DNA of 64,000 nt from NCBI GenBank assembly GCA_017561885.1, contig JAFZBF010000026.1:1-64000 (forward strand). The letters are read 5' to 3'. Made by a program: the position numbers and the translations under genes. This stretch comes from Bacteroidales bacterium (GTDB taxonomy: Bacteria; Bacteroidota; Bacteroidia; Bacteroidales; UBA932). Below the pieces are notes generated by a model that saw only the letters and a program-made list of their open reading frames with translations, was not told the origin of the DNA and ran no database searches. Position 1 is the stretch's first letter. Each line of letters begins with the position of its first letter. Below, in pieces: positions 1-64,000 of the stretch.

Positions 1-53
1 CCCTGGACCCCAACATTAAGAGTGTCGTGCTCTACCAACTGAGCTAAGGAAGC
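1..53 (-). tRNA. tRNA-Lys (anticodon CTT), 3' part outside the window
   Basis: Read on the minus strand the sequence starts with acceptor arm GCTTCCT, then TA and a D arm GCTC-AGTTGGTA-GAGC. The anticodon stem is CGACA/TGTTG around the loop CTCTTAA, which gives anticodon CTT (lysine, AAG codons). It continues into the variable loop and the first half of the T stem before the window ends. The 5' end at 53 follows from counting seven acceptor bases before TA. The T arm, the 3' acceptor strand and any CCA lie outside, so integrity cannot be judged. Confidence 0.93.
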
Positions 54-70
54 ATTCCCGTTTGGGACTG

Positions 71-100
71 CAAAGGTAGTCAACTTTTTCTAAGTTGCAA
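71..100 (-). promoter_or_regulatory. Promoter of tRNA-Lys
   Basis: On the minus strand a TACCTTTG box (71-78) matches the Bacteroidetes -7 consensus TAnnTTTG. A TTG (98-100) sits 19 nt upstream, the usual place of the -33 element. The box ends 17 nt before the mature 5' end of the tRNA, leaving room for a short leader. Confidence 0.6.
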
Positions 101-120
101 CCTCAATTTTAAAACTTTTC

Positions 121-128
121 TAAATTTG
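121..128 (+). promoter_or_regulatory. -7 box of the clpC promoter
   Basis: TAAATTTG matches TAnnTTTG and lies 21 nt before the clpC start codon at 150. A TTG at 95-97 is a possible -33 element, but the 23-nt spacing is somewhat long. Together with the tRNA promoter this makes the short gap a divergent promoter region. Confidence 0.5.
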
Positions 129-149
129 TAGCAGAAGATTTCAAGAATA

Positions 150-2564
150 ATGGATTTTACGAAGATACTTCAGAAGATTTTATCCTACGCAAAGGAGGAA
201 GCAGCCAGGCTGGGCAACAATACCGTCACCACCGACCACCTGTTCCTCGGGATACTGCGGGACGGTGACAACGACGCCGTCGACACCATAAAGACATTCG
301 GGGGCAATCCCGACAACATAAAGGCCGAGATCGAGAGCGTCATCGGCACACAACAGTACATCCCCTACGACAAGGCCTCGAGCGTAAAAGTCTCCAAAGA
401 CATAGAAGACGTCTACCGCAATCTGTCCACGGAACTTATCGAGTGCAACGCCGACAGCCCGAAGATGACCCATCTCCTGCTGGCCATCATCAAGGAATCC
501 TACAACACCGTAACCCCCGTGCTGCGCCGATACGGCATCACCCACGAGAGCGTACGGAACTACGTCATGGCAGGAAACATCTCCGCAAAGGATTCCGCCG
601 CAGAAGAGCAGAAAAGCGCACCTGCAGACAAGCCGAAGCCCCAGGCCGCACCTAAAAAAGAAAAGAAAGGTACCGACACCCTCGACAAATACGGCATCGA
701 CCTCACTGCAGAAGCCGTCAGCGGCAAGCTCGACCCCGTGGTATGCCGCGAGAAGGAAGTTGAACGCATCTTCCAGATCCTCTGCCGCCGCAAGAAGAAC
801 AACCCTGTGCTGATCGGCGATCCGGGAGTCGGCAAATCCGCCATCGTGGAGGGTCTTGCACAGGACATCGCCAACAAGAAAGCGCCCCTGGCACTGCAGG
901 ACAAGAGGATAGTAAGCCTTGACATGAGCGCCATCGTGGCCGGCACCAAGTACCGCGGACAATTCGAGGAGCGCCTCAAGACAGTTCTGGACGAAGTGAA
1001 GGCCGCCGGAGACATCATCCTGTTCGTGGATGAAGTCCACACCCTGGTAGGTGCAGGCGGACCCGCAGGCTCCCTGGACGCAGCCAACATACTCAAACCC
1101 GCACTTGCCCGCGGCGAAATCCAGTGCATCGGCGCCACCACACTCGACGAATACCGCGAAATCATCGAAAAGGACGGAGCCCTCGAGCGCCGTTTCCAGA
1201 AAGTTATCGTGGACCAGACAGACTTTGACCAGACTCTGCTCATCCTGCAGACCCTCAAGCCCAAATATGAAGCGTTCCACAACGTTGAATACACACCCGA
1301 GGCACTGAATGCCTGCGTAGTGCTGTCCAACCGCTACATCACCGACCGCAGCCAGCCCGACAAGGCCATTGACGCAATGGATGAAGCCGCAGCCCGCTAC
1401 AGCATACGCAAAGTCGACAGCGAGACCTCTTCACAGATAGACAGCGTCAACGCCAGGCTGGAGAAGGTAAGACAGGACAAGAGAGACGCCGCAATCGGAG
1501 AAGACTTCAAGAAGGCAGCCGAACTGCGCAAGGAGGAAGTTGCGCTCGAATCCGAGCAGCAGGCCCTGGCGACACCCGCCGGAGCACAGCAGAAAGCCAT
1601 AGTCACCGAGCAGGACATCGCCTCGGTCATTTCCATGATGTCCAACGTACCTGTCAGCAAGGTTTCAGAAGCCGAGACCGACAAACTGATCCAGATGGCG
1701 CCACGTCTGAAGACCAAGATCATCGGACAGGACGAGGCCGTGGACAAGGTGGTAAGGGCCATCCAGCGAAACCGCGCAGGCCTGCGCGACCCCAACAAGC
1801 CCATCGGAACTGTCATCTTCCTCGGCCCCACCGGCGTCGGCAAGACCCAGCTCGCAAAGAAGATTGCAGAATATATGTTCGACAGCGCCGACAACATGAT
1901 CCGCATAGATATGAGCGAGTATATGGAGAAATTCTCAGTGAGCGCGCTGATCGGAGCGCCTCCGGGCTACGTGGGCTACAACGAAGGCGGACAGCTGAGC
2001 GAGAGGGTACGCCGCAAACCATATTCCGTCGTGCTCCTCGACGAAATCGAAAAGGCTCACCCCGACATCTTCAATATCCTTCTGCAGGTGCTTGACGAAG
2101 GCCGCCTGACCGACAGTGCCGGACGCCATATAGACTTCCGCAACACCATTCTCATTATGACTTCGAACATCGGCAGCCGCGAGCTGAAGGATTTCGGCAG
2201 CGGAATCGGCTTCAAGACCCCGTCGACCGACCGCCAGCAGCGCAATGCCGAGATCATTGAGAAAGCCCTGAACAAGAAGTTTACTCCTGAGTTCCTGAAC
2301 CGCATCGACGACCGCATCCTCTTCAACCCTCTTAGCGAGGAAGACATCGCAGCCATCTGCGACATCGAGCTGAAGGAACTGCTCGACAGGATGAAAGCCC
2401 TCGGCTATGACATCGAAATCAAGCCGGAGACAAAGAAACTGGTCTGCGAGCAGGGATACGACCCCGAATACGGAGCGCGTCCGCTCAAACGTGCCATCCA
2501 GAAATACATCGAAGATCCGTTGTCAGAACTGATCATTTCCGGCCAGCATCCGGAGAGCATCTGA
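150..2564 (+). CDS. clpC: ClpC-type AAA+ chaperone ATPase
   Basis: ATP-driven unfoldase that normally feeds proteins to the ClpP peptidase in the cytoplasm. The N-terminal repeat domain (about 1-145, with [11 protein letters not shown]) is followed by a charged, Ala/Pro/Lys-rich linker. The first AAA module has Walker A GDPGVGKS near residue 223 and Walker B FVDEVH. A UVR-like helical stretch rich in Glu/Lys comes next. The second module has GPTGVGKT near residue 559, [10 protein letters not shown] and a C-terminal D2 small domain. At 804 residues it has the usual ClpC length and two complete ATPase modules. ClpB is unlikely because the long middle coiled coil is absent. The 3' end overlaps the convergent glycerate kinase gene by 42 nt. 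Confidence 0.93.
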
Positions 2565-3722
2565 CAGTTCTTCACCAGACTTACCTTGCAGCCGCTCCGC
2601 AATCCGGGCGGCTGTTCTGTTCAAGTTGCGGCGTGTCACTTCCGGCCGCATAGCCTCCTCGATGCTGAGTTCCTTGCCGGAAACCGGGAAAATACCTGCG
2701 AAGCCACCCGAAAGCAGGTCTTCGGAGAGGTCCGCGGCACCGACTATGGCTATAGCAGGAATTCCTTTTGCTGAAGCGGCTTTCAGTACGCCGGCCGGAG
2801 CCTTGCCCATCAGCGTCTGGACATCCATACGGCCTTCGCCGGTTATGACCAGATCACAGTCCTGCAGAAGTACGTCAAAGCCGAGCATAGACAACATCAG
2901 TTCTATCCCAGGGAACATTTCAGCACCGAGCAAAGCCTTGAGACCGGCTCCCATTCCGCCGGCGGCACCGGCACCCGGGAAAGATGAGACGTCCTCGCCA
3001 CAGAAATCTTCCGCCACCTTGGCAAAGTTCCGCAGCCCTTCGTCCAGTGCACGGACATCTTCGGGCGAAGCCCCTTTCTGCGGGGCATAGACGCAGGCTG
3101 CCCCCTGAGGACCGTACAAAGGATTAGACACATCACAGGCTACCCGGACAGAGACTTCCCGGACCGCAGGGTTCAGAGAAGATGCGTCGATAGACCTGAG
3201 TTCGACAAGGTCCTCCCCCGTCCCTTTCAGCTCCTTGCCGCCTGCATCGAGGAAACGGACGCCCAGAGCCCTCAGCATCCCCATGGCACAGTCGTTCGTC
3301 GCGCTGCCGCCGATGCCGAGGATGATGTCCCTGCAGCCCCTTTCCAGCGCATCCAGCAGCAACTGGCCGGCTCCGTATGTAGAAGTTTTCAGAGGATTCC
3401 GCTCTTCTGCGGCCAGAAGCGACAGTCCGGCAGCCGAAGCCATGTCGACGACTGCAGTGCGTCTGCCGTTCTTGTCAGCAACCAGGCCCCAGCCAGCCTC
3501 GACCGGCCGTCCCAAAGGGCCGTTCACCATACAGTGAATCATCTTGCCGTCCAAGGCCCTCACCAGGCATTCAGCCAGGCCTTCCCCGCCGTCCGACACC
3601 GGAATGGTGCAGATTTCACAGTCCCGGTCGACGCTCTTGATGCCATGGGCCAAAGCGTCGGACACCTCCGCCGCCGGAAGCGAACCCTTGAAAGAGTCAC
3701 TGGCTATGACTATTTTCCTCAC
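2523..3722 (-). CDS. glxK: Glycerate kinase
   Basis: Phosphorylates glycerate (type I glycerate 2-kinase family), passing it to lower glycolysis. The 399-residue protein starts MRKIVIASDSFKGSL and carries the family hallmarks DSFKGS, PVSDGGEG, a central GIGGSATNDCAMGML loop and VITGEGRMD near the C-terminus. Length is close to the 375-385 usual for the family with a short extra tail, the part that overlaps clpC. The start codon overlaps the stop of the upstream thioesterase gene (ATGA), so the two are translationally coupled. Confidence 0.9.
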   Translation of the reverse strand: MRKIVIASDSFKGSLPAAEVSDALAHGIKSVDRDCEICTIPVSDGGEGLAECLVRALDGKMIHCMVNGPLGRPVEAGWGLVADKNGRRTAVVDMASAAGLSLLAAEERNPLKTSTYGAGQLLLDALERGCRDIILGIGGSATNDCAMGMLRALGVRFLDAGGKELKGTGEDLVELRSIDASSLNPAVREVSVRVACDVSNPLYGPQGAACVYAPQKGASPEDVRALDEGLRNFAKVAEDFCGEDVSSFPGAGAAGGMGAGLKALLGAEMFPGIELMLSMLGFDVLLQDCDLVITGEGRMDVQTLMGKAPAGVLKAASAKGIPAIAIVGAADLSEDLLSGGFAGIFPVSGKELSIEEAMRPEVTRRNLNRTAARIAERLQGKSGEELSDALRMLAGNDQF

Positions 3723-4147
3723 TTGTCGCCGGATATGAAATAAGGCTTCATTATTTCGTCATAGGGTGTTTCCTTGGCGATGCGGCCACCGTGCAGGCAG
3801 ATGACCTCCACCTCGGCCTCGACAGCCGTCTTGCTGTCAGACAGCCTGACGATATCCTGCTCAAAAAGATAGCGCACGCCCTCGCGCCTGACGTTCAGGC
3901 ACACTTCGAAGTCCTCGCCACCGTGGAGGGGTGTCTTGAAACGCATTTCAATGCGCGACACCATAAAGAGATAGTCGTTGGCCGTGCACTCGCGATAGTC
4001 GAGTCCGATGTGCCTCATGAACTCGTTTCGTCCGCACTCGAGATAATGCTGGTAATTGGCGTTGTTGACGACGCCTTCGATGTCGCATTCATAGTCCCGG
4101 ACCCTGAGGCGCAGCTTGTAAGTATACTCACTTGCAGTTTCTTTCAT
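3719..4147 (-). CDS. Acyl-CoA thioesterase, 4HBT/YbgC-like
   Basis: Single hot-dog-fold protein of 142 residues. The motif RVRDYECDIEGVVNNANYQHYLE is typical of the YbgC/FadM group, in which an Asp near the N-terminus (here in RDYECD) acts in acyl-CoA thioester hydrolysis. Substrate cannot be read from the sequence. It overlaps glxK by 4 nt. Its start codon is only 4 nt beyond a TAACTTTG box, so the transcript may be almost leaderless. Confidence 0.83.
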   Translation of the reverse strand: MKETASEYTYKLRLRVRDYECDIEGVVNNANYQHYLECGRNEFMRHIGLDYRECTANDYLFMVSRIEMRFKTPLHGGEDFEVCLNVRREGVRYLFEQDIVRLSDSKTAVEAEVEVICLHGGRIAKETPYDEIMKPYFISGDK

Positions 4148-4151
4148 AGCC

Positions 4152-4168
4152 CAAAGTTATTATCTTTG
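4152..4168. promoter_or_regulatory. Back-to-back divergent -7 boxes
   Basis: The sequence CAAAGTTATTATCTTTG contains a minus-strand TAACTTTG (4152-4159) for the thioesterase and a plus-strand TATCTTTG (4161-4168) for the phosphatase. One base separates them. Both fit TAnnTTTG. RNA polymerase could hardly occupy both at once. Confidence 0.6.
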
Positions 4169-4189
4169 CGGCGTATTTTCTATAGAACG

Positions 4190-5488
4190 ATGAAAAGATT
4201 CACCATATTCTTTGCGACACTGACGGTCATCTTCATCCTGGCAACATCGGCCACCGATGACCCGTACCGCGACGCCCTCAGGCGCGATCCATACAACGCA
4301 GCCGGAAACTATCACCCCTATCCTGTTCCGGAATACTCCGACACCAAGGCTCCCAAGGGCTACGTTCCTTTCTATGTGAGCCACTACGGCCGTCACGGCA
4401 GCCGTTATCTGATCGGTTCGTCGAGGTATACCTATACCGTCGACATGATGGACCAGCTGCACGACAAGAACCTTCTGACCTCCGAAGGAGAGGCGCTGAG
4501 GGATGACCTCCACGCTATGAGGGAAGCACATGCAGGCCAGGACGGCATCCTCACCCAGGTCGGCAGCCGCGAGCATCAGGGCATCAGCACCCGCCTCTAC
4601 AAGAGGGTAAGGCGCGTGTTCCGCCAGAAGGACCGCAGAGACGTGCTTGTGGTCTCGACTCCGGTTCACCGCGTGCTGCAGAGCGCCTTCAACTTCACGG
4701 GAGCGCTTAAGGGCCTGGAGCCTGACCTCAACTTCCAGCTGTACAGCGGCGACAAATACAAGAACTACCTGGTCCATTCCGTTCCGGATTCCATCTCCGA
4801 CCCGCTGGATTCCATCTGCGACCTGGCTCTGGAAGCCATGCTGGCCGACCTGTCGAAAGGCGTGAAGACCGGAAGCACGATTTTCAAGGACAACGATCTT
4901 GTGCAGCAGGAGCTTGGAGAGGATGAACCTGTCATCTATTTCCTCTATCAGCTCGTCGAAGAGAGTTCGATAGCCAAATGCCTCGACATCGACGTCGACC
5001 CGTTCTCTCATTTTACAGATGATGAGATTGAGATTTTCGGCAAGATCTGGAACGCCCAGTGCGCTTTCTGGTTCCATCGCACCAAGGAGACAGGCGACGT
5101 GAACAACACCATCACCGGAGTGCCGCTTCTGGCAGACTTCGTGACAAAGGCCGACGAGGCTCTGATGCCGGGCAGCACGAAGTGCGCCGACCTGCGCTTC
5201 GGCCACGATTCGGGCATCGGTCCGCTGCTGGGGACCATCAAGGTGGAGGGCTATGACACTACACCTTCGCTTGCAGACGCATATCTGGAGTGGCCTGCAT
5301 ACGAATACATCCCTATGGGATCGAACCTCCAGATGATATTTTATAAAAACCGCCAGGGCGACGTGCTGGTGAAGATGCTCCGCAACGAAAAGGAGACTGT
5401 CATACCTGCACTGCCGACCTTCTACGGACCTTATTACAAATGGAAAGACCTCAGAGCCTATTTTGCCGGCATCTGCGGTCTGGAATAA
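4190..5488 (+). CDS. Exported histidine-type phosphatase
   Basis: Histidine acid phosphatase/phytase clan enzyme of 432 residues. An N-terminal hydrophobic segment (MKRFTIFFATLTVIFILATS) is a probable signal peptide without a lipobox Cys. The catalytic motif is SHYGRHGSRY, in which RHG provides the phosphorylated His, and a late RFGHDSGIGPLL carries the HD proton donor. These enzymes remove phosphate from inositol phosphates or other phosphomonoesters outside the inner membrane; the substrate here is unknown. A longer reading frame runs upstream, but the ATG at 4190 is chosen because it lies after the TATCTTTG promoter box and gives a clean signal peptide. Confidence 0.85.
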   Translation: MKRFTIFFATLTVIFILATSATDDPYRDALRRDPYNAAGNYHPYPVPEYSDTKAPKGYVPFYVSHYGRHGSRYLIGSSRYTYTVDMMDQLHDKNLLTSEGEALRDDLHAMREAHAGQDGILTQVGSREHQGISTRLYKRVRRVFRQKDRRDVLVVSTPVHRVLQSAFNFTGALKGLEPDLNFQLYSGDKYKNYLVHSVPDSISDPLDSICDLALEAMLADLSKGVKTGSTIFKDNDLVQQELGEDEPVIYFLYQLVEESSIAKCLDIDVDPFSHFTDDEIEIFGKIWNAQCAFWFHRTKETGDVNNTITGVPLLADFVTKADEALMPGSTKCADLRFGHDSGIGPLLGTIKVEGYDTTPSLADAYLEWPAYEYIPMGSNLQMIFYKNRQGDVLVKMLRNEKETVIPALPTFYGPYYKWKDLRAYFAGICGLE

Positions 5489-5503
5489 AAACTTAAAAGA
5501 ACA

Positions 5504-5962
5504 ATGATCAAGAATATAGGATTTGTAGCCCACGACTCCCGCAAGGAGGAATTGATAGATTGGGTGACATACAATGCAGAAACCATCAAACACTGCACAC
5601 TCTACTGCACAGGCACCACCGGCAGGCTCATCAAACATGCACTTGAAGAAAAACTCGGTGACGAATGTCCTGAAGTCAACGCTCTTCTCAGCGGCCCGCT
5701 GGGAGGCGACGCCGAAGTCGGTGCGATGATCGCTGAAGGCAGGCTCGACATGCTTGTTTTCTTCTGCGACAACCTCATAGTACAGGGACACCAGAACGAC
5801 GTGCTGGGCCTCAGCAGGCTTGCATCGCTCTATAACATCCCCTACGCTTCAAACCGTTCTTCAGCAGACTTCATCATCTCATCTCCGCTCTTTACCGACA
5901 AGGAGTACGAGAGGATGATTCCCGCCTGCATCGAATCATACAAGAACCGCAAACTGAAATAA
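5504..5962 (+). CDS. mgsA: Methylglyoxal synthase
   Basis: Converts dihydroxyacetone phosphate to methylglyoxal and phosphate, an overflow bypass of lower glycolysis. The 152-residue protein has the compact family fold: VAHDSRKEEL at the N-terminus, the phosphate-binding TGTTG, and LSGPLGGDAEVGAMI, which holds the catalytic Asp. FFCDNLIVQGHQNDV keeps the His and Asp of the active site, and SADFIISSPLF is close to the end. It follows the phosphatase gene by 15 nt and precedes guaA by 9 nt, so co-transcription is likely. Confidence 0.95.
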   Translation: MIKNIGFVAHDSRKEELIDWVTYNAETIKHCTLYCTGTTGRLIKHALEEKLGDECPEVNALLSGPLGGDAEVGAMIAEGRLDMLVFFCDNLIVQGHQNDVLGLSRLASLYNIPYASNRSSADFIISSPLFTDKEYERMIPACIESYKNRKLK

Positions 5963-5971
5963 AACACTTAG

Positions 5972-7494
5972 ATGGACACCATCATCATCCTTGATTTCGG
6001 CTCCCAGTACACTCAGTTGATCGCCCGCAAGGTGAGGGAACTCGACACGTACTGCGAAATCCACCCGTACAACAAGCTGCCTGAACTGACGTCCGATGTC
6101 AAGGGTGTGATTTTCTCCGGCAGTCCGTATTCCTGCAACGCTGCTGACGCTCCGGTTCCGGACCTGGCGGCCGTGAAGGGAAAACTTCCGCTGCTGGCCA
6201 TATGCTACGGTGCCCAGTATCTCGCGAAATGGGGAGGCGGAAAAGTGCAGCAATCCAAAATCCGCGAGTACGGCCGCGCAAATCTGCAGTACATCGACCG
6301 CGACTGTCCGCTGATGCGTGGAGTGCACGACGGTTCGCAGGTGTGGATGAGCCACGGTGATACGATCGAAAGCGTGCCGGACAATTACCACTGCATCTGC
6401 TCGACCGAGAATGTCAAGTATGCTGGCTATAAGATTGCCGGCGAAGAGACATACGCCATCCAGTTTCATCCGGAGGTGCATCATTCCGTGGACGGCCTTG
6501 CCATCCTGCGCAATTTCGTAGTGGACATCTGCGGCTGCGACCAGGGATGGACGGCAGCTTCGTTCGTAGACACGACCGTGCGCGAGCTGAAAGAGAAAAT
6601 CGGAGACGACAAGGTTATTCTCGGCCTTTCCGGAGGCGTAGATTCGTCTGTGGCTGCGATGCTGCTCCACAGGGCCATCGGCAACAACCTGCACTGCATC
6701 TTCGTGGACAACGGCCTGCTTCGCAAGAATGAGTTCAGTTCGGTACTGGAGTCTTACCACGACATGGGCCTGAACGTGAAGGGCGTGGACGCCAAGGAGC
6801 GTTTCTACAAGGTACTGGCCGGTGTCAGCGACCCCGAAGCGAAGCGTAAGGCCATCGGCAAGACCTTCATCGACGTGTTCGATGCTGAGGCAGCGCTCGT
6901 CAAGGACGCGAAGTGGCTGGCCCAGGGAACCATCTATCCGGACGTCATCGAATCGTCCTCTGTCAAGGGACCGAGCGTCACCATAAAGTCGCACCACAAT
7001 GTCGGAGGTCTTCCGGCTTATATGCAGCTGAAGCTCGTGGAGCCGCTGCGTCTGCTCTTCAAGGATGAGGTCCGCAAGGTGGGCCGCCAGCTGCAGATGC
7101 GGCAGGAACTGCTTGGAAGACATCCTTTCCCGGGCCCCGGCCTGGCCATCCGCATCCTTTCTGACGTAACCCCCGAGAAGGTGCGCATCCTTCAGGATGT
7201 GGACGACATCTTCATCCGCGCCCTGCGCGACAACCACCTTTACGACAAGGTATGGCAGGCCGGCGCAATGCTGCTGCCGGTCAGGTCAGTAGGCGTAATG
7301 GGCGACGAAAGGACATATGAAAGCGTGGTATCGCTCCGCGCCGTAGAATCCGTGGACGGCATGACCGCCGACTGGGCGCATCTCCCCTACGAGTTCCTCG
7401 CAAAAGTCTCAAACGAAATCATCAACCGCGTCAAGGGCGTCAACCGCGTAGTCTACGACATCAGCTCCAAACCCCCTGCAACTATAGAGTGGGA

Positions 7495-7498
<4 letters not shown>
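5972..7498 (+). CDS. guaA: GMP synthase, glutamine-hydrolysing
   Basis: Makes GMP from XMP, ATP and glutamine. It has a class I glutamine amidotransferase domain ([12 protein letters not shown]; nucleophile in AICYGAQYL; His-Glu in QFHPEVHHS). An ATP-pyrophosphatase domain follows (PP-loop [12 protein letters not shown]), and the dimerisation domain ends in [13 protein letters not shown]. The 508 residues are the normal length. It is another glutamine consumer next to the large glutamine operon, on the opposite strand. Its stop overlaps the start of the CotH gene. Confidence 0.97.
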
Positions 7499-10414
<2,916 letters not shown>

Positions 10415-13400
10415 CTATGTATTCAGCTTGAATTCAGCAGATGTCTTAATACTTATGTCATCCATCGACATATTGCAGAACGCCTTGACGAAAGCAGTCG
10501 CCAGCCGTGCGTTCGTAAAGAGCGGCACGTTGAAATCGACCGCCGCACGACGGATCTTGTAGCCGTTCTCCAGCTCTGTGGCCGAGAAGTTCTTGGGAAT
10601 GTTGATCACCATCTTCACCGTCCTGCTTTGGATTAGTTCGAGCGCAGAATCATACTCGAAGTCAGGACTCTCGCTTTCCTCGCCCGGCCAGAGAGCCCTC
10701 TTGGCCGGCACTCCGTTGTCTTCGAGATGGCGCTGCGTACCTCGGGTGGCGTATATGGTGTAGCCATGAGCCGCCAGCTGCCTGCATGCATCCAGCAGGT
10801 CCGCTTTCTGAAACGCGTCGCCGGATGAAATCAGCACCGGCCCGTCCGGAACCGGATAGCCTACAGACTCCACGGCCTTCAGAAGAGCGTCGTTGAAATC
10901 GTCGCCCATACAGCCGGCCTCGCCCGTCGAAGCCATATCCACGCCCAGCACCGGATCGGCCCTCAGCAGCCTTGCAAACGAGAACTGGGAAGCCTTCACT
11001 CCTACATAGTCGAAATCGAAGTCATCCTTATGAACCGGCTTGGGATGCTCACCCAGCATAGCCTGCGTGGCGAGTTCTATCATATTAATCTTGGACACCT
11101 TGGATACGAAAGGAAAACTGCGCGAAGCCCTGAGGTTGCACTCGATGACCTTCACGAAATTGTCCTTGGCGAGGAACTGTATATTGAAGGGGCCTGTGAT
11201 ATGCAGGGCGTCCGCAATCTTGCCGGCGATGCTCTTCAGCCTCTTCATTGTGGCCAAGTATATTTTCTGGGCCGGGAACACTATCGTAGCGTCGCCAGAG
11301 TGCACTCCGGCGAACTCCACGTGCTCCGATATGGCATATGCCAGAATCTTTCCTCCGTCAGCGACAGCATCGAACTCGATCTCCTTGCAGCGCTGCATGA
11401 ACTCGCTCACCACCACAGGATGCTGCTGCGAGACCTCGACAGCCATGGAAAGATAGCGGTCAAGCTCGGATGCGTCATAGCAGACGTGCATGGCGGCGCC
11501 GCTGAGCACATACGAAGGCCTTATCAGCACAGGATATCCGACGCGCTCGATAAAAGCATCCAGATCTGCGCGGCTTGTCAGTTCCATCCACTCCGGCTGG
11601 TCTATGTCCAGGGCGTCCACAATCGAAGAGAACTTATGTCTGTCCTCTGCCCTGTCGATGTCGCAGGCCTTCGTACCGAGTATCGGCACGTTATGCTCGT
11701 CAAGACGTACCGCAAGGTTGTTCGGAATCTGGCCGCCCACAGAAACCACCGTTCCGTGAGGCCGCTCCAGTTCGCAGATGTCGAGCACGCGCTCCAAGGT
11801 CAGCTCCTCGAAATAGAGTCTGTCACATATGTCATAGTCCGTAGATACAGTCTCGGGATTGTAGTTGATCATCACTCCTCTCCATCCCGCATCACGGATA
11901 GTCTGCAGGGCAGTCACGGAGCACCAGTCGAACTCCACTGAAGATCCAATCCGGTAGGCGCCGGAGCCGAGAACTATCACGGACCTGCCGTCATTCTCGT
12001 ATTCTATGTCGTCATAGCTGCCGTTGTAGGTCAGGTACAGATAGTTAGTCTTTGCAGGGAATTCTGCGGCAAGTGTATCTATCTGCTTCACGCAGGGCAC
12101 GATGCCGCGGTTCTTCCTCCACACTCTGACCTTGTCCTGCATACGGTCGGCGTCAAAGCCGTCCTTATACAGGGCACGGGCAATCTGATGGTCTGAGAAG
12201 CCCTGGCACTTGGCCTGGCGCAGCAGCCAGTCGGGCAGCTCGCTGCAATCGTTGAAAGAAAGCAGCTCGTTGCAGGTATCCACGATGTTGCGCAGCTTGT
12301 GCAGGAACCACTCGTCTATCTTCGTCAGTTCGTGTATCCTTTCGATGGAGTAGCCGGCCGCCAGGGCGTGGGCTATAGCGAACACCCTCGTATCGTCAGG
12401 CTCGCTCAGGGCGGCATCCAGATCTTCCGGAACCGCCGTCTTGTTCATCACGAATCCGTGCGCTCCCTGCCCTATCATCCTCAGGCCTTTCTGCAGTGAC
12501 TCCTCGAAGTTCCGGCCGATGGCCATCACCTCACCCACACTCTTCATACTCGAACCGATCTTGCGGGATACGCCCTGGAACTTCCGCAGGTCCCAGCGCG
12601 GGATCTTGCACACCACATAGTCCAGCGCAGGCTCGAAGAAAGCCGGAGTACATTTGGTCACGGAGTTTGTCAGTTCAAACAGTCCGTAGCCCAGTCCCAG
12701 CTTGGCGGCGATAAATGCCAGCGGATAGCCCGTAGCCTTGGATGCGAGCGCAGAAGAACGGCTCAGCCTTGCATTGACCTCTATCACGCGATAGTCGTCG
12801 CTGTCAGGATCATAGCCGTACTGCACGTTGCACTCGCCGATTATGCCAAGATGCCGCACGATGCGGATTGCAGTGTCGCGCAGCAGGTTTATGTCATGAT
12901 TGTTCAGAGTCTGGCACGGAGCCACTACTATGCTCTCTCCGGTATGTATGCCAAGAGGATCGAAGTTCTCCATGTTGCAGACGGTGATGCAGTTGTCATA
13001 GCAGTCCCTGACCACCTCATACTCAACTTCCTTCCAACCCTTGAGGGACTTCTCGACCAGCACCTGCGGCGAATAGGCAAAAGCTTTTCCAGCCTGTACG
13101 TCGAGTTCGGACTCGTCGTTGCAGAAGCCGCTGCCCAGACCGCCGAGCGCATAGGCAGACCTGAGAATGACAGGATATCCTATCTCCCGGGCAGCCTCAC
13201 GTGCCTTTTGAATGCTGTCCACCGCGTGAGAGCGGATGATGCTCACTCCTATTTCCTCCATACGGTGGGCGAAAGCATCCCTGTCCTCGGTGTCCACGAT
13301 TGCCTGCACAGGAGTTCCGAGCACGCTTACCCCGTATTTTTCCAGCACACCGCTGCGGTCGAGTTCAACTCCGCAGTTCAGGGCAGTCTGGCCTCCGAAT

Positions 13401-13657
13401 GTCAGCATGATTCCGTCAGGGCGCTCCTTCTCTATCACCTTCTCCACGAAATATGGTGTCACCGGCAGCAGGTAGACGCTGTCAGCCACACCCTCCGAAG
13501 TCTGCACCGTAGCGATATTCGGATTGATGAGTACCGTAGCTATGCCTTCTTCCGCCAGAGCCTTCAGAGCCTGGCTGCCGCTGTAGTCAAACTCTCCAGC
13601 CTGACCTATCTTCAGGGCTCCGGATCCGAGCAGGAGAACTTTGTTGAACTTTCTCAT
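10415..13657 (-). CDS. carB: Carbamoyl-phosphate synthase large subunit
   Basis: Forms carbamoyl phosphate from bicarbonate, ATP and ammonia passed on from CarA, for arginine and pyrimidine synthesis. The 1080 residues contain two homologous ATP-grasp halves, starting [30 protein letters not shown] and again at [20 protein letters not shown]. A C-terminal MGS-type allosteric domain ([26 protein letters not shown]) follows. Length and order match the fused bacterial enzyme. It overlaps carA by 4 nt. Confidence 0.97.
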   Translation of the reverse strand: [1080 protein letters not shown]

Positions 13658-14748
13658 AGCATAGACACGAAGCGGTTGAACAGATACATAGTGTCCAGAG
13701 GGCCGCTCGAGGCCTCCGGGTGGAACTGCACGGAAAAGAAGGGCCGGCTGCGATGCCTTATTCCCTCGTTGGTTCCGTCGTTAAGGTTGATGAAGAGCGG
13801 TTCCCAGTCGGCAGACAGCGTCTTTTCATCAACCGCATAGCCGTGGTTCTGGGAAGTTATGAAGCAATGGTCGCTGCCCACCATCCTTACCGGCTGGTTG
13901 TGGCCGCGGTGGCCGTAACGAAGCTTGTATGTCCGGCCTCCCGCTGCCTTTGCAAGCAGCTGGTTGCCCATGCATATACCGAACACAGGCTTTCCGATAT
14001 TCATCGTCTGCCTGATATGTTCCACTGCTGCATCGCAGTAATCGGGATTGCCGGGACCGTTCGAGATGAAAAGGCCGTCATAACCGTTCATACCGGGGTC
14101 GGCATTGAAATCGTAGTCCCAGGGAACGCGGATTACCTCGACTCCTGTCTTCAGCAGGCAGCGGATTATGTTGTGCTTGACTCCGCAGTCCACAAGCACG
14201 ACCTTCCTGTCTGCGCCTGCGTTATAGCGGATGACCTCCTTGCAGGAAGCCACCGCCACAAGGTTGGTGACGTTCGGGTCATCGAACGGCAAGGGTTCGG
14301 CATCTTCCTGCACCAGCCGGCCCGGCATCGAGCCGTTCTCACGCAGGATCTGTGTCAGGCGGCGGGTGTCCACTCCCCAGATTCCGGGAATGCCCTGCTC
14401 TTTGAGCCATCCGTCAAGGCTCTTTGCCGCACTCCAGTGGCTGTAGTCAAAAGAAAGGTCAGAAATGATCAGTGCCCGTACGTGTATCGCTTCAGATTCG
14501 AAAGTCGCCTGAAGCCCGTCGGCATCGACGCGGCCGGCCGGGACTCCGTAGTTCCCGATGAGGGGATAGGTCACGCACAGCAGCTGGCCTTCAAACGACG
14601 GATCTGTCAGTGTCTCGGGGTATCCCACCATCGCAGTGGAAAAAACCGTCTCCCCGGCGGCTCCGGCAACGGCGCCGAAAGCATAGCCCGGGAACACCGT
14701 TCCGTCAGCCAGCTCAAGCCTGCACTTTCTGAAATCCGACAGCTTCAT
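13654..14748 (-). CDS. carA: Carbamoyl-phosphate synthase small subunit
   Basis: Glutaminase subunit that releases ammonia for CarB. The N-terminal CPSase domain (LELADGTVFPGYAFG, MVGYPETLTDPSF) precedes a class I amidotransferase domain with VLVDCGVKHNIIR, the nucleophile Cys in FGICMGNQLLA and FSVQFHPEASSGP. The 364 residues are normal. Its ATG shares one base with the glmS stop codon and its stop overlaps carB, so all three are translationally linked. Confidence 0.96.
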   Translation of the reverse strand: MKLSDFRKCRLELADGTVFPGYAFGAVAGAAGETVFSTAMVGYPETLTDPSFEGQLLCVTYPLIGNYGVPAGRVDADGLQATFESEAIHVRALIISDLSFDYSHWSAAKSLDGWLKEQGIPGIWGVDTRRLTQILRENGSMPGRLVQEDAEPLPFDDPNVTNLVAVASCKEVIRYNAGADRKVVLVDCGVKHNIIRCLLKTGVEVIRVPWDYDFNADPGMNGYDGLFISNGPGNPDYCDAAVEHIRQTMNIGKPVFGICMGNQLLAKAAGGRTYKLRYGHRGHNQPVRMVGSDHCFITSQNHGYAVDEKTLSADWEPLFINLNDGTNEGIRHRSRPFFSVQFHPEASSGPLDTMYLFNRFVSML

Positions 14749-16628
14749 TATTCTACAGTAACACTCTTGGCAAGATTGCGGGGCATATCCACGTCAAGTC
14801 CCTTCAGCACTGCAATATGGTATGCCAGCAGCTGAAGCGGCAGCACGTTGATCAGAGGAGAAAGCAATGCCGGAGTAGGCGGAACCTCGACTATGTCGCG
14901 GGCTATGCTCTTCACTTCCTCATCTCCTTCCGTGACGATTGCCAGAATGCGTCCGTTACGTGCCTGGACCTCCTTCATATTGCTTATGACTTTCTGATAG
15001 AGCTGATGGTGCGTCGCCAGGAAGACTATGGGCATGTTCGCATCCACCAGCGCTATCGGTCCGTGTTTCATCTCCGCTGCGGGATAGCCCTCAGCGTGTA
15101 TATAGCTTATTTCCTTCAGCTTGAGAGCTCCTTCCAGCGCCACGGGATAGTTATATCCGCGGCCCAGATACAGGAAATTGTTTGCATAGGTATATATCTT
15201 AGCCAGGTCCTTTATATAGTCGTTGGTCTGCAGCGCCTTCTTCATCTTGTCAGGGATGGCGGCAAGTTCTCCTGTCATCCGGCAGTATTCCTTCTTGTCC
15301 AGGGTGCCGAGTTCCAGTCCGAGCGCCAGTGCCAGCATCACCAGCACAGCCACCTGGCCAGTGAAAGCCTTCGTCGAAGCGACTCCCAGCTCCGGACCGA
15401 CATGGATGTATATTCCGGTGTCAGATTCCCTGGCAATGCTGCTGCCCACGGCGTTCACGATGCCGAAGACAAGGGCTCCTGCACGTTTTGCAAGCTCGAT
15501 TGCGGCAAGGGTGTCAGCCGTCTCGCCGCTCTGGCTTATGGCTATCACTATGTCGTCAGGCTCTATCACCGGATTGCGGTAGCGGAACTCCGAAGCATAT
15601 TCCACATCCACCCGACGGCGGCACAGCTGTTCTATGAGCTGCTTGCCTATAAGGCCGGCGTGCCAGCTGGTGCCGCAGGCCACTATTATGATGTTCTTTG
15701 CATTGACAAGCCTGTCGTGGCAGTCGCGAAGGGCTGACAGCACGATGCGGTTTTCCTCTTCTTTCTCTCCGAGTATGACACGGCCGCGCATACAGTCTCT
15801 CAGGCAGTCCGGCTGCTCGAAGATCTCTTTCAGCATAAAGTGGGGGTAGCCGCCCTTGCTGAGACGGGAGATGTCCATATCGACCTCGTGAACAGTCACG
15901 CTGGCCTTGTCTCCCACCAGCGTAGTCATCTGGATGTCCTTCCCGGGACGTATGTCGGCTATGTCCTCATCATCCACATAGACCACCTGACGGGTATATT
16001 CTATCATCGGCGTCGCATCGCTGGCAATGAAATATTCGCTGCGGTCCGCGCCTATCCCTATCACGAGAGGACTGGCCTTTCGTGCCACAACGATATGCTG
16101 CGGATCCTCGCGCTCGGTAACTGCGATAGCGTATGCGCCGAAGCAGCGGTTCAGGGCACGGCGGACAGCGTCGACCAGTTCATGTCCGTTGGATTTGTAA
16201 TAGTAGTCTATAAGCTGGACCAGCACTTCCGTGTCGGTGTCGCTCTTGAAGACATAACCGCGTTCCAGAAGCTGTTCCTTGATGATCTGGTAGTTCTCGA
16301 TTATACCGTTGTGCACTATCGCCAGTTCGCCGCTCATCGACACGTGCGGGTGCGCGTTCGCAGTGCACGGATCTCCGTGCGTCGCCCAGCGGGTATGGGC
16401 GATACCGCAGCATCCCGCAGTATCTTTACCCGATGCAAGCGCCTTGAGCCGGCTGACCCTGCCTTCCGACTTTATGACAGAGAAAGAGCCCTGCCTTCCA
16501 CCGGGCGCCGCGGGCTTGAGTATACATACTCCTGCACTGTCGTAACCCCTGTATTCCAGTTTCTCCAGTCCTCCGATGAGTATCGGGAAAGCCTGCCTGT
16601 CACCTACATATCCTACTATTCCACACAT
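14748..16628 (-). CDS. glmS: Glutamine-fructose-6-phosphate aminotransferase
   Basis: Makes glucosamine-6-phosphate from fructose-6-phosphate and glutamine, the entry to peptidoglycan and LPS amino sugars. Cys2 of MCGIVGYVG is the N-terminal nucleophile of the class II amidotransferase domain (EYRGYDSAG, HTRWATHG). Two SIS domains follow (CGTSWHAG, ISQSGETADTLAAI, GVASTKAFTGQ), and the end is MPRNLAKSVTVE. The 626 residues are slightly above the usual 608-612. I see no glmS ribozyme: only 24 nt separate it from purF. Confidence 0.97.
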   Translation of the reverse strand: MCGIVGYVGDRQAFPILIGGLEKLEYRGYDSAGVCILKPAAPGGRQGSFSVIKSEGRVSRLKALASGKDTAGCCGIAHTRWATHGDPCTANAHPHVSMSGELAIVHNGIIENYQIIKEQLLERGYVFKSDTDTEVLVQLIDYYYKSNGHELVDAVRRALNRCFGAYAIAVTEREDPQHIVVARKASPLVIGIGADRSEYFIASDATPMIEYTRQVVYVDDEDIADIRPGKDIQMTTLVGDKASVTVHEVDMDISRLSKGGYPHFMLKEIFEQPDCLRDCMRGRVILGEKEEENRIVLSALRDCHDRLVNAKNIIIVACGTSWHAGLIGKQLIEQLCRRRVDVEYASEFRYRNPVIEPDDIVIAISQSGETADTLAAIELAKRAGALVFGIVNAVGSSIARESDTGIYIHVGPELGVASTKAFTGQVAVLVMLALALGLELGTLDKKEYCRMTGELAAIPDKMKKALQTNDYIKDLAKIYTYANNFLYLGRGYNYPVALEGALKLKEISYIHAEGYPAAEMKHGPIALVDANMPIVFLATHHQLYQKVISNMKEVQARNGRILAIVTEGDEEVKSIARDIVEVPPTPALLSPLINVLPLQLLAYHIAVLKGLDVDMPRNLAKSVTVE

Positions 16629-16652
16629 ATATGTTATCCTTTTTCATATTAT

Positions 16653-18053
16653 CTATCTTGTATCCTGTCCGTGCAGGGCCGTGGGATACTTTCCGTCGAA
16701 ACAGGCCAGACACAGGTCGCTGCAGCGGCCGGCCGCCATCATCCCCTCCTCGGACAGGAAAGCCAGTGAATCGGCTTCGATCATCGTCCTCACCTCTTCC
16801 ACAGACTTGCGGGCGCTTATGAGTTCGTCCTTGCTCTTGATGTCTACTCCGTAGAAGCAGGGATTGCGCAGCGGAGCGCTGGCTATCCGTACATGGACCT
16901 CGGAAGCGCCGGCCTCGCGCAGCATCCTTACGATGCGCATCGAAGTGGTTCCCCGTACTATCGAATCGTCTATCAGCACCACTCTCCTGCCGCTCACCAC
17001 ACTCTTAACCGCCGACAGTTTCATACGGACACCCTTGTCCCGCAGGGCCTGGGACGGTTCTATGAAAGTACGTCCCACATATTTGCTCTTGATGAGCCCC
17101 ATCTCATACGGAAGTCCGCCTGCTTCGGCATATCCCATGGCTGCACTCAGGCTGCTGTCCGGCACACCCACTACTATGTCGGCATCAGCGGGGGCCTCTG
17201 AGAAAAGTATCCTTCCCGACTCCTTGCGGTATGAATGCACGTTGCAGCCTTCGAGATCGCTGTCCGGCCTGGAGAAATAGACATATTCCATCGCACACAT
17301 AGCGTGGCGGCACTCAGTTGCAAAGAAACTGCTTCGCAGACCGTGCCTGTCGATGGTCACTATCTCTCCCGGAGCGACGTCCCTGACGAATGTCGCTCCG
17401 ATTACGTCGAAGGCACAGGTTTCGCTCGCCACCACATACCCTCCGTTGTCAAGCCTGCCTATCGAGAGCGGCCGCAGGCCGTTGCTGTCGCGGCAAGCAT
17501 ATATCCTGTTGGCAGTCATCACGAGGAAGGCGAAAGCCCCCTCTATCTGTTTCAGGGCGTCTATCAGATTGTATATCCTCGGGCGGCTGTTGCCTGCAGG
17601 AGTCTTCTTGATGAGGTGAGCCAGTATTTCGCTGTCAGACGATGTCTGGAACAGGCTGCCGGTACTTTCGAGCATGGCGCGCAATTCCACGTAGTTCACG
17701 AGATTGCCGTTATGGGCCAGCGCGAAGTCACCGGTACCGTGCCTGAAAAGGAAGGGCTGGACGTTTTCAAGCACGTCCGCCCCTGTGGTGGCATATCTGA
17801 CGTGGCCGATAGCCATATCTCCCCTCAGCCTCGCAATCCTGGCTTCGTCGAAAACCTCGTGGACAAGTCCTTCACCCTTCTGGCAGAACAGTTCGCCGTT
17901 CTCATCAGCGGTGACTATGCCGCAGCCTTCCTGGCCGCGGTGCTGCATGGAATGCAGACCGTAATATGTCATCTCTGCGGCTTCCGGCGATCCGTAGATG
18001 CCGAACACGCCACATTCTTCATGCAAGGACCTGTCTTCGTAAGTTTCGTCCAT
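16653..18053 (-). CDS. purF: Amidophosphoribosyltransferase
   Basis: First committed step of purine synthesis (PRPP plus glutamine to phosphoribosylamine). A 13-residue propeptide precedes Cys14 (LHEECGVFGIYG), the nucleophile exposed after processing, as in the Bacillus-type enzyme. The phosphoribosyltransferase motif is VVLIDDSIVRGTT. Cysteines in ECRHAMCAMEYVYFSRPDS and in the C-terminal CSDLCLACFDGKYPT fit the [4Fe-4S] class. Because that class is oxygen-labile in Bacillus, this suggests anaerobic life. 466 residues; 6 nt from asnB. Confidence 0.95.
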   Translation of the reverse strand: MDETYEDRSLHEECGVFGIYGSPEAAEMTYYGLHSMQHRGQEGCGIVTADENGELFCQKGEGLVHEVFDEARIARLRGDMAIGHVRYATTGADVLENVQPFLFRHGTGDFALAHNGNLVNYVELRAMLESTGSLFQTSSDSEILAHLIKKTPAGNSRPRIYNLIDALKQIEGAFAFLVMTANRIYACRDSNGLRPLSIGRLDNGGYVVASETCAFDVIGATFVRDVAPGEIVTIDRHGLRSSFFATECRHAMCAMEYVYFSRPDSDLEGCNVHSYRKESGRILFSEAPADADIVVGVPDSSLSAAMGYAEAGGLPYEMGLIKSKYVGRTFIEPSQALRDKGVRMKLSAVKSVVSGRRVVLIDDSIVRGTTSMRIVRMLREAGASEVHVRIASAPLRNPCFYGVDIKSKDELISARKSVEEVRTMIEADSLAFLSEEGMMAAGRCSDLCLACFDGKYPTALHGQDTR

Positions 18054-18059
18054 TATCTG

Positions 18060-19721
18060 TCAATATGCATTGTTGTGCACTCCTACAGCACGTCCGCTGG
18101 GGTCGTTCATGCCTGCGAAAGCTGCATCCCACTTCAGGGCCTCGGCAGTCGAGCAGGCCACGCTGGGAACGCTCGGCACAGACCTGGCAGCCGACTCGCT
18201 CGGGAAATGCTCCGCAAATATACATCTATAGTAGTATTCTTCTTTATTATGCGGCGGATTTACCGGAAAACGTTCGGCGGCGGCAGCCATTTCGCTGTCC
18301 GACACTTTTGTTTCGACAAGGGCCTTAAGGCTGTCTATCCAGGAATATCCTACTCCGTCTGAGAACTGTTCCTTCTGCCTCCACAGTATGTCCTGTGGCA
18401 GCATATCTGCGAAGGCCTCCCTGAGGATGCGCTTCTCTATCTCTCTGCCGGGGCACATCTTCGCCTTAGGGTCGAGACGCATTGCCACGTCGAGAAACTC
18501 CTTGTCGAGGAAGGGAACCCTGCCTTCGACACCCCAGGCCATCAGCGACTTGTTGGCCCTGAGACAATCGTAGAGATGCAGCTTGTCGAGCTTGCGCACA
18601 GTCTCCTCGTGGAAAGACTGCGGATCCGGGGCCTTGTGGAAATAGAGATATCCACCGAACACTTCGTCGGCGCCCTCGCCGCTGAGGACCATCTTGATGC
18701 CCATACTCTTGATCACCCTAGCAAGCAGGAACATAGGCGTGCTGGCACGGACTGTAGTTATGTCATAGGTCTCAATGTGATAGATCACGTCTCGCAGCAC
18801 GTCGAGACCTTCCTGCACAGTGTAGTTTATCTCATGATGGACGGTGCCTATGTATCCGGCCACCTCGCGGGCCCTCTCCAGGTCGGGCGCACCCTTGAGC
18901 CCTATCGCGAAAGAGTGGAGCTGCGGCCACCATGCATCGTGGACGTCGTCGGTCTCGATACGTTTCCTGGCGTATTTCTTTGCAATGGCTGATATGATAG
19001 AGCTGTCCAGGCCGCCTGAGAGCAGCACTCCGTAGGGCACGTCGCTCATCATCTGTCGCTTCACTGCAGAGAGCAGCGACACGCGCAGGTCGTCGAGGTC
19101 GACGGGATTGTCCCGGACCGCTTCATAGTCCATCCAGTCGCGCTTGTACCATCGCGTCATCTGGTTGTCCTTGCTGTAGTAGTAATATCCTGGAGGGAAC
19201 GGACGATAGGTGTCGCACTGACCCTCGAGAGCCTTAAGTTCGCTGGCCACATACACCCTGCCTTCTGTGTCCGAACCGATATAGAGCGATTCCACACCGA
19301 TAGGGTCACGGGCTATCAGGAATGAATCATCCTCTTCGTCATAAAGGGCGAAGGCGAAAATGCCGCTGATATCTTCCAGGAAGTCTATGCCTTTCATCTT
19401 GTAGAGGGCAAGGATTACCTCGCAGTCCGAGCCTGTCTGGAACTCGTACAGTCCTTTCATAGCCTCGCGGATAGCCTGGTGGTTGTATATCTCGCCGTTC
19501 ACTGCAAGCACCTGCTTGCGGTCGGGAGAGAACAGAGGCTGCCGTCCCGACTGGGGGTCTACGATCGACAGACGTTCATGGGCGAGGATGCAGCTGCCCC
19601 CGCACCAGATGCCGCTCCAGTCCGGGCCTCTGTGGCGAAGTTTACGTGACATCCGGAGCGCCTTCTCCCTGAGTTCCGGGGTCTGTTCCTTTATGTTGAA
19701 TATTCCTGTGATTCCGCACAT
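18060..19721 (-). CDS. asnB: Asparagine synthase B, glutamine-hydrolysing
   Basis: Converts aspartate to asparagine with glutamine and ATP. Cys2 of MCGITGIFN begins the class II amidotransferase domain (LRHRGPDWSG, AHERLSIVDP, VNGEIYNHQ). The synthetase domain has the PP-loop VLLSGGLDSSIISAIA and VLSGEGADEVFGGY. The 553 residues equal the E. coli AsnB size. It lies between gltD (2-nt gap) and purF (6-nt gap) in the glutamine-centred run. Confidence 0.95.
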   Translation of the reverse strand: MCGITGIFNIKEQTPELREKALRMSRKLRHRGPDWSGIWCGGSCILAHERLSIVDPQSGRQPLFSPDRKQVLAVNGEIYNHQAIREAMKGLYEFQTGSDCEVILALYKMKGIDFLEDISGIFAFALYDEEDDSFLIARDPIGVESLYIGSDTEGRVYVASELKALEGQCDTYRPFPPGYYYYSKDNQMTRWYKRDWMDYEAVRDNPVDLDDLRVSLLSAVKRQMMSDVPYGVLLSGGLDSSIISAIAKKYARKRIETDDVHDAWWPQLHSFAIGLKGAPDLERAREVAGYIGTVHHEINYTVQEGLDVLRDVIYHIETYDITTVRASTPMFLLARVIKSMGIKMVLSGEGADEVFGGYLYFHKAPDPQSFHEETVRKLDKLHLYDCLRANKSLMAWGVEGRVPFLDKEFLDVAMRLDPKAKMCPGREIEKRILREAFADMLPQDILWRQKEQFSDGVGYSWIDSLKALVETKVSDSEMAAAAERFPVNPPHNKEEYYYRCIFAEHFPSESAARSVPSVPSVACSTAEALKWDAAFAGMNDPSGRAVGVHNNAY

Positions 19722-19723
19722 AG

Positions 19724-21067
19724 CTATTTCTTCTTGAGATATCCGTCAATCTGCGATGCGGCCTGCCTGCCGGAAGCCAGGGCACGTACGACAAGGCTTG
19801 CACCGCTGGCAGCATCTCCCGCGAGGAAGACATTGTCAGCAAGGGGTTTGTGCTCGGGCTTGAGGAAGCCCATAGCAAGCAGGACCATATCGCATTCTAT
19901 TATTTCTTTCTTTCCGTCGAGTTTCATGACCGGGCGGCCGCCTTGCGGATTCGGCTCCCAGATGACACCTTCCACCTCAACGCCGGTCAGATGCCCGTCC
20001 TTTCCGATGAAACGGTTCGAGTTGAGAAGCCAGCGGCGCGTACAGCCTTCGTGGTGCGAAGAGCTGGTGCGCTTGATGTTGGGCCACATCGGCCAGGGAG
20101 TGGCCGGGTTGTATCCCTCAGGAGGTTCGGGCATGATCTCGATCTGGCAGACGTCAGTAGCACCCTGGCGGATGACGGTTCCGATGCAGTCTGAGCCGGT
20201 GTCGCCGCCGCCTATGACAAGCACTTTCTTGCCCTTGGCGCTTATGCGCTCTTCGTCGCTGAACTGCTGCCCGGCAAGCACACGGTTCTGCTGACTCAGC
20301 AGCTGAAGGGCCAGATAGATACCTTTCAGTTCGCGGCCCTCTATCTTGAGGTCGCGTGCAGTCGGAGTACCGGTGCAGATGGCATATGCGTCATAGCCTT
20401 CGGGCAGTTTGTCTTCTTCTATCGTCTGTCCGTAGAGGAATCTGATACCTTCGGCCTCCATCAGCCTGATACGCCTGTCGATGACAGACTTGTTCAGCTT
20501 GAAGTTGGGAATGCCGAAACGCAGCAGTCCGCCGGCAGCCTCGTTCTTGTCATATACAGTGACTTCGTAGCCCATCTTGTTCAGCTGGCTGGCTGTCGAC
20601 AGGCCAGAAGGGCCGGCGCCGATCACAGCCACCTTCATTCCGTTGCGCTTGTATTCGTTGACGGGCACATAGCCCTCCAGGAACGCTCTTTCGATGATTG
20701 CGCACTCGTTCTCACGGCAGGTCACTGGTTCGTTTATAGTCAGGTTCAACACGCAGCTCTTCTCGCACAGGGCGGGACATATGCGTCCGGTGAACTCCGG
20801 GAAATCGTTTGTCAGGGAAAGGATCTTGTAGGCCTTCTCCCATTCCCCTTTGTAGAGGGCGTCCTGCCATTCCGGCTGCTTGTTGCCGAGCGGGCAGGCC
20901 CAGTGGCAGAACGGCACGCCGCAATCCATACAGCGGGAAGCCTGGAGCTGACGGTCCCTTGAATTGAGGGTCTGCTCGACCTCTCCGAAATCGCGTATCC
21001 TGTCGGCTACGGCACGGTAGCCAGCCTCGATGCGAGGCACACTCATAAATGCTTTAGGATCTCCCAT
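19724..21067 (-). CDS. gltD: Glutamate synthase small subunit
   Basis: NADPH-oxidising beta subunit of GOGAT that passes electrons to GltB. The N-terminal cysteine clusters CMDCGVPFCHWACP and CPALCEKSC bind [4Fe-4S] centres. FAD site GAGPSGLSTASQL and NAD(P)H site VIGGGDTGSDC follow. An upstream in-frame TTG at 21094 would lie inside gltB. ATG 21067, 4 nt after the gltB stop, is preferred and gives 447 residues starting MGDPKAFMSVPR. Confidence 0.94.
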   Translation of the reverse strand: MGDPKAFMSVPRIEAGYRAVADRIRDFGEVEQTLNSRDRQLQASRCMDCGVPFCHWACPLGNKQPEWQDALYKGEWEKAYKILSLTNDFPEFTGRICPALCEKSCVLNLTINEPVTCRENECAIIERAFLEGYVPVNEYKRNGMKVAVIGAGPSGLSTASQLNKMGYEVTVYDKNEAAGGLLRFGIPNFKLNKSVIDRRIRLMEAEGIRFLYGQTIEEDKLPEGYDAYAICTGTPTARDLKIEGRELKGIYLALQLLSQQNRVLAGQQFSDEERISAKGKKVLVIGGGDTGSDCIGTVIRQGATDVCQIEIMPEPPEGYNPATPWPMWPNIKRTSSSHHEGCTRRWLLNSNRFIGKDGHLTGVEVEGVIWEPNPQGGRPVMKLDGKKEIIECDMVLLAMGFLKPEHKPLADNVFLAGDAASGASLVVRALASGRQAASQIDGYLKKK

Positions 21068-21071
21068 AACG

Positions 21072-24000
21072 TCATTCTGCTTTAATTTCGGCAAGCTTGT
21101 CCTGCAGCTTGCGCAACTGTTCTTCTTTCAATACCCTTTTGTATTCAATCGGGATAACCTGTATGAATTCGCCGGCGAAGTGATTCCAGTCGTCGAGCAT
21201 GGTGCGGGCGAGCTTCGAGCCGGAATAGAGCCAGTGCCTGCGGATGAGGTCGTGCAGCTCGTTGCGGTAGCTCGACTCCTCTATGAGGCTCAGTTCCACC
21301 ATATCCATATTGCAGAAATAGTCGAACTTGTGGGTCGGGTCCCACACATAGGCGATACCGCCGCTCATACCTGCAGCAAAATTGCGGCCCGTGGTTCCGA
21401 GCACCACCACCCTGCCGCCTGTCATATATTCGCAGCAATGGTCCCCGGCGCCCTCGACAACCGCGATGGCACCCGAGTTTCGCACGGCGAAACGTTCGCC
21501 GACGCAGCCGTTGATGTACATCTCACCTGCCGTTGCGCCGTACAGGCCGGTATTGCCTGCAATCATATTGTGCTCGGCGACGTAGGTACTGCGCATCGGA
21601 GGCATGATGGCAATCCTGCCGCCTGACAGGCCCTTGCCGAAATAGTCGTTGGTCTCGCCTTCGAGTTTCAGGTTCACGCCTCTTGCGAGGAATGCACCGA
21701 ACGACTGGCCGGCCGAGCCCTTGAAATAGATATTGATCGTAGAATCCGGCAGTCCGTCCGCACCGTATTTCTCAGCTATCATTCCTGAGAGCATGGTGCA
21801 GCAGGCACGGTCGGTGTTACGTATGTCGTAGTTCAGGTTGACTTCCCTGCCGCTTTCAAGGGCGGGAGCCGCAGCAGCGATGATCTCACGGTCCTTGACG
21901 CTGCCAACGGCGGTGAAAGGTCTGCCGTCCCAGTGCAGGTCGCAGCCTTCCACACGGTGGAGCAGCCTGCTGAAATCGAGAGTCGACTGCTTCGATCCGG
22001 CGGCGACCGGCTTCATCTCCACGAGGTCGGTGCGGCCGATGATGTCGTCCAGCTTGCGGAAGCCCATTTCGGCAAGATACTCGCGCACTTCCCTTGCCAG
22101 GAAGGTGAAATAGTTCACGATATACTCGTAGCGGCCGCGGAAGCGCTTGCGCAGCTCAGGATCCTGGGTGGCGACACCCACCGGGCAGGTGTTTGTGTTG
22201 CATTTGCGCATCATCACGCAGCCCAGCACGATCAGCGGCAGCGTTCCGAAACCGAATTCGTCAGCTCCGAGAAGCGCCATAAGGATGACATCGCGGCCGT
22301 CCTTGATCTGGCCGTCGGTCTGCAGGCGCACCTTGCCGCGCAGGCCGTTCAGGGCCAGTGTCTGCTGAGCTTCGGCGAGGCCGATCTCCGGAGAGATTCC
22401 CGCAAAGCGCATCGACGACACAGGAGACGCACCGGTACCGCCCTCGGCACCGGAAATGACAATGATGTCGGCGTTCGCCTTGGCCACTCCTGCAGCCACG
22501 GTGCCCACTCCGCTCTCTGCTACCAGTTTCACGCTGACAGCCGCCTTCGGATTGACGTTCTTAAGGTCGAAGATCAGCTGTGAGAGGTCTTCGATCGAAT
22601 ATATGTCATGGTGAGGCGGAGGAGAGATCAGGGAGATGCCCGGAATGGAGTTGCGGGTCTTGGCTATGATCTTGTCGACCTTGAAGCCGGGAAGCTGGCC
22701 TCCCTCGCCGGGTTTTGCACCCTGGGCCACCTTGATCTGAATCTCCTGTGCGTTCACGAGGTATTCCGCAGTCACTCCGAAACGTCCTGAAGCAATCTGC
22801 TTCGTCTTCGAACTCAGCGATATTCCATCGACTTCGCTGTGGTAGCGGGCGTTGTCCTCGCCTCCCTCTCCGGTGTTGCTGCGGGCTCCGAGTTTGTTCA
22901 TCGCCAGCGCAATCGCTTCGTGAGCCTCGATAGAGATGGCACCGAACGACATCGCTGCCGTCACGAAATGCTTCACTATGCTCTCTTCAGGCTCGACTTC
23001 CTCTATCGGCAGGGGCGTCGCAGCTTTCTTGAAGTCCATGAAGTCACGCAGGAATGCCGGCTGGGGCTTGTTGTCGACATATGAAACGAATTCCTTGTAT
23101 TTCTTGTAGTCGCCAGTACGTGTGGCAATCTGCAAAGTAGCAATGGTCATAGGGTTCCAGGCGTGCTGGATGCCGTCCTTGCGGTATGCGAAAAGACCGG
23201 TGTTCGGCAGCAGAGAATCTGCCGACGCCTTCTGCCCTGCCTCCATGAGTCGTACCGCATCGGCAGCAATCTCCTTGAGGCCGATGCCGCCTACGGTCGA
23301 CACTTCAGTACCGAAATATGTGTGCAGAAGGGATTCTCCGAGGCCGATGCTTTCGAATATCATCGCACCGCGATATGAGCGGATGGTAGATATTCCCATC
23401 TTCGACATAATCTTGTAGAGACCCTTGCATACTGCCTTGATGTAGTTGTGTTCCGCAGTCTTGTAATCTTCCTGTATGACGTGTTTCTTCACCAGGTCGT
23501 CAAGCACCGCGAAGGTCATATAAGGGTTGATGGCTGATGCGCCGTATCCCAGCAGCAGCGCTGCGTGCATCACTTCGCGGATCTCGCCGCTCTCGACGAT
23601 CAGCGCTGTCTGGACCCTCTTTCCTGCAGCGATCAGATAGTGATGGACTGCAGAAACGGCCAGCAGGCTCGGTATCGCAGCCCGGCCCGGAGCTATGTCA
23701 CGGTCTGACAGGATGATATAGTTGATGCCCTTGTCCACGCTCGCGGCTGCCTTGCGGCAGAGGTCTTCCAGCGCATCTCGCAGGCCGTCCCCGCCACGTG
23801 CGGCTTCAAATGACATATTCAGTTTCTCGGTATAGAAACCTTTGTAACGGATGTTGCAGAGGATGTCCAGCTGCGTGTTGTTCAGGATGGGATGCGGCAG
23901 GCGCACCATCTTGCAGTTGCTCTCGTCCGGCGTAAGGATGCCGTTGCCCACGCAGCCTATGTATTCCGTAAGGGACATCACGAGTTCCTCGCGGATAGGG

Positions 24001-25556
24001 TCTATTGCAGGGTTCGTAACCTGGGCGAACTGCTGGCGGAAATAGTTGAAGAATATCTGCGGGCGGTCCGAGATCACGGCCAGAGGAGTGTCGTTACCCA
24101 TAGACGCCACGGGCTCGGAGCCGTTCACCGCCATAGGAATCAGAGTCTTGTCGATGTCTTCCTGGGCGAAGCCGAACGAAATCAGTTTGCCGGCATATCC
24201 TTCCACGGAGTTCTCCACCTTGCGGCCGCTCTTGAGATTCTCGAGCTGGATGCGGTTGTCCGCAAGCCATGCCTTGTATGGATGCTCGGCTGCCAGTTCG
24301 GCCTTCAGCTCGCCGTCATAATATACCTTGCCGTCTCCGGTGTCCACGAGCAGTATCTTGCCCGGTTCGAGCCTGCCTTTCTGCTTTATTTCGGCGGGGT
24401 CGAGTTCAAGCACTCCGACCTCCGAAGCCACGATCATATCGCCTCCGGCAGTTATCAGGTAACGGGCGGGGCGCAGGCCGTTGCGGTCAAGCATTCCGCC
24501 TATGTAGCGTCCGTCGGAGAACAGCAGGGCGGCGGGACCGTCCCAAGGTTCCATAAGGATCGAATGATATTCGTAAAAGGCCTTCAGGTCTTCGCTGATC
24601 GGGTTCTTTTCATTGAATGACTCGGGGACGAGCAGAGCCATGGCGTGAGGCAGCGAAAGTCCGGACATCACAAAGAACTCCAAGGCGTTGTCGAGCGATG
24701 CCGAGTCGCTCATATCTGGCTGTATTATGGGGCGCAGAGCGCTTATGTCGCCGAGCAGTCCGGTGTTGAGCACGCTCTCGCGTGCTTTCATCCAGTTGCG
24801 GTTGCCGCGTATTGTGTTGATCTCGCCGTTGTGGCAGAGGAAGCGGAACGGCTGGGCCAGAGGCCATGCCGGGAAGGTGTTTGTCGAAAATCTCGAATGC
24901 ACCAGCGCCAGGCTGGAAGTGAAATAGGCGTCGGTAAGGTCGCGATAGTATTCGCGCAGCTGCATACTGGTAAGCATTCCCTTGTAGACGATGCTGCGGC
25001 TCGACAGCGACACGACATAGAAGTCCTTGTCGGCGACGCGGTGCTCAATCTTCTTGCGGATGACGTAGAGCTTGCGCTCGAAATCCGGCATCTCGTCGGC
25101 TTTGACGCCAGTGATGAACACCTGCTTTATGGCAGGCTCGGTTTCACGGGCAGTCTCTCCGAGACATTCCGAATTTACAGGAACGTCCCTGACTCGCATC
25201 AGGGACAGTCCTTCGGCTTCGACAACGTCGATCATCGTCTCGAGTATGGCGTTCTGCCGCTGCTCATCCTTGGGCATAAACACCAGTCCGGTGCCGTAAT
25301 GCCCTTTCTCCGGAACCGGAATTCCGTTGAGCAATATGAATTCGTGTGGTATCTGGACCAGGATGCCGGCTCCGTCACCGGTCTTTCCGTCGGCGCCCTC
25401 CGCTCCGCGGTGACGCATGTTTTCGAGGACTTTCAGCGCAGATTCGACCAGAGCGTGGGACTTGTCGCCGTGGATGTTGGCGACCATTCCGATTCCGCAG
25501 GCATCGTGTTCGTAACTGCTGCTGTAAAGCCCTCCCTGCTGATGATATTCTTTCAT
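21072..25556 (-). CDS. gltB: Glutamate synthase large subunit
   Basis: Produces two glutamates from glutamine and 2-oxoglutarate; with glutamine synthetase it is the GS-GOGAT route of ammonia assimilation. The 1494 residues have a short propeptide, then Cys20 (YEHDACGIGMVANI) as N-terminal nucleophile. The class II amidotransferase, central, FMN-binding (GEGGEDNARY, GAKPGEGGQLPGFKV, GAEGGTGASP) and C-terminal beta-helix domains follow. The Fe-S Cys cluster is CVMMRKCNTNTCPVGVATQ. Length and order are normal for bacterial GltB. Confidence 0.97.
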   Translation of the reverse strand: MKEYHQQGGLYSSSYEHDACGIGMVANIHGDKSHALVESALKVLENMRHRGAEGADGKTGDGAGILVQIPHEFILLNGIPVPEKGHYGTGLVFMPKDEQRQNAILETMIDVVEAEGLSLMRVRDVPVNSECLGETARETEPAIKQVFITGVKADEMPDFERKLYVIRKKIEHRVADKDFYVVSLSSRSIVYKGMLTSMQLREYYRDLTDAYFTSSLALVHSRFSTNTFPAWPLAQPFRFLCHNGEINTIRGNRNWMKARESVLNTGLLGDISALRPIIQPDMSDSASLDNALEFFVMSGLSLPHAMALLVPESFNEKNPISEDLKAFYEYHSILMEPWDGPAALLFSDGRYIGGMLDRNGLRPARYLITAGGDMIVASEVGVLELDPAEIKQKGRLEPGKILLVDTGDGKVYYDGELKAELAAEHPYKAWLADNRIQLENLKSGRKVENSVEGYAGKLISFGFAQEDIDKTLIPMAVNGSEPVASMGNDTPLAVISDRPQIFFNYFRQQFAQVTNPAIDPIREELVMSLTEYIGCVGNGILTPDESNCKMVRLPHPILNNTQLDILCNIRYKGFYTEKLNMSFEAARGGDGLRDALEDLCRKAAASVDKGINYIILSDRDIAPGRAAIPSLLAVSAVHHYLIAAGKRVQTALIVESGEIREVMHAALLLGYGASAINPYMTFAVLDDLVKKHVIQEDYKTAEHNYIKAVCKGLYKIMSKMGISTIRSYRGAMIFESIGLGESLLHTYFGTEVSTVGGIGLKEIAADAVRLMEAGQKASADSLLPNTGLFAYRKDGIQHAWNPMTIATLQIATRTGDYKKYKEFVSYVDNKPQPAFLRDFMDFKKAATPLPIEEVEPEESIVKHFVTAAMSFGAISIEAHEAIALAMNKLGARSNTGEGGEDNARYHSEVDGISLSSKTKQIASGRFGVTAEYLVNAQEIQIKVAQGAKPGEGGQLPGFKVDKIIAKTRNSIPGISLISPPPHHDIYSIEDLSQLIFDLKNVNPKAAVSVKLVAESGVGTVAAGVAKANADIIVISGAEGGTGASPVSSMRFAGISPEIGLAEAQQTLALNGLRGKVRLQTDGQIKDGRDVILMALLGADEFGFGTLPLIVLGCVMMRKCNTNTCPVGVATQDPELRKRFRGRYEYIVNYFTFLAREVREYLAEMGFRKLDDIIGRTDLVEMKPVAAGSKQSTLDFSRLLHRVEGCDLHWDGRPFTAVGSVKDREIIAAAAPALESGREVNLNYDIRNTDRACCTMLSGMIAEKYGADGLPDSTINIYFKGSAGQSFGAFLARGVNLKLEGETNDYFGKGLSGGRIAIMPPMRSTYVAEHNMIAGNTGLYGATAGEMYINGCVGERFAVRNSGAIAVVEGAGDHCCEYMTGGRVVVLGTTGRNFAAGMSGGIAYVWDPTHKFDYFCNMDMVELSLIEESSYRNELHDLIRRHWLYSGSKLARTMLDDWNHFAGEFIQVIPIEYKRVLKEEQLRKLQDKLAEIKAE

Positions 25557-25566
25557 TTCTTATGGA

Positions 25567-27756
25567 TTAGCATACAAACAACAATTCACGATACTTGGGA
25601 AGCGGCCACAGTTTGTCGTCGACTATCTCTTCGAGCTTGTCGATGTCGTGGCGGATATCTTCCATCTTCGGAACTACGGTGTTGTAATATGCCATTGCCT
25701 TTTCATATTCGTCTTCAAGCACGTTTGCCACCTTGCGGGCTTCCACCAGCTGGTTTACACCTTCTTCTATGGCCTTCACGTGCCTTGCTATCTTCTTTAT
25801 GAGCTCTATGTTGGTCGAAGCCAGCTCGTCGGCCTCGTCGCCGAGGATTCCCTTCATCTTGTAGACATTGTCGATGAGTTCGCTCTGGTATGACGTAGCA
25901 ACCGGGATGATGTGGTTGATGGCCATATCTCCGAATATTCGGGCCTCGATCTGTATCTTCTTGGTGTACATCTCCCACTTTATCTCGGTGCGGGCCGCAA
26001 GCTCGGCCTTGTTCATCACGCCGGTGGTCTCGAACAGCTTGACGCTGTCGCTGCAGGTGTAGTGCTTGAAAATCTCCGGAGGGCAGGTCTCGCAGTCCAG
26101 GCCCCTGCGTGCAGCCTCGGCCTTCCATTCGTCTGAATAGCCGTTGCCGTCAAAGCGGATGGGCTTGCTGTACTTGATAAGTTTCTGGAGCTCCTTGATG
26201 ATGGCTTCCCTGGTGTCCATACCCTTGGCAACCATCTTGTCGACTGCGGCCTTGAAGTCCATCAGCTGCTCTGCAACGGCGGTGTTCAGGGCAATCATGG
26301 CGCTGGCGCAGTTCGCCTCAGAGCCTACTGCACGGAATTCGAAGCGGTTGCCCGTGAAAGCGAACGGCGAAGTACGGTTGCGGTCGGTGTTGTCGATCAG
26401 CAGCTCGGGAATCTGAGGCATGTCGAGCATCTTCTTGCCGGTCTTGCCTGCGATCTTGAACAGTTCGTCGCTCGACGACTTCTCAAGAGCGTCGAGCAGG
26501 CTGGTAAGCTGCTTGCCGAGGAAGCTTGATATGATTGCAGGCGGAGCCTCGTTGGCACCCAGCCTGTGCGCGTTGGTCGCACTCATTATGGATGCCTTGA
26601 GCAGGGCATTGTGGCGGTATACTGCGGTAAGGGTGTTGACCACGAAAGTCACGAACATCAGGTTGTCGGTCGGAGTCTTGCCGGGTGACATCAGACGGTG
26701 TCCGTTGTCAGTGCCGAGCGACCAGTTGTTGTGTTTTCCGGAACCGTTTACACCCTCGAAAGGTTTCTCGTGGAGCAGGCAGCGGAATCCGTGCTTGCGG
26801 GCCAGCTTGCGCATCAGCGTCATCACGAGCATATTGTGGTCGCATGACAGGTTGGTTTCCTCGAATATGGGAGCCAGCTCGTACTGGTTGGGAGCCACCT
26901 CGTTGTGACGGGTCTTGGTAGGGATGCCGAGTTTCATGGCCTCTATCTCGAGCTCCTTCATGAAGGCCTGCACCCTCTCGGGGATTGCGCCGAAATAGTG
27001 GTCGTCCAGCTGCTGGTTCTTTGCAGAATTGTGGCCCATCAGTGTGCGGCCGCTCATAAGCAGGTCGGGACGTGCTGCATACAGTCCTTCATCTACAAGG
27101 AAATACTCCTGCTCCCATCCGAGGTATGAATAGACCTTCTTCACTGCAGGGTCGAAATAGTGACATACGTCGACTGCAGCCTTGTCCACTGCGTGCAGGG
27201 CCTTCAGCAGAGGAGCCTTGTAGTCCAGAGCCTCTCCGGTGTATGAAATGAAGATGGTGGGGATACAGAGAGTGTCGTCCATCACGAATGCGGGTGACGT
27301 AGGATCCCAGGCAGAATAGCCCCTCGCCTCGAAGGTGGCGCGGATACCTCCGCTCGGGAACGAGCTGGCGTCAGGCTCCTGCTGTGCGAGCAGCTTGCCT
27401 TCGAACTCCTCCAGGACTCCGCCTTTTCCGTTGTGCTCGATGAAAGCGTCGTGCTTCTCGGCTGTAGTGTCGGTCAGGGGATGGAACCAGTGGGTATAGT
27501 GGGTTGCCCCCATATCCATAGCCCATTTCTTCATTCCTTCCGCTACCTTGTCGGCAAGGGCCCTGTCCATCACAGCCCCGTTTTCCATCACGTTTACCAT
27601 CTGGGCATAGACTTCAGACGGCAGATACTTGAACATTTTCTCTTTGTTGAATACGTTCTTTCCGAAGTACTCGTCAGGCCGTGTGTCCGGCAGTTTAACT
27701 CTCAGGGGATGTTTCTTGAAGGCCTCGCCCAGAACATCAAATCTCAAATAAGACAT
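25567..27756 (-). CDS. glnN: Glutamine synthetase type III, operon copy
   Basis: ATP-dependent amidation of glutamate to glutamine. The 729 residues far exceed GSI/GSII (about 350-470) and match the GSIII family first described from Bacteroides. Visible motifs are the N-terminal EYFGKNVFN block, HYTHWFHPLTD, QQEPDASSFPSGGIR, the ATP-binding VNGSGKHNNWS, and NRTSPFAFTGNRFEFRA with the active-site Glu. A C-terminal helical part follows (AYYNTVVPKMEDIRHDIDKLEE). A second GSIII gene at 45226-47412 is clearly diverged. This copy sits directly in front of gltB (10-nt gap), which makes it the likely main assimilatory enzyme. Confidence 0.96.
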   Translation of the reverse strand: MSYLRFDVLGEAFKKHPLRVKLPDTRPDEYFGKNVFNKEKMFKYLPSEVYAQMVNVMENGAVMDRALADKVAEGMKKWAMDMGATHYTHWFHPLTDTTAEKHDAFIEHNGKGGVLEEFEGKLLAQQEPDASSFPSGGIRATFEARGYSAWDPTSPAFVMDDTLCIPTIFISYTGEALDYKAPLLKALHAVDKAAVDVCHYFDPAVKKVYSYLGWEQEYFLVDEGLYAARPDLLMSGRTLMGHNSAKNQQLDDHYFGAIPERVQAFMKELEIEAMKLGIPTKTRHNEVAPNQYELAPIFEETNLSCDHNMLVMTLMRKLARKHGFRCLLHEKPFEGVNGSGKHNNWSLGTDNGHRLMSPGKTPTDNLMFVTFVVNTLTAVYRHNALLKASIMSATNAHRLGANEAPPAIISSFLGKQLTSLLDALEKSSSDELFKIAGKTGKKMLDMPQIPELLIDNTDRNRTSPFAFTGNRFEFRAVGSEANCASAMIALNTAVAEQLMDFKAAVDKMVAKGMDTREAIIKELQKLIKYSKPIRFDGNGYSDEWKAEAARRGLDCETCPPEIFKHYTCSDSVKLFETTGVMNKAELAARTEIKWEMYTKKIQIEARIFGDMAINHIIPVATSYQSELIDNVYKMKGILGDEADELASTNIELIKKIARHVKAIEEGVNQLVEARKVANVLEDEYEKAMAYYNTVVPKMEDIRHDIDKLEEIVDDKLWPLPKYRELLFVC

Positions 27757-27775
27757 AGCGGTAATATTTAATTGT

Positions 27776-28999
27776 TTACATATTCAGTTTCTTCAGCCTG
27801 CGGGCAGCTTCGACATAGGTCTCGCGGCTCCCGAAGGCAGTAAATCTCACGAATCCCTCTCCGGAAGGGCCGAAACCCGCACCGGGAGTGCAGATCAGGT
27901 GGGCATAGCGGAGCAGCACTTCGAAGAAGTCCCAGGAAGGCATCCCGCCTGGAGTCTTGACCCACAGGTATGGAGCGTCCGTGCCTCCGAAGGCCTTGAG
28001 ACCGATTTCTTCCAGGGCTCCTTTCAGATATGCTGCATTGCTCAGATAATATTCAATCGTGCTCCTTGTCTGACGGCGGCCTTCCTCGCTGTAGACTGCC
28101 TCCGCACCGCGCTGCGAAATGTAGCTGGCACCGTTGAACTTGGTGCACTGGCGGCGCTTCCAGAGTTCGTTCAACCTCACCTTGCGGTCACCTGCCTCCA
28201 CTGCAAGTTCGTCGGGAATCACCGCGAAGCCGCACCTTACGCCGGTGAAGCCTGCAGTCTTGGAGAACGACCGGAACTCAATGGCAACCTTCTTCGCCCC
28301 GTCTATCTCGTATATGCTGTGCGGCACGGCAGGGTTGGTGATGAAGGCTTCATATGCTGCATCATAGAGAATCAGCACGTCGTTTTCGAGAGCATATCCG
28401 ACCCACCCGGCAAGCTCGTCTTTCGTCAGCACGGTGCCCATTGGGTTGTTCGGGAAGCAGAGATACACCACATCAACCTTCTCTGAAGGCAGCTGCGGGA
28501 CGAAACCGTTCTCTTCCAGACAAGGCAGATATGTCAGGCCGTCCCACTTCGTACCGGTATAATCTCCTGCACGTCCGGCCATCGCATTGGAATCCACATA
28601 CACCGGATATACCGGATCGGTTACGGCAACACGGCCGCAGCCCAGAATATCCACGATGTTGCCGGTGTCGCTCTTGGCGCCGTCGCTTATGAAAATCTCG
28701 TCAGGGCTGACCTTCACCCCTCTGGAAGCGTAGTCGCCTGCGGCAATCGCCTTGCGGAGAAACTCATAGCCCTGCTCCGGACCGTAGCCGTGGAAGGTCT
28801 CGCTGCTTGCCAGCTCATCTACAGCCCTGTGCATAGCCTCGACAGCCGCAGGGCAGAGAGGCTGGGTGACGTCTCCGATGCCGAGGGAAATGACGTCGTC
28901 GACGGCCAGGGTCTGCCTGAAAGCCCTGGCCTTGGCGGCGATGGCGGCGAACAGGTAAGACCCGGGCAGCTTAAGGTAATTGTCGTTTATCCGTATCAT
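27776..28999 (-). CDS. dapL: LL-diaminopimelate aminotransferase
   Basis: PLP enzyme that converts tetrahydrodipicolinate directly to LL-diaminopimelate with glutamate, a shortcut of lysine and peptidoglycan synthesis. The 407-residue fold type I protein starts INDNYLKLPGSYLFAAI. It has GDVTQPLCPA and FPNNPMGTVLT, and its SFSKTAGFTGVRCG contains the PLP Lys. ISDGAKSDTGNI is typical of DapL rather than generic aspartate aminotransferases. It overlaps dapF by 4 nt, which supports the pathway assignment. Confidence 0.94.
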   Translation of the reverse strand: MIRINDNYLKLPGSYLFAAIAAKARAFRQTLAVDDVISLGIGDVTQPLCPAAVEAMHRAVDELASSETFHGYGPEQGYEFLRKAIAAGDYASRGVKVSPDEIFISDGAKSDTGNIVDILGCGRVAVTDPVYPVYVDSNAMAGRAGDYTGTKWDGLTYLPCLEENGFVPQLPSEKVDVVYLCFPNNPMGTVLTKDELAGWVGYALENDVLILYDAAYEAFITNPAVPHSIYEIDGAKKVAIEFRSFSKTAGFTGVRCGFAVIPDELAVEAGDRKVRLNELWKRRQCTKFNGASYISQRGAEAVYSEEGRRQTRSTIEYYLSNAAYLKGALEEIGLKAFGGTDAPYLWVKTPGGMPSWDFFEVLLRYAHLICTPGAGFGPSGEGFVRFTAFGSRETYVEAARRLKKLNM

Positions 29000-29808
29000 A
29001 CATCGAAAACTATTGTGCCGTTATACACTTCTACGGCGTCGCCGGTAAGGATCACCTCATCCCCGTACCAGCTCACCTTGACGCTGCCGCCGTCCATGAC
29101 AACCGTCTGCTCCCTGTCAAGCGCAAAACGCGATATGGCCGCAACAGTAGTCGCACAGGCTCCGGTGCCGCACGCCAGAGTTACCCCGGATCCTCTTTCC
29201 CATACCCTCATCCGGATACTTCCGTCGCCGAGCAGCTGGGCGAACTCGATGTTCGCAGCTGCAGGGAAGCAGGCGGCGTGTTCCAGCATTTTTCCGGCGA
29301 CCTCGGGCCTTACCGTCCCGATATCCTCGACGAAGATTACGTAATGAGGGTTGCCCATCGAAACGAAACTGCCGCGGAGCTCCTCGGGAATGACCGTCTC
29401 TTTACCGGGAAGGAACTGAGAACGGACAGCGAAAGAAGGAATTCCCATATTGACAGAGATTTCGCCGGTAGCATCGTCTATGTGGAGCATCCTGATACCC
29501 GATGCGGTCTCAAGAGTGATGTCGAAGTCATCGGCGTAGCCGTGGCTCGCGACATAATAGCCGATACAGCGCGCCGCATTGCCGCACATCATACCCTGAG
29601 ATCCGTCAGCGTTGAACATTTCCATCTTGAAATCGGCCTTGTCGGACGTGTTGATGAGAACGATTCCGTCAGCTCCTATCCCCTTGTGCCTGTCGCACCA
29701 GGTTCCGGCGAGCCTGGATGCATCGGCGGCGTGGAAATCCTGACCGTAGACATAGATGTAGTCATTGCCGGCCGCATGCATCTTCGTGAATTCAATCGTT
29801 CTTGCCAT
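28996..29808 (-). CDS. dapF: Diaminopimelate epimerase
   Basis: Interconverts LL- and meso-diaminopimelate. The two catalytic cysteines are in MMCGNAARCIGY and LACGTGACATTV; the N-terminus has FTKMHAAGNDYIYV. An in-frame TTG at 29829 lies inside the promoter -7 box (TAACTTTG), so ATG 29808 is the real start (270 residues). It is the first gene of the 21-kb minus-strand run. Confidence 0.95.
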   Translation of the reverse strand: MARTIEFTKMHAAGNDYIYVYGQDFHAADASRLAGTWCDRHKGIGADGIVLINTSDKADFKMEMFNADGSQGMMCGNAARCIGYYVASHGYADDFDITLETASGIRMLHIDDATGEISVNMGIPSFAVRSQFLPGKETVIPEELRGSFVSMGNPHYVIFVEDIGTVRPEVAGKMLEHAACFPAAANIEFAQLLGDGSIRMRVWERGSGVTLACGTGACATTVAAISRFALDREQTVVMDGGSVKVSWYGDEVILTGDAVEVYNGTIVFDV

Positions 29809-29826
29809 CTCTGTCAAATCTTGCCG

Positions 29827-29857
29827 CAAAGTTATGACATTTTATCTTATTTACAAT
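29827..29857 (-). promoter_or_regulatory. Promoter of the dapF-pyrG operon
   Basis: On the minus strand TAACTTTG (29827-29834) fits TAnnTTTG, and a TTG (29855-29857) lies 20 nt upstream. The box ends 18 nt before the dapF ATG. No leader peptide or terminator fits between promoter and gene. It is the only good promoter I see for the following 11 genes, although internal promoters cannot be excluded. Confidence 0.62.
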
Positions 29858-29998
29858 AATTTTCTTGTCTTTTTGTTCAGTCTTTGCGCGTATTTACCAA
29901 CTTAATGATATCATATCCTGCAATACATCTGCAAAGTGTTCAATTTTTGGCGACTACATATTTCATATCTGACATTTTTCAAAAATATTATATGAATT

Positions 29999-30031
29999 TT
30001 GGACAATTTGTCGGAATTATTATTATCTTTA
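29999..30031 (+). promoter_or_regulatory. Promoter of the Lrp/AsnC gene
   Basis: TATCTTTA (30024-30031) is one base off TAnnTTTG and a TTG lies at 29999-30001, 22 nt upstream. The surrounding 200 bases are very AT-rich. The start codon is at 30057. This promoter is divergent from that of dapF about 170 bp away. Confidence 0.45.
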
Positions 30032-30056
30032 CGTTAACCACAATATTAAACCACCT

Positions 30057-30524
30057 ATGGAAACAAACGAACTGATTGACTCGATCGACCGCAAGATCCT
30101 CAAGATAATTACACTCAATGCACGCGTTCCGTTCAGGGATGTAGCCGAACAGGTAGGCATTTCACGCACCTCGGTCCACCAGAGGGTGCAGCATATGACC
30201 GAGATCGGAGTCATCAAGAATTCCGGTTTCCACGTAAACCCCCAGAAACTCGGCTTCAATATGTGCGTCTATGTGGGCATCACCCTGGAAAAAGGCTCGC
30301 TCTACAACAGCGTAGTGTCGGAACTGGAGAAGATTCCTGAAATAGTGGAGTCACAGTACACCCTGGGCGCATACACCATCCTGATAAAGCTCTACGCCCA
30401 CGACGCGAACCACCTCATGGAACTTCTGAACGGCCGCATCCAGGAGATTCCGGGAGTCATCAACACCGAGACCCTCACCTCTCTCGACCAGCGGATCAAA
30501 CGCTCGGTTCCCATCGAGGATTGA
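30057..30524 (+). CDS. Lrp/AsnC family transcriptional regulator
   Basis: 155-residue regulator. The N-terminal winged helix-turn-helix (DSIDRKILKIITLNARVPFRDVAEQ, then VGISRTSVHQRVQHM) is followed by a RAM/AsnC ligand domain (VYVGITLEKGSLYNSVVSEL, VESQYTLGAYTILIKLYA, IPGVINTETLTSLD). Members form dimers to octamers and sense amino acids. Located between the dapF-pyrG operon and the PII-AmtB genes, it is a natural candidate regulator of one or both. That is inference from position only. Confidence 0.9.
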   Translation: METNELIDSIDRKILKIITLNARVPFRDVAEQVGISRTSVHQRVQHMTEIGVIKNSGFHVNPQKLGFNMCVYVGITLEKGSLYNSVVSELEKIPEIVESQYTLGAYTILIKLYAHDANHLMELLNGRIQEIPGVINTETLTSLDQRIKRSVPIED

Positions 30525-30553
30525 CACTTATTTATATATAATACCGACATATT

Positions 30554-30575
30554 ATCGCTCTTATGGGCGATTTTA
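30554..30575 (+). terminator. Probable terminator after the Lrp/AsnC gene
   Basis: ATCGCTC pairs with GGGCGAT (seven pairs, one G-T) around a TTAT loop, followed by TTTTAT. It lies 30 nt after the regulator's stop codon. The stem is short, so termination may be partial. Confidence 0.45.
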
Positions 30576-30593
30576 TGTTATTATGACAACATT

Positions 30594-30614
30594 TTTGCCA
30601 ATTCTTTTGGCAAA
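30594..30614. promoter_or_regulatory. Palindrome overlapping the -33 element of the PII-AmtB leader promoter
   Basis: Perfect 8-bp arms TTTGCCAA (30594-30601) and TTGGCAAA (30607-30614) flank a 5-bp centre. The right arm contains the TTG placed 19 nt before the -7 box, so a bound dimer would compete with or contact RNA polymerase. This is the geometry of an operator for a helix-turn-helix dimer. Which protein binds is unknown; the adjacent Lrp/AsnC protein is one candidate. Confidence 0.5.
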
Positions 30615-30636
30615 TAGAAATTCGTTTGTATCTTTG
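30607..30636 (+). promoter_or_regulatory. Promoter of the leader-PII-amtB transcript
   Basis: TTG (30607-30609) and TATCTTTG (30629-30636) are separated by 19 nt and match the Bacteroidetes -33/-7 pattern. Transcription should begin near 30643, about 15 nt before the ATG of the Gln-rich leader frame and about 210 nt before the PII start codon. Confidence 0.65.
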
Positions 30637-30657
30637 CACCGTAAACAGAGACAGACG

Positions 30658-30771
30658 ATGTCCGCAGGTTTTGCAAATTTCACTGCTGTCCAGAACAGCC
30701 AGGCTCAGTTCCAGAATCAGAACCAGAATCAGGTTCCGTTTGCAATTCCTTTGGACCGGCAGGAAAGCTGA
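30658..30771 (+). CDS. Gln/Asn-rich 37-codon putative leader peptide
   Basis: Short frame starting MSAGFANFTAVQNSQ and ending PLDRQES. Eight of 37 residues are Gln, all encoded CAG, seven of them within codons 12-25, together with four Asn in alternation (QNQNQNQ). The frame follows a strong promoter by about 22 nt and is followed 29 nt later by an intrinsic terminator, then by the PII and ammonium transporter genes. Repeated codons for the regulated amino acid plus a terminator before the structural genes are the classic layout of a ribosome-mediated attenuator. The peptide has no signal sequence, membrane segment or domain I recognise. Alternative: an independent small protein with its own terminator, which would leave the PII gene needing its own promoter, and I see none there. 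Confidence 0.62.
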   Translation: MSAGFANFTAVQNSQAQFQNQNQNQVPFAIPLDRQES

Positions 30772-30811
30772 ACGACATAATCAGACTCAATAGAACAAAC
30801 AAGACTGGTCC
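30753..30811 (+). promoter_or_regulatory. Possible antiterminator pairing in the leader RNA
   Basis: GGACCGG (30753-30759, codons 32-34 of the leader frame) can pair with CTGGTCC (30805-30811), the 5' arm of the terminator, through seven pairs including one G-T. It imitates the terminator's own 3' arm (GGGCCGG). A ribosome stalled at the Gln cluster (30691-30732) would leave it free and favour read-through. A ribosome reaching the stop codon (30769) would cover it and allow termination. The helix is short and the loop is 45 nt, so this is a hypothesis. Confidence 0.4.
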
Positions 30812-30834
30812 TTTCAGGGCCGGTCTTTTTTTTT
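30801..30834 (+). terminator. Strong intrinsic terminator before the PII gene (attenuator)
   Basis: AAGACTGGTCC pairs with GGGCCGGTCTT over 11 pairs (two G-T) around the loop TTTCA. A run of nine T (30826-30834) follows. It lies downstream of the Gln-rich frame and 23 nt before the PII start codon, so transcripts for PII and AmtB starting at 30643 must read through it. Confidence 0.85.
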
Positions 30835-30856
30835 AATAACCAAAACTACTTGCACA

Positions 30857-31204
30857 ATGAAGAAAATTGAAGCCATTATCAGGAAGACCCGTTTCGACGA
30901 TGTCAAGGAAGCCCTCTTCGAGGCCGACATCAACTGGTTTTCTTATGCCGAGGTCAAGGCTATCGGCCAGGACCGTGAGGACAGAATCTATCGAGGCGTG
31001 ATGTACAGCACAGACATTATCTCCCGCATCGAGATAACCATCATCTGCCGAGACCAGTTCGTCCAGCCCGCGATCGACGCAATAATGGGCGCAGCCCGCA
31101 CCGGCAGCGTAGGAGACGGAAGGATATTCGTCAGCCCCGTGGACGACACCTGGTCGATCCGCACCGGTGAACACGGAGACACCGTTCTGGCAGACAAGAA
31201 GTAG
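30857..31204 (+). CDS. glnK: PII nitrogen regulatory protein
   Basis: 115-residue trimeric signal protein that senses ATP/ADP and 2-oxoglutarate and gates ammonium uptake. MKKIEAIIRKTRFDDVKEAL is the standard first strand and helix. The T-loop (about 36-53) includes YRG and a Tyr at position 50 aligned with the uridylylated Tyr51 of E. coli, but is one residue shorter with a different tip. The B- and C-loops are GAARTGSVGDGRIFV and IRTGEHGD. Linkage to amtB (21-nt gap) favours the GlnK type. Whether it is covalently modified cannot be told; no uridylyltransferase gene is in the window. Confidence 0.92.
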   Translation: MKKIEAIIRKTRFDDVKEALFEADINWFSYAEVKAIGQDREDRIYRGVMYSTDIISRIEITIICRDQFVQPAIDAIMGAARTGSVGDGRIFVSPVDDTWSIRTGEHGDTVLADKK

Positions 31205-31225
31205 AACCTTTAAACGATTACAGCT

Positions 31226-32443
31226 ATGACAACAATAAATGGACTTGACACCGCGTGGGTATTGATCGCAGCAATGCTTGTGTTCTTCATGCAACCCGGA
31301 TTCGCACTTGTAGAGGCGGGCTTCACCCGCTCCAAGAACACTGCCAACATATTGATGAAGAACTTTGTGGACTTCATGATAGGCTCTTTCCTGTTCTGGA
31401 TGATAGGTTTCGGCCTCATGCACGGCAGCGGAAGCGGCTTCATCGGAGGCCTGCACCTTTTCGACTGGAAATTCATAGGAGATTCAAACATTCCGGCCGA
31501 ATGTACGCTGATTTTCCAGACCGTTTTCTGTGCGACAGCCGCCACGATCGTGTCCGGCGGAATGGCGGAGCGCACCAAATTTTCGATGTATATTCTGATT
31601 TCCATCATCATTTCGGTGGTCATCTACCCCATCGAAGGCCACTGGAGCTGGGGCGGCGGATGGCTCAGCGGACTGGGCTTCCACGATTTCGCAGGCTCAA
31701 CCGTGGTCCACTCCTGCGGCGGAGTCATCGCCCTGGCCGGAGCGATGGTGCTCGGTCCCAGAATCGGAAAATATTCCAAGAGCGGCCAGTCGCACGCCAT
31801 CCCGGGCCACAACCTGACATTCGGCGCACTGGGAGTTTTCATTCTCTGGTTCGGATGGTTCGGCTTCAACCCCGGTTCGCAGCTGGCAGCCGACGGCGCT
31901 GCCAACGCAATCGCCATATCCCACGTGATGTGCACCACCAATATGGCAGCTGCCACAGGCGGGCTTTCAGTCCTCTTCCTCACCTGGCTGGTGTACGGCA
32001 AGCCCTCTCTCTCACTGGTCTGCAACGGCATCCTGGCCGGCCTTGTTGGCATCACTGCCGGCTGTGACCTGGTATCTATAGGCGGCTCAGCCATCATCGG
32101 CGCAGTATGCGGCGTAGCAATGGTCGGCTCTGTGGCCCTGATCGACAAGGTCTGCAAGATCGACGACCCGGTCGGCGCAGTTTCAGTCCACGGCACCTGC
32201 GGAATCCTCGGCACCATATTGACTGGTCTGTTCGCCACCGAGGACGGCCTGTTCTACGGCGGCGGAATCCATTTTCTGGGCATTCAGACACTTGGAGTCC
32301 TTGCGACCGCAACATGGGCATTCTCGCTCGGTTTCATCACCTTCAAGGTGCTTGACAAGATCCACGGCATCCGCGTGGAGCCACGCATCGAAGAGGAAGG
32401 TCTCGACATCTACGAACACGGAGAGACCTGCTACAACAGTTGA
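31226..32443 (+). CDS. amtB: Ammonium transporter
   Basis: Amt/Rh family channel of 405 residues with about eleven membrane segments. It begins in the membrane domain (TAWVLIAAMLVFFMQPGFALVEAG) without a cleaved signal. DFAGSTVVHSCGG supplies the first conserved pore His and the structural Asp, and VSVHGTCGILGTI the second. GFNPGSQLAADG is another family block. The partner PII protein is encoded just upstream and presumably docks on the cytoplasmic C-terminal tail (GIRVEPRIEEEGLDIYEHGE). Expression should depend on read-through of the terminator at 30801-30834. Confidence 0.95.
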   Translation: MTTINGLDTAWVLIAAMLVFFMQPGFALVEAGFTRSKNTANILMKNFVDFMIGSFLFWMIGFGLMHGSGSGFIGGLHLFDWKFIGDSNIPAECTLIFQTVFCATAATIVSGGMAERTKFSMYILISIIISVVIYPIEGHWSWGGGWLSGLGFHDFAGSTVVHSCGGVIALAGAMVLGPRIGKYSKSGQSHAIPGHNLTFGALGVFILWFGWFGFNPGSQLAADGAANAIAISHVMCTTNMAAATGGLSVLFLTWLVYGKPSLSLVCNGILAGLVGITAGCDLVSIGGSAIIGAVCGVAMVGSVALIDKVCKIDDPVGAVSVHGTCGILGTILTGLFATEDGLFYGGGIHFLGIQTLGVLATATWAFSLGFITFKVLDKIHGIRVEPRIEEEGLDIYEHGETCYNS

Positions 32444-32458
32444 TTCCAGATTATTGCT

Positions 32459-32466
32459 TAACTTTG
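32459..32466 (+). promoter_or_regulatory. -7 box of the GH3 gene
   Basis: TAACTTTG fits TAnnTTTG, begins 15 nt after the amtB stop codon and ends 21 nt before the ATG at 32488. A TTG at 32440-32442 is upstream with shorter-than-usual spacing. It indicates separate transcription of the glycosidase. Confidence 0.5.
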
Positions 32467-32487
32467 GGAAAATATAGCCTGAAGTAT

Positions 32488-34812
32488 ATGAAAACTATTG
32501 CGATGAAAGTTGCAGCCACCATGCTGGCAGTCCTCCTGCTGGCCGGCTGCGGAGAAAAGAAACAGTCCAAAGCCATTGCCACCGACCGTGAAGTGGAAGC
32601 CAAGGTGGAAAGCGTGCTCAAGAAGATGACCCTCAAGGAGAAAGCCGGACAGATGGTCCAGATTACCATTGCGGTGATCGAGGATGACACCCACGAGGCC
32701 ATCGACCCCGCCAAGCTGGACAGGCTGATCGGCGAATACAAGGTCGGCTCCATCCTGAACGTGATGCACGACGCCGCCCATTCCCGCGAGCACACCGCCG
32801 AAATGGTCCGCCAGATCCAGGAAAAGTCGATGGAAGTTCTGGGCATCCCCTGCCTCTACGGTCTTGACATGATCCACGGCGCATCCTACCTGATCGAGGG
32901 TTCGCTGTACCCGCAGGAAATCAACCTGGCCGCAACTTTCAACCGCGAATATCCGCGCCTTATGGGCGAGGCCATGGCCTACGAGACACGCGCCGCCCAG
33001 GTTCCCTGGGTTTTCTCTCCGGTGATGGACCTCGGCCGCGACCCTCGCTGGTCCCGCATGTGGGAGAGCTGGGGCGAAGACCCGTACCTGCAGGCCGAGA
33101 TGGCGCGCACCGAGACTCTTGCCATCCAGGGCGACGATCCTAACCATATCGACCTCGAGCACGCCGCCGTCAGCATCAAGCACTTCATGGGCTACGGCGT
33201 GCCGGCCTCAGGCAAGGACCGCACACCTGCCTATATAGTCGAGAACGACCTGCGGGAGAAATTCTTCCGTCCCTTCAAGGAATGCTTCCAGGCCGGAGCC
33301 CTCACCGCGATGGTCAATTCGGCTTCCATCAACGGCGTTCCCACCCACGCCAACAAGACTCTGCTGACCGGCTGGGTAAAGGAAGAGCTGGGATGGGACG
33401 GAATGCTGGTGACCGACTGGGCCGACATCGACAATCTCTACGCCCGCGACCACGTGGCAGCAGATAAAAGGGCTGCGATTGCTCTAGGTATCAATGCGGG
33501 CATCGACATGATCATGGACCCGTACGACCCCGAGTGCGTCAACGACCTCGTGGCGATGGTGGAAGCCGGTGAGATTCCGATGTCACGCATCGACGACGCC
33601 GTGCGCCGCATCCTCCGTTTGAAGGTGCGACTGGGCCTCTTCGACAATCCCACATGGGAATATGACTATCCGGACTTCGCCTGCGAGCGTTTCGCCGAGG
33701 AGTCATATGCCGCAGCGGTGGAGTCCGAGGTTCTGCTGAAGAACGACGGCATCCTGCCTCTCAAGGGCAACGAACGCATTCTCGTCACAGGACCTAACGC
33801 CAACTCCCTGCGCGCAATGAACGGCGGCTGGAGCTACACCTGGCAGGGTGCAGCCGACTATTTCGTGCCGCAGTACAACACCTTCCAGGAAGCCCTGAGC
33901 CAGCGTTTCCCTGGCAAGGTGACCTGGGTTCCGGGAGTGGTATACGACGAGAACTACGGCATGTGGGAGCACGACATCGTGGCCAGCATACAGCAGGCCG
34001 TGAACGTGGCCCGAAGCGTCGACGTGATTGTCTGCTGCGTGGGCGAGAACAGCTACTGCGAGACTCCAGGCAACACTGACGACCTCAACCTTTCGGCCAA
34101 CCAGAAGGATCTGGTCCGCGCCCTCGCAGCCACCGGCAAGCCCGTCATCCTCGTGCTTAACGAAGGCCGTCCGCGCATCATCGGCGACATCGAGCCGCTT
34201 GTAAAGGCTGTCGTTGACGTGATGCTGCCGTCGAACTATGGAGGAGACGCGCTTGCGGCCCTCCTCGCAGGCGACGAGAACTTCTCCGGCAAGCTTCCGT
34301 TCACATATCCGAAGCATATCAACTCGCTGCACACATATGACTACAAGGTGTCCGAGCACCGCGAGGTGATGGAAGGTTCTTACAACTACGACGCTATCAT
34401 GGACGTTCAGTGGCCCTTCGGCTACGGCCTGAGCTACACCAGCTTCGAGTACAGCGACTTCCAGCTGCTGACTCCTGATAATTTCAAGGCCGGCGACGTG
34501 CTGAAGTTCTCAGTGAAGGTCACCAACACGGGCGACCGTGCCGGAAAGGAAGCCGTGCTGCTCTACAGTTCGGACCTTGTAGCTTCGCTGATTCCTGACG
34601 TGAAACGCCTGCGCGGATTCGAGAAAATTGCACTAGAACCGGGACAGAGCCAGACTGTGACTTTCGAACTGCCGGCCAGCGAACTGGCGTTCGTGGGTGC
34701 CGACGGGAAATGGCGTCTGGAGAAAGGCGAGTTCCGCATTTCCTGCGGCGGTCACGGCGTTCTTGTCAACTGCACCGAGACCAAGGTCTGGGACACGCCG
34801 AATATACCTTAG
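32488..34812 (+). CDS. Glycoside hydrolase family 3 lipoprotein (beta-glucosidase-like)
   Basis: 774-residue lipoprotein: the signal MKTIAMKVAATMLAVLLLAGC ends in the lipobox LAGC. The GH3 N-terminal barrel has YGLDMIHGASYL and SPVMDLGRDPRWSRMWESWGEDPYL, a KHFMGYG motif, and MLVTDWADI with the nucleophile Asp. The GH3 C-terminal domain (EVLLKNDGILPLKG) and a fibronectin-III-like end domain (VKVTNTGDRAGKEAVLLY) follow. It most resembles periplasmic beta-glucosidases (BglX); substrate is not certain. ATG 32488 is preferred to upstream in-frame starts because those precede the promoter box. The stop overlaps the convergent carbonic anhydrase gene by 4 nt. Confidence 0.9.
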   Translation: MKTIAMKVAATMLAVLLLAGCGEKKQSKAIATDREVEAKVESVLKKMTLKEKAGQMVQITIAVIEDDTHEAIDPAKLDRLIGEYKVGSILNVMHDAAHSREHTAEMVRQIQEKSMEVLGIPCLYGLDMIHGASYLIEGSLYPQEINLAATFNREYPRLMGEAMAYETRAAQVPWVFSPVMDLGRDPRWSRMWESWGEDPYLQAEMARTETLAIQGDDPNHIDLEHAAVSIKHFMGYGVPASGKDRTPAYIVENDLREKFFRPFKECFQAGALTAMVNSASINGVPTHANKTLLTGWVKEELGWDGMLVTDWADIDNLYARDHVAADKRAAIALGINAGIDMIMDPYDPECVNDLVAMVEAGEIPMSRIDDAVRRILRLKVRLGLFDNPTWEYDYPDFACERFAEESYAAAVESEVLLKNDGILPLKGNERILVTGPNANSLRAMNGGWSYTWQGAADYFVPQYNTFQEALSQRFPGKVTWVPGVVYDENYGMWEHDIVASIQQAVNVARSVDVIVCCVGENSYCETPGNTDDLNLSANQKDLVRALAATGKPVILVLNEGRPRIIGDIEPLVKAVVDVMLPSNYGGDALAALLAGDENFSGKLPFTYPKHINSLHTYDYKVSEHREVMEGSYNYDAIMDVQWPFGYGLSYTSFEYSDFQLLTPDNFKAGDVLKFSVKVTNTGDRAGKEAVLLYSSDLVASLIPDVKRLRGFEKIALEPGQSQTVTFELPASELAFVGADGKWRLEKGEFRISCGGHGVLVNCTETKVWDTPNIP

Positions 34813-35351
34813 GCCGGGATTTCAGACAGTTCTCCTGTCACAGAATCTATTATGAAACCGCGGACGGTGACGTCCGACGGGATGAGCGGGTGGTTCACTA
34901 TGGCTGCTACGGTATCTTTTACGGATTTCTCAGTATCGTGGAAACCTTCCAGCCAGGCGTCGAGATCGACGTCCGTGCGCTCGAGTTCGCTCTGGGGTAT
35001 GCCGCGCCTGAGCATCTCTTCCTTGAAATGGTGAAAGCACATGTGGCAGGCGCCGCAGGTGGTGTGGGCTACGACCATTATCTCGTTCACGCCAAGTTCG
35101 TACACGGCCACAATCAGGCTGCGCATCGCCGAATCCCAGGGCGACGGAATCACCGCTCCCGCATTCTTGATGATCTTGGCGTCGCCGTTCTTCAGACCGA
35201 GCGCCTCCTGCAGCAGCACGGACAGGCGAGTGTCCATACAGCTCAGCACAGCGAGTTTCTTGTCCGGAAACTTGTCGGTAAGATGCTTCTCATATCCTTT
35301 CGATGCCACGAATTCACGATTGAACTCCAGAACCTTGTCAATATTGCTCAT
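34809..35351 (-). CDS. Beta-class carbonic anhydrase
   Basis: Zinc enzyme interconverting CO2 and bicarbonate. In 180 residues it carries the metal ligands Cys38 with the Asp40-Arg42 dyad (SCMDTRLS) and His96/Cys99 (VVAHTTCGACHM). Bicarbonate is a substrate of the carbamoyl-phosphate synthase encoded elsewhere in the window, but no operon link exists. Upstream on its strand is a near-match to the -7 box (TAACTTCG, about 35371-35378). Confidence 0.9.
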   Translation of the reverse strand: MSNIDKVLEFNREFVASKGYEKHLTDKFPDKKLAVLSCMDTRLSVLLQEALGLKNGDAKIIKNAGAVIPSPWDSAMRSLIVAVYELGVNEIMVVAHTTCGACHMCFHHFKEEMLRRGIPQSELERTDVDLDAWLEGFHDTEKSVKDTVAAIVNHPLIPSDVTVRGFIIDSVTGELSEIPA

Positions 35352-35394
35352 AATACCTCCGTCTTTTCCCCGAAGTTACAAAAATCCCAGACGT

Positions 35395-35544
35395 TTTGGT
35401 GTAGGTCCCGGGCACTTTTGGTATAGGTCCCGGGCGGTTTTGGTGTAGATCCTATGAAATGGTCGGGACCTACCCCAGGAATCGGCCTCCCAGATAGTTC
35501 CAGTGGTGTAGGTCTGGCACTTTTCATCGGACCTACCCCAAAGT
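35395..35544 (+). repeat. Left copy of a 150-bp inverted repeat
   Basis: Aligned in reverse complement to 38394-38543, 146 of 150 bases are identical without gaps. The element is built of six short units around GTAGGTCC: three direct (GGTGTAGGTCC, GGTATAGGTCC, GGTGTAGATCC), then alternating inverted (GGGACCTACCCC), direct (GGTGTAGGTCT) and inverted (CGGACCTACCCC). The last four can fold as two hairpins. No reading frame is convincing. Left and right copies bound about 2.85 kb with four genes. Confidence 0.92.
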
Positions 35545-35551
35545 AAGCTAC

Positions 35552-35581
35552 TGTTATCATTATTTGCTAATAATGATAACA
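35552..35581. promoter_or_regulatory. 30-bp perfect palindrome, likely toxin-antitoxin operator
   Basis: Arms TGTTATCATTATT (35552-35564) and AATAATGATAACA (35569-35581) are exact complements around TGCT. The palindrome covers the TTG (35564-35566) lying 21 nt before a TATATTTG -7 box (35588-35595), and the antitoxin ATG follows at 35611. Autoregulation by ribbon-helix-helix antitoxins binding such sites is well known for this class of system. Confidence 0.7.
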
Positions 35582-35587
35582 TTTTTC

Positions 35588-35595
35588 TATATTTG
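35588..35595 (+). promoter_or_regulatory. -7 box of the toxin-antitoxin promoter
   Basis: TATATTTG fits TAnnTTTG; its TTG at the end is also an in-frame TTG codon (35593), which should not be used as the antitoxin start because it lies in the promoter. Confidence 0.6.
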
Positions 35596-35610
35596 CAAAA
35601 AAGAGTCACT

Positions 35611-35877
35611 ATGCAACCTGTGATAAGACAAACCATCGTACGGATGGACGAAAGCTTGTACCAGAAAGTCAAGTCTGCGGCCAAGACACAGCACCGTTCG
35701 GTAAACAGCTTCATTAACAACGTCCTTGACGAGGCTGTTGCCTCTGCCATTCCCAAGCTTAAACCTGAGGAGTACAAGCCGTCGGCGGAACTCTTAGAAT
35801 TCGGTCTGTTGCTTGATGGCGCAACAGAAGAAATGGATAATCTCGATCCCAAAGCTCAATATATATTGTCGAAATGA
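35611..35877 (+). CDS. Ribbon-helix-helix antitoxin
   Basis: 88-residue protein with an Arc/MetJ-like N-terminus: strand IRQTIVRMDESLY, then helices VKSAAKTQHRSVNSFINNVLDEAV, so it should bind DNA as a dimer. The C-terminal third (PSAELLEFGLLLDGATEEMDNLD) is acidic and probably wraps the toxin. Start ATG 35611 follows the promoter box; the stop overlaps the toxin ATG (ATGA), which couples translation. Confidence 0.82.
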   Translation: MQPVIRQTIVRMDESLYQKVKSAAKTQHRSVNSFINNVLDEAVASAIPKLKPEEYKPSAELLEFGLLLDGATEEMDNLDPKAQYILSK

Positions 35878-36293
35878 TTTTCTTTGATACCAATGTCATT
35901 CTTGACATCCTCGACCGCACGAGAGAGGATCACGACAAGGCTCTGATGCTGCTTTCGGCAGCTCAGAAGGGAGCGATAAAGGTTGTTGCCACTACCCAGT
36001 CGATTGTAGATGCGGCTTATGTCAGAACTCAGACCGGCAAAGCATCATTGAGCGATTTCCGCAGGGTAATGGCAGCCCTTTGTGATATAATAGCTATCTG
36101 TCCTGTCTCAGGTATGGCAATAGAGGATGCTAACGCAAGCGCTGTACCCGACTATGAAGATGCAGTCCAACTCAGCTGTGCAATCTGTGAGGAATGCGAA
36201 GCGATCATCACCCGTGACCGCAAATTCAAATCATTTACCGACATCCCCGCTTATACGGTAGAGGAATATTACAGCGCAGTCTTCGGGGGCTGA
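35874..36293 (+). CDS. PIN-domain toxin (VapC-like RNase)
   Basis: 139 residues with the PIN acidic residues: FFDTNVILDIL (first Asp), a central Asp/Glu cluster (QSIVDAAYVR), PDYEDAVQLSCA and the late ITRDRKFKS. PIN toxins of VapBC systems cut tRNA or rRNA using Mg2+; the target here is unknown. Pairing with the antitoxin and the operator palindrome makes an active module likely. The 3' end overlaps the convergent acyltransferase gene by 25 nt. Confidence 0.84.
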   Translation: MIFFDTNVILDILDRTREDHDKALMLLSAAQKGAIKVVATTQSIVDAAYVRTQTGKASLSDFRRVMAALCDIIAICPVSGMAIEDANASAVPDYEDAVQLSCAICEECEAIITRDRKFKSFTDIPAYTVEEYYSAVFGG

Positions 36294-37588
36294 TTTCTTT
36301 CTCTAGGGGTATATTCTTCCGGAATGGGCATATTGTAGACCTTGTCGCGTAGCATCTTTCCGTATGCGGCGAGGTCGGGATACTGTTGCTGCTCTTCAAC
36401 GCTTATGGGCAGACCCACGATGACCCTGTGGGTGCTCCTGTGCTTGTTGAAGTATTCGGACGGAAGCCGCAGGAGACGCAACTTCCAGCTGATGAGGCCG
36501 AGGAAATAGAAGAAGCGCGAATTGCGGTCGGGAAAATAGATGGGAATCACCGGCACCTTGGCCTTCTGGATGATGCGCAGCATACTGTCCTGCCATTTCC
36601 TGTCCTGCAACTTGCGGAGCTTCGGAATGTAGTCCGACACGGCCCCTGAAGGGAAGCATCCCAGTCCGTGACCTTCCTGCAGCTGCAGCATGATCTTCTT
36701 GATGCCGCTGACAGTCACTGCGTCGGGAGCCTTCTTCTCGGTGGTGGTCGGAGTTACGGTGATGAAGGCATCTCCAAGCGACTTGGCACGTGCAAGGATG
36801 TTGTTCACTATGAATTTGTAGTCCTTGCGACGCGAGCCGACAAGCTCGATCTGGATGAGGCCGTCCAGCCCGCCGTAGGGGTGGTTGCTGACGGTGACGA
36901 AGGCACCTTCTTCAGGAATGAGATCCAGATTTGCGGCGTTGCCGACAAGGTAGTCGCAGCCCATCCCGTCTATTACCTTGGAGCAGGCCTCGATTCCCCG
37001 GCTGTCGGCTGCTCCGGCATAGAGGCGGTTGATCCTTGAGATGCCGAACAGGTCCATCAGCAGACGGGCGAGCGAGCGGCCCCAGGCACCCTTGAAAATG
37101 GGCGATGCCTTGCACATCTCGTCCAGGCCCAGCATCGCATCCTTCGGCTCAGCATACCTCTTGCGGAAAATAATCTTCTCTGAAATGAAGAAATTGAAAA
37201 TTCCCGATACGCACAGGGCCAGAAGGTTGCAGATGTAGGCATCGAAACCGAAAGCCCTCTCGAAGAGGAGCAGGAATATCATCTTGATGATGAAACCCGC
37301 GACACAAGACAGATTGAAAGCCAGGAAAAGCCTGGGAAGTTCTCCTTTGGCGGCGTCCTTCATGCGGGACTTCCATACGATGCGGTAGGATGTGATGAAA
37401 TTGACCAGCGTGGCTGCCTCGAACGAGATGACGGGGGCGATGATGTACTGTCCGGTATAGTGCGAGAATACATACCTGCCCAGAGCCCAAAGCACAACGG
37501 TATCGACCGCAGTGCCTAAAAGCCGGGTAAGGAAGAATCCTATCGAATGTTTCGCAAGCTGGCTGCCGCTGTTATCCTCGTTTTCCAT
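36269..37588 (-). CDS. GtrA-like membrane domain fused to a lysophospholipid acyltransferase
   Basis: About 439 residues. The first part (to about 145) has four hydrophobic segments of the GtrA/DPMS_TMD type (GFFLTRLLGTAVDTVVLWALGRYV, ATLVNFITSYRIVWKSR, NFFISEKIIFR). The second part is PlsC-like: TVSNHPYGGLDG with the catalytic His-Asp in an H-x5-D spacing, then GCFPSGAVSDY and KVPVIPIYFPDRNSRFF. It should acylate a lipid at the inner membrane, and GtrA domains are linked to polyprenyl-sugar flipping. The combination in one chain is unusual to me. ATG 37588 is chosen; ATG 37615 would lengthen it by nine residues. It follows the phosphatidyltransferase gene with a 17-nt overlap. Confidence 0.78.
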   Translation of the reverse strand: MENEDNSGSQLAKHSIGFFLTRLLGTAVDTVVLWALGRYVFSHYTGQYIIAPVISFEAATLVNFITSYRIVWKSRMKDAAKGELPRLFLAFNLSCVAGFIIKMIFLLLFERAFGFDAYICNLLALCVSGIFNFFISEKIIFRKRYAEPKDAMLGLDEMCKASPIFKGAWGRSLARLLMDLFGISRINRLYAGAADSRGIEACSKVIDGMGCDYLVGNAANLDLIPEEGAFVTVSNHPYGGLDGLIQIELVGSRRKDYKFIVNNILARAKSLGDAFITVTPTTTEKKAPDAVTVSGIKKIMLQLQEGHGLGCFPSGAVSDYIPKLRKLQDRKWQDSMLRIIQKAKVPVIPIYFPDRNSRFFYFLGLISWKLRLLRLPSEYFNKHRSTHRVIVGLPISVEEQQQYPDLAAYGKMLRDKVYNMPIPEEYTPRERNQPPKTAL

Positions 37589-38279
37589 TCTTGATCCTGG
37601 GCTCGTTTTTGGCATACATCTTCGCGTCCTTGAAGAAATTGGTCACGAGGAACCCGAGGAGTACCACGATCATCACGATGGCCACCAGATCGAAAAGTGT
37701 CAGGCTGCAGTCGTGACCCAGAAGATTGACGTCCAGCCTGAACTCGCGGATGGCCGTCACATAGATGAGCACCGTGTTGACTATGGCGCCCATGGCGCGG
37801 AACTCGGTTGGCCCAAGTTTCGCGTAGGTCAGCTTGAATTCACCTTTGAGGTGAGCGCTGATATAGACATATATCGAAAGCAGGAGGTAGCAGACAAGAA
37901 CCAGCATGGCCAGGTTGAAGTGGACGAGGGTCGATATGCCGAACCCCACGAATATCACCACTTCGCTGAAACAGTCGATCATGTGGTCCACGAAGAATCC
38001 ATAGGTGGGACGCTGAGTGTTGCGGTAGCGGGCCAGCGTGCCGTCGAGCGAATCGCCGTACCAGTTGACAAGCAAGCCGAAAGTCGCGAGCCAGAGGAAA
38101 TTGATATTCTTGCCGGACAGAGCAAATCCCAGCCCTACCAGCAGTGCGCCCAAAGCGCCCAGGCAGGTGAGCATATCAGAGGTGACCCAGGCCGGCTGTC
38201 TGGCGGCAAGCCAGTTGAGGGCTTTCTTCTCAGGTCCGTTGAGTATGGATGTCTGTATCCTCCGGCTTTGCGTTACCAT
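37572..38279 (-). CDS. CDP-alcohol phosphatidyltransferase family protein
   Basis: 235-residue integral membrane enzyme with the family signature Asp76-x2-Asp79-Gly80-x2-Ala-Arg84-x9-Gly94-x3-Asp98-x3-Asp102 (YGDSLDGTLAR, then GFFVDHMID). It transfers a phosphatidyl or similar group from a CDP-lipid to an alcohol. Five or six membrane segments are visible. The acceptor cannot be read from the sequence. It forms a two-gene unit with the downstream acyltransferase fusion, suggesting a phospholipid or lipid-anchor pathway. Confidence 0.87.
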   Translation of the reverse strand: MVTQSRRIQTSILNGPEKKALNWLAARQPAWVTSDMLTCLGALGALLVGLGFALSGKNINFLWLATFGLLVNWYGDSLDGTLARYRNTQRPTYGFFVDHMIDCFSEVVIFVGFGISTLVHFNLAMLVLVCYLLLSIYVYISAHLKGEFKLTYAKLGPTEFRAMGAIVNTVLIYVTAIREFRLDVNLLGHDCSLTLFDLVAIVMIVVLLGFLVTNFFKDAKMYAKNEPRIKNGKRG

Positions 38280-38393
38280 ATTATCCGAGTTGTTTCTTAT
38301 GTCCTGTTATGTTCTTCCTGATATCTTCGTAAGTCCAACTTACTAATATACAAATGTATCTTAAAAATGAAATAACTGCAAAAAAGAGCGTAT

Positions 38394-38543
38394 ACTTTGG
38401 GGTAGGTCCGATGAAAAGTGCCAGACCTACACCACTGGAACTATCTGGGAGGCCGATTCCTGGGGTAGGTCCCGACCATTTCATGGGACCTACACCAAAA
38501 CCGCGCGAGACCTATACCAAAAGTGCCCGGGACCTACACCAAA
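38394..38543 (-). repeat. Right copy of the 150-bp inverted repeat
   Basis: Reverse complement of 35395-35544 with four mismatches, in two pairs (near 38485-38490 and 38504-38509 on this copy). It lies between the phosphatidyltransferase start and the symporter stop, ending 9 nt before the latter. The GTAGGTCC units appear here as GGACCTAC and GGGGTAGGTCC. Confidence 0.92.
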
Positions 38544-38552
38544 TTCTATAGC

Positions 38553-39503
38553 TTATCTGCTCCTTGCCTTGTACAGCTGCCAGGAGTTGTAAAGATTGTG
38601 CCAGATGCTGTAGAGGCCGCCGGCGAGGGATGTGACGGGGTTCATGAAGGTGTAAGCCACCCATATGAGGAACATGGTGTTCTTCTGGCCGAAAGACTGG
38701 CCGGCGGTGACCCTGTCGCCGTAGCGCTCACCCACCTTGTGGCCGAGGGCGAACTGCAGCACGCAGGTCAGCGCCGAGATCACGCCGATTCCGATGATGT
38801 AATACCACGCCACATCTGTGTGTACCAGAGAACGCGTGGTTATGGCAAGCGCCAGGGCCAGGCAGATTGTCCATAGGTAAAACGCCAGATCCTTCGGCTT
38901 GCAGACCAGCTCATTGACATTAGGCAGGAAATACCGCACCAGCACCGCCAGGATCAGCGGCAGCACGAGTATCGAGAACACCTTCCCCATCATCGTTCCA
39001 AGGGCCTGCATGAAACTCATCGTAGTGTCCGGATTCAGCAGCGGCACCGACACTGAAATCAGGAAGGCCGTCACCACATTGATCATCATCGTATAAGTCA
39101 CCGTCGAGGCCATGTCGCCGCCTAGCTTGCCCGTCACCACCACCGCAGCAGTAGCAGTAGGACAGATCATGCACAGCATAAAGCTCTCGATGAGGATATC
39201 GACCGATTCGCTGAAATCCGTAAGGCAGAGCAGCAGCACGCAGAGCAGATAGCATCCGGCCTGGATGAGCAGCATCCACAGATGCCACGGGCGGAAACGC
39301 ACGGTCTTCGGGTCGATCTTGCTGAACGACAGGAAGAGCATGCAGAAAAGCAAGGCCGGCTGCAGGAAGCCCACCAGTTTGTTGGCCGCCACGTGTGCCT
39401 GTGGAGGCAGATGCAGCGCAGCGAATATGAAATACGCGGCCACGCCCGCTGCCATAGACACGGGCAGGGCCCAATTCTTCAGGAATGTTACCAGCTTGCT
39501 CAA
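38553..39503 (-). CDS. Bile acid:sodium symporter-like membrane transporter
   Basis: 316 residues with about ten hydrophobic segments. [29 protein letters not shown] and the late [16 protein letters not shown] fit the BASS superfamily, in which two crossover segments bind sodium. Known BASS substrates include bile acids, pyruvate, pantoate and other organic anions. Its start overlaps the leuB stop by 4 nt. This suggests it moves a keto acid or intermediate of branched-chain amino acid metabolism, by inference from position. Confidence 0.72.
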
Positions 39504-40561
39504 GCTTTCTTGATGTAATCGACTATCCAGGCGCCGACCTCCTTGGTGCCGTACCTGGCGCCGCCCTCCACCTGAATCTCAGGGGTGCGTACATTGGCGT
39601 CGAGCGATGCCTTCACGGCCTTGCGTACGAGGGCCCCCTCCTCCTTGCAGTTGAAATATTCGAACAGCATTGCGACAGAAAGGATCTGTGCAAGAGGGTT
39701 GGCGATGTTCAGACCCTTTGCCTGAGGCCACGAGCCGTGGATGGGCTCGAACACGGGAGTATGCTCTCCGGTGGAAGCCGACGGCAGCAGGCCCATGCTT
39801 CCGGTGATGCAGCTGCCTTCGTCGGTCAGGATGTCGCCGAAGGTGTTCTCGGTCACCATCACATCGAAGAAGGTAGGCTCCTGAATCATCCTCATTGCAG
39901 CGTTGTCCACATACATATAGTCTGTGCGGACTTCAGGCCAGCTGCCCTCCATCTCCTGGGCGATTTTGCGCCACAGGCGGCTCGAGGCAAGCACGTTGGC
40001 CTTGTCCACCACGGTGAGGTGACGGCCACGGCGCATCGCATATTCGAAACCGACCTTGAGGATGCGCTCGATCTCGGGACGGGTGTAGTAGTTCGTGTCG
40101 TAAGCCTTGTCGTTGTCCTGATACTTCTCGCCGAAATACATGCCTCCGGTGAGCTCGCGTATGCAGATGAAATCGGCGCCGCGCACGAGGTCCTCGCGAA
40201 GAGGAGACTTGTGGATCAGGCAGTCGAAGGTTTCTACCGGACGGATGTTGGCGTACAGGCCGAGTTTCTTGCGCATTGCGAGAAGACCCTGCTCGGGACG
40301 CACCTTGGCGGTGGGATCGTTGTCGAACTTGGGGTCGCCTACTGCAGAGAAGAGCACTGCATCAGCATCCATACAAGTCTGGAAAGTATCCTCCGGGAAA
40401 GGGTCCCCTACCGCATCGATCGCTGCGGCGCCGCAGATCGCGTCCTTGAATGCCACTTTGTGGCCGAACTTTGCGCAGACCGCGCTCATCACGTCCACAC
40501 CCTGTTTTGAAATCTCAGGTCCGATGCCGTCTCCGGCAAGAACTGCTATCTTGAAATCCAT
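39500..40561 (-). CDS. leuB: 3-isopropylmalate dehydrogenase
   Basis: NAD-dependent oxidative decarboxylation of 3-isopropylmalate, third step of leucine synthesis (the same enzyme often serves methylmalate). The 353 residues contain [14 protein letters not shown], the substrate arginines in IRPVETF and [26 protein letters not shown] with the catalytic Lys, and the NAD site [20 protein letters not shown]. It ends the biosynthetic part of the leuCD-synthase-leuB operon. Confidence 0.95.
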
Positions 40562-40572
40562 ATCATTCCTTT

Positions 40573-42108
40573 TTAATTGTTTTCTTTCTGTTCGCTGGCC
40601 AGTATGTTCAGCATTTTGAGCGTAGCCTTGATGGCAGCCTCGACCTGGTCCGCATCAAGGCCGCGGGTATGTATCACGCGTCCGTTCCAGTCCCAGTAGA
40701 TGGTAGTCTGGACGAGGGCGTCGGTACGGCCTCCGGGAGGAATCGAAACCACGTAGTTCGTCAGCCACGGGAAAGCCGTATGCATATTGTCCTTGTAGAT
40801 GTGGCGCACGGCACGCACGAAGGCGTCGTACTGGCCGTCTCCGCTGGCCTGGCCCTCGTAGATCTCGCCGTCTATCTCCAACTTGACGCTGGCGATCGGC
40901 TTGAGGCCGTAGGCGGTAGTAACCATATAGCTCAGGAGCTTGACGCGGTCTTCGGCGGCGCTGTCGTGCTTAAGCACGTCGCTCACGATGTACGGCAGGT
41001 CGTCGGCCGTCACCACTTCCTTCTTGTCGCCGAGTTCGATGATCCTCTCGGTGACGCGGCGGGTCTGTTCGGGCGTCAGCTCGAGGCCGAGGCTCTCGAG
41101 GTTCTTGAGTATGTTGGCCTTGCCGCTGTTCTTGCCCAGCGCATATTCCCTCTTGCGGCCGAAACGCTCCGGAATCAGGTCGTTGCAGTAGAGGTTGTCT
41201 TTCTTGTCGCCGTCGGCGTGGACTCCGGCCACCTGTGTGAAGACATATTCACCCACGACAGGACGGTTCGGCGGAATCGGCACTCCTGAATAGCTAGCCA
41301 CCATACGGCTCACCTCGTGCAGACGGCTCTCGTCAATGCCGGTCTCGACATTCGCGAGGTCCTTGAGGATAGCCTGCACGCTGGCCAGAGGAGCGTTGCC
41401 GGCCCTCTCGCCGAGTCCGTTCACGCAGGTGTGCACGCCTTTGCAGCCTGCCTTCACTGCAGCCAGTGTGTTGGCGGCAGCCAGGTCGTAGTCGTTATGA
41501 GCGTGGAAGTCGAAGTGGATCTCGGGGTAAGACGCCACCATCTTCCTTATGAAATCAGACACCTGGCAGGGGCTCAGGACTCCCAAAGTGTCCGGAAGCA
41601 TGAATCTTTTTATTCCGCTGTCGACAAGAGCCTCCATCAGGTTGAAGACGTAGTCGGGAGAATCCTTCATACCGTTGCTCCAGTCCTCGAGGTACAGGTT
41701 GACGGCCACGCCGGCGGCTGAAGCGTCGGCAACGGCCTTGCGGATGTCGGCGTAGTGCTCCGCGGGAGTCTTGCGCAGCTGCTGGGTGCAGTGGCGGTAC
41801 GAGCCCTTGCAGAGCAGGTTCATCGTGCGGCAGCCGCAGTCGAGCAGCCACTGGAGCGATGCACCGCCGTCCACGAAGCCGAGCACCTCGATGCTGTCGA
41901 GCCTGCCGTGGCGGGCAGCCCAGGCGCAGATGTCGCGCACGGACTCCTTCTCGCCGGCCGACACGCGGGCGGAGGCAACCTCGACCCTGTCGACCTTGAG
42001 GTCCATCAGCAGCGTACGGGTTATGAGCAGCTTTTCGTGGGCGAGGAAACTCACCCCTGTCGTCTGCTCGCCGTCGCGCAGCGTGGTGTCCATTATCTCT
42101 ACTCTCAT
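40573..42108 (-). CDS. 2-isopropylmalate / citramalate synthase family protein
   Basis: 511-residue HMGL-like TIM barrel with [19 protein letters not shown] at the start and the metal-binding HAHND in [28 protein letters not shown] and a C-terminal LeuA-type allosteric domain ([33 protein letters not shown]) follow. It condenses acetyl-CoA with 2-ketoisovalerate (leucine) or pyruvate (isoleucine). The TTGVSF loop differs from the canonical LeuA PGVS-type loop I expect, so substrate is open. ATG 42108, 7 nt after the leuD stop, is chosen; an upstream in-frame extension overlaps leuD. Confidence 0.85.
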
Positions 42109-42115
42109 AGCGGTC

Positions 42116-42712
42116 TTATGCGTTGGCTTTTTCCCAGGCTTCGATCTTGTCCCTGCTCTGGAGCAGGAAGTCGATGTCGTCAAGGGCGTTCATCAGACAG
42201 TATTTCTTGTAACCGTTTATTGCGAACTTCTCGCTGCGGCCAGTCGCGTTGTTGGTAACGGTCTGGGCCGGGACATCCACGGTCACCTCGGTCTTCGGGT
42301 CGCGGGCGATGCTGTCGAACAGCTCGGCCAGGAACGGCTCGCTTACCACTACGGGCAACACGAAGTTGTTGAGCTCGTTGTTCTTGTGGATGTCTGCGAA
42401 GAAACTTGATATCACTACCTTGAAACCATATCCTGCGATGGCCCAGGCGGCGTGCTCACGGCTGCTTCCGCTGCCGAAGTTCTTGCCTGCCACGAGGATC
42501 TCGCCACCGTAGGCAGGGTTGTTGAGCACGAAGCCGGCATTGGGAGTTCCGTCGGCGTTGTAGCGCCAGTCGCAGAACAGGTTGTCGCCGTAGAACTTTT
42601 CATCCTTCGTAGTGGCCTTCAGGAAGCGGGCAGGGATTATCTGGTCGGTGTCCACGTTCTCGAGAGGCAGAGGCACGCAGGTGCTTTTTATGATATTGAA
42701 TTTCTGTTTCAT
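42116..42712 (-). CDS. leuD: 3-isopropylmalate dehydratase small subunit
   Basis: Swivelling subunit of isopropylmalate isomerase, 198 residues. VPLPLENVDTDQIIPARFLK is the N-terminal signature; FGSGSSREHAAWAI is the substrate-binding loop. It pairs with LeuC encoded 21 nt upstream. Confidence 0.96.
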   Translation of the reverse strand: MKQKFNIIKSTCVPLPLENVDTDQIIPARFLKATTKDEKFYGDNLFCDWRYNADGTPNAGFVLNNPAYGGEILVAGKNFGSGSSREHAAWAIAGYGFKVVISSFFADIHKNNELNNFVLPVVVSEPFLAELFDSIARDPKTEVTVDVPAQTVTNNATGRSEKFAINGYKKYCLMNALDDIDFLLQSRDKIEAWEKANA

Positions 42713-42733
42713 CTTTTTGAATTTGAAGGATGG

Positions 42734-44128
42734 TTACAAAAGTGTCCTGGGATCGGTGATATAACCGGTGACGGCGGCTGCGGCGGCCATCAGCGGGCTT
42801 GCGAGAACTGTGCGCGATCCGGGACCCTGACGGCCCTGGAAATTGCGGTTCGAAGTGGATACCGCCAGTTTGCCTGCAGGAATCTTGTCATCGTTCATGG
42901 CCAGGCAGGCCGAGCAGCCGGGCTGACGGATCTCGAAGCCTGCAGCCTGCAGCACTTTGTCGAGACCTTCGTCCTCTATCTGTTTCTTCACCATCCACGA
43001 TCCGGGAACCAGCCAGGCGGTGACCCAGTCGGCTTTCCTGCGGCCTTTGGCGATAGATGCGAAAGCGCGGAAATCTTCGATACGGCCGTTGGTGCAGGAA
43101 CCGCAGAACACATAATCGACCTTCTTGCCCTTGAGCGAATCGCCGGGAGCGAACTGCATATAGTCGAGAGCCCTTGTGAACGACTCGCGGCCAGATGCAG
43201 GAACATCTTCCACGGCAGGTATGCGGCTTGAAATACCCATACCCATACCGGGGTTGGTGCCGTAAGTCACCATAGGCTCGATGTCCTCAGCCTCGAAGCG
43301 GATCTCGCGGTCGAACACTGCGTCGTCTCCGCTCTTGAGAGTCTTCCACTCCTCGACAGCCTTGTCCCAGGCTTCACCCTTTGGAGCGAACTCGCGGCCC
43401 TTGAGATATTCGAAGGTAACCTCGTCGGGAGCGATGAAACCTCCGCGGGCTCCCATCTCGATCGACAGGTTGCAGAGGGTGAGGCGGCCTTCCATCGACA
43501 GCGACCTTACTGCACTGCCAGCATATTCCACGAAATAGCCGGTCGCTCCGCTAGTGGACATCTTGCTCATGATGTACAGGGCCACGTCCTTCGCTGTCAC
43601 GCCCTTGCCGAGCTTTCCCTCGACGCTGATGCGCATCGAAAGCGGTTTCTGCTGCAGGATGCACTGCGATGCAAGCACCATCTCCACCTCGGAGGTGCCG
43701 ATGCCGAACGCAACTGCACCCACCGCACCGTGGGTGGAAGTATGCGAATCGCCGCATACTATCGTCATGCCGGGCAGCGAGAGACCTCTCTCAGGACCTA
43801 CCACGTGGATGATTCCGTTGCGAGGATCCATCATTCCGTAGTGTGTCAGGCCGAACTCGGCAGCATTGGCCGCCAGAGTGTCTACCTGCTGCTTCGAAAC
43901 CGGATCTGCAATGGGTTTGTCCTGGTCGTGTGTAGGGGTGTTGTGGTCGGGCATGCAGAAAATCTTCTCGGGGCGCAGGCATTTGATGCCACGTGCGCGC
44001 ATGCCGTCGAATGCCTGGGGAGTCGTAACTTCATGGCAGTAAAGACGGTCGATATAAACCTGTACGGGGCCGTCCTCTACCTGCTGAACCACGTGCCTGT
44101 CCCAGATCTTGTCAAAGAGAGTGTTCAT
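42734..44128 (-). CDS. leuC: 3-isopropylmalate dehydratase large subunit
   Basis: Aconitase-like subunit, 464 residues. The Fe-S ligands are in [16 protein letters not shown] and [38 protein letters not shown] is the central block. As first gene of the operon it starts 29 nt after a TATCTTTG box. No leuA lies upstream. Confidence 0.96.
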
Positions 44129-44157
44129 ATGGGCCTTTCGATAGGGATTACAAGCGG

Positions 44158-44165
44158 CAAAGATA
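44158..44165 (-). promoter_or_regulatory. -7 box of the leuC operon promoter
   Basis: Minus-strand TATCTTTG fits TAnnTTTG, 29 nt before the leuC ATG. No clear -33 TTG and no leucine-rich leader peptide are present between box and gene. Confidence 0.5.
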
Positions 44166-44207
44166 AGTATTAATTTACATATCGTCGCGCCATATTGACA
44201 CCGAAAA

Positions 44208-44243
44208 CAGCATTCCCCGAGACAATAAGTCCGGGGAATGCTG
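44208..44243 (-). terminator. Terminator after the zinc metallopeptidase gene
   Basis: CAGCATTCCCCG and CGGGGAATGCTG form 12 perfect pairs around a 12-nt loop, followed on the minus strand by TTTT. It separates the metallopeptidase gene from the leuC promoter. Confidence 0.85.
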
Positions 44244-44290
44244 AATTATCAAGAATTCAGACCGCCAGAAGACGGTCGGAAGCTTGCAGA

Positions 44291-45154
44291 TTACAAAGCA
44301 GAGTATGCCGGTGAGAACGTGTCTCCGTCGGCAGGGTTGCCGGTGGTGAGGCCCTTCTTGAGCCACCTCATCCTCTGTGCTGAAGTGCCGTGGGTGAATG
44401 AATCCGGAACGGTACGGCCATAAGTCTGTTTCTGCAGACGGTCGTCGCCGATGGCTGAAGCTGCGTCAAGACCTTCCTTGATGTCGCCGTCCTCCAGTGA
44501 ATGGTAATTCTTGTTGTCGTGATATGCCCAGACGCCTGCATAGAAGTCTGCCTGGAGCTCGAGCCTTACGCTGAGCTGGTTTGACACTGTCTGTGAAGAG
44601 CGCGCCATCTGCTGGTGAACCTTGTCGAGGGTTCCGAGCAGGTTCTGTACGTGGTGGCCGACCTCGTGGGCGATAACGTATGCCCAGGCGAAATCGCCCG
44701 TCGTACCGAACTGGCGTTTCATATCCTTGAAGAACGACATGTCGAGGTATACGCTCTGGTCAGCCGAGCAATAGAACGGCCCTGAAGAAGAGGTGGCGCC
44801 GCCGCAGCCTGACTGTACCGCATCGGTGAAGATGACGAGTTTCGGGGGAACATATGTCAGTCCGTTCTGACGGAAGATGGCAGACCAAACGTCCTCGGTG
44901 CCGGCCAGAATCTTGGTGCAGAACTCGAAGAGCTGGCGATCTTCCTCGGTCTCGACATACTCGGTGCCGGAAACACTGCCGCCGCCCATCTGGTTGGCCA
45001 TTTGGATAACCTCGGCAGGGTTCCTGCCAAGCAGCATATAGATGATACCTACGATAACTATACCGCCGAGTCCCAGGCCGCCGACGGTCTTGGCTGTAGA
45101 CGAACCCCTGCGGTCCTCGACATTTGTACTTTGTCTTCTGCCTTCGAGTTGCAT
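44291..45154 (-). CDS. Neutral zinc metallopeptidase (YpfJ-like)
   Basis: 287 residues. A membrane segment after a charged N-terminus (TVGGLGLGGIVIVGIIYMLLG, about 23-43) anchors it; the catalytic part faces the periplasm. AYVIAHEVGHHVQNLLG carries the HExxH zinc site, and the later Glu in LELQADFYAGVWA is the third ligand. SGCGGATSSSGPFYC contains conserved Cys typical of the family. Substrate unknown. Confidence 0.88.
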   Translation of the reverse strand: MQLEGRRQSTNVEDRRGSSTAKTVGGLGLGGIVIVGIIYMLLGRNPAEVIQMANQMGGGSVSGTEYVETEEDRQLFEFCTKILAGTEDVWSAIFRQNGLTYVPPKLVIFTDAVQSGCGGATSSSGPFYCSADQSVYLDMSFFKDMKRQFGTTGDFAWAYVIAHEVGHHVQNLLGTLDKVHQQMARSSQTVSNQLSVRLELQADFYAGVWAYHDNKNYHSLEDGDIKEGLDAASAIGDDRLQKQTYGRTVPDSFTHGTSAQRMRWLKKGLTTGNPADGDTFSPAYSAL

Positions 45155-45196
45155 AGTATTAGTGTTTTAGTATTGTTATTTCAGATTCAGAATGAA

Positions 45197-45204
45197 CAAA
45201 TTTA
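45197..45204 (-). promoter_or_regulatory. -7 box of the zinc metallopeptidase gene
   Basis: Minus-strand TAAATTTG fits TAnnTTTG, 42 nt before the start codon, in an AT-rich gap after the second glutamine synthetase gene. Confidence 0.42.
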
Positions 45205-45225
45205 AATAAAAATACGTTACGATAA

Positions 45226-47412
45226 TCAGAGCGCAGCCAAAAGCTCCCTGTATTTTGTCAGAGGCCAGAGCGAATCGTCGACTATCATCTCCAGCTCGTC
45301 TATGGACTGTCTCAGCTCTGTCATTATAGGCACGACACGGGCCTCGTACTGCCCCGCCCTCTCGGGAATGTCGGCGATGCGGTTCACCTCGTGGCGGATA
45401 GTGGTCATACGGCCAGCCGTCTCGTTGATTATGTTCGACAGCTCGGCAATGCGAGAGAGAGTCTCCATCTCCTTGCCGGCATACTCCTGCAGTCTGTCGG
45501 GGAAGAACTCCTTTATGCCGCGGATATTCTCAATGAGGATATTCTGGTATTTGATGGCGGTCGGGATGATGTGGTTGGTGGCCATATCCACCAGCACTTT
45601 CGACTCGATCTGCACTTTCTTGAGATAGGTCTCTTCCTTTATTTCGAAGCGGGCAGTGATCTCGCTGCGGTTCATCACCTTGTATTTCTCGAAGAGGGCC
45701 ACGTTCTTCTCGTCGAGGTACTCCTTGAAGGCCTCGGTCACGCAGTTTATGTCCTTGAGCCCCCTCTTGTAGGCCTCTGAGAGCCACTGCTCGCTGTAGC
45801 CGTTGCCCTCGAAACGGATGTCCTTCGAAGCGATGACGAACTTGCGGATGGTCTTCAGTATGGCCTCGTCCTTCTTCATACCCTTGCTGATGAGCTTCTC
45901 GACCTCGCTGCGGAATGCGTCCAGCTGCTCGGCCACAGCAGTGTCGATCACTATTATCGGCATAGAGCAGTTGGCTGACGAACCTGTGGCGCGGAACTCG
46001 AAACGGTTGCCGGTGAAGGCGAAAGGAGAAGTGCGGTTGCGGTCGGTGTTGTCGAGCATGATCTCCGGAATCTTGCCGATGTTCAGCTTGATGGCGGTCT
46101 TGCCTTCCGGAGTGAACTTGCTGGCCGCGCTCTTCTCGATGTCGTTCATCATCGCGGTCATAGTGCTGCCGCAGAATACTGAAAGAACCGACGGCGGAGC
46201 TTCGTTGCCGCCCAGACGGTGGGCGTTGGTGGCGGAGGCGATGGATGCCATCAGCAGCGAGCCGTACTTCTCAGCTGCCATCAGGGTGCAGACGAAGAAG
46301 GTCAGGAAGAGCATGTTTCCCTTCGGGTTGCGCGCCGGGGCGATCAGGTTTACACCAGTGTTGGTCGAAAGAGACCAGTTGCAGTGCTTGCCGCTGCCGT
46401 TCACGCCCTGGAAGGGTTTCTCGTGGAATATCACCTTGAGATGGTGCTTTGGCGCAACCTTGTTCATTATCGTCATCAGCAGGATGTTGTGGTCGGCGGC
46501 CACATTGGCCTCCTCATAGACGGTAGCGCATTCGAACTGGTTGGGAGCAACCTCGTTGTGTCGGGTCTTCAGAGGGATGCCGAGCCTGTAGGCCTGTTCC
46601 TCGAACTCCTTCATGAAGTTCTCCACCCTCTCGGGTATGGCACCCCAGTAGTGGTCCTCGAGCTGCTGGTCCTTGGCGGCGGGATGGCCCATCAGGGTGC
46701 GGCCGGTCTGCTGCAGGTCGGCGCGCGAATTGAACAGGGCCTCGTCCACCAGGAAGTACTCCTGCTCCCAGCCGAGGTTGGTCACCACCCTGTCGATATC
46801 CTTGTCGAAGAGGCGGCACACCTCCACGGCGGCTTTGTCCACAGCTGCCATAGCCCTCAGCAGCGGGGCCTTGAAGTCGAGCGCCTCGCCGGTGTAGGCC
46901 ACGAAGATGCTGGGGATGCAGAGGGTTTTGTCGATCACGAAGGTGGGAGAAGACGGATCCCAGGCGCTGTAGCCGCGGGCCTCGAAGGTGTTGCGGATGC
47001 CGCCGCTCGGGAACGAACTTGCGTCAGGCTCCTGCTGCGAGAGCACGTTGCCGCTGAACGACTCGAACGACTTGCCGCCGGGCAGGGGCTCCAGGAAGGC
47101 GTCGTGCTTCTCCGCTGTAGATTCGTTCAGGGGCTGGAACCAGTGGGTGTAATGGGTGGCGCCGCGCGAGATGGCCCACATCTTCATACCGGCTGCCACC
47201 TGGTCGGCTATCTTGCGGTCGATGCGCTTGCCGCCCTCGATGGCCTCCATCACGCTTGCGAATGCATCCTTGGAGAGATACTCACGCATCTGCTCCTTGC
47301 CGAACACATCTATGCCGAAATACTCGGAAATCTGCCTGTCGTTGGGAGTGAATTTCACCGCCGGACGGGTCTGCATCTGTTCCAGAGCCTTGAATCTTAC
47401 AGAATCTGCCAT
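45226..47412 (-). CDS. Glutamine synthetase type III, second copy
   Basis: 728 residues of the GSIII class, with HYTHWFQPLNE, QQEPDASSFPSGGIR, VNGSGKHCNWS and NRTSPFAFTGNRFEFRA, in the same order as the operon copy but with many substitutions (for example CRLFDKDIDRVVTNLGWEQEYFLV). Catalytic blocks are intact, so it is probably active. An upstream in-frame TTG (47433) falls in the promoter region; ATG 47412 is preferred. It stands alone with its own repeat-rich upstream region, suggesting separate regulation. Confidence 0.94.
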   Translation of the reverse strand: MADSVRFKALEQMQTRPAVKFTPNDRQISEYFGIDVFGKEQMREYLSKDAFASVMEAIEGGKRIDRKIADQVAAGMKMWAISRGATHYTHWFQPLNESTAEKHDAFLEPLPGGKSFESFSGNVLSQQEPDASSFPSGGIRNTFEARGYSAWDPSSPTFVIDKTLCIPSIFVAYTGEALDFKAPLLRAMAAVDKAAVEVCRLFDKDIDRVVTNLGWEQEYFLVDEALFNSRADLQQTGRTLMGHPAAKDQQLEDHYWGAIPERVENFMKEFEEQAYRLGIPLKTRHNEVAPNQFECATVYEEANVAADHNILLMTIMNKVAPKHHLKVIFHEKPFQGVNGSGKHCNWSLSTNTGVNLIAPARNPKGNMLFLTFFVCTLMAAEKYGSLLMASIASATNAHRLGGNEAPPSVLSVFCGSTMTAMMNDIEKSAASKFTPEGKTAIKLNIGKIPEIMLDNTDRNRTSPFAFTGNRFEFRATGSSANCSMPIIVIDTAVAEQLDAFRSEVEKLISKGMKKDEAILKTIRKFVIASKDIRFEGNGYSEQWLSEAYKRGLKDINCVTEAFKEYLDEKNVALFEKYKVMNRSEITARFEIKEETYLKKVQIESKVLVDMATNHIIPTAIKYQNILIENIRGIKEFFPDRLQEYAGKEMETLSRIAELSNIINETAGRMTTIRHEVNRIADIPERAGQYEARVVPIMTELRQSIDELEMIVDDSLWPLTKYRELLAAL

Positions 47413-47421
47413 AAAACCTTG

Positions 47422-47532
47422 AATTTTCGGCAAAGGAACAACAAAAAATGCAATTTTTCAAAAGCATACCCCCAATTTTCAGGGGGCATATTTCAAAAAA
47501 CTGCAATTTTGAAGAAATAAACCCGGAATTTT
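47422..47532 (-). promoter_or_regulatory. Upstream region of the second glutamine synthetase with five AATTTT motifs
   Basis: AATTTT (forward strand) occurs at 47422, 47452, 47474, 47505 and 47527, spaced 30, 22, 31 and 22 bp. This is an imperfect 52-53-bp tandem duplication with a partial third copy. A TTCCTTTG box (47431-47438) with TTG 20 nt upstream is a weak promoter match. CCCCC/GGGGG arms at 47469-47486 may form the rfbB terminator. Confidence 0.4.
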
Positions 47533-47542
47533 GGGGATATCC

Positions 47543-48658
47543 CTACCGGTTTCCGTACATCGAGTCGTAATACTTCTGATAGTCGCCGCTGGTGACGCTG
47601 TCCAGCCACTCCTGGTTGTCGAGATACCAGCGCACTGTCTTCTCGATGCCCTCTTCGAACTGGAGGGAAGGTTTCCAACCCAGTTCACGGCTGAGCTTGC
47701 GGCTGTCGATGGCATAGCGCAGGTCGTGGCCCGCACGGTCGGTGACGAAAGTGATCAGGTCGAGGTCTGCACCTTCCGGACGGCCGAGTTGTCGGTCGAC
47801 GGTGGCGATGAGAACCTTGATCAGGTCGATGTTCTTCCATTCGTTGAAGCCGCCGATGTTGTAGGTCTCTGCCACCTTGCCTTCATGGAATATCAAGTCG
47901 ATGGCGCGGGCGTGGTCCTCGACGTACAGCCAGTCGCGCACATTCTCTCCCTTGCCATAGACAGGCAGGGGCTTGCGCTGGCGGATATTGTTTATGAAGA
48001 GAGGTATCAGCTTCTCGGGGAACTGGTAAGGACCGTAGTTGTTGCTGCAGTTGGTGATGACCACAGGCATCCCGTAAGTGTCGTGGAAGGCTCTGACGAA
48101 ATGGTCGGACGATGCCTTGGCGGCGCTGTAGGGGCTGTGCGGGCTGTACGGGGTGTCTTCGGTGAAGAACTTGTCGCCGTACACTTCGTGGGCTGAGAAG
48201 TCGGATTTCACTCCTTCCGGGTGGGTAAGTTCCAGCGCGCCGTAGACTTCGTCGGTGGATATGTGGTAGAATCGCTTGCCTTCATACCCCCGCGGTTCCC
48301 ACTGCAGGCGGGCAGCCTGAAGCAGCGACAGCGTACCGAGCACATTTGTGTAAGCGAAAGTGAAAGGATCCTTGATGCTGCGGTCCACGTGGCTCTCCGC
48401 CGCAAGATGTATCACCCCGTCCACCTCATAGTCGCGGAAAACGCGGCAGACTGTCTCGAAGTCGCAGATGTCGCCCTTCACGAAAACATAGTTCGGAGCA
48501 TCCTCCACATCCTTGAGATTCGCAAGGTTGCCGGCATATGTAAGCTTGTCGAAGTTGACGATGCAGTAGTCGGGATACTTGTTCACGAAATGGCGCACCA
48601 CGTGGCTGCCGATGAATCCGGCGCCGCCCGTAATCAGTATGTTTCGCGTGAAAGCCAT
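47543..48658 (-). CDS. rfbB: dTDP-glucose 4,6-dehydratase
   Basis: Second step of dTDP-rhamnose synthesis, an NAD-dependent extended SDR of 371 residues. NILITGGAGFIGSHVVRHF is the cofactor loop; HISTDEVYG and YSAAKASSDHFVRAF (Tyr-x3-Lys) are catalytic. NCSNNYGPYQFPEKLIPL and IDSRKLSRELGWKP are family blocks. Last gene of the operon beginning with rfbA. Confidence 0.95.
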   Translation of the reverse strand: MAFTRNILITGGAGFIGSHVVRHFVNKYPDYCIVNFDKLTYAGNLANLKDVEDAPNYVFVKGDICDFETVCRVFRDYEVDGVIHLAAESHVDRSIKDPFTFAYTNVLGTLSLLQAARLQWEPRGYEGKRFYHISTDEVYGALELTHPEGVKSDFSAHEVYGDKFFTEDTPYSPHSPYSAAKASSDHFVRAFHDTYGMPVVITNCSNNYGPYQFPEKLIPLFINNIRQRKPLPVYGKGENVRDWLYVEDHARAIDLIFHEGKVAETYNIGGFNEWKNIDLIKVLIATVDRQLGRPEGADLDLITFVTDRAGHDLRYAIDSRKLSRELGWKPSLQFEEGIEKTVRWYLDNQEWLDSVTSGDYQKYYDSMYGNR

Positions 48659-48665
48659 ATTCCTG

Positions 48666-49223
48666 TCAATATTTGAAGGGTGAGACGAAATCTTTCAGGA
48701 AGCCGTGGCGGCAGTCCTTGTCGGAGAGCAGCAGTTCATCCTCCGGCAGCGGCCACTCGATACCGATGTCAGGATCGTTCCAGGCAAGTCCGCCCTCGAA
48801 GCCCGGAGCATAGTAGTTGTCGCATTTGTAGCGGAAGACCGCGGTGTCGCTCAGCACCAGATAGCCGTGCGCGAATCCGCGGGGTATGAACAGCTGAAGA
48901 TGATTGTCCCCGCTGAGTTCCACGGCCTCATAGCGGCCGTATGTCGGGGAGCCCTCGCGAAGGTCCACAGCCACGTCCAGCACGCTGCCGGACACTACGG
49001 TCACAAGCTTGGCCTGGTCATATGGCGGGAGCTGGAAATGCAGCCCGCGCAGCACGCCGCGCTTCGAACCGGACTGGTTGTCCTGCACGAAAGCAGGCAG
49101 CTGCCCCGTCACGTCCGCAAAATCGCGGGCGTTGAAACTTTCAAAGAAATATCCCCTGCCGTCGCGGAAGACACGCGGTTCAATCACCAGCAGTCCGTCA
49201 ATCGTCGTATGTGTAACCTTCAT
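48666..49223 (-). CDS. rfbC: dTDP-4-dehydrorhamnose 3,5-epimerase
   Basis: Cupin-fold epimerase of 185 residues. FVQDNQSGSKRGVLRGLHFQ includes the catalytic His region; VDLREGSPTYGRYEAVELS and IPRGFAHGYLVLSDTAVFRYKC follow. It is 7 nt upstream of rfbB. Confidence 0.95.
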   Translation of the reverse strand: MKVTHTTIDGLLVIEPRVFRDGRGYFFESFNARDFADVTGQLPAFVQDNQSGSKRGVLRGLHFQLPPYDQAKLVTVVSGSVLDVAVDLREGSPTYGRYEAVELSGDNHLQLFIPRGFAHGYLVLSDTAVFRYKCDNYYAPGFEGGLAWNDPDIGIEWPLPEDELLLSDKDCRHGFLKDFVSPFKY

Positions 49224-49230
49224 CCTGATT

Positions 49231-50190
49231 CTATTTGAGCGGGTTCTTGTCTGACAAATACCATTCCACCATCTGCCTCAGTCCGTCCGCCAGCTGCACT
49301 TTGGGTCTGTAGCCCATATCGCGTTCCAGCTTGGCAGTGCTTGCGTAGGTCTGGAGCACGTCGCCGGCCTGCATCGGCATATACTCCTTGACAGCCTCGC
49401 GGCCCAGAGCCCTCTCCAACTCCGAGATGAAGTCCATCAGCATCACCGGATTCGAGCAGCCTATGTTGTACACTTCGTGACCGGCTACAGGTGCCTTGTC
49501 CAGCACGCGCACCACTCCTTCCACTATATCGTCGATGTAAGTGAAGTCGCGGCGCATATTGCCGTTGTTGAACACCTTGATGGGCCTGCCCGCCAGGATG
49601 GCGTCGGTGAATAGCATCGGTGCCATGTCGGGTCTGCCCCAGGGGCCGTAGACCGTGAAGAACCTCAGTCCCGTAGCCTTGATGCCGTAGAGGCTGCTGT
49701 AGCAGGACGCCATCAGCTCGTTGGCCTTCTTGGTGGCTGCATACAGGCTCTTCGGGTTGTCCACGTTGTCGGTCTCCTCGAAGGGCACCTTGGTATTGCC
49801 GCCGTACACCGAGCTGGAACTGGCATACACCAGATGCCGCACCGGATTGTGCCGGCAGCATTCCAGCACGTTGGCGAAGCCCACAAGGTTGCTGTCGATG
49901 TAGGCCTCGGGATTCTCGAGGCTGTAGCGCACGCCTGCCTGGGCGGCGAGATGCACCACGGCGTCGAAACGCTCCTTCGCAAAAAGGGCCGGCAGGGCTT
50001 CGCGGTCAGCAACGTCCATCCGCACGAAAGAGAAATATGCCGGAAGCTCCTTCAGACGGGCCTGCTTGAGGCGCACGTCGTAATAATCGTTCATATTGTC
50101 GACACCCACGACCTCGTCGCCCCTCGCGATGAGAGCCTTCGAAACGTGGTATCCTATGAAACCGGCGGCGCCTGTGACGAGTATCTTCAT
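49231..50190 (-). CDS. NAD-dependent epimerase, UDP-glucuronate 4-epimerase-like
   Basis: 319-residue extended SDR. MKILVTGAAGFIGYHVSKAL binds NAD; the catalytic Tyr-x3-Lys is in SLYAATKKANELMA. DNMNDYYDVRLKQARL and RFFTVYGPWGRPDMAP are typical of the CapI/UDP-glucuronate 4-epimerase group, which supplies UDP-galacturonate for surface polysaccharides. UDP-glucose 4-epimerase is less likely on these motifs. Confidence 0.86.
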   Translation of the reverse strand: MKILVTGAAGFIGYHVSKALIARGDEVVGVDNMNDYYDVRLKQARLKELPAYFSFVRMDVADREALPALFAKERFDAVVHLAAQAGVRYSLENPEAYIDSNLVGFANVLECCRHNPVRHLVYASSSSVYGGNTKVPFEETDNVDNPKSLYAATKKANELMASCYSSLYGIKATGLRFFTVYGPWGRPDMAPMLFTDAILAGRPIKVFNNGNMRRDFTYIDDIVEGVVRVLDKAPVAGHEVYNIGCSNPVMLMDFISELERALGREAVKEYMPMQAGDVLQTYASTAKLERDMGYRPKVQLADGLRQMVEWYLSDKNPLK

Positions 50191-50202
50191 CAGTTTACTG
50201 AA

Positions 50203-51111
50203 TTATGCTTGTTCCCACTGGCTGCGGAGCAGTTCCAGCGCCTTTGCATTGGCCTCGGCGCGGTCACCTGCGCAGCCGCATTCGAATGACATATAGTACG
50301 GGAATTCCAGCTCCTTCATGGCGCGGAATCCATCGATGTAGTTGTCTTTGTCGCCGTCCTCGCCGGGAGTCACGCGGCGTCCGCGGCTGGCGATGTGCAC
50401 GTGGCGCAGGTACTGTTTTCCGGCTGCCATAAGGGCTGCATAGTCGCTGGTCTCCTCTTTCATATGCCAGAAGTCGCCCATGCATTTCACGCCTTCGCTC
50501 TCGCTGTCGCGGCAGATTGCAGCCGCATCAGCCACCTGGCGCATATAGAATGCCTCTCCCCTGTTCAGCGGCTCGAGAATCACCACGGTGCCCTTCGACA
50601 GGGCGTATTCGCCAAGGTCGTGAAGCTGCGCGCAGAGATAGTCCCTGGTCTCGAGGGTGTGGGGCATGCAGGGTTTCTGATGGTTGAAGGCCGGCACCAT
50701 TATCACTCCGGTGGAGCCTATCTGGCCGGCGGCGTCGATGATCTCGCGCATCGAGCTGTCGAACTCTGCCTTCACGGCCGGATCCTCGGCCAGGATGAAG
50801 CCGCGGAAGCCTGCGCAGATGGCAGACACCTTGAGGTTGCGGCCTTCCAGGGCCCTGGCTATCTCGTCGTAGTTGCGCACCAGTTCCTGACCGCCGGGCT
50901 CGTAGCCCACCACGCCGAGGCTCTCCATATAGTCGAATTTCTCGGCATAGCTCTGGCCCACCGCGGTTCCGGTCTGGAACGAGATGTTCAGGGCAACCTT
51001 GGATTTCTTCGATTTCGGCGTACAGGATGTCAGTATGCTTGCAGGACCACCCGCAAGGGCGAGGGCCGCCGCTGAAGCCGCTGTCGTCTTTAGAAAATGT
51101 CTGCGGTCCAT
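50203..51111 (-). CDS. Exported sugar phosphate isomerase/epimerase (xylose-isomerase-like barrel)
   Basis: 302 residues. The N-terminus MDRRHFLKTTAASAAALALAG is a twin-arginine-like signal and LTSC (about 27-30) a possible lipobox. The rest is an AP-endonuclease-2/xylose-isomerase TIM barrel with conserved metal-binding blocks (VILEPLNRGEAFYMR, MGDFWHMKEE, HVHIASRGRRV, YMSFECGC). Hydroxypyruvate isomerase-like sequences belong here; the substrate is unknown. It follows the Gfo/Idh/MocA gene by 4 nt, a frequent partnership in carbohydrate breakdown. Confidence 0.8.
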   Translation of the reverse strand: MDRRHFLKTTAASAAALALAGGPASILTSCTPKSKKSKVALNISFQTGTAVGQSYAEKFDYMESLGVVGYEPGGQELVRNYDEIARALEGRNLKVSAICAGFRGFILAEDPAVKAEFDSSMREIIDAAGQIGSTGVIMVPAFNHQKPCMPHTLETRDYLCAQLHDLGEYALSKGTVVILEPLNRGEAFYMRQVADAAAICRDSESEGVKCMGDFWHMKEETSDYAALMAAGKQYLRHVHIASRGRRVTPGEDGDKDNYIDGFRAMKELEFPYYMSFECGCAGDRAEANAKALELLRSQWEQA

Positions 51112-51115
51112 AGCG

Positions 51116-52480
51116 CTACTTTCTTGCTTCGCCCGGAACGGGAACGGTGTATTTCTTGAGGTCCAGAGGGCCTATCTTCAAGCTGTCCATATCGGCAGGC
51201 AGGTAATCCTGGTCCATAGCGCTCATCTCGTCCCAGGTCACGGTTTTTCCGGTATAAGCAGCCTCACGGCCCATGATGCCTGCGAGAGTCGACATACCGC
51301 ACTGGGTGGCCTCGTCGAGCATCTCGCCTTTGCGGATGTGGTTTACCCAGTCAACGTGCTCCAGGGTATAGGGGTCGTGCTGCTGGAAGGCTGCCTTCGC
51401 GGCTTCCTCGTCGAACTTCCATATCACGTTGCCCTGAAGGTCCTTGATGGCGTGTTCCACGCTGTTCCATGATCCCTTAGTGCCCTGCACGTATTCGCTC
51501 ACGTTGCTCGAGCAGCCGTCGATCTGGCGGCAGAAGGAGTGCATATGTATTCCGTTCTCGAACTCGAAGTCGATGCTGAAGTTGTCATACTGGTCGCCCG
51601 TGATGCGGCGTTGACGCGAGCCGACACCCGTAGCCTTCACGGGATGGATGCCGCCGGCCATCCAGAGGAACACATCGATATTGTGAACGTGTTGCTCCAC
51701 GATATGGTCGCCTGAGAGCCATTTCCAGTTCACCCAGTCGCGGATGTTCCACTCCATGTCGCTCCAGCCCTTCTGGCGCTCGCGGTACCAGAGCATACCC
51801 TGGTTCCAGTAGACGTTTCCGCCTGTAATTTCGCCGATGTAGCCCTGCTGTATCTTCTCGAAAGCCTCCACATAGGGACGCTGATGGTGGCGCTGGGTTC
51901 CGGTCACTACTGCAAGTCCTTTTGCCTGGGCCTGCTTGGCTGTTGCCATGATGAGACGATATCCCTTTGCGTCGACGGCGATGGGTTTCTCGAGGAAGCA
52001 GTGCACTCCCTTCGATACTGCATACTGGAAATGATAGGGACGGAACACGGGCGGGGTGGCCACAACCACCATATCCACGCCTGAGTCGATCACCTTCTTG
52101 TAGGCGTCGAAGCCCACGAAACAGTTTTCAGCGGTCAGAGCCTGGCCTTTCTCCTGCATCTTCTTGAGGAAAGCGTCGGTCTTGTCCTTGAAAGTGTCTG
52201 CACAGGCAACGATCTTGATGCCGTCGGCAGCTGCGAGCAGGTTGTCGATGGCGCCGGTTCCGCGGCCGCCACAGCCGATAAGTCCGGCTTTCAGTTCACG
52301 GCCGTCGATGGCTTTGTCGGGAAGTTCAGGGATGTAGTACTCCCCGGGCTGCTTCAGCGGGACGAGTTTTGCACCATCCTTTTCCTTGCAGGATGAAAGA
52401 AGCGGAGTAGAGGCCACGATGGCTGCACCGCCGATAGCCGCGCTGCAACCGAAAAATTCTCTTCTTGAAAGTTTTTTCAT
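51116..52480 (-). CDS. Exported Gfo/Idh/MocA oxidoreductase
   Basis: 454 residues. The signal MKKLSRREFFGCSAAIGGAAI has the Tat motif SRREFFG, then LLSSC as possible lipobox. The NAD(P)-binding fold is LIGCGGRGTGAIDNLL; HCFLEKPIAVDAKGY contains the catalytic EKP. Tat export suggests it is folded with its cofactor before secretion. Such proteins act on sugars or glycosides; substrate unknown. Confidence 0.85.
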   Translation of the reverse strand: MKKLSRREFFGCSAAIGGAAIVASTPLLSSCKEKDGAKLVPLKQPGEYYIPELPDKAIDGRELKAGLIGCGGRGTGAIDNLLAAADGIKIVACADTFKDKTDAFLKKMQEKGQALTAENCFVGFDAYKKVIDSGVDMVVVATPPVFRPYHFQYAVSKGVHCFLEKPIAVDAKGYRLIMATAKQAQAKGLAVVTGTQRHHQRPYVEAFEKIQQGYIGEITGGNVYWNQGMLWYRERQKGWSDMEWNIRDWVNWKWLSGDHIVEQHVHNIDVFLWMAGGIHPVKATGVGSRQRRITGDQYDNFSIDFEFENGIHMHSFCRQIDGCSSNVSEYVQGTKGSWNSVEHAIKDLQGNVIWKFDEEAAKAAFQQHDPYTLEHVDWVNHIRKGEMLDEATQCGMSTLAGIMGREAAYTGKTVTWDEMSAMDQDYLPADMDSLKIGPLDLKKYTVPVPGEARK

Positions 52481-52505
52481 AGCTATGGTTATTTATTGAT
52501 TTCTG

Positions 52506-54023
52506 TCATTTCAGTTCGTCGGGCACTTCGCACACCACGCGGAAGCCTATCCCCTTTATGTCGGAGTACCACCAGATGCTCTTGGGATTCTGGGGGTCGG
52601 TGCGCAGCCAGTCGTCGTGGCGGGTGCTGCCGCGGGCCGCACAGCGCAGGTCGGCGGCGTCCGATGCATAGCTGCCGCCGCGCACCACGTATTCGCTGCC
52701 GCTCTGAGGTCCTTTCGGATCCACGGCTCCGTCCTGCAAGGTTTTGTATGCGTCCTCGGCATACCAGTCAGAGCAGTACTCCATCACGTTGCCGAGCATA
52801 TTCTTCAGTCCGAATGGATTGGCGGCCACACGGCCGGGCTCCTGGGTGCGGTTGCCGCTGTTGGCAGCATACACCGCGTTGCGCGCGATTCCGGCAGTGT
52901 CGGCCTTGAACACGCTCCTCAGGAAGCCTTCCTGCGAGAACTTGCGGGGGTTGCCCTCGAACCAGTAAGGGTCGGTGGTGCCTCCGCGGGCCGCATATTC
53001 CCACTCGGCCTCGGTGGGCAGACGGTACTTGCGGCCGGTCTTGAGCGACAGCCACTGGCAGAAGGTCTCCGCGGCATAGTGGGTCATCGTTATCGCAGGA
53101 CGCGAGCCCATGCCCCAGCCCTGGTCGGGAGCTCCGAAAGGCGGCGTCGGGCCGCTGACGGCGTCGATGTCATCCCTGCTGTTATTTGCATATATCACTG
53201 CCGGGGGCGTGCGTCCCTCGGACATCGTTTCGTTGTAGAATGCCCAGAACTGGTCCCATGTGGTCTCGACTTCGGCCATGAAGAACGGTGAGACCTCCAC
53301 CCTGCGCTGCGGCCCTTCGTCTGCCTTGCGGAAGGCCTCTCCCTCGGGGGATCCTATAGTGAAAGATCCTCCCGGCACAGCTATCATCTTTATTGCCGCT
53401 GTGGTCCCGGGCACCGTCTCGGTGTAATCGGCGAATGCAGTGACTTCGGCTCGCGCCTCATATACGGGGCCGGCGGCCACAGGAGCGGTTTTCATACTCT
53501 CGTGCTTGTAGTTGGGGTCGTAGTGGCCGGCGTCCAGATGGCAGCTGATGCACTGCAGGTTATATTTCTTTTCGTATTCCTCGTAGTAGAGGTGGGCAAC
53601 GACGGCTTCGTCTGTGACGCCCTCGGGATAGAGGTTGGCGTGACAGTTGACGCAGGATTCGTTGAAGACTATCTTCTGTGCGTGTTCCAGCTCGCCCTTG
53701 GCATCCCAGTCTATCTTGTCAGTGTCTTTGAAAATCTTCGAGAAGATGTCCTTCGCTCCCATCTTCGTCTTCACGGCGAAGTGGCGCACCGGCTCGGTCT
53801 CGGACGGCAGGTGGCAGTCCACGCAGTCTGTCACCGTGCCTGAGCTGTTGACGACGTGCACAGACTGCTTCCAACTGGCGTCGGCATCGGTATGGATGTG
53901 GCAGGACATACAGTATTCGTTGCTGGAGGTCTTTGCATATGTGACGTGGAATCCGGCCAGGAATGCTGCTCCCAGCCCGAATCCGCACAGGGCGGCAATT
54001 ACTATCGCTTTCCCCTTAGACAA
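52506..54023 (-). CDS. Tetraheme NapC/NrfH-type cytochrome fused to a SUMF1/formylglycine-enzyme-like domain
   Basis: 505 residues. One N-terminal membrane anchor ([24 protein letters not shown]) is followed by four c-heme sites CMSCH, CVDCH, CVNCH and CISCH within about residues 38-165, as in quinol-oxidising NapC/NrfH proteins. After a linker, about 215-500 is a SUMF1/EgtB-like fold ([66 protein letters not shown]). Both parts would be periplasmic. The catalytic Cys pair of true formylglycine-generating enzymes is not evident, so the second domain may bind rather than modify. The gene overlaps rfbA by 8 nt. Confidence 0.85.
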
Positions 54024-54900
54024 TGCCTTCCTCCGAAATCAGTTTCATCAGATACTGTCCGTACTGGTTCTTTAGCATAGGCTCGGCGTCCTTGCGCAGC
54101 GTGTCGGCGTCGATCCAACCGTTGCGGTAGGCAATCTCCTCCAAGCAGGCCACTTTCAGGCCCTGGCGTTTCTCGATGACTTCGAAAAATGTGGAGGCCT
54201 CGGCCAGCGAGTCGTGGGTGCCGGTGTCGAGCCATGCGAATCCGCGGCCCAGCAGCTGCACCTTCAGGCTCTTCGCTTCGAGGAAGGCCTGGTTCACGCT
54301 GGTTATCTCCAGTTCGCCTCTTGCGGAGGGCTTCACCGCTGCTGCAACGTCCACCACCTTGTTGGGGTAGAAATAGAGGCCGACCACAGCATAGTTGCTC
54401 CTGGGGCTGGCGGGCTTCTCCTCGATGCCCACGCAGTTGCCCTCGGCGTCGAACTCGGCCACGCCATAGCGCTCGGGATCGCTCACCCAGTAGCCGAAGA
54501 TGGTGGCCTTGCCGCTCTCTGCGTCCTTCACTGCGGTAGCAAGCTTGCTGGTGAAGGTGTCACCGTAGAATATATTGTCGCCTAGCACGAGGCATACGCT
54601 GTCGTCGCCTATGAACTCGCGTCCGATGATGAAGGCCTGGGCGATGCCGTCGGGGCTGGGCTGTTCTGCATAGCTGAGGTTCAGCCCGAAGGCCGATCCG
54701 TCGCCCAGCAGGCGCCTGAACCCGGGGAGGTCGTGGGGCGTGCTGATGACGAGTATGTCGCGTATCCCGGCGAGCATCAGGGCGCTCAGGGGATAGTATA
54801 TCATCGGCTTGTCATAGATGGGGAGCAACTGCTTGCTGACTCCTTTGGTTATCGGGTAGAGCCTGGTGCCGGAGCCGCCGGCGAGTACGATGCCTTTCAT
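54016..54900 (-). CDS. rfbA: Glucose-1-phosphate thymidylyltransferase
   Basis: First enzyme of dTDP-rhamnose synthesis, 294 residues. [39 protein letters not shown] is the nucleotide-binding signature; [10 protein letters not shown] and [17 protein letters not shown] are catalytic blocks. First gene of the operon running to rfbB; rfbD is absent from it. Confidence 0.96.
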
Positions 54901-54916
54901 AGCGAGTATATTTTCT

Positions 54917-54954
54917 CAAATTTAGTGTTTTTTATGCTACAAGTTGTAAATTTG
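54917..54954. promoter_or_regulatory. Divergent -7 boxes between rfbA and the symporter gene
   Basis: Minus-strand TAAATTTG (54917-54924) lies 16 nt before the rfbA ATG, and plus-strand TAAATTTG (54947-54954) faces the symporter gene. The two identical boxes point away from each other across 22 bp. The plus box lies inside the symporter frame if ATG 54934 is used, which argues for the GTG at 54958. Confidence 0.5.
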
Positions 54955-56469
54955 AACGTGTTTTCGAAAATTGTAGAAGCGGTCAACAATGTGGTCTGGA
55001 GCCCTGCGCTTGTGGTGCTCCTGATTTTCGCCGGTCTGTTCTTCACCTTCCGCACCAGATTCGTGCAGGTGAGACGGCTGGGGCTGATGGTCCGCCTGCT
55101 GTTCTCCAAGCATGAGGACGGCGCCGACAAGGGGACTGAGGCTGGGGCCGCGAAGGAGGCGGTTGCCAAGGCTGAAGCTGGTTCCCCGAAGGGTGCTGAC
55201 GCCAAGGCCGGGGCCGCAGATACCGTTCCCAAGAACAAGGTTTCGTCGTTCAGCGCGTTCTGCATGGCGCTCTCAGGCAGGGTGGGCACCGGCAATATCG
55301 TGGGCGTGGCTACGGCTATCGCGCTCGGAGGCCCGGGTGCTGTGTTCTGGATGTGGATCATCGCCTTCTTCGGCGCTTCCACGGCTTTCGTGGAGTCCAC
55401 GCTGGCTCAGATTTACCGTTTTCCCCACCATTCGAGTTTCCGCGGCGGTCCGTACAGCTACATCCAGGAGGGTCTTCACAAACGGTGGATCGGCATTCTC
55501 TTCGCCGTGCTGACCATTGTCTGCTACGGTATCTTTCTTCCGACAGTACAGGCCAACGGCGCTTCGCAGGCCTTCTTCAATTCATACACAGTCTCTCCTC
55601 TCGCCACCGGCATCGGACTGGCGGTTCTGCTGGCGATAGTGATAATCGGAGGAGTGCGGCGCATCGCTGACGTGGCTTCTGTGGTCACCCCGTTCATGGC
55701 GCTGGGGTACATTCTGATTGCGATTGTCGTGCTGGCCATCAATGCTGACAAGATTCCGTTCCTGCTTGGTCAGATTGTGACGAACGCTGTGGGCATCAAT
55801 CCTATCGCCGGAGGTATCCTTGGCTCGACTATTATGATGGGCGTCAAGCGCGGCATCTTCTCCAATGAGGCGGGCGAGGGTGGCGGCGCCATCGTTTCTG
55901 CTACAGCTCACGTGAAGCATCCGGCCCAGCAGGGTCTGGTACAGGCCTTTTCGGTGTACGTGGACACTCTTCTGGTCTGCACCGCTACGGCGCTGATGAT
56001 TCTTTCCGCCGGCACCTACAATATCTTCAATTCTGCCACCGGCGAGATGATTGTGGCGAACGCTCCCAACCTCGGCAACAACTACGTAAATTTCACTCAG
56101 GCTGCCGTCGATTCGGTCTTCCGCGGTTTCGGCGGCCAGTTCGTATCTATCGCGCTGCTGTTCTTCGTGTTCACTACCCTGATGGCATATTATTTCTATT
56201 CGGAGAGCAGTATCATCTTCATCTGCCGCGAGGTTGCCCGCAAGCGCAAAATCCAGTACTCGCGCAGGCTTGAGGACGTTCTCATCTGGACATACAGGCT
56301 GCTGCTGCTCGGCGCGGTGGTCTTCGGTGCTGTCCGCGAGACTGATGTCATCTGGCAGATCGGCGACATCGGCGTCGGCCTCACCGCCTGGATCAACGTC
56401 ATCGCCATCCTTATCCTCAGCCCTCAGGCCATCAAGGCTCTGCGGGAGTACGAGAAGTCGCTCCGATAA
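54934..56469 (+). CDS. Alanine/glycine:cation symporter family protein
   Basis: AGCS-family sodium-amino acid symporter of 503-511 residues. NNVVWSPALVVLLIFAGLFFTFRTRFVQVRRLG begins the membrane domain; GTGNIVGVATAIALGGPGAVFWMW and GGGAIVSATAHVKHPAQQGLVQ are family signatures. Between the first hydrophobic segment and the GTGNIVG motif lies an extra stretch of about 40 residues rich in Ala, Lys and Gly (positions about 55-97). Start: ATG 54934 is given; GTG 54958 fits family length and the promoter box better. Confidence 0.88.
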   Translation: MLQVVNLNVFSKIVEAVNNVVWSPALVVLLIFAGLFFTFRTRFVQVRRLGLMVRLLFSKHEDGADKGTEAGAAKEAVAKAEAGSPKGADAKAGAADTVPKNKVSSFSAFCMALSGRVGTGNIVGVATAIALGGPGAVFWMWIIAFFGASTAFVESTLAQIYRFPHHSSFRGGPYSYIQEGLHKRWIGILFAVLTIVCYGIFLPTVQANGASQAFFNSYTVSPLATGIGLAVLLAIVIIGGVRRIADVASVVTPFMALGYILIAIVVLAINADKIPFLLGQIVTNAVGINPIAGGILGSTIMMGVKRGIFSNEAGEGGGAIVSATAHVKHPAQQGLVQAFSVYVDTLLVCTATALMILSAGTYNIFNSATGEMIVANAPNLGNNYVNFTQAAVDSVFRGFGGQFVSIALLFFVFTTLMAYYFYSESSIIFICREVARKRKIQYSRRLEDVLIWTYRLLLLGAVVFGAVRETDVIWQIGDIGVGLTAWINVIAILILSPQAIKALREYEKSLR

Positions 56470-56499
56470 AAGCTCATTCGCCTTTCCGCTCTGGCATGT

Positions 56500-56840
56500 C
56501 CCCGCAAACCGGTCTTTCCCGGGACGGACGGACGGAAAACTGCCTCGTATCCCGGCAAACCGCCCTTTCCCGGGACAGACGGACGGAAAATTGCCTCTTA
56601 TCCCGGCAAACCGCCCTTTCTCGGGACAGACGGACGGAAAACTGCCCCGTATCCCGGCAAACCGCCCTTTCCCGGGACAGACGGACGGAAAACTGCCCCG
56701 TATCCCGGCAAACCGCCCTTTCCCGGGACAGACGGACGGAAAACTGCCTCGTATCCCGGCAAACCGCCCTTTCCCGGGACGGACGGACGGAAAACTGCCT
56801 CTTATCCCGGCAAACCGCCCTTTCTCGGAACGGACGGGCT
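56500..56840. repeat. 51-bp tandem repeat, six full copies and one partial
   Basis: Units begin at 56500, 56551, 56602, 56653, 56704, 56755 and 56806, exactly 51 bp apart. Each reads CCCGGCAAACCGCCC, then TTTCCCGGGACAGACGG, ACGGAAAACTGCC and a variable tail (TCGTAT, CCGTAT or TCTTAT). The first and last units are the most degenerate. Because 51 is a multiple of three, reading frames stay open on both strands, but none has a promoter or a protein-like composition. It starts 30 nt after the symporter stop codon. Confidence 0.95.
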
Positions 56841-57411
56841 TCTGGAAATGGCAGCTGCACGGAAAGCAAGGCCTTCGGGGGGTTCCGTGAGCTGACGCTC
56901 ACTCCAATCCCTCCCACCGCATACTTCGTCCTGCTGCGCAGAACTCGTCTTCGGCGGGTCCCTCCCGCTCTGCATGCCGCGGGCGGCCAGCCCCCGCTCA
57001 GGCCTTCTTTCCGCTGCAGCAGCCTGCCTTCTTGTTGTCGCCCTAGGCAGAACTTATCCTCGGACGTAAGCAGGAGACCTTAAAAATCTCCTGCTGGCGG
57101 ACGGGAGATAAGTTCAGTGCTGATACGGCCGGGGAAATGGCCCCAAAACGCGGCCGGCAAGGCTTGCGGCTGCAATGCTTCCGGCAACCGCAAAATTATT
57201 CCACAATTTTGCGCCCCTCCAGACCCCCATCTTCGTTTCGGCAAAGCCTCACGAAGCGGGGCACAATGTTGCTTTGAAGCATTCAGCCGACACGCCACTT
57301 GCCGGCCGCTCCCGGGTAGAACTTATCTCCAGGACACAGAATGAACAGAAACGCCCTCCTGGTTATGGCCGGGAAGGCGTCTCATCGCAATAACACTTAG
57401 AAAAATGGAAT
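56841..57411. other. GC-rich noncoding stretch with nested inverted repeats
   Basis: No gene is convincing here. GAACTTATC (57050-57058) pairs with GATAAGTTC (57107-57115); inside it GCAGGAGA (57070-57077) pairs with TCTCCTGC (57087-57094). GGAGATAAGTTC (57104-57115) recurs inverted as GAACTTATCTCC (57319-57330). A further hairpin is CGCAAAATT/AATTTTGCG (about 57190-57212). It may be the remains of a small mobile or REP-like element; no transposase remnant is seen. Confidence 0.5.
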
Positions 57412-57621
57412 TCAACTTCGTTTCTGACAGCCGCATGAACAGCTGGAGTTTTCATATTTGCAGCACTTGCAGCCGCAAGAGCAATTCTCGCCGCAAGAGC
57501 ATCCGCAAGAGCACCCGCAAGAGCATCCGCCGCGGCCACGGCTGATCCTGACGTCGCGCACAACGAAATATGCAACGGCTGCCGCTATCATCAGATACGT
57601 GATTATGTCTGAAATATTCAT
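57412..57621 (-). CDS. FeoB-associated Cys-rich membrane protein
   Basis: 69 residues: one membrane segment (IITYLMIAAAVAYFVVRDV) and a tail with repeated Cys-Gly/Ser-Cys units (14 or more Cys; CSCGCSCGCSCGENCSCGC). Small Cys-rich proteins of this type accompany feoB in many genomes and may handle ferrous iron at the membrane. It follows feoB by 12 nt. Confidence 0.85.
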   Translation of the reverse strand: MNISDIITYLMIAAAVAYFVVRDVRISRGRGGCSCGCSCGCSCGENCSCGCKCCKYENSSCSCGCQKRS

Positions 57622-57633
57622 ATTCTTACCTAT

Positions 57634-60039
57634 TTATAATATTAACCCTATGTGCCAGAAAATAAATGAGACGATCCATGCCAGGCATGTGGTATAGACC
57701 ACGCTGAACGCCGCCCACTTGCGTCCCGCCTCCTTCGCGATGGCAGTAATCGCTGCGATGCAGGGGAAGTACAGCAGGATGAACAGCAGGAAGGTGTAGG
57801 CTCTCAGCGGAGTGAAGAACGCGCTGCCATCATCCGCAGTAACAGACTTCAGCTTTTCCTGCAGTCCGGCAGTCTCATCGCCATCCACCTCCTGGGCCTC
57901 GTAAAGCACTCCCAGCGACGACACCACGACTTCCTTTGCAGCCAGTCCGGTGGCGAGGCTGACACCCATCCTCCAGTCGAAACCCAGAGGCCTGACCACA
58001 GGCTCTATAGCGTGGCCGATACGGCCGATATACGAATATTCGTTCTGCTCCGCCCTGGTCATCTCCGTCTTAGGTCGCGGGAAGTAGCCCAGCGCCCAGA
58101 TGATTACTGAAGCCGCCAGGATCACCGTACCCATCTTCTTCAGGTAAAGCACGCTCTTGTCCCACATGTGCACCAGGATATTGCGCACGGTAGGAAAGCG
58201 GTACGGCGGCAGCTCCATCACGAATTGGTCGGAAGCATTCTTGAAGACCGTCTTGTTGAGCAGCAGCGACGTCAGTATGGCAAACACGATGCCCACCAGA
58301 TAGAGGCTCATCAGCACCAGGCCCTGTTGGCGTGAGAAGAACGCAGCCACGAAGAGCAGGTAAACCGGCAGCCTGGCAGAGCAGCTCATGAACGGTATGG
58401 TGAGTATCGTAAGTATCCTGTCCTTGGGATTTTCCAGCGTACGGGTGGCCATTATCGCCGGCACTCCGCAGCCGAAGCCGATGATGTACGGTATGAACGA
58501 CTTGCCGTGCAGCCCTATGCGGTGCATAAGCTTATCCATGATGAAAGCCGCCCGGGCCATATATCCGGTATCCTCCAGGAAGGAGATGAACATGAACAGA
58601 ATGAGTATGTTCGGCAGGAACACCAGCACTCCGCCCACTCCTGAAATCACTCCGTCCACCAGCAGGTCGTTGAGCATGCCTTCGGGCAGTATGCTGCCTA
58701 TCCAGCGGCCGAGCGCACCTATGCCGGTCTCCAGCCATTGCTGGGGATAAGCTCCGAGCGTGAAGGTGGTCTGGAACATTATCCAGAGGAAGATGATCAG
58801 TATCGGGAAGCCGAGGTAGCGGTTGGTCAGCACCGTATCGAGGGCATAAGCCAGCTTGCGCTTGTCCTCCTTTGCAGGCGTCAGTGTCTCCTTCAAGGCT
58901 CCGCGGATGAATCCGTAGCGTATGTCGGAAACGATATCGGATATGTCGTTTCGGTATTCCTTCTCCAGGCGGGCGCGGCTGCGGTCGGCAGCCTCCTTGA
59001 TCTCGGCGAACCCCGGCACCTTGGAGATGGACTTTGTGATGACCTTGTCGCCCTGGATGAGCTCGAGGGCAAGGTAGCGGCCGTGGTAGCGGTCACGCAG
59101 GTAGCCGTCTTCGTCGATAAGCTCCTTGACCGAACTGATGCAGTCCTCTACGTTCTCGCCGTAGTTGATATGGATGTGCTTGGTGTAGCCTTCTTCGTCA
59201 CAGTAGGTGTGGACGATCTGTTCCAGCACGTCCTCCACCCCCTTGCCAGTGCGGGCCACCACCGGAACTATAGGGAAGCCCAGCATCTTCTCGAGGCTGG
59301 GAATGTCGAGCTTGTCTCCCGACTGCTCGAGCTCGTCGTACATATTGAGGGCCATCACGAGCCTCGGGTTCATGTCGATCAGCTGCGTGGTGAGGTACAT
59401 ATTGCGCTCGAGGTTGCCGGCGTCGACGATGTTGAGCACGAGGTCGGGGTTGTGGTTGAGCAGGTAATCCCGCACATACAACTCCTCCGGAGAATATTCG
59501 GTGAGCGAATAAGTCCCGGGAAGGTCCACGAGGTTGATGGTGTAGCCTTTGTGGTAGAATGTGCCGACCTTGCTGCTGACTGTCACGCCCGAGTAGTTGC
59601 CGACCTTCTCTCGCAGGCCGGTTGCAAAATTGAAGAACGAAGTCTTGCCGCAGTTGGGATTGCCGACAAGCGCCACGGTGATTGTCTTGGCAGTGGTTTC
59701 CACCTCTCGGGCCACATGGGCCTCGATGGTGCCGTTGAAGTCGAAGTCAGGATGGTAACCCTCTTCGAGGGGAACCACTTCAATGTTGTCAGACTCGGAG
59801 CGGCGCAGCGATACGTGGCTGCCCATAATGCTATACTCCACAGGATCCATCAGGGGCGCGTTCTTTATCACGTCGACGCGCTCTCCCTTGACGAAGCCCA
59901 TCTCCATTATACGGTGGCGGAAACCTCCGTGGCCGTGCACCTTGGATATGATGCAACTGCCTCCGGTCGGGATGTCCGTCAGCGTAGTAATGCCCGTATC
60001 CTTGCTGATTGCTTCCATTGCGGAAGCAAAGGTCGCCAT
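57634..60039 (-). CDS. feoB: Ferrous iron transporter, FeoA-FeoB fusion
   Basis: 801 residues. Residues about 15-95 form a FeoA SH3-like domain (LTDIPTGGSCIISKVHGHGGFRHRIMEMGFVKGERVDV). A G-protein domain follows, with GNPNCGKTSFFN, a VGNYSGVTVSSK switch and DLPGTYSL, then the membrane domain with two Gate motifs (FGCGVPAIMATRTLE; MSCSARLPVYLLF). FeoA and FeoB are separate in Enterobacteria; the fused form is common in Bacteroidetes. It takes up Fe2+ under anaerobic conditions. ATG 60018 is an alternative start. Confidence 0.95.
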   Translation of the reverse strand: MATFASAMEAISKDTGITTLTDIPTGGSCIISKVHGHGGFRHRIMEMGFVKGERVDVIKNAPLMDPVEYSIMGSHVSLRRSESDNIEVVPLEEGYHPDFDFNGTIEAHVAREVETTAKTITVALVGNPNCGKTSFFNFATGLREKVGNYSGVTVSSKVGTFYHKGYTINLVDLPGTYSLTEYSPEELYVRDYLLNHNPDLVLNIVDAGNLERNMYLTTQLIDMNPRLVMALNMYDELEQSGDKLDIPSLEKMLGFPIVPVVARTGKGVEDVLEQIVHTYCDEEGYTKHIHINYGENVEDCISSVKELIDEDGYLRDRYHGRYLALELIQGDKVITKSISKVPGFAEIKEAADRSRARLEKEYRNDISDIVSDIRYGFIRGALKETLTPAKEDKRKLAYALDTVLTNRYLGFPILIIFLWIMFQTTFTLGAYPQQWLETGIGALGRWIGSILPEGMLNDLLVDGVISGVGGVLVFLPNILILFMFISFLEDTGYMARAAFIMDKLMHRIGLHGKSFIPYIIGFGCGVPAIMATRTLENPKDRILTILTIPFMSCSARLPVYLLFVAAFFSRQQGLVLMSLYLVGIVFAILTSLLLNKTVFKNASDQFVMELPPYRFPTVRNILVHMWDKSVLYLKKMGTVILAASVIIWALGYFPRPKTEMTRAEQNEYSYIGRIGHAIEPVVRPLGFDWRMGVSLATGLAAKEVVVSSLGVLYEAQEVDGDETAGLQEKLKSVTADDGSAFFTPLRAYTFLLFILLYFPCIAAITAIAKEAGRKWAAFSVVYTTCLAWIVSFIFWHIGLIL

Positions 60040-60084
60040 ATTTCAGCAAATAAGCATCACCATTAGTAGTGATATTGTAATACA

Positions 60085-60120
60085 TAAAGACCGCCGGGGC
60101 TGATGCTCCGGCGGTCTTTA
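60085..60120 (-). terminator. Terminator of the fimbrillin-like lipoprotein operon
   Basis: TAAAGACCGCCGG and CCGGCGGTCTTTA are fully complementary (13 pairs) around a short loop. It is 22 nt past the stop codon of the lipoprotein gene and 45 nt before the feoB start. The symmetry would allow function on either strand. Confidence 0.82.
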
Positions 60121-60141
60121 TGAGTTTAAAACAACTTCGGA

Positions 60142-61956
60142 TTACTGCAGTTTCTTGTAGAGATATACAGGCTCGAGGTTGTCGTTGAATTTGTTGACAT
60201 ATTTACCGTAAACGTTGCCGATAGCGGTGAAGTTGATCTCCTGAAGCATTGCATAAGTAGAGTCATCGAGCTCGTTGACAGCCCTGCGTGCAAGTCTCTG
60301 GAAGAAGTTTTCAATACCGGCAATGTTGTACTGTGAGTCAAACTGAGCCCAGTAAGCAACGCATGCATCCTTGTCGCCTGCAAGAGAAGCCTGGAGACGG
60401 TCGAACCAGCCCTTGCTCGGAACAGATACATTGGCAGTGAAGCCGTCGTCATATTTATGGAAGCCTACAGGAGTAGCCCAGCCGAACTTCTTCTCTTCAG
60501 AAACCTGGAGAGAATATGCGGCAGCGTTGTCATAATACTGTGCAATCACAGTGAAGATATCGGTATCGACAGTAATATCCATAAGCGTACCCATTTCGTG
60601 GTTAGCAAGGATTTCCTTAGCAAGGCTGCAGAGGTGATTGAATCCGCTGCGGAGACGTGCAACCTGCGCGTCGGTGAAGGTAACGCCTTCTTTCTTTGCC
60701 TGTTCTACGGCGAAGCCGATCAGTTCATCGAAAGTAATCGAAACGGTATGGCCGCGAAGCTCGTTCATAATGGCAATAGCATCCGGAGCGTTGGGCTGAA
60801 CAGAAAGAGTAGCAGCACCGCCTTCAGCGACAGAAGTGATCACCTTGTCAAGACGGAGGCTGTAGCCATCGGTTGAAAGGGTAGTGTTTGCAGCATAAGC
60901 ATTGCCTTCGACTGACAGTTTTGCTGAAGCTTCTGCTTCTGCGGGAATATTGAGGGCAACTGCACCTGCATCACCGGGAACTGATACATAGTTCTTGCTG
61001 ATGACTGTTGAATAGATATGACCGCCCTGAGCGAAGAGGTTGCTCAGACCTTGTACGTTAGCTACATCGGCTGCAGCAGTCTCGGCATTCTCCATAGTCT
61101 TCTCGAAGCTGAAGAGCTTGTATTCACCTGCTTCTGAATCATAGTAAGCAAGCACATAGTCACCATCTTCAACCATATCGCTGCTTTCAACCAGCTGATA
61201 AAGATTAAGGGTAATGGTCGGAGTACGATAGATGCTGCCAACCGCGAAAACAAGTTCGCGGTCAGGTGCCGAGAGAGTCTGTTCAGTACCGTTGATCACA
61301 TCAAGATCTGCATCCAGCAGGGTAACAGTAATCCGGTCGTAGCTGCCTTCCTTTACAGGGAAGTAGAAATTATAGTCACCTTCAGGAGTGAAAGAGAACT
61401 TAACTGTAACCTCGTCACTGCCTGCAACCATCTTGACAGCTGCTGTAACCTCAGGAACGGCTGAATAAGACACACGGAGAATGGCAGTCTGATGCTCGAG
61501 GCCGGTCTGATAAGTACCGTCAGCCTGTTCTACAAGAACACCTGACCAGCGGAGACGGAAAGCGTCAGCCTTGTCAACTTCGTAAACTGAAGGGAAAGAA
61601 AGAGCGTAATTGCCATCCTTATAGTCATCGGCAACATAAGGATATGCTACGAAAGCGCCGTCAGAGAGTGAACCTGTAAAATCGGCGGGAGCCTTGAATA
61701 CAGCTCTGTCGTCCACAAATGATTCGAGAGTGAACTTGACAAGTCCTTCGCTGGTTTCAACACCGATCTCATCGCCTTCTTCCCAAGCGAAAGAAGCGGC
61801 ACCTGAATTTGAATCAGAAATGGTGGCCTTAGTCTGCTGGGCCAGTGTGATTACGATAGTCTTATTGTTGCCGGCTTTCTCAATAACTGAGATATTTTCC
61901 TGGCATCCTGCAAGCACCAGCATTGCAGCTGTAAAAAGATAGAATACTTTTTTCAT
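60142..61956 (-). CDS. Fimbrillin-like lipoprotein, 604 residues
   Basis: The signal MKKVFYLFTAAMLVLAGC has lipobox LAGC, so it is anchored in a membrane and probably surface exposed. The N-terminal half shows fimbrillin-clan features: TIVITLAQQTKATISDS, FAWEEGDEIGVET, FVAYPYVADDY and a central block ending RELVFAVGSIYRTPTITLNL. The second half is different and Ala/Asp-rich without a domain I recognise (DAIAIMNELRGHTVSITFDELIGFAVEQAKKEGV, then helical segments). It follows the small acidic protein gene by 21 nt and ends the operon. Ligand unknown. Confidence 0.75.
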   Translation of the reverse strand: MKKVFYLFTAAMLVLAGCQENISVIEKAGNNKTIVITLAQQTKATISDSNSGAASFAWEEGDEIGVETSEGLVKFTLESFVDDRAVFKAPADFTGSLSDGAFVAYPYVADDYKDGNYALSFPSVYEVDKADAFRLRWSGVLVEQADGTYQTGLEHQTAILRVSYSAVPEVTAAVKMVAGSDEVTVKFSFTPEGDYNFYFPVKEGSYDRITVTLLDADLDVINGTEQTLSAPDRELVFAVGSIYRTPTITLNLYQLVESSDMVEDGDYVLAYYDSEAGEYKLFSFEKTMENAETAAADVANVQGLSNLFAQGGHIYSTVISKNYVSVPGDAGAVALNIPAEAEASAKLSVEGNAYAANTTLSTDGYSLRLDKVITSVAEGGAATLSVQPNAPDAIAIMNELRGHTVSITFDELIGFAVEQAKKEGVTFTDAQVARLRSGFNHLCSLAKEILANHEMGTLMDITVDTDIFTVIAQYYDNAAAYSLQVSEEKKFGWATPVGFHKYDDGFTANVSVPSKGWFDRLQASLAGDKDACVAYWAQFDSQYNIAGIENFFQRLARRAVNELDDSTYAMLQEINFTAIGNVYGKYVNKFNDNLEPVYLYKKLQ

Positions 61957-61977
61957 CTTGACATTCCTCTTTTTTCA

Positions 61978-62139
61978 TTAGTTATTACCCCAGCCCCAAC
62001 CTTCGGTATCACCTTCATCGGCATCGTCTACGGGCTTTTCTCCTCCGTCGAGAGAGACTCCTAATACTTCGTTTTCGAGACGGACATCGAAAACTTCTGA
62101 TTTCGGGCATTCATAGGCCCTTTTTGTCATCATTTTCAT
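61978..62139 (-). CDS. Small acidic protein upstream of a fimbrillin-like gene
   Basis: 53 residues, starting MKMMTKRAYECPKSEV and ending EGDTEGWGWGNN, with an acidic tail and no signal peptide. The block YE-x-P-x-SEV-x4-LE recurs in the partial small frame at 63883-64000. It starts 20 nt after the stop of the upstream lipoprotein and is followed 21 nt later by the next one. Too short to classify; the paired arrangement supports a real gene. Confidence 0.72.
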   Translation of the reverse strand: MKMMTKRAYECPKSEVFDVRLENEVLGVSLDGGEKPVDDADEGDTEGWGWGNN

Positions 62140-62159
62140 TTGACCTTAATGATTATTGA

Positions 62160-63869
62160 TTATTTGTTACTTAAATAGTATGCGTAGGTTTTTGTTCCTT
62201 TCTTGTATAGTGTTATGGCTGAAGTTGATGCTCCTTTAAGAAGGCTGCTGGTCTTCATCATGAAATGATTTGAATAGTTAAGGTTGGCACCTATTATGGT
62301 TGTGTAACTACCACTGGTAATTGTGGCACGTGAGTAAACCTTCGTAGACCATCCGCCAGCAGTAAACTTGTTGTCATCTCCTTTGATTGCACTTTTGGCA
62401 GCATTTACAACGGTTGAGCGATACCCGGAGAAATCTCCGGCATTCAACATCAGCGCCTCTACTAGATCGTCGCAAGTATTCGGATTCCCATTAGGATTCG
62501 TTGATGTAGCCTTTGTATTGAAATTACCAGTAATAAACCCCTCATCTGATGTCAACGAGCAGGCCAGATTATCCAGAGTAACAGTTATCTGCTGATTATC
62601 ATGGCGATTGTAAAGAATGATATTCGCATAGTAATAAGTCTTACTACTGCTTTTATAACTGCCGACATCTATTCCTAATGCATCAGAAGAAAGAATCATC
62701 TCATCGTTGGCTTTCGAGATTGAAGATGAACTCGATGATGAAATCCAGGCATTCCTGAATACAAACGCCACAATCGACTCCATCGTCTTTTGCTTGTAAT
62801 CAGAAGACAAAACCATCCTTGAACCGCTCAATTCAAATCCATTGGCTGAACCTTTCACAACATATGTATCCGATCCATTTTCATCAAGAATCCTGTAGTC
62901 ACTGTCACTGATTTTCTTTACAACAAGATAATTGCCTACTCCCGGATGATTGGCTGACTGGAGTTCGGCATTATGTACTCTCCACCATCCCTCAATCTCA
63001 TAGTTGTCAAAATTCTTCTTTCCGGTGGGAGAAATCACGTTGCGCTGCAGGGTGGCCTTGTTGCTGGCATCGGTGTATGTCTTGCTGAAGGTCAGTCCGT
63101 CTTCATCCTCAAACTCGATGGCATAGCCGGAAGTCAGCGCTGCGGGAGCCACTGCGATATAGTAGTCGGTCTCGGGGCTGAGGTCAGCACCTGAAGGGCC
63201 TACGAGAGAAACATAAGGAACTCCTGAGGTGACAGCGAGGCTGACGTTTGAAACCGCGCCGTCCTGCAGGGTCGGAGTGAGAGCCACGGAACCTGAAAGG
63301 AGGACGTTCTCATCAAGGCTGCGGAAAGTGATCTTGCGGATATGCGCTCCGGCAGCGGCCTTGAAGCTGATCTTGACCATCGCTGCGGCATTCTTGAACT
63401 TGAAAGAATTGCCGGCGTCTGAGTAAGCTACTGCAAGGTTGGCACCTTCAGCGAACGATCCGGCGACTGCGGTCTGTTCCGTCGGAAGTTCGGCGGTAAT
63501 GGTCGTGCCGTTGAAAGAAGCTGAAGAACTGTAGGGATATACTGCGTAGTAGCTCTGTTTTGCAATTGAACCTTCGTGAGTGAAGTCGGCACGCAGACCA
63601 CCGTCCTTAAGAAGGCTCTCGCTGGTCCTGAACTCGTAGTTCACGCCAGGAGCAAGAAGAGCGATTCCGTCACCTGCTGTCCAGACTATCTTGACATCGT
63701 CATTCAGGGATGTCTTGGTAGAAGAGGCGCTCTGCTCTGTTGAAGCCGAGATGGTGACAACAGTTTTGTCATTGCCTGAAATTCCTGACTCGGGAACTAT
63801 ATTTTCCGTGCAGGAAATAACGAAGAGCATCAATGCGGCGAAGCCGAAAACTTTTGCTAATCTTTTCAT
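62160..63869 (-). CDS. Fimbrillin-like lipoprotein, 569 residues
   Basis: MKRLAKVFGFAALMLFVISC is a signal with lipobox VISC. TVVTISASTEQSASSTKTSL, VKIVWTAGDGIALLAPG, YYAVYPYSSSASF and AAMVKISFKAAAGAHIRKITF are fimbrillin-like, ending near residue 290 (TLQRNVISPTGKK). The remaining part is rich in Ser, Tyr and Asn and markedly more AT-rich in base composition. The longer reading frame upstream (to 63929) overlaps the small gene before it; ATG 63869, 13 nt after that gene, is chosen. The role is presumably adhesion or a surface scaffold. Confidence 0.76.
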   Translation of the reverse strand: MKRLAKVFGFAALMLFVISCTENIVPESGISGNDKTVVTISASTEQSASSTKTSLNDDVKIVWTAGDGIALLAPGVNYEFRTSESLLKDGGLRADFTHEGSIAKQSYYAVYPYSSSASFNGTTITAELPTEQTAVAGSFAEGANLAVAYSDAGNSFKFKNAAAMVKISFKAAAGAHIRKITFRSLDENVLLSGSVALTPTLQDGAVSNVSLAVTSGVPYVSLVGPSGADLSPETDYYIAVAPAALTSGYAIEFEDEDGLTFSKTYTDASNKATLQRNVISPTGKKNFDNYEIEGWWRVHNAELQSANHPGVGNYLVVKKISDSDYRILDENGSDTYVVKGSANGFELSGSRMVLSSDYKQKTMESIVAFVFRNAWISSSSSSSISKANDEMILSSDALGIDVGSYKSSSKTYYYANIILYNRHDNQQITVTLDNLACSLTSDEGFITGNFNTKATSTNPNGNPNTCDDLVEALMLNAGDFSGYRSTVVNAAKSAIKGDDNKFTAGGWSTKVYSRATITSGSYTTIIGANLNYSNHFMMKTSSLLKGASTSAITLYKKGTKTYAYYLSNK

Positions 63870-63882
63870 GACCATCCTCCCG

Positions 63883-64000
63883 TTATTCTTCATCCTCGCC
63901 AATATCCTGGCCCTGTCTATAATCCTCATTATCTCCTGAAATCACCATCACTGCGGATTCCAGACCAAGTTCCAGCACCTCTGAAACGGGACTCTCATAA
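63883..64000 (-). CDS. Small acidic protein, partial (5' end outside the window)
   Basis: The last 39 codons of a frame that ends in EDEE: YESPVSEVLELGLESAV and an acidic tail. Its YE-x-P-x-SEV pattern matches the 53-residue protein at 61978-62139, and it holds the same place before a fimbrillin-like gene (13-nt gap). Confidence 0.65.
   Translation of the reverse strand, partial: YESPVSEVLELGLESAVMVISGDNEDYRQGQDIGEDEE

Follow-up and report, generated by a model that had tools for sequence, protein, structure and literature searches.

RNA-level control of nitrogen-assimilation genes by glutamine is known from the glutamine riboswitches. These comprise the glnA and downstream-peptide RNAs (cited in PMC8632094) and resemble the locus described here in acting on the same kind of genes; however, their aptamer binds the ligand directly, whereas our leader is without an Rfam match, and neither a glutamine riboswitch nor a T-box covariance model found a match in the analysed stretch or in six related loci. 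Closer in design are the ribosome-mediated attenuators of Proteobacteria (trp, his, leu, ilv, thr, phe), in which the regulatory codons likewise match the operon product, and an antiterminator likewise competes with an intrinsic terminator in a race between ribosome and RNA polymerase (PMC1183508). Unlike these, our locus apparently senses Gln and Asn, has a Bacteroidota host and counts ammonium uptake with a P-II regulator among its targets. The attenuators of Actinobacteria and Firmicutes (trp, ilvB and leuS, and the his leaders before hisS and hisZ) were recognized by the same type of comparative evidence as is used here, namely repeated codons, terminator and antiterminator, and the two surveys that present them mention neither glutamine, asparagine nor Bacteroidetes (PMC1262725, PMC2965389).

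Control of nitrogen assimilation in Bacteroidales is poorly known. In Prevotella ruminicola, transcripts of glnK, amtB and asnB change 38- to 69-fold with ammonium, in a direction that the paper reports inconsistently, and the consulted part of that paper offers no mechanism for the response (PMC5552732). A transcriptome paper on B. thetaiotaomicron goes no further than noting unvalidated short frames reminiscent of leader peptides. The initial annotation of our locus knew of no described glutamine leader peptide of this kind; likewise, we found no Gln or Asn leader peptide, nor any Bacteroidota amino-acid attenuator, in Rfam or the open-licence literature searched, an earlier description elsewhere being possible. 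A Gln/Asn leader-peptide regulon would extend amino-acid attenuation to this specificity and to the Bacteroidota, tie ammonium uptake to translation speed and offer, for one Bacteroidales lineage, an explanation concrete enough to test.

The leader upstream of glnK-amtB

The sequence examined, hereafter the window, is the whole 64,000-nucleotide stretch from a gut Bacteroidales bacterium (GCA_017561885.1, contig JAFZBF010000026.1). The elements of the locus are as follows:

30606-30636, plus strand: Bacteroidota-type promoter, with TTTG (-33) at 30606-30609 and TATCTTTG (-7) at 30629-30636
30658-30771, plus strand: leader peptide frame of 37 codons, with counterparts of variable flanks in relatives
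30691-30732, plus strand: control region, codons 12-25, with seven CAG (Gln) and four Asn codons
30753-30759, plus strand: putative antiterminator 5' segment, GGACCGG, at the end of the leader frame
30801-30834, plus strand: intrinsic terminator, a 12-pair hairpin at 30801-30827 with nine T at 30826-30834
30805-30811, plus strand: putative antiterminator 3' segment, CUGGUCC, common to the terminator's 5' arm
30857-31204, plus strand: glnK, P-II signalling protein (PF00543 match)
31226-32443, plus strand: amtB, ammonium transporter (PF00909 and TIGR00836 matches)

This arrangement of promoter, leader frame, terminator and glnK-amtB is the one claimed in the initial annotation, and it was confirmed in the window, including the clustering of seven CAG codons in a 37-codon frame and, through the P-II and ammonium-transporter family matches, the identities of the two genes. 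The frame translates to MSAGFANFTAVQNSQAQFQNQNQNQVPFAIPLDRQES followed by the stop codon. The promoter has the layout TTTG-N19-TATCTTTG, with TTTG beginning 23 nt 5' of TATCTTTG, and we infer a transcription start near 30640-30645. As annotated, 30753-30759 can pair with 30805-30811 in the terminator's 5' arm (7 bp, duplex -12.9 kcal/mol). For the terminator itself (-17.4 kcal/mol) the nine T were borne out, while the 11 pairs originally given become 12 when two A-U pairs are counted. Seven Gln in a given 14-codon window have a chance of ~6e-9 at the local Gln frequency, and no other 14-codon stretch with at least six Gln occurs in the six frames of the 64 kb. Directly 5' of the attenuator lies a gene for an AsnC/Lrp-family regulator (30057-30524). 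Since this gene has its own terminator-like hairpin (30554-30571), the terminator at 30801 is not simply its end.

We propose that the locus is, very probably, a ribosome-mediated transcription attenuator that senses Gln through the speed of leader translation, with Asn as a second and usually accompanying signal, a reading that draws on sequence comparison. A shortage of charged tRNA-Gln (or tRNA-Asn) would stall the ribosome on the cluster of CAG and Asn codons, a step linked to the charged-tRNA level by analogy with the known attenuators. Left uncovered by the stalled ribosome, 30753-30759 would pair with 30805-30811 while the terminator's 3' arm is still to be synthesized, and with this antiterminator in place RNA polymerase would read into glnK-amtB. 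When both amino acids are plentiful, the ribosome would go on to codon 31 and the stop codon and cover 30753-30759, allowing the terminator to form. Stalling thus probably turns these genes on when Gln or Asn is short, because similar switches precede Gln- and Asn-making genes in relatives.

The modelled geometry of the window is what a classical attenuator needs. We simulated a stalled ribosome, placing its A site at chosen codons of a nascent RNA that extends to 30813. The predicted probability of the antiterminator is 0.99 for CAG codon 25 and 0.6-0.99 for codon 23. The earlier codons of the cluster give anything from 0.03 to 0.99, depending on the codon and the assumed footprint: about 0.5-0.7 at codon 15, mixed or low values for stalls at codons 17-21, and only 0.03-0.1 at codon 19. 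A ribosome anywhere from codon 31 to the stop brings the probability to 0, and nascent RNA free of ribosomes forms the antiterminator at ~0.5. At equilibrium the terminator wins on the full-length RNA in every simulated state (0.97); therefore, the switch must be kinetic, i.e. decided during RNA synthesis. In one predicted fold of the window RNA the region at ~30682-30690 possibly pairs with the antiterminator segment; given the ~0.5 antiterminator of ribosome-free nascent RNA, this is no more than a tentative candidate for a protector or pause hairpin.

Conservation across Bacteroidales

Comparison of glnK upstream regions from the genus, family and order, together with named genomes, and the wider comparative search recovered ~35 such leaders in ~28 Bacteroidales genomes, twelve of them, the window's included, directly before glnK. 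They range from those of close relatives (e.g. MSNGIAILIAAQFGQNQNQNQNQVPLAIPLDRQES) to divergent glnK leaders in Bacteroidales UBA1189 (MLNSVVYITNIQLNNNQQQNNQNQNNQVQMVIPIDQSVS), a horse-feces genome (MMFFRNNQQQNQNQQQNCWLTC) and a rumen genome (MKEMIDIFTISANFKQQSQSESNNNSQNNLVSCPAGRIR); a DNA similarity search with the window element reached only the close relatives. Each of the twelve glnK leaders has a promoter-like motif just 5' and a terminator just 3', and -7 motifs comparable to that of the window lie 16-39 nt 5' of the leader ATG in 12/12 leaders compared. An ATG-frame scan found the Gln/Asn leader to be absent from most of the Bacteroidales glnK genes examined (Prevotella, Bacteroides, Tannerella and others); therefore, the element is not universal.

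The leaders are ~21 to 40 residues long, and distant ones have unrelated flanks, their common features being Gln/Asn codons, antiterminator segment and terminator. Conserved Gln codons amid variable flanks are what the initial annotation had suggested seeking in relatives, and the pattern is the opposite of the objection it raised, i.e. a peptide retained without its Gln codons. Across 30 leaders, Gln is enriched 6.9-fold and Asn 5.6-fold over the window's proteins, with Ser next (1.4-fold) and all other residues at no more than 1.5-fold. This density is frame-specific in 12/12 leaders first compared, Gln plus Asn making up 0.25-0.52 of the frame as against 0-0.14 in the other frames. The original glutamine-sensing reading is thus supported, but Gln alone proved too narrow: Asn codons are also kept, and Asn is apparently sensed along with Gln, in most leaders. 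Four leaders before glnN are nearly Gln-only (Q7N1, Q8N1, Q7N2 and Q8N2). They are among those preceding glnN with no visible asnB, and all other leaders also carry Asn; as the four are partly related, the pattern is suggestive only.

The Asn codons are themselves skewed. In leaders from 12 genomes (loci L001, L115, L116, L222, L224, L226, L227, L228, L229, L233, L235 and L240), 56 of 78 are AAT, where codon usage in neighbouring genes of the respective genomes predicts 29.8. This is about twice the expectation and runs contrary to the usual AAC preference of most of these genomes. The excess suggests selection on the codon and not on the residue alone; in theory, the choice among synonymous regulatory codons affects the sensitivity of an attenuator (PMC1183508). 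A test of codon positions was discarded as evidence, being circular for same-residue pairs.

Both helices were checked for covariation, as originally proposed, and the signal is strong for the terminator and moderate for the antiterminator; p-values from the covariation and permutation tests are optimistic because the sequences are related. In the terminator, 97.5% of cells are paired and 8/11 pairs changed on both sides (0/500 shuffles as high), so that the loss of conservation raised earlier as an objection is not seen. The antiterminator shows 74% pairing and six pairs with changes on both sides, its covariation score being equalled by 1/500 shuffles. Its own arms pair better than swapped ones (8/5000 permutations as good), a test weakened by a motif common to the leaders. 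Most antiterminator partners lie at about -24 to +14 relative to the stop codon. Within the eight close leaders alone the antiterminator is too conserved for a covariation signal (190/500 shuffles), and at L029, L115, L224, L228 and L232 the pairing is no better than in shuffles. Automated calling picked a wrong terminator at L227 and overlooked the one at L235; in well-called cases the terminator begins 22-58 nt past the stop codon, farther than a ribosome standing there would cover.

Several features of an attenuator are thus present. Codons for an amino acid that the downstream operon makes or is linked to are clustered in a short frame, an intrinsic terminator separates this frame from the first gene at a sufficient distance past the stop codon, and the regulatory codons are conserved in an otherwise variable peptide. 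A frame-end antiterminator, exclusive with the terminator and covered by a ribosome at the stop, is present too, on evidence weaker than that for the terminator, and is absent or unclear in a few leaders.

Target operons and competing explanations

We ran a covariance model trained only on eight glnK leaders over 399 genomes of the family, the function of the target genes playing no part in the search and their identities being checked by family searches. The best full-length matches beyond the known ones again proved to be Gln/Asn-rich frames with terminators. They precede glnN (GSIII), alone or with gltB or asnB; asnB operons of the types asnB-glnK-amtB, asnB-glnN and asnB-glnN-gltB; glnK-amtB accompanied by gltB or asnB; an uncharacterised protein followed by glnK-amtB, one operon type being omp-glnK-amtB; and, in one case, a circularly permuted ATP-grasp operon. 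Single genomes carry up to three such leaders: G696 has three, each preceding an operon, and G525, from another family of the order, also has three, before glnN, protein-glnK-amtB and amtB-asnB. Together, these targets form the pathway making Gln and Asn from ammonium. The original assignment of glnK-amtB as target holds for the window, and in relatives the element also stands before glnN, asnB and gltB-containing operons, which on this comparative evidence constitute a predicted regulon for Gln, Asn and ammonium assimilation. Outside the family, the matches in G525 and G665 were true leaders on inspection, while those in G360, G556, G041, G611, G534, G518 and G350 were inspected and are not leaders; partial model matches (positions ~66-171, or the terminator alone) were mostly ordinary terminators and were left uncounted.

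The frame might instead encode a functional Gln/Asn-rich small protein that has its own promoter and terminator, with glnK-amtB transcribed by read-through or from an unseen promoter and no sensing involved; small proteins do act on ammonium transport elsewhere, as in Methanosarcina mazei (PMC10714827). We consider this highly unlikely, since across leaders of such varied lengths and unrelated distant flanks the Gln/Asn content alone is conserved, the antiterminator segment is retained near the end of the frame, and the same element stands before different genes of one pathway. Moreover, a motif search found no second TAnnTTTG between 30640 and 30857, and the stretch from the terminator to glnK, which the initial annotation had considered as a possible site for a separate promoter, likewise holds no promoter motif. 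Still less credible is control of the terminator by an RNA that binds a metabolite or protein (a glutamine aptamer, a T-box or a site for the product of the adjacent AsnC/Lrp gene), the codons being incidental. The position of that gene directly 5' and the glutamine aptamers of other bacteria (cited within PMC8632094) speak for it; however, no Rfam family reaches its gathering score in the six related loci or comes near it in the window, and what distant leaders share is codons, antiterminator segment and terminator, with no conserved aptamer-like structure seen.

The least probable alternative, to which we give very little weight, is a response to a general slowing of translation, or to tRNA-Asn modification (queuosine at AAT), rather than to the supply of Gln and Asn. 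The strong over-use of the wobble-read AAT would fit such a response, but the operons targeted serve Gln/Asn synthesis and ammonium uptake in particular, and the four glnN leaders noted above are nearly Gln-only. Attenuation through Gln and Asn codons remains our preferred reading.

A Trp/Phe leader and neighbouring genes

A second candidate attenuator, a Trp/Phe-rich leader before a trpB-like gene, occurs in nine or more species of the genus to which the window belongs (L244, L245, L246, L248, L249, L251, L252, L253 and L256; ~200 nt 5' of the MATKRFIL start). Its core, FFFWRAWFW or FFFWRTWFW, is conserved (e.g. MNAQVNNFFFWRAWFWQSSVSVCASPSVQY) and is followed by a GGCTGGTC- or GGCCGGTC-type terminator similar to that of the Gln/Asn leaders; a simple duplex test gave no convincing antiterminator for it. 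The similar terminator suggests reuse of this architecture with a different set of codons. A broader proposition, for and against which we see the case as evenly poised, is that the attenuators of Bacteroidales are modular: the GGCYGGTC-type terminator would stay similar while the sensor codons change with the operon (Gln/Asn for glnK-amtB, glnN, asnB and gltB-containing operons, Trp/Phe for the trpB-like gene). Such a module would be a main nitrogen-control circuit of these gut bacteria and would read Gln and Asn jointly.

On the minus strand of the window, at 13654-29808, lies a tightly packed run of dapF, dapL, glnN (GSIII), gltB, gltD, asnB and purF-, glmS- and carA-like genes (dapF, dapL, gltD and the last three being named by inspection only). 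It includes several glutamine-using enzymes and forms one apparent operon divergent from the attenuator; the scan used found no Gln/Asn leader for its glnN-gltB-gltD-asnB genes. Model searches alone were used to look for further leaders in the genome that contains the window.

The Gln/Asn leader at L233, in G696, precedes the operon of the circularly permuted ATP-grasp protein with further genes and may mark a nitrogen-linked function for it. A protein of ~230 residues with a YVWRG motif recurs in glnK/amtB/asnB operons (L222:623-1309, L230 and L240:2444-3151). Its L222 copy has no Pfam or NCBIfam match, and it is possibly the counterpart of PRU_1977, the uncharacterised member of the glnK, amtB and asnB cluster of Prevotella ruminicola (PMC5552732).
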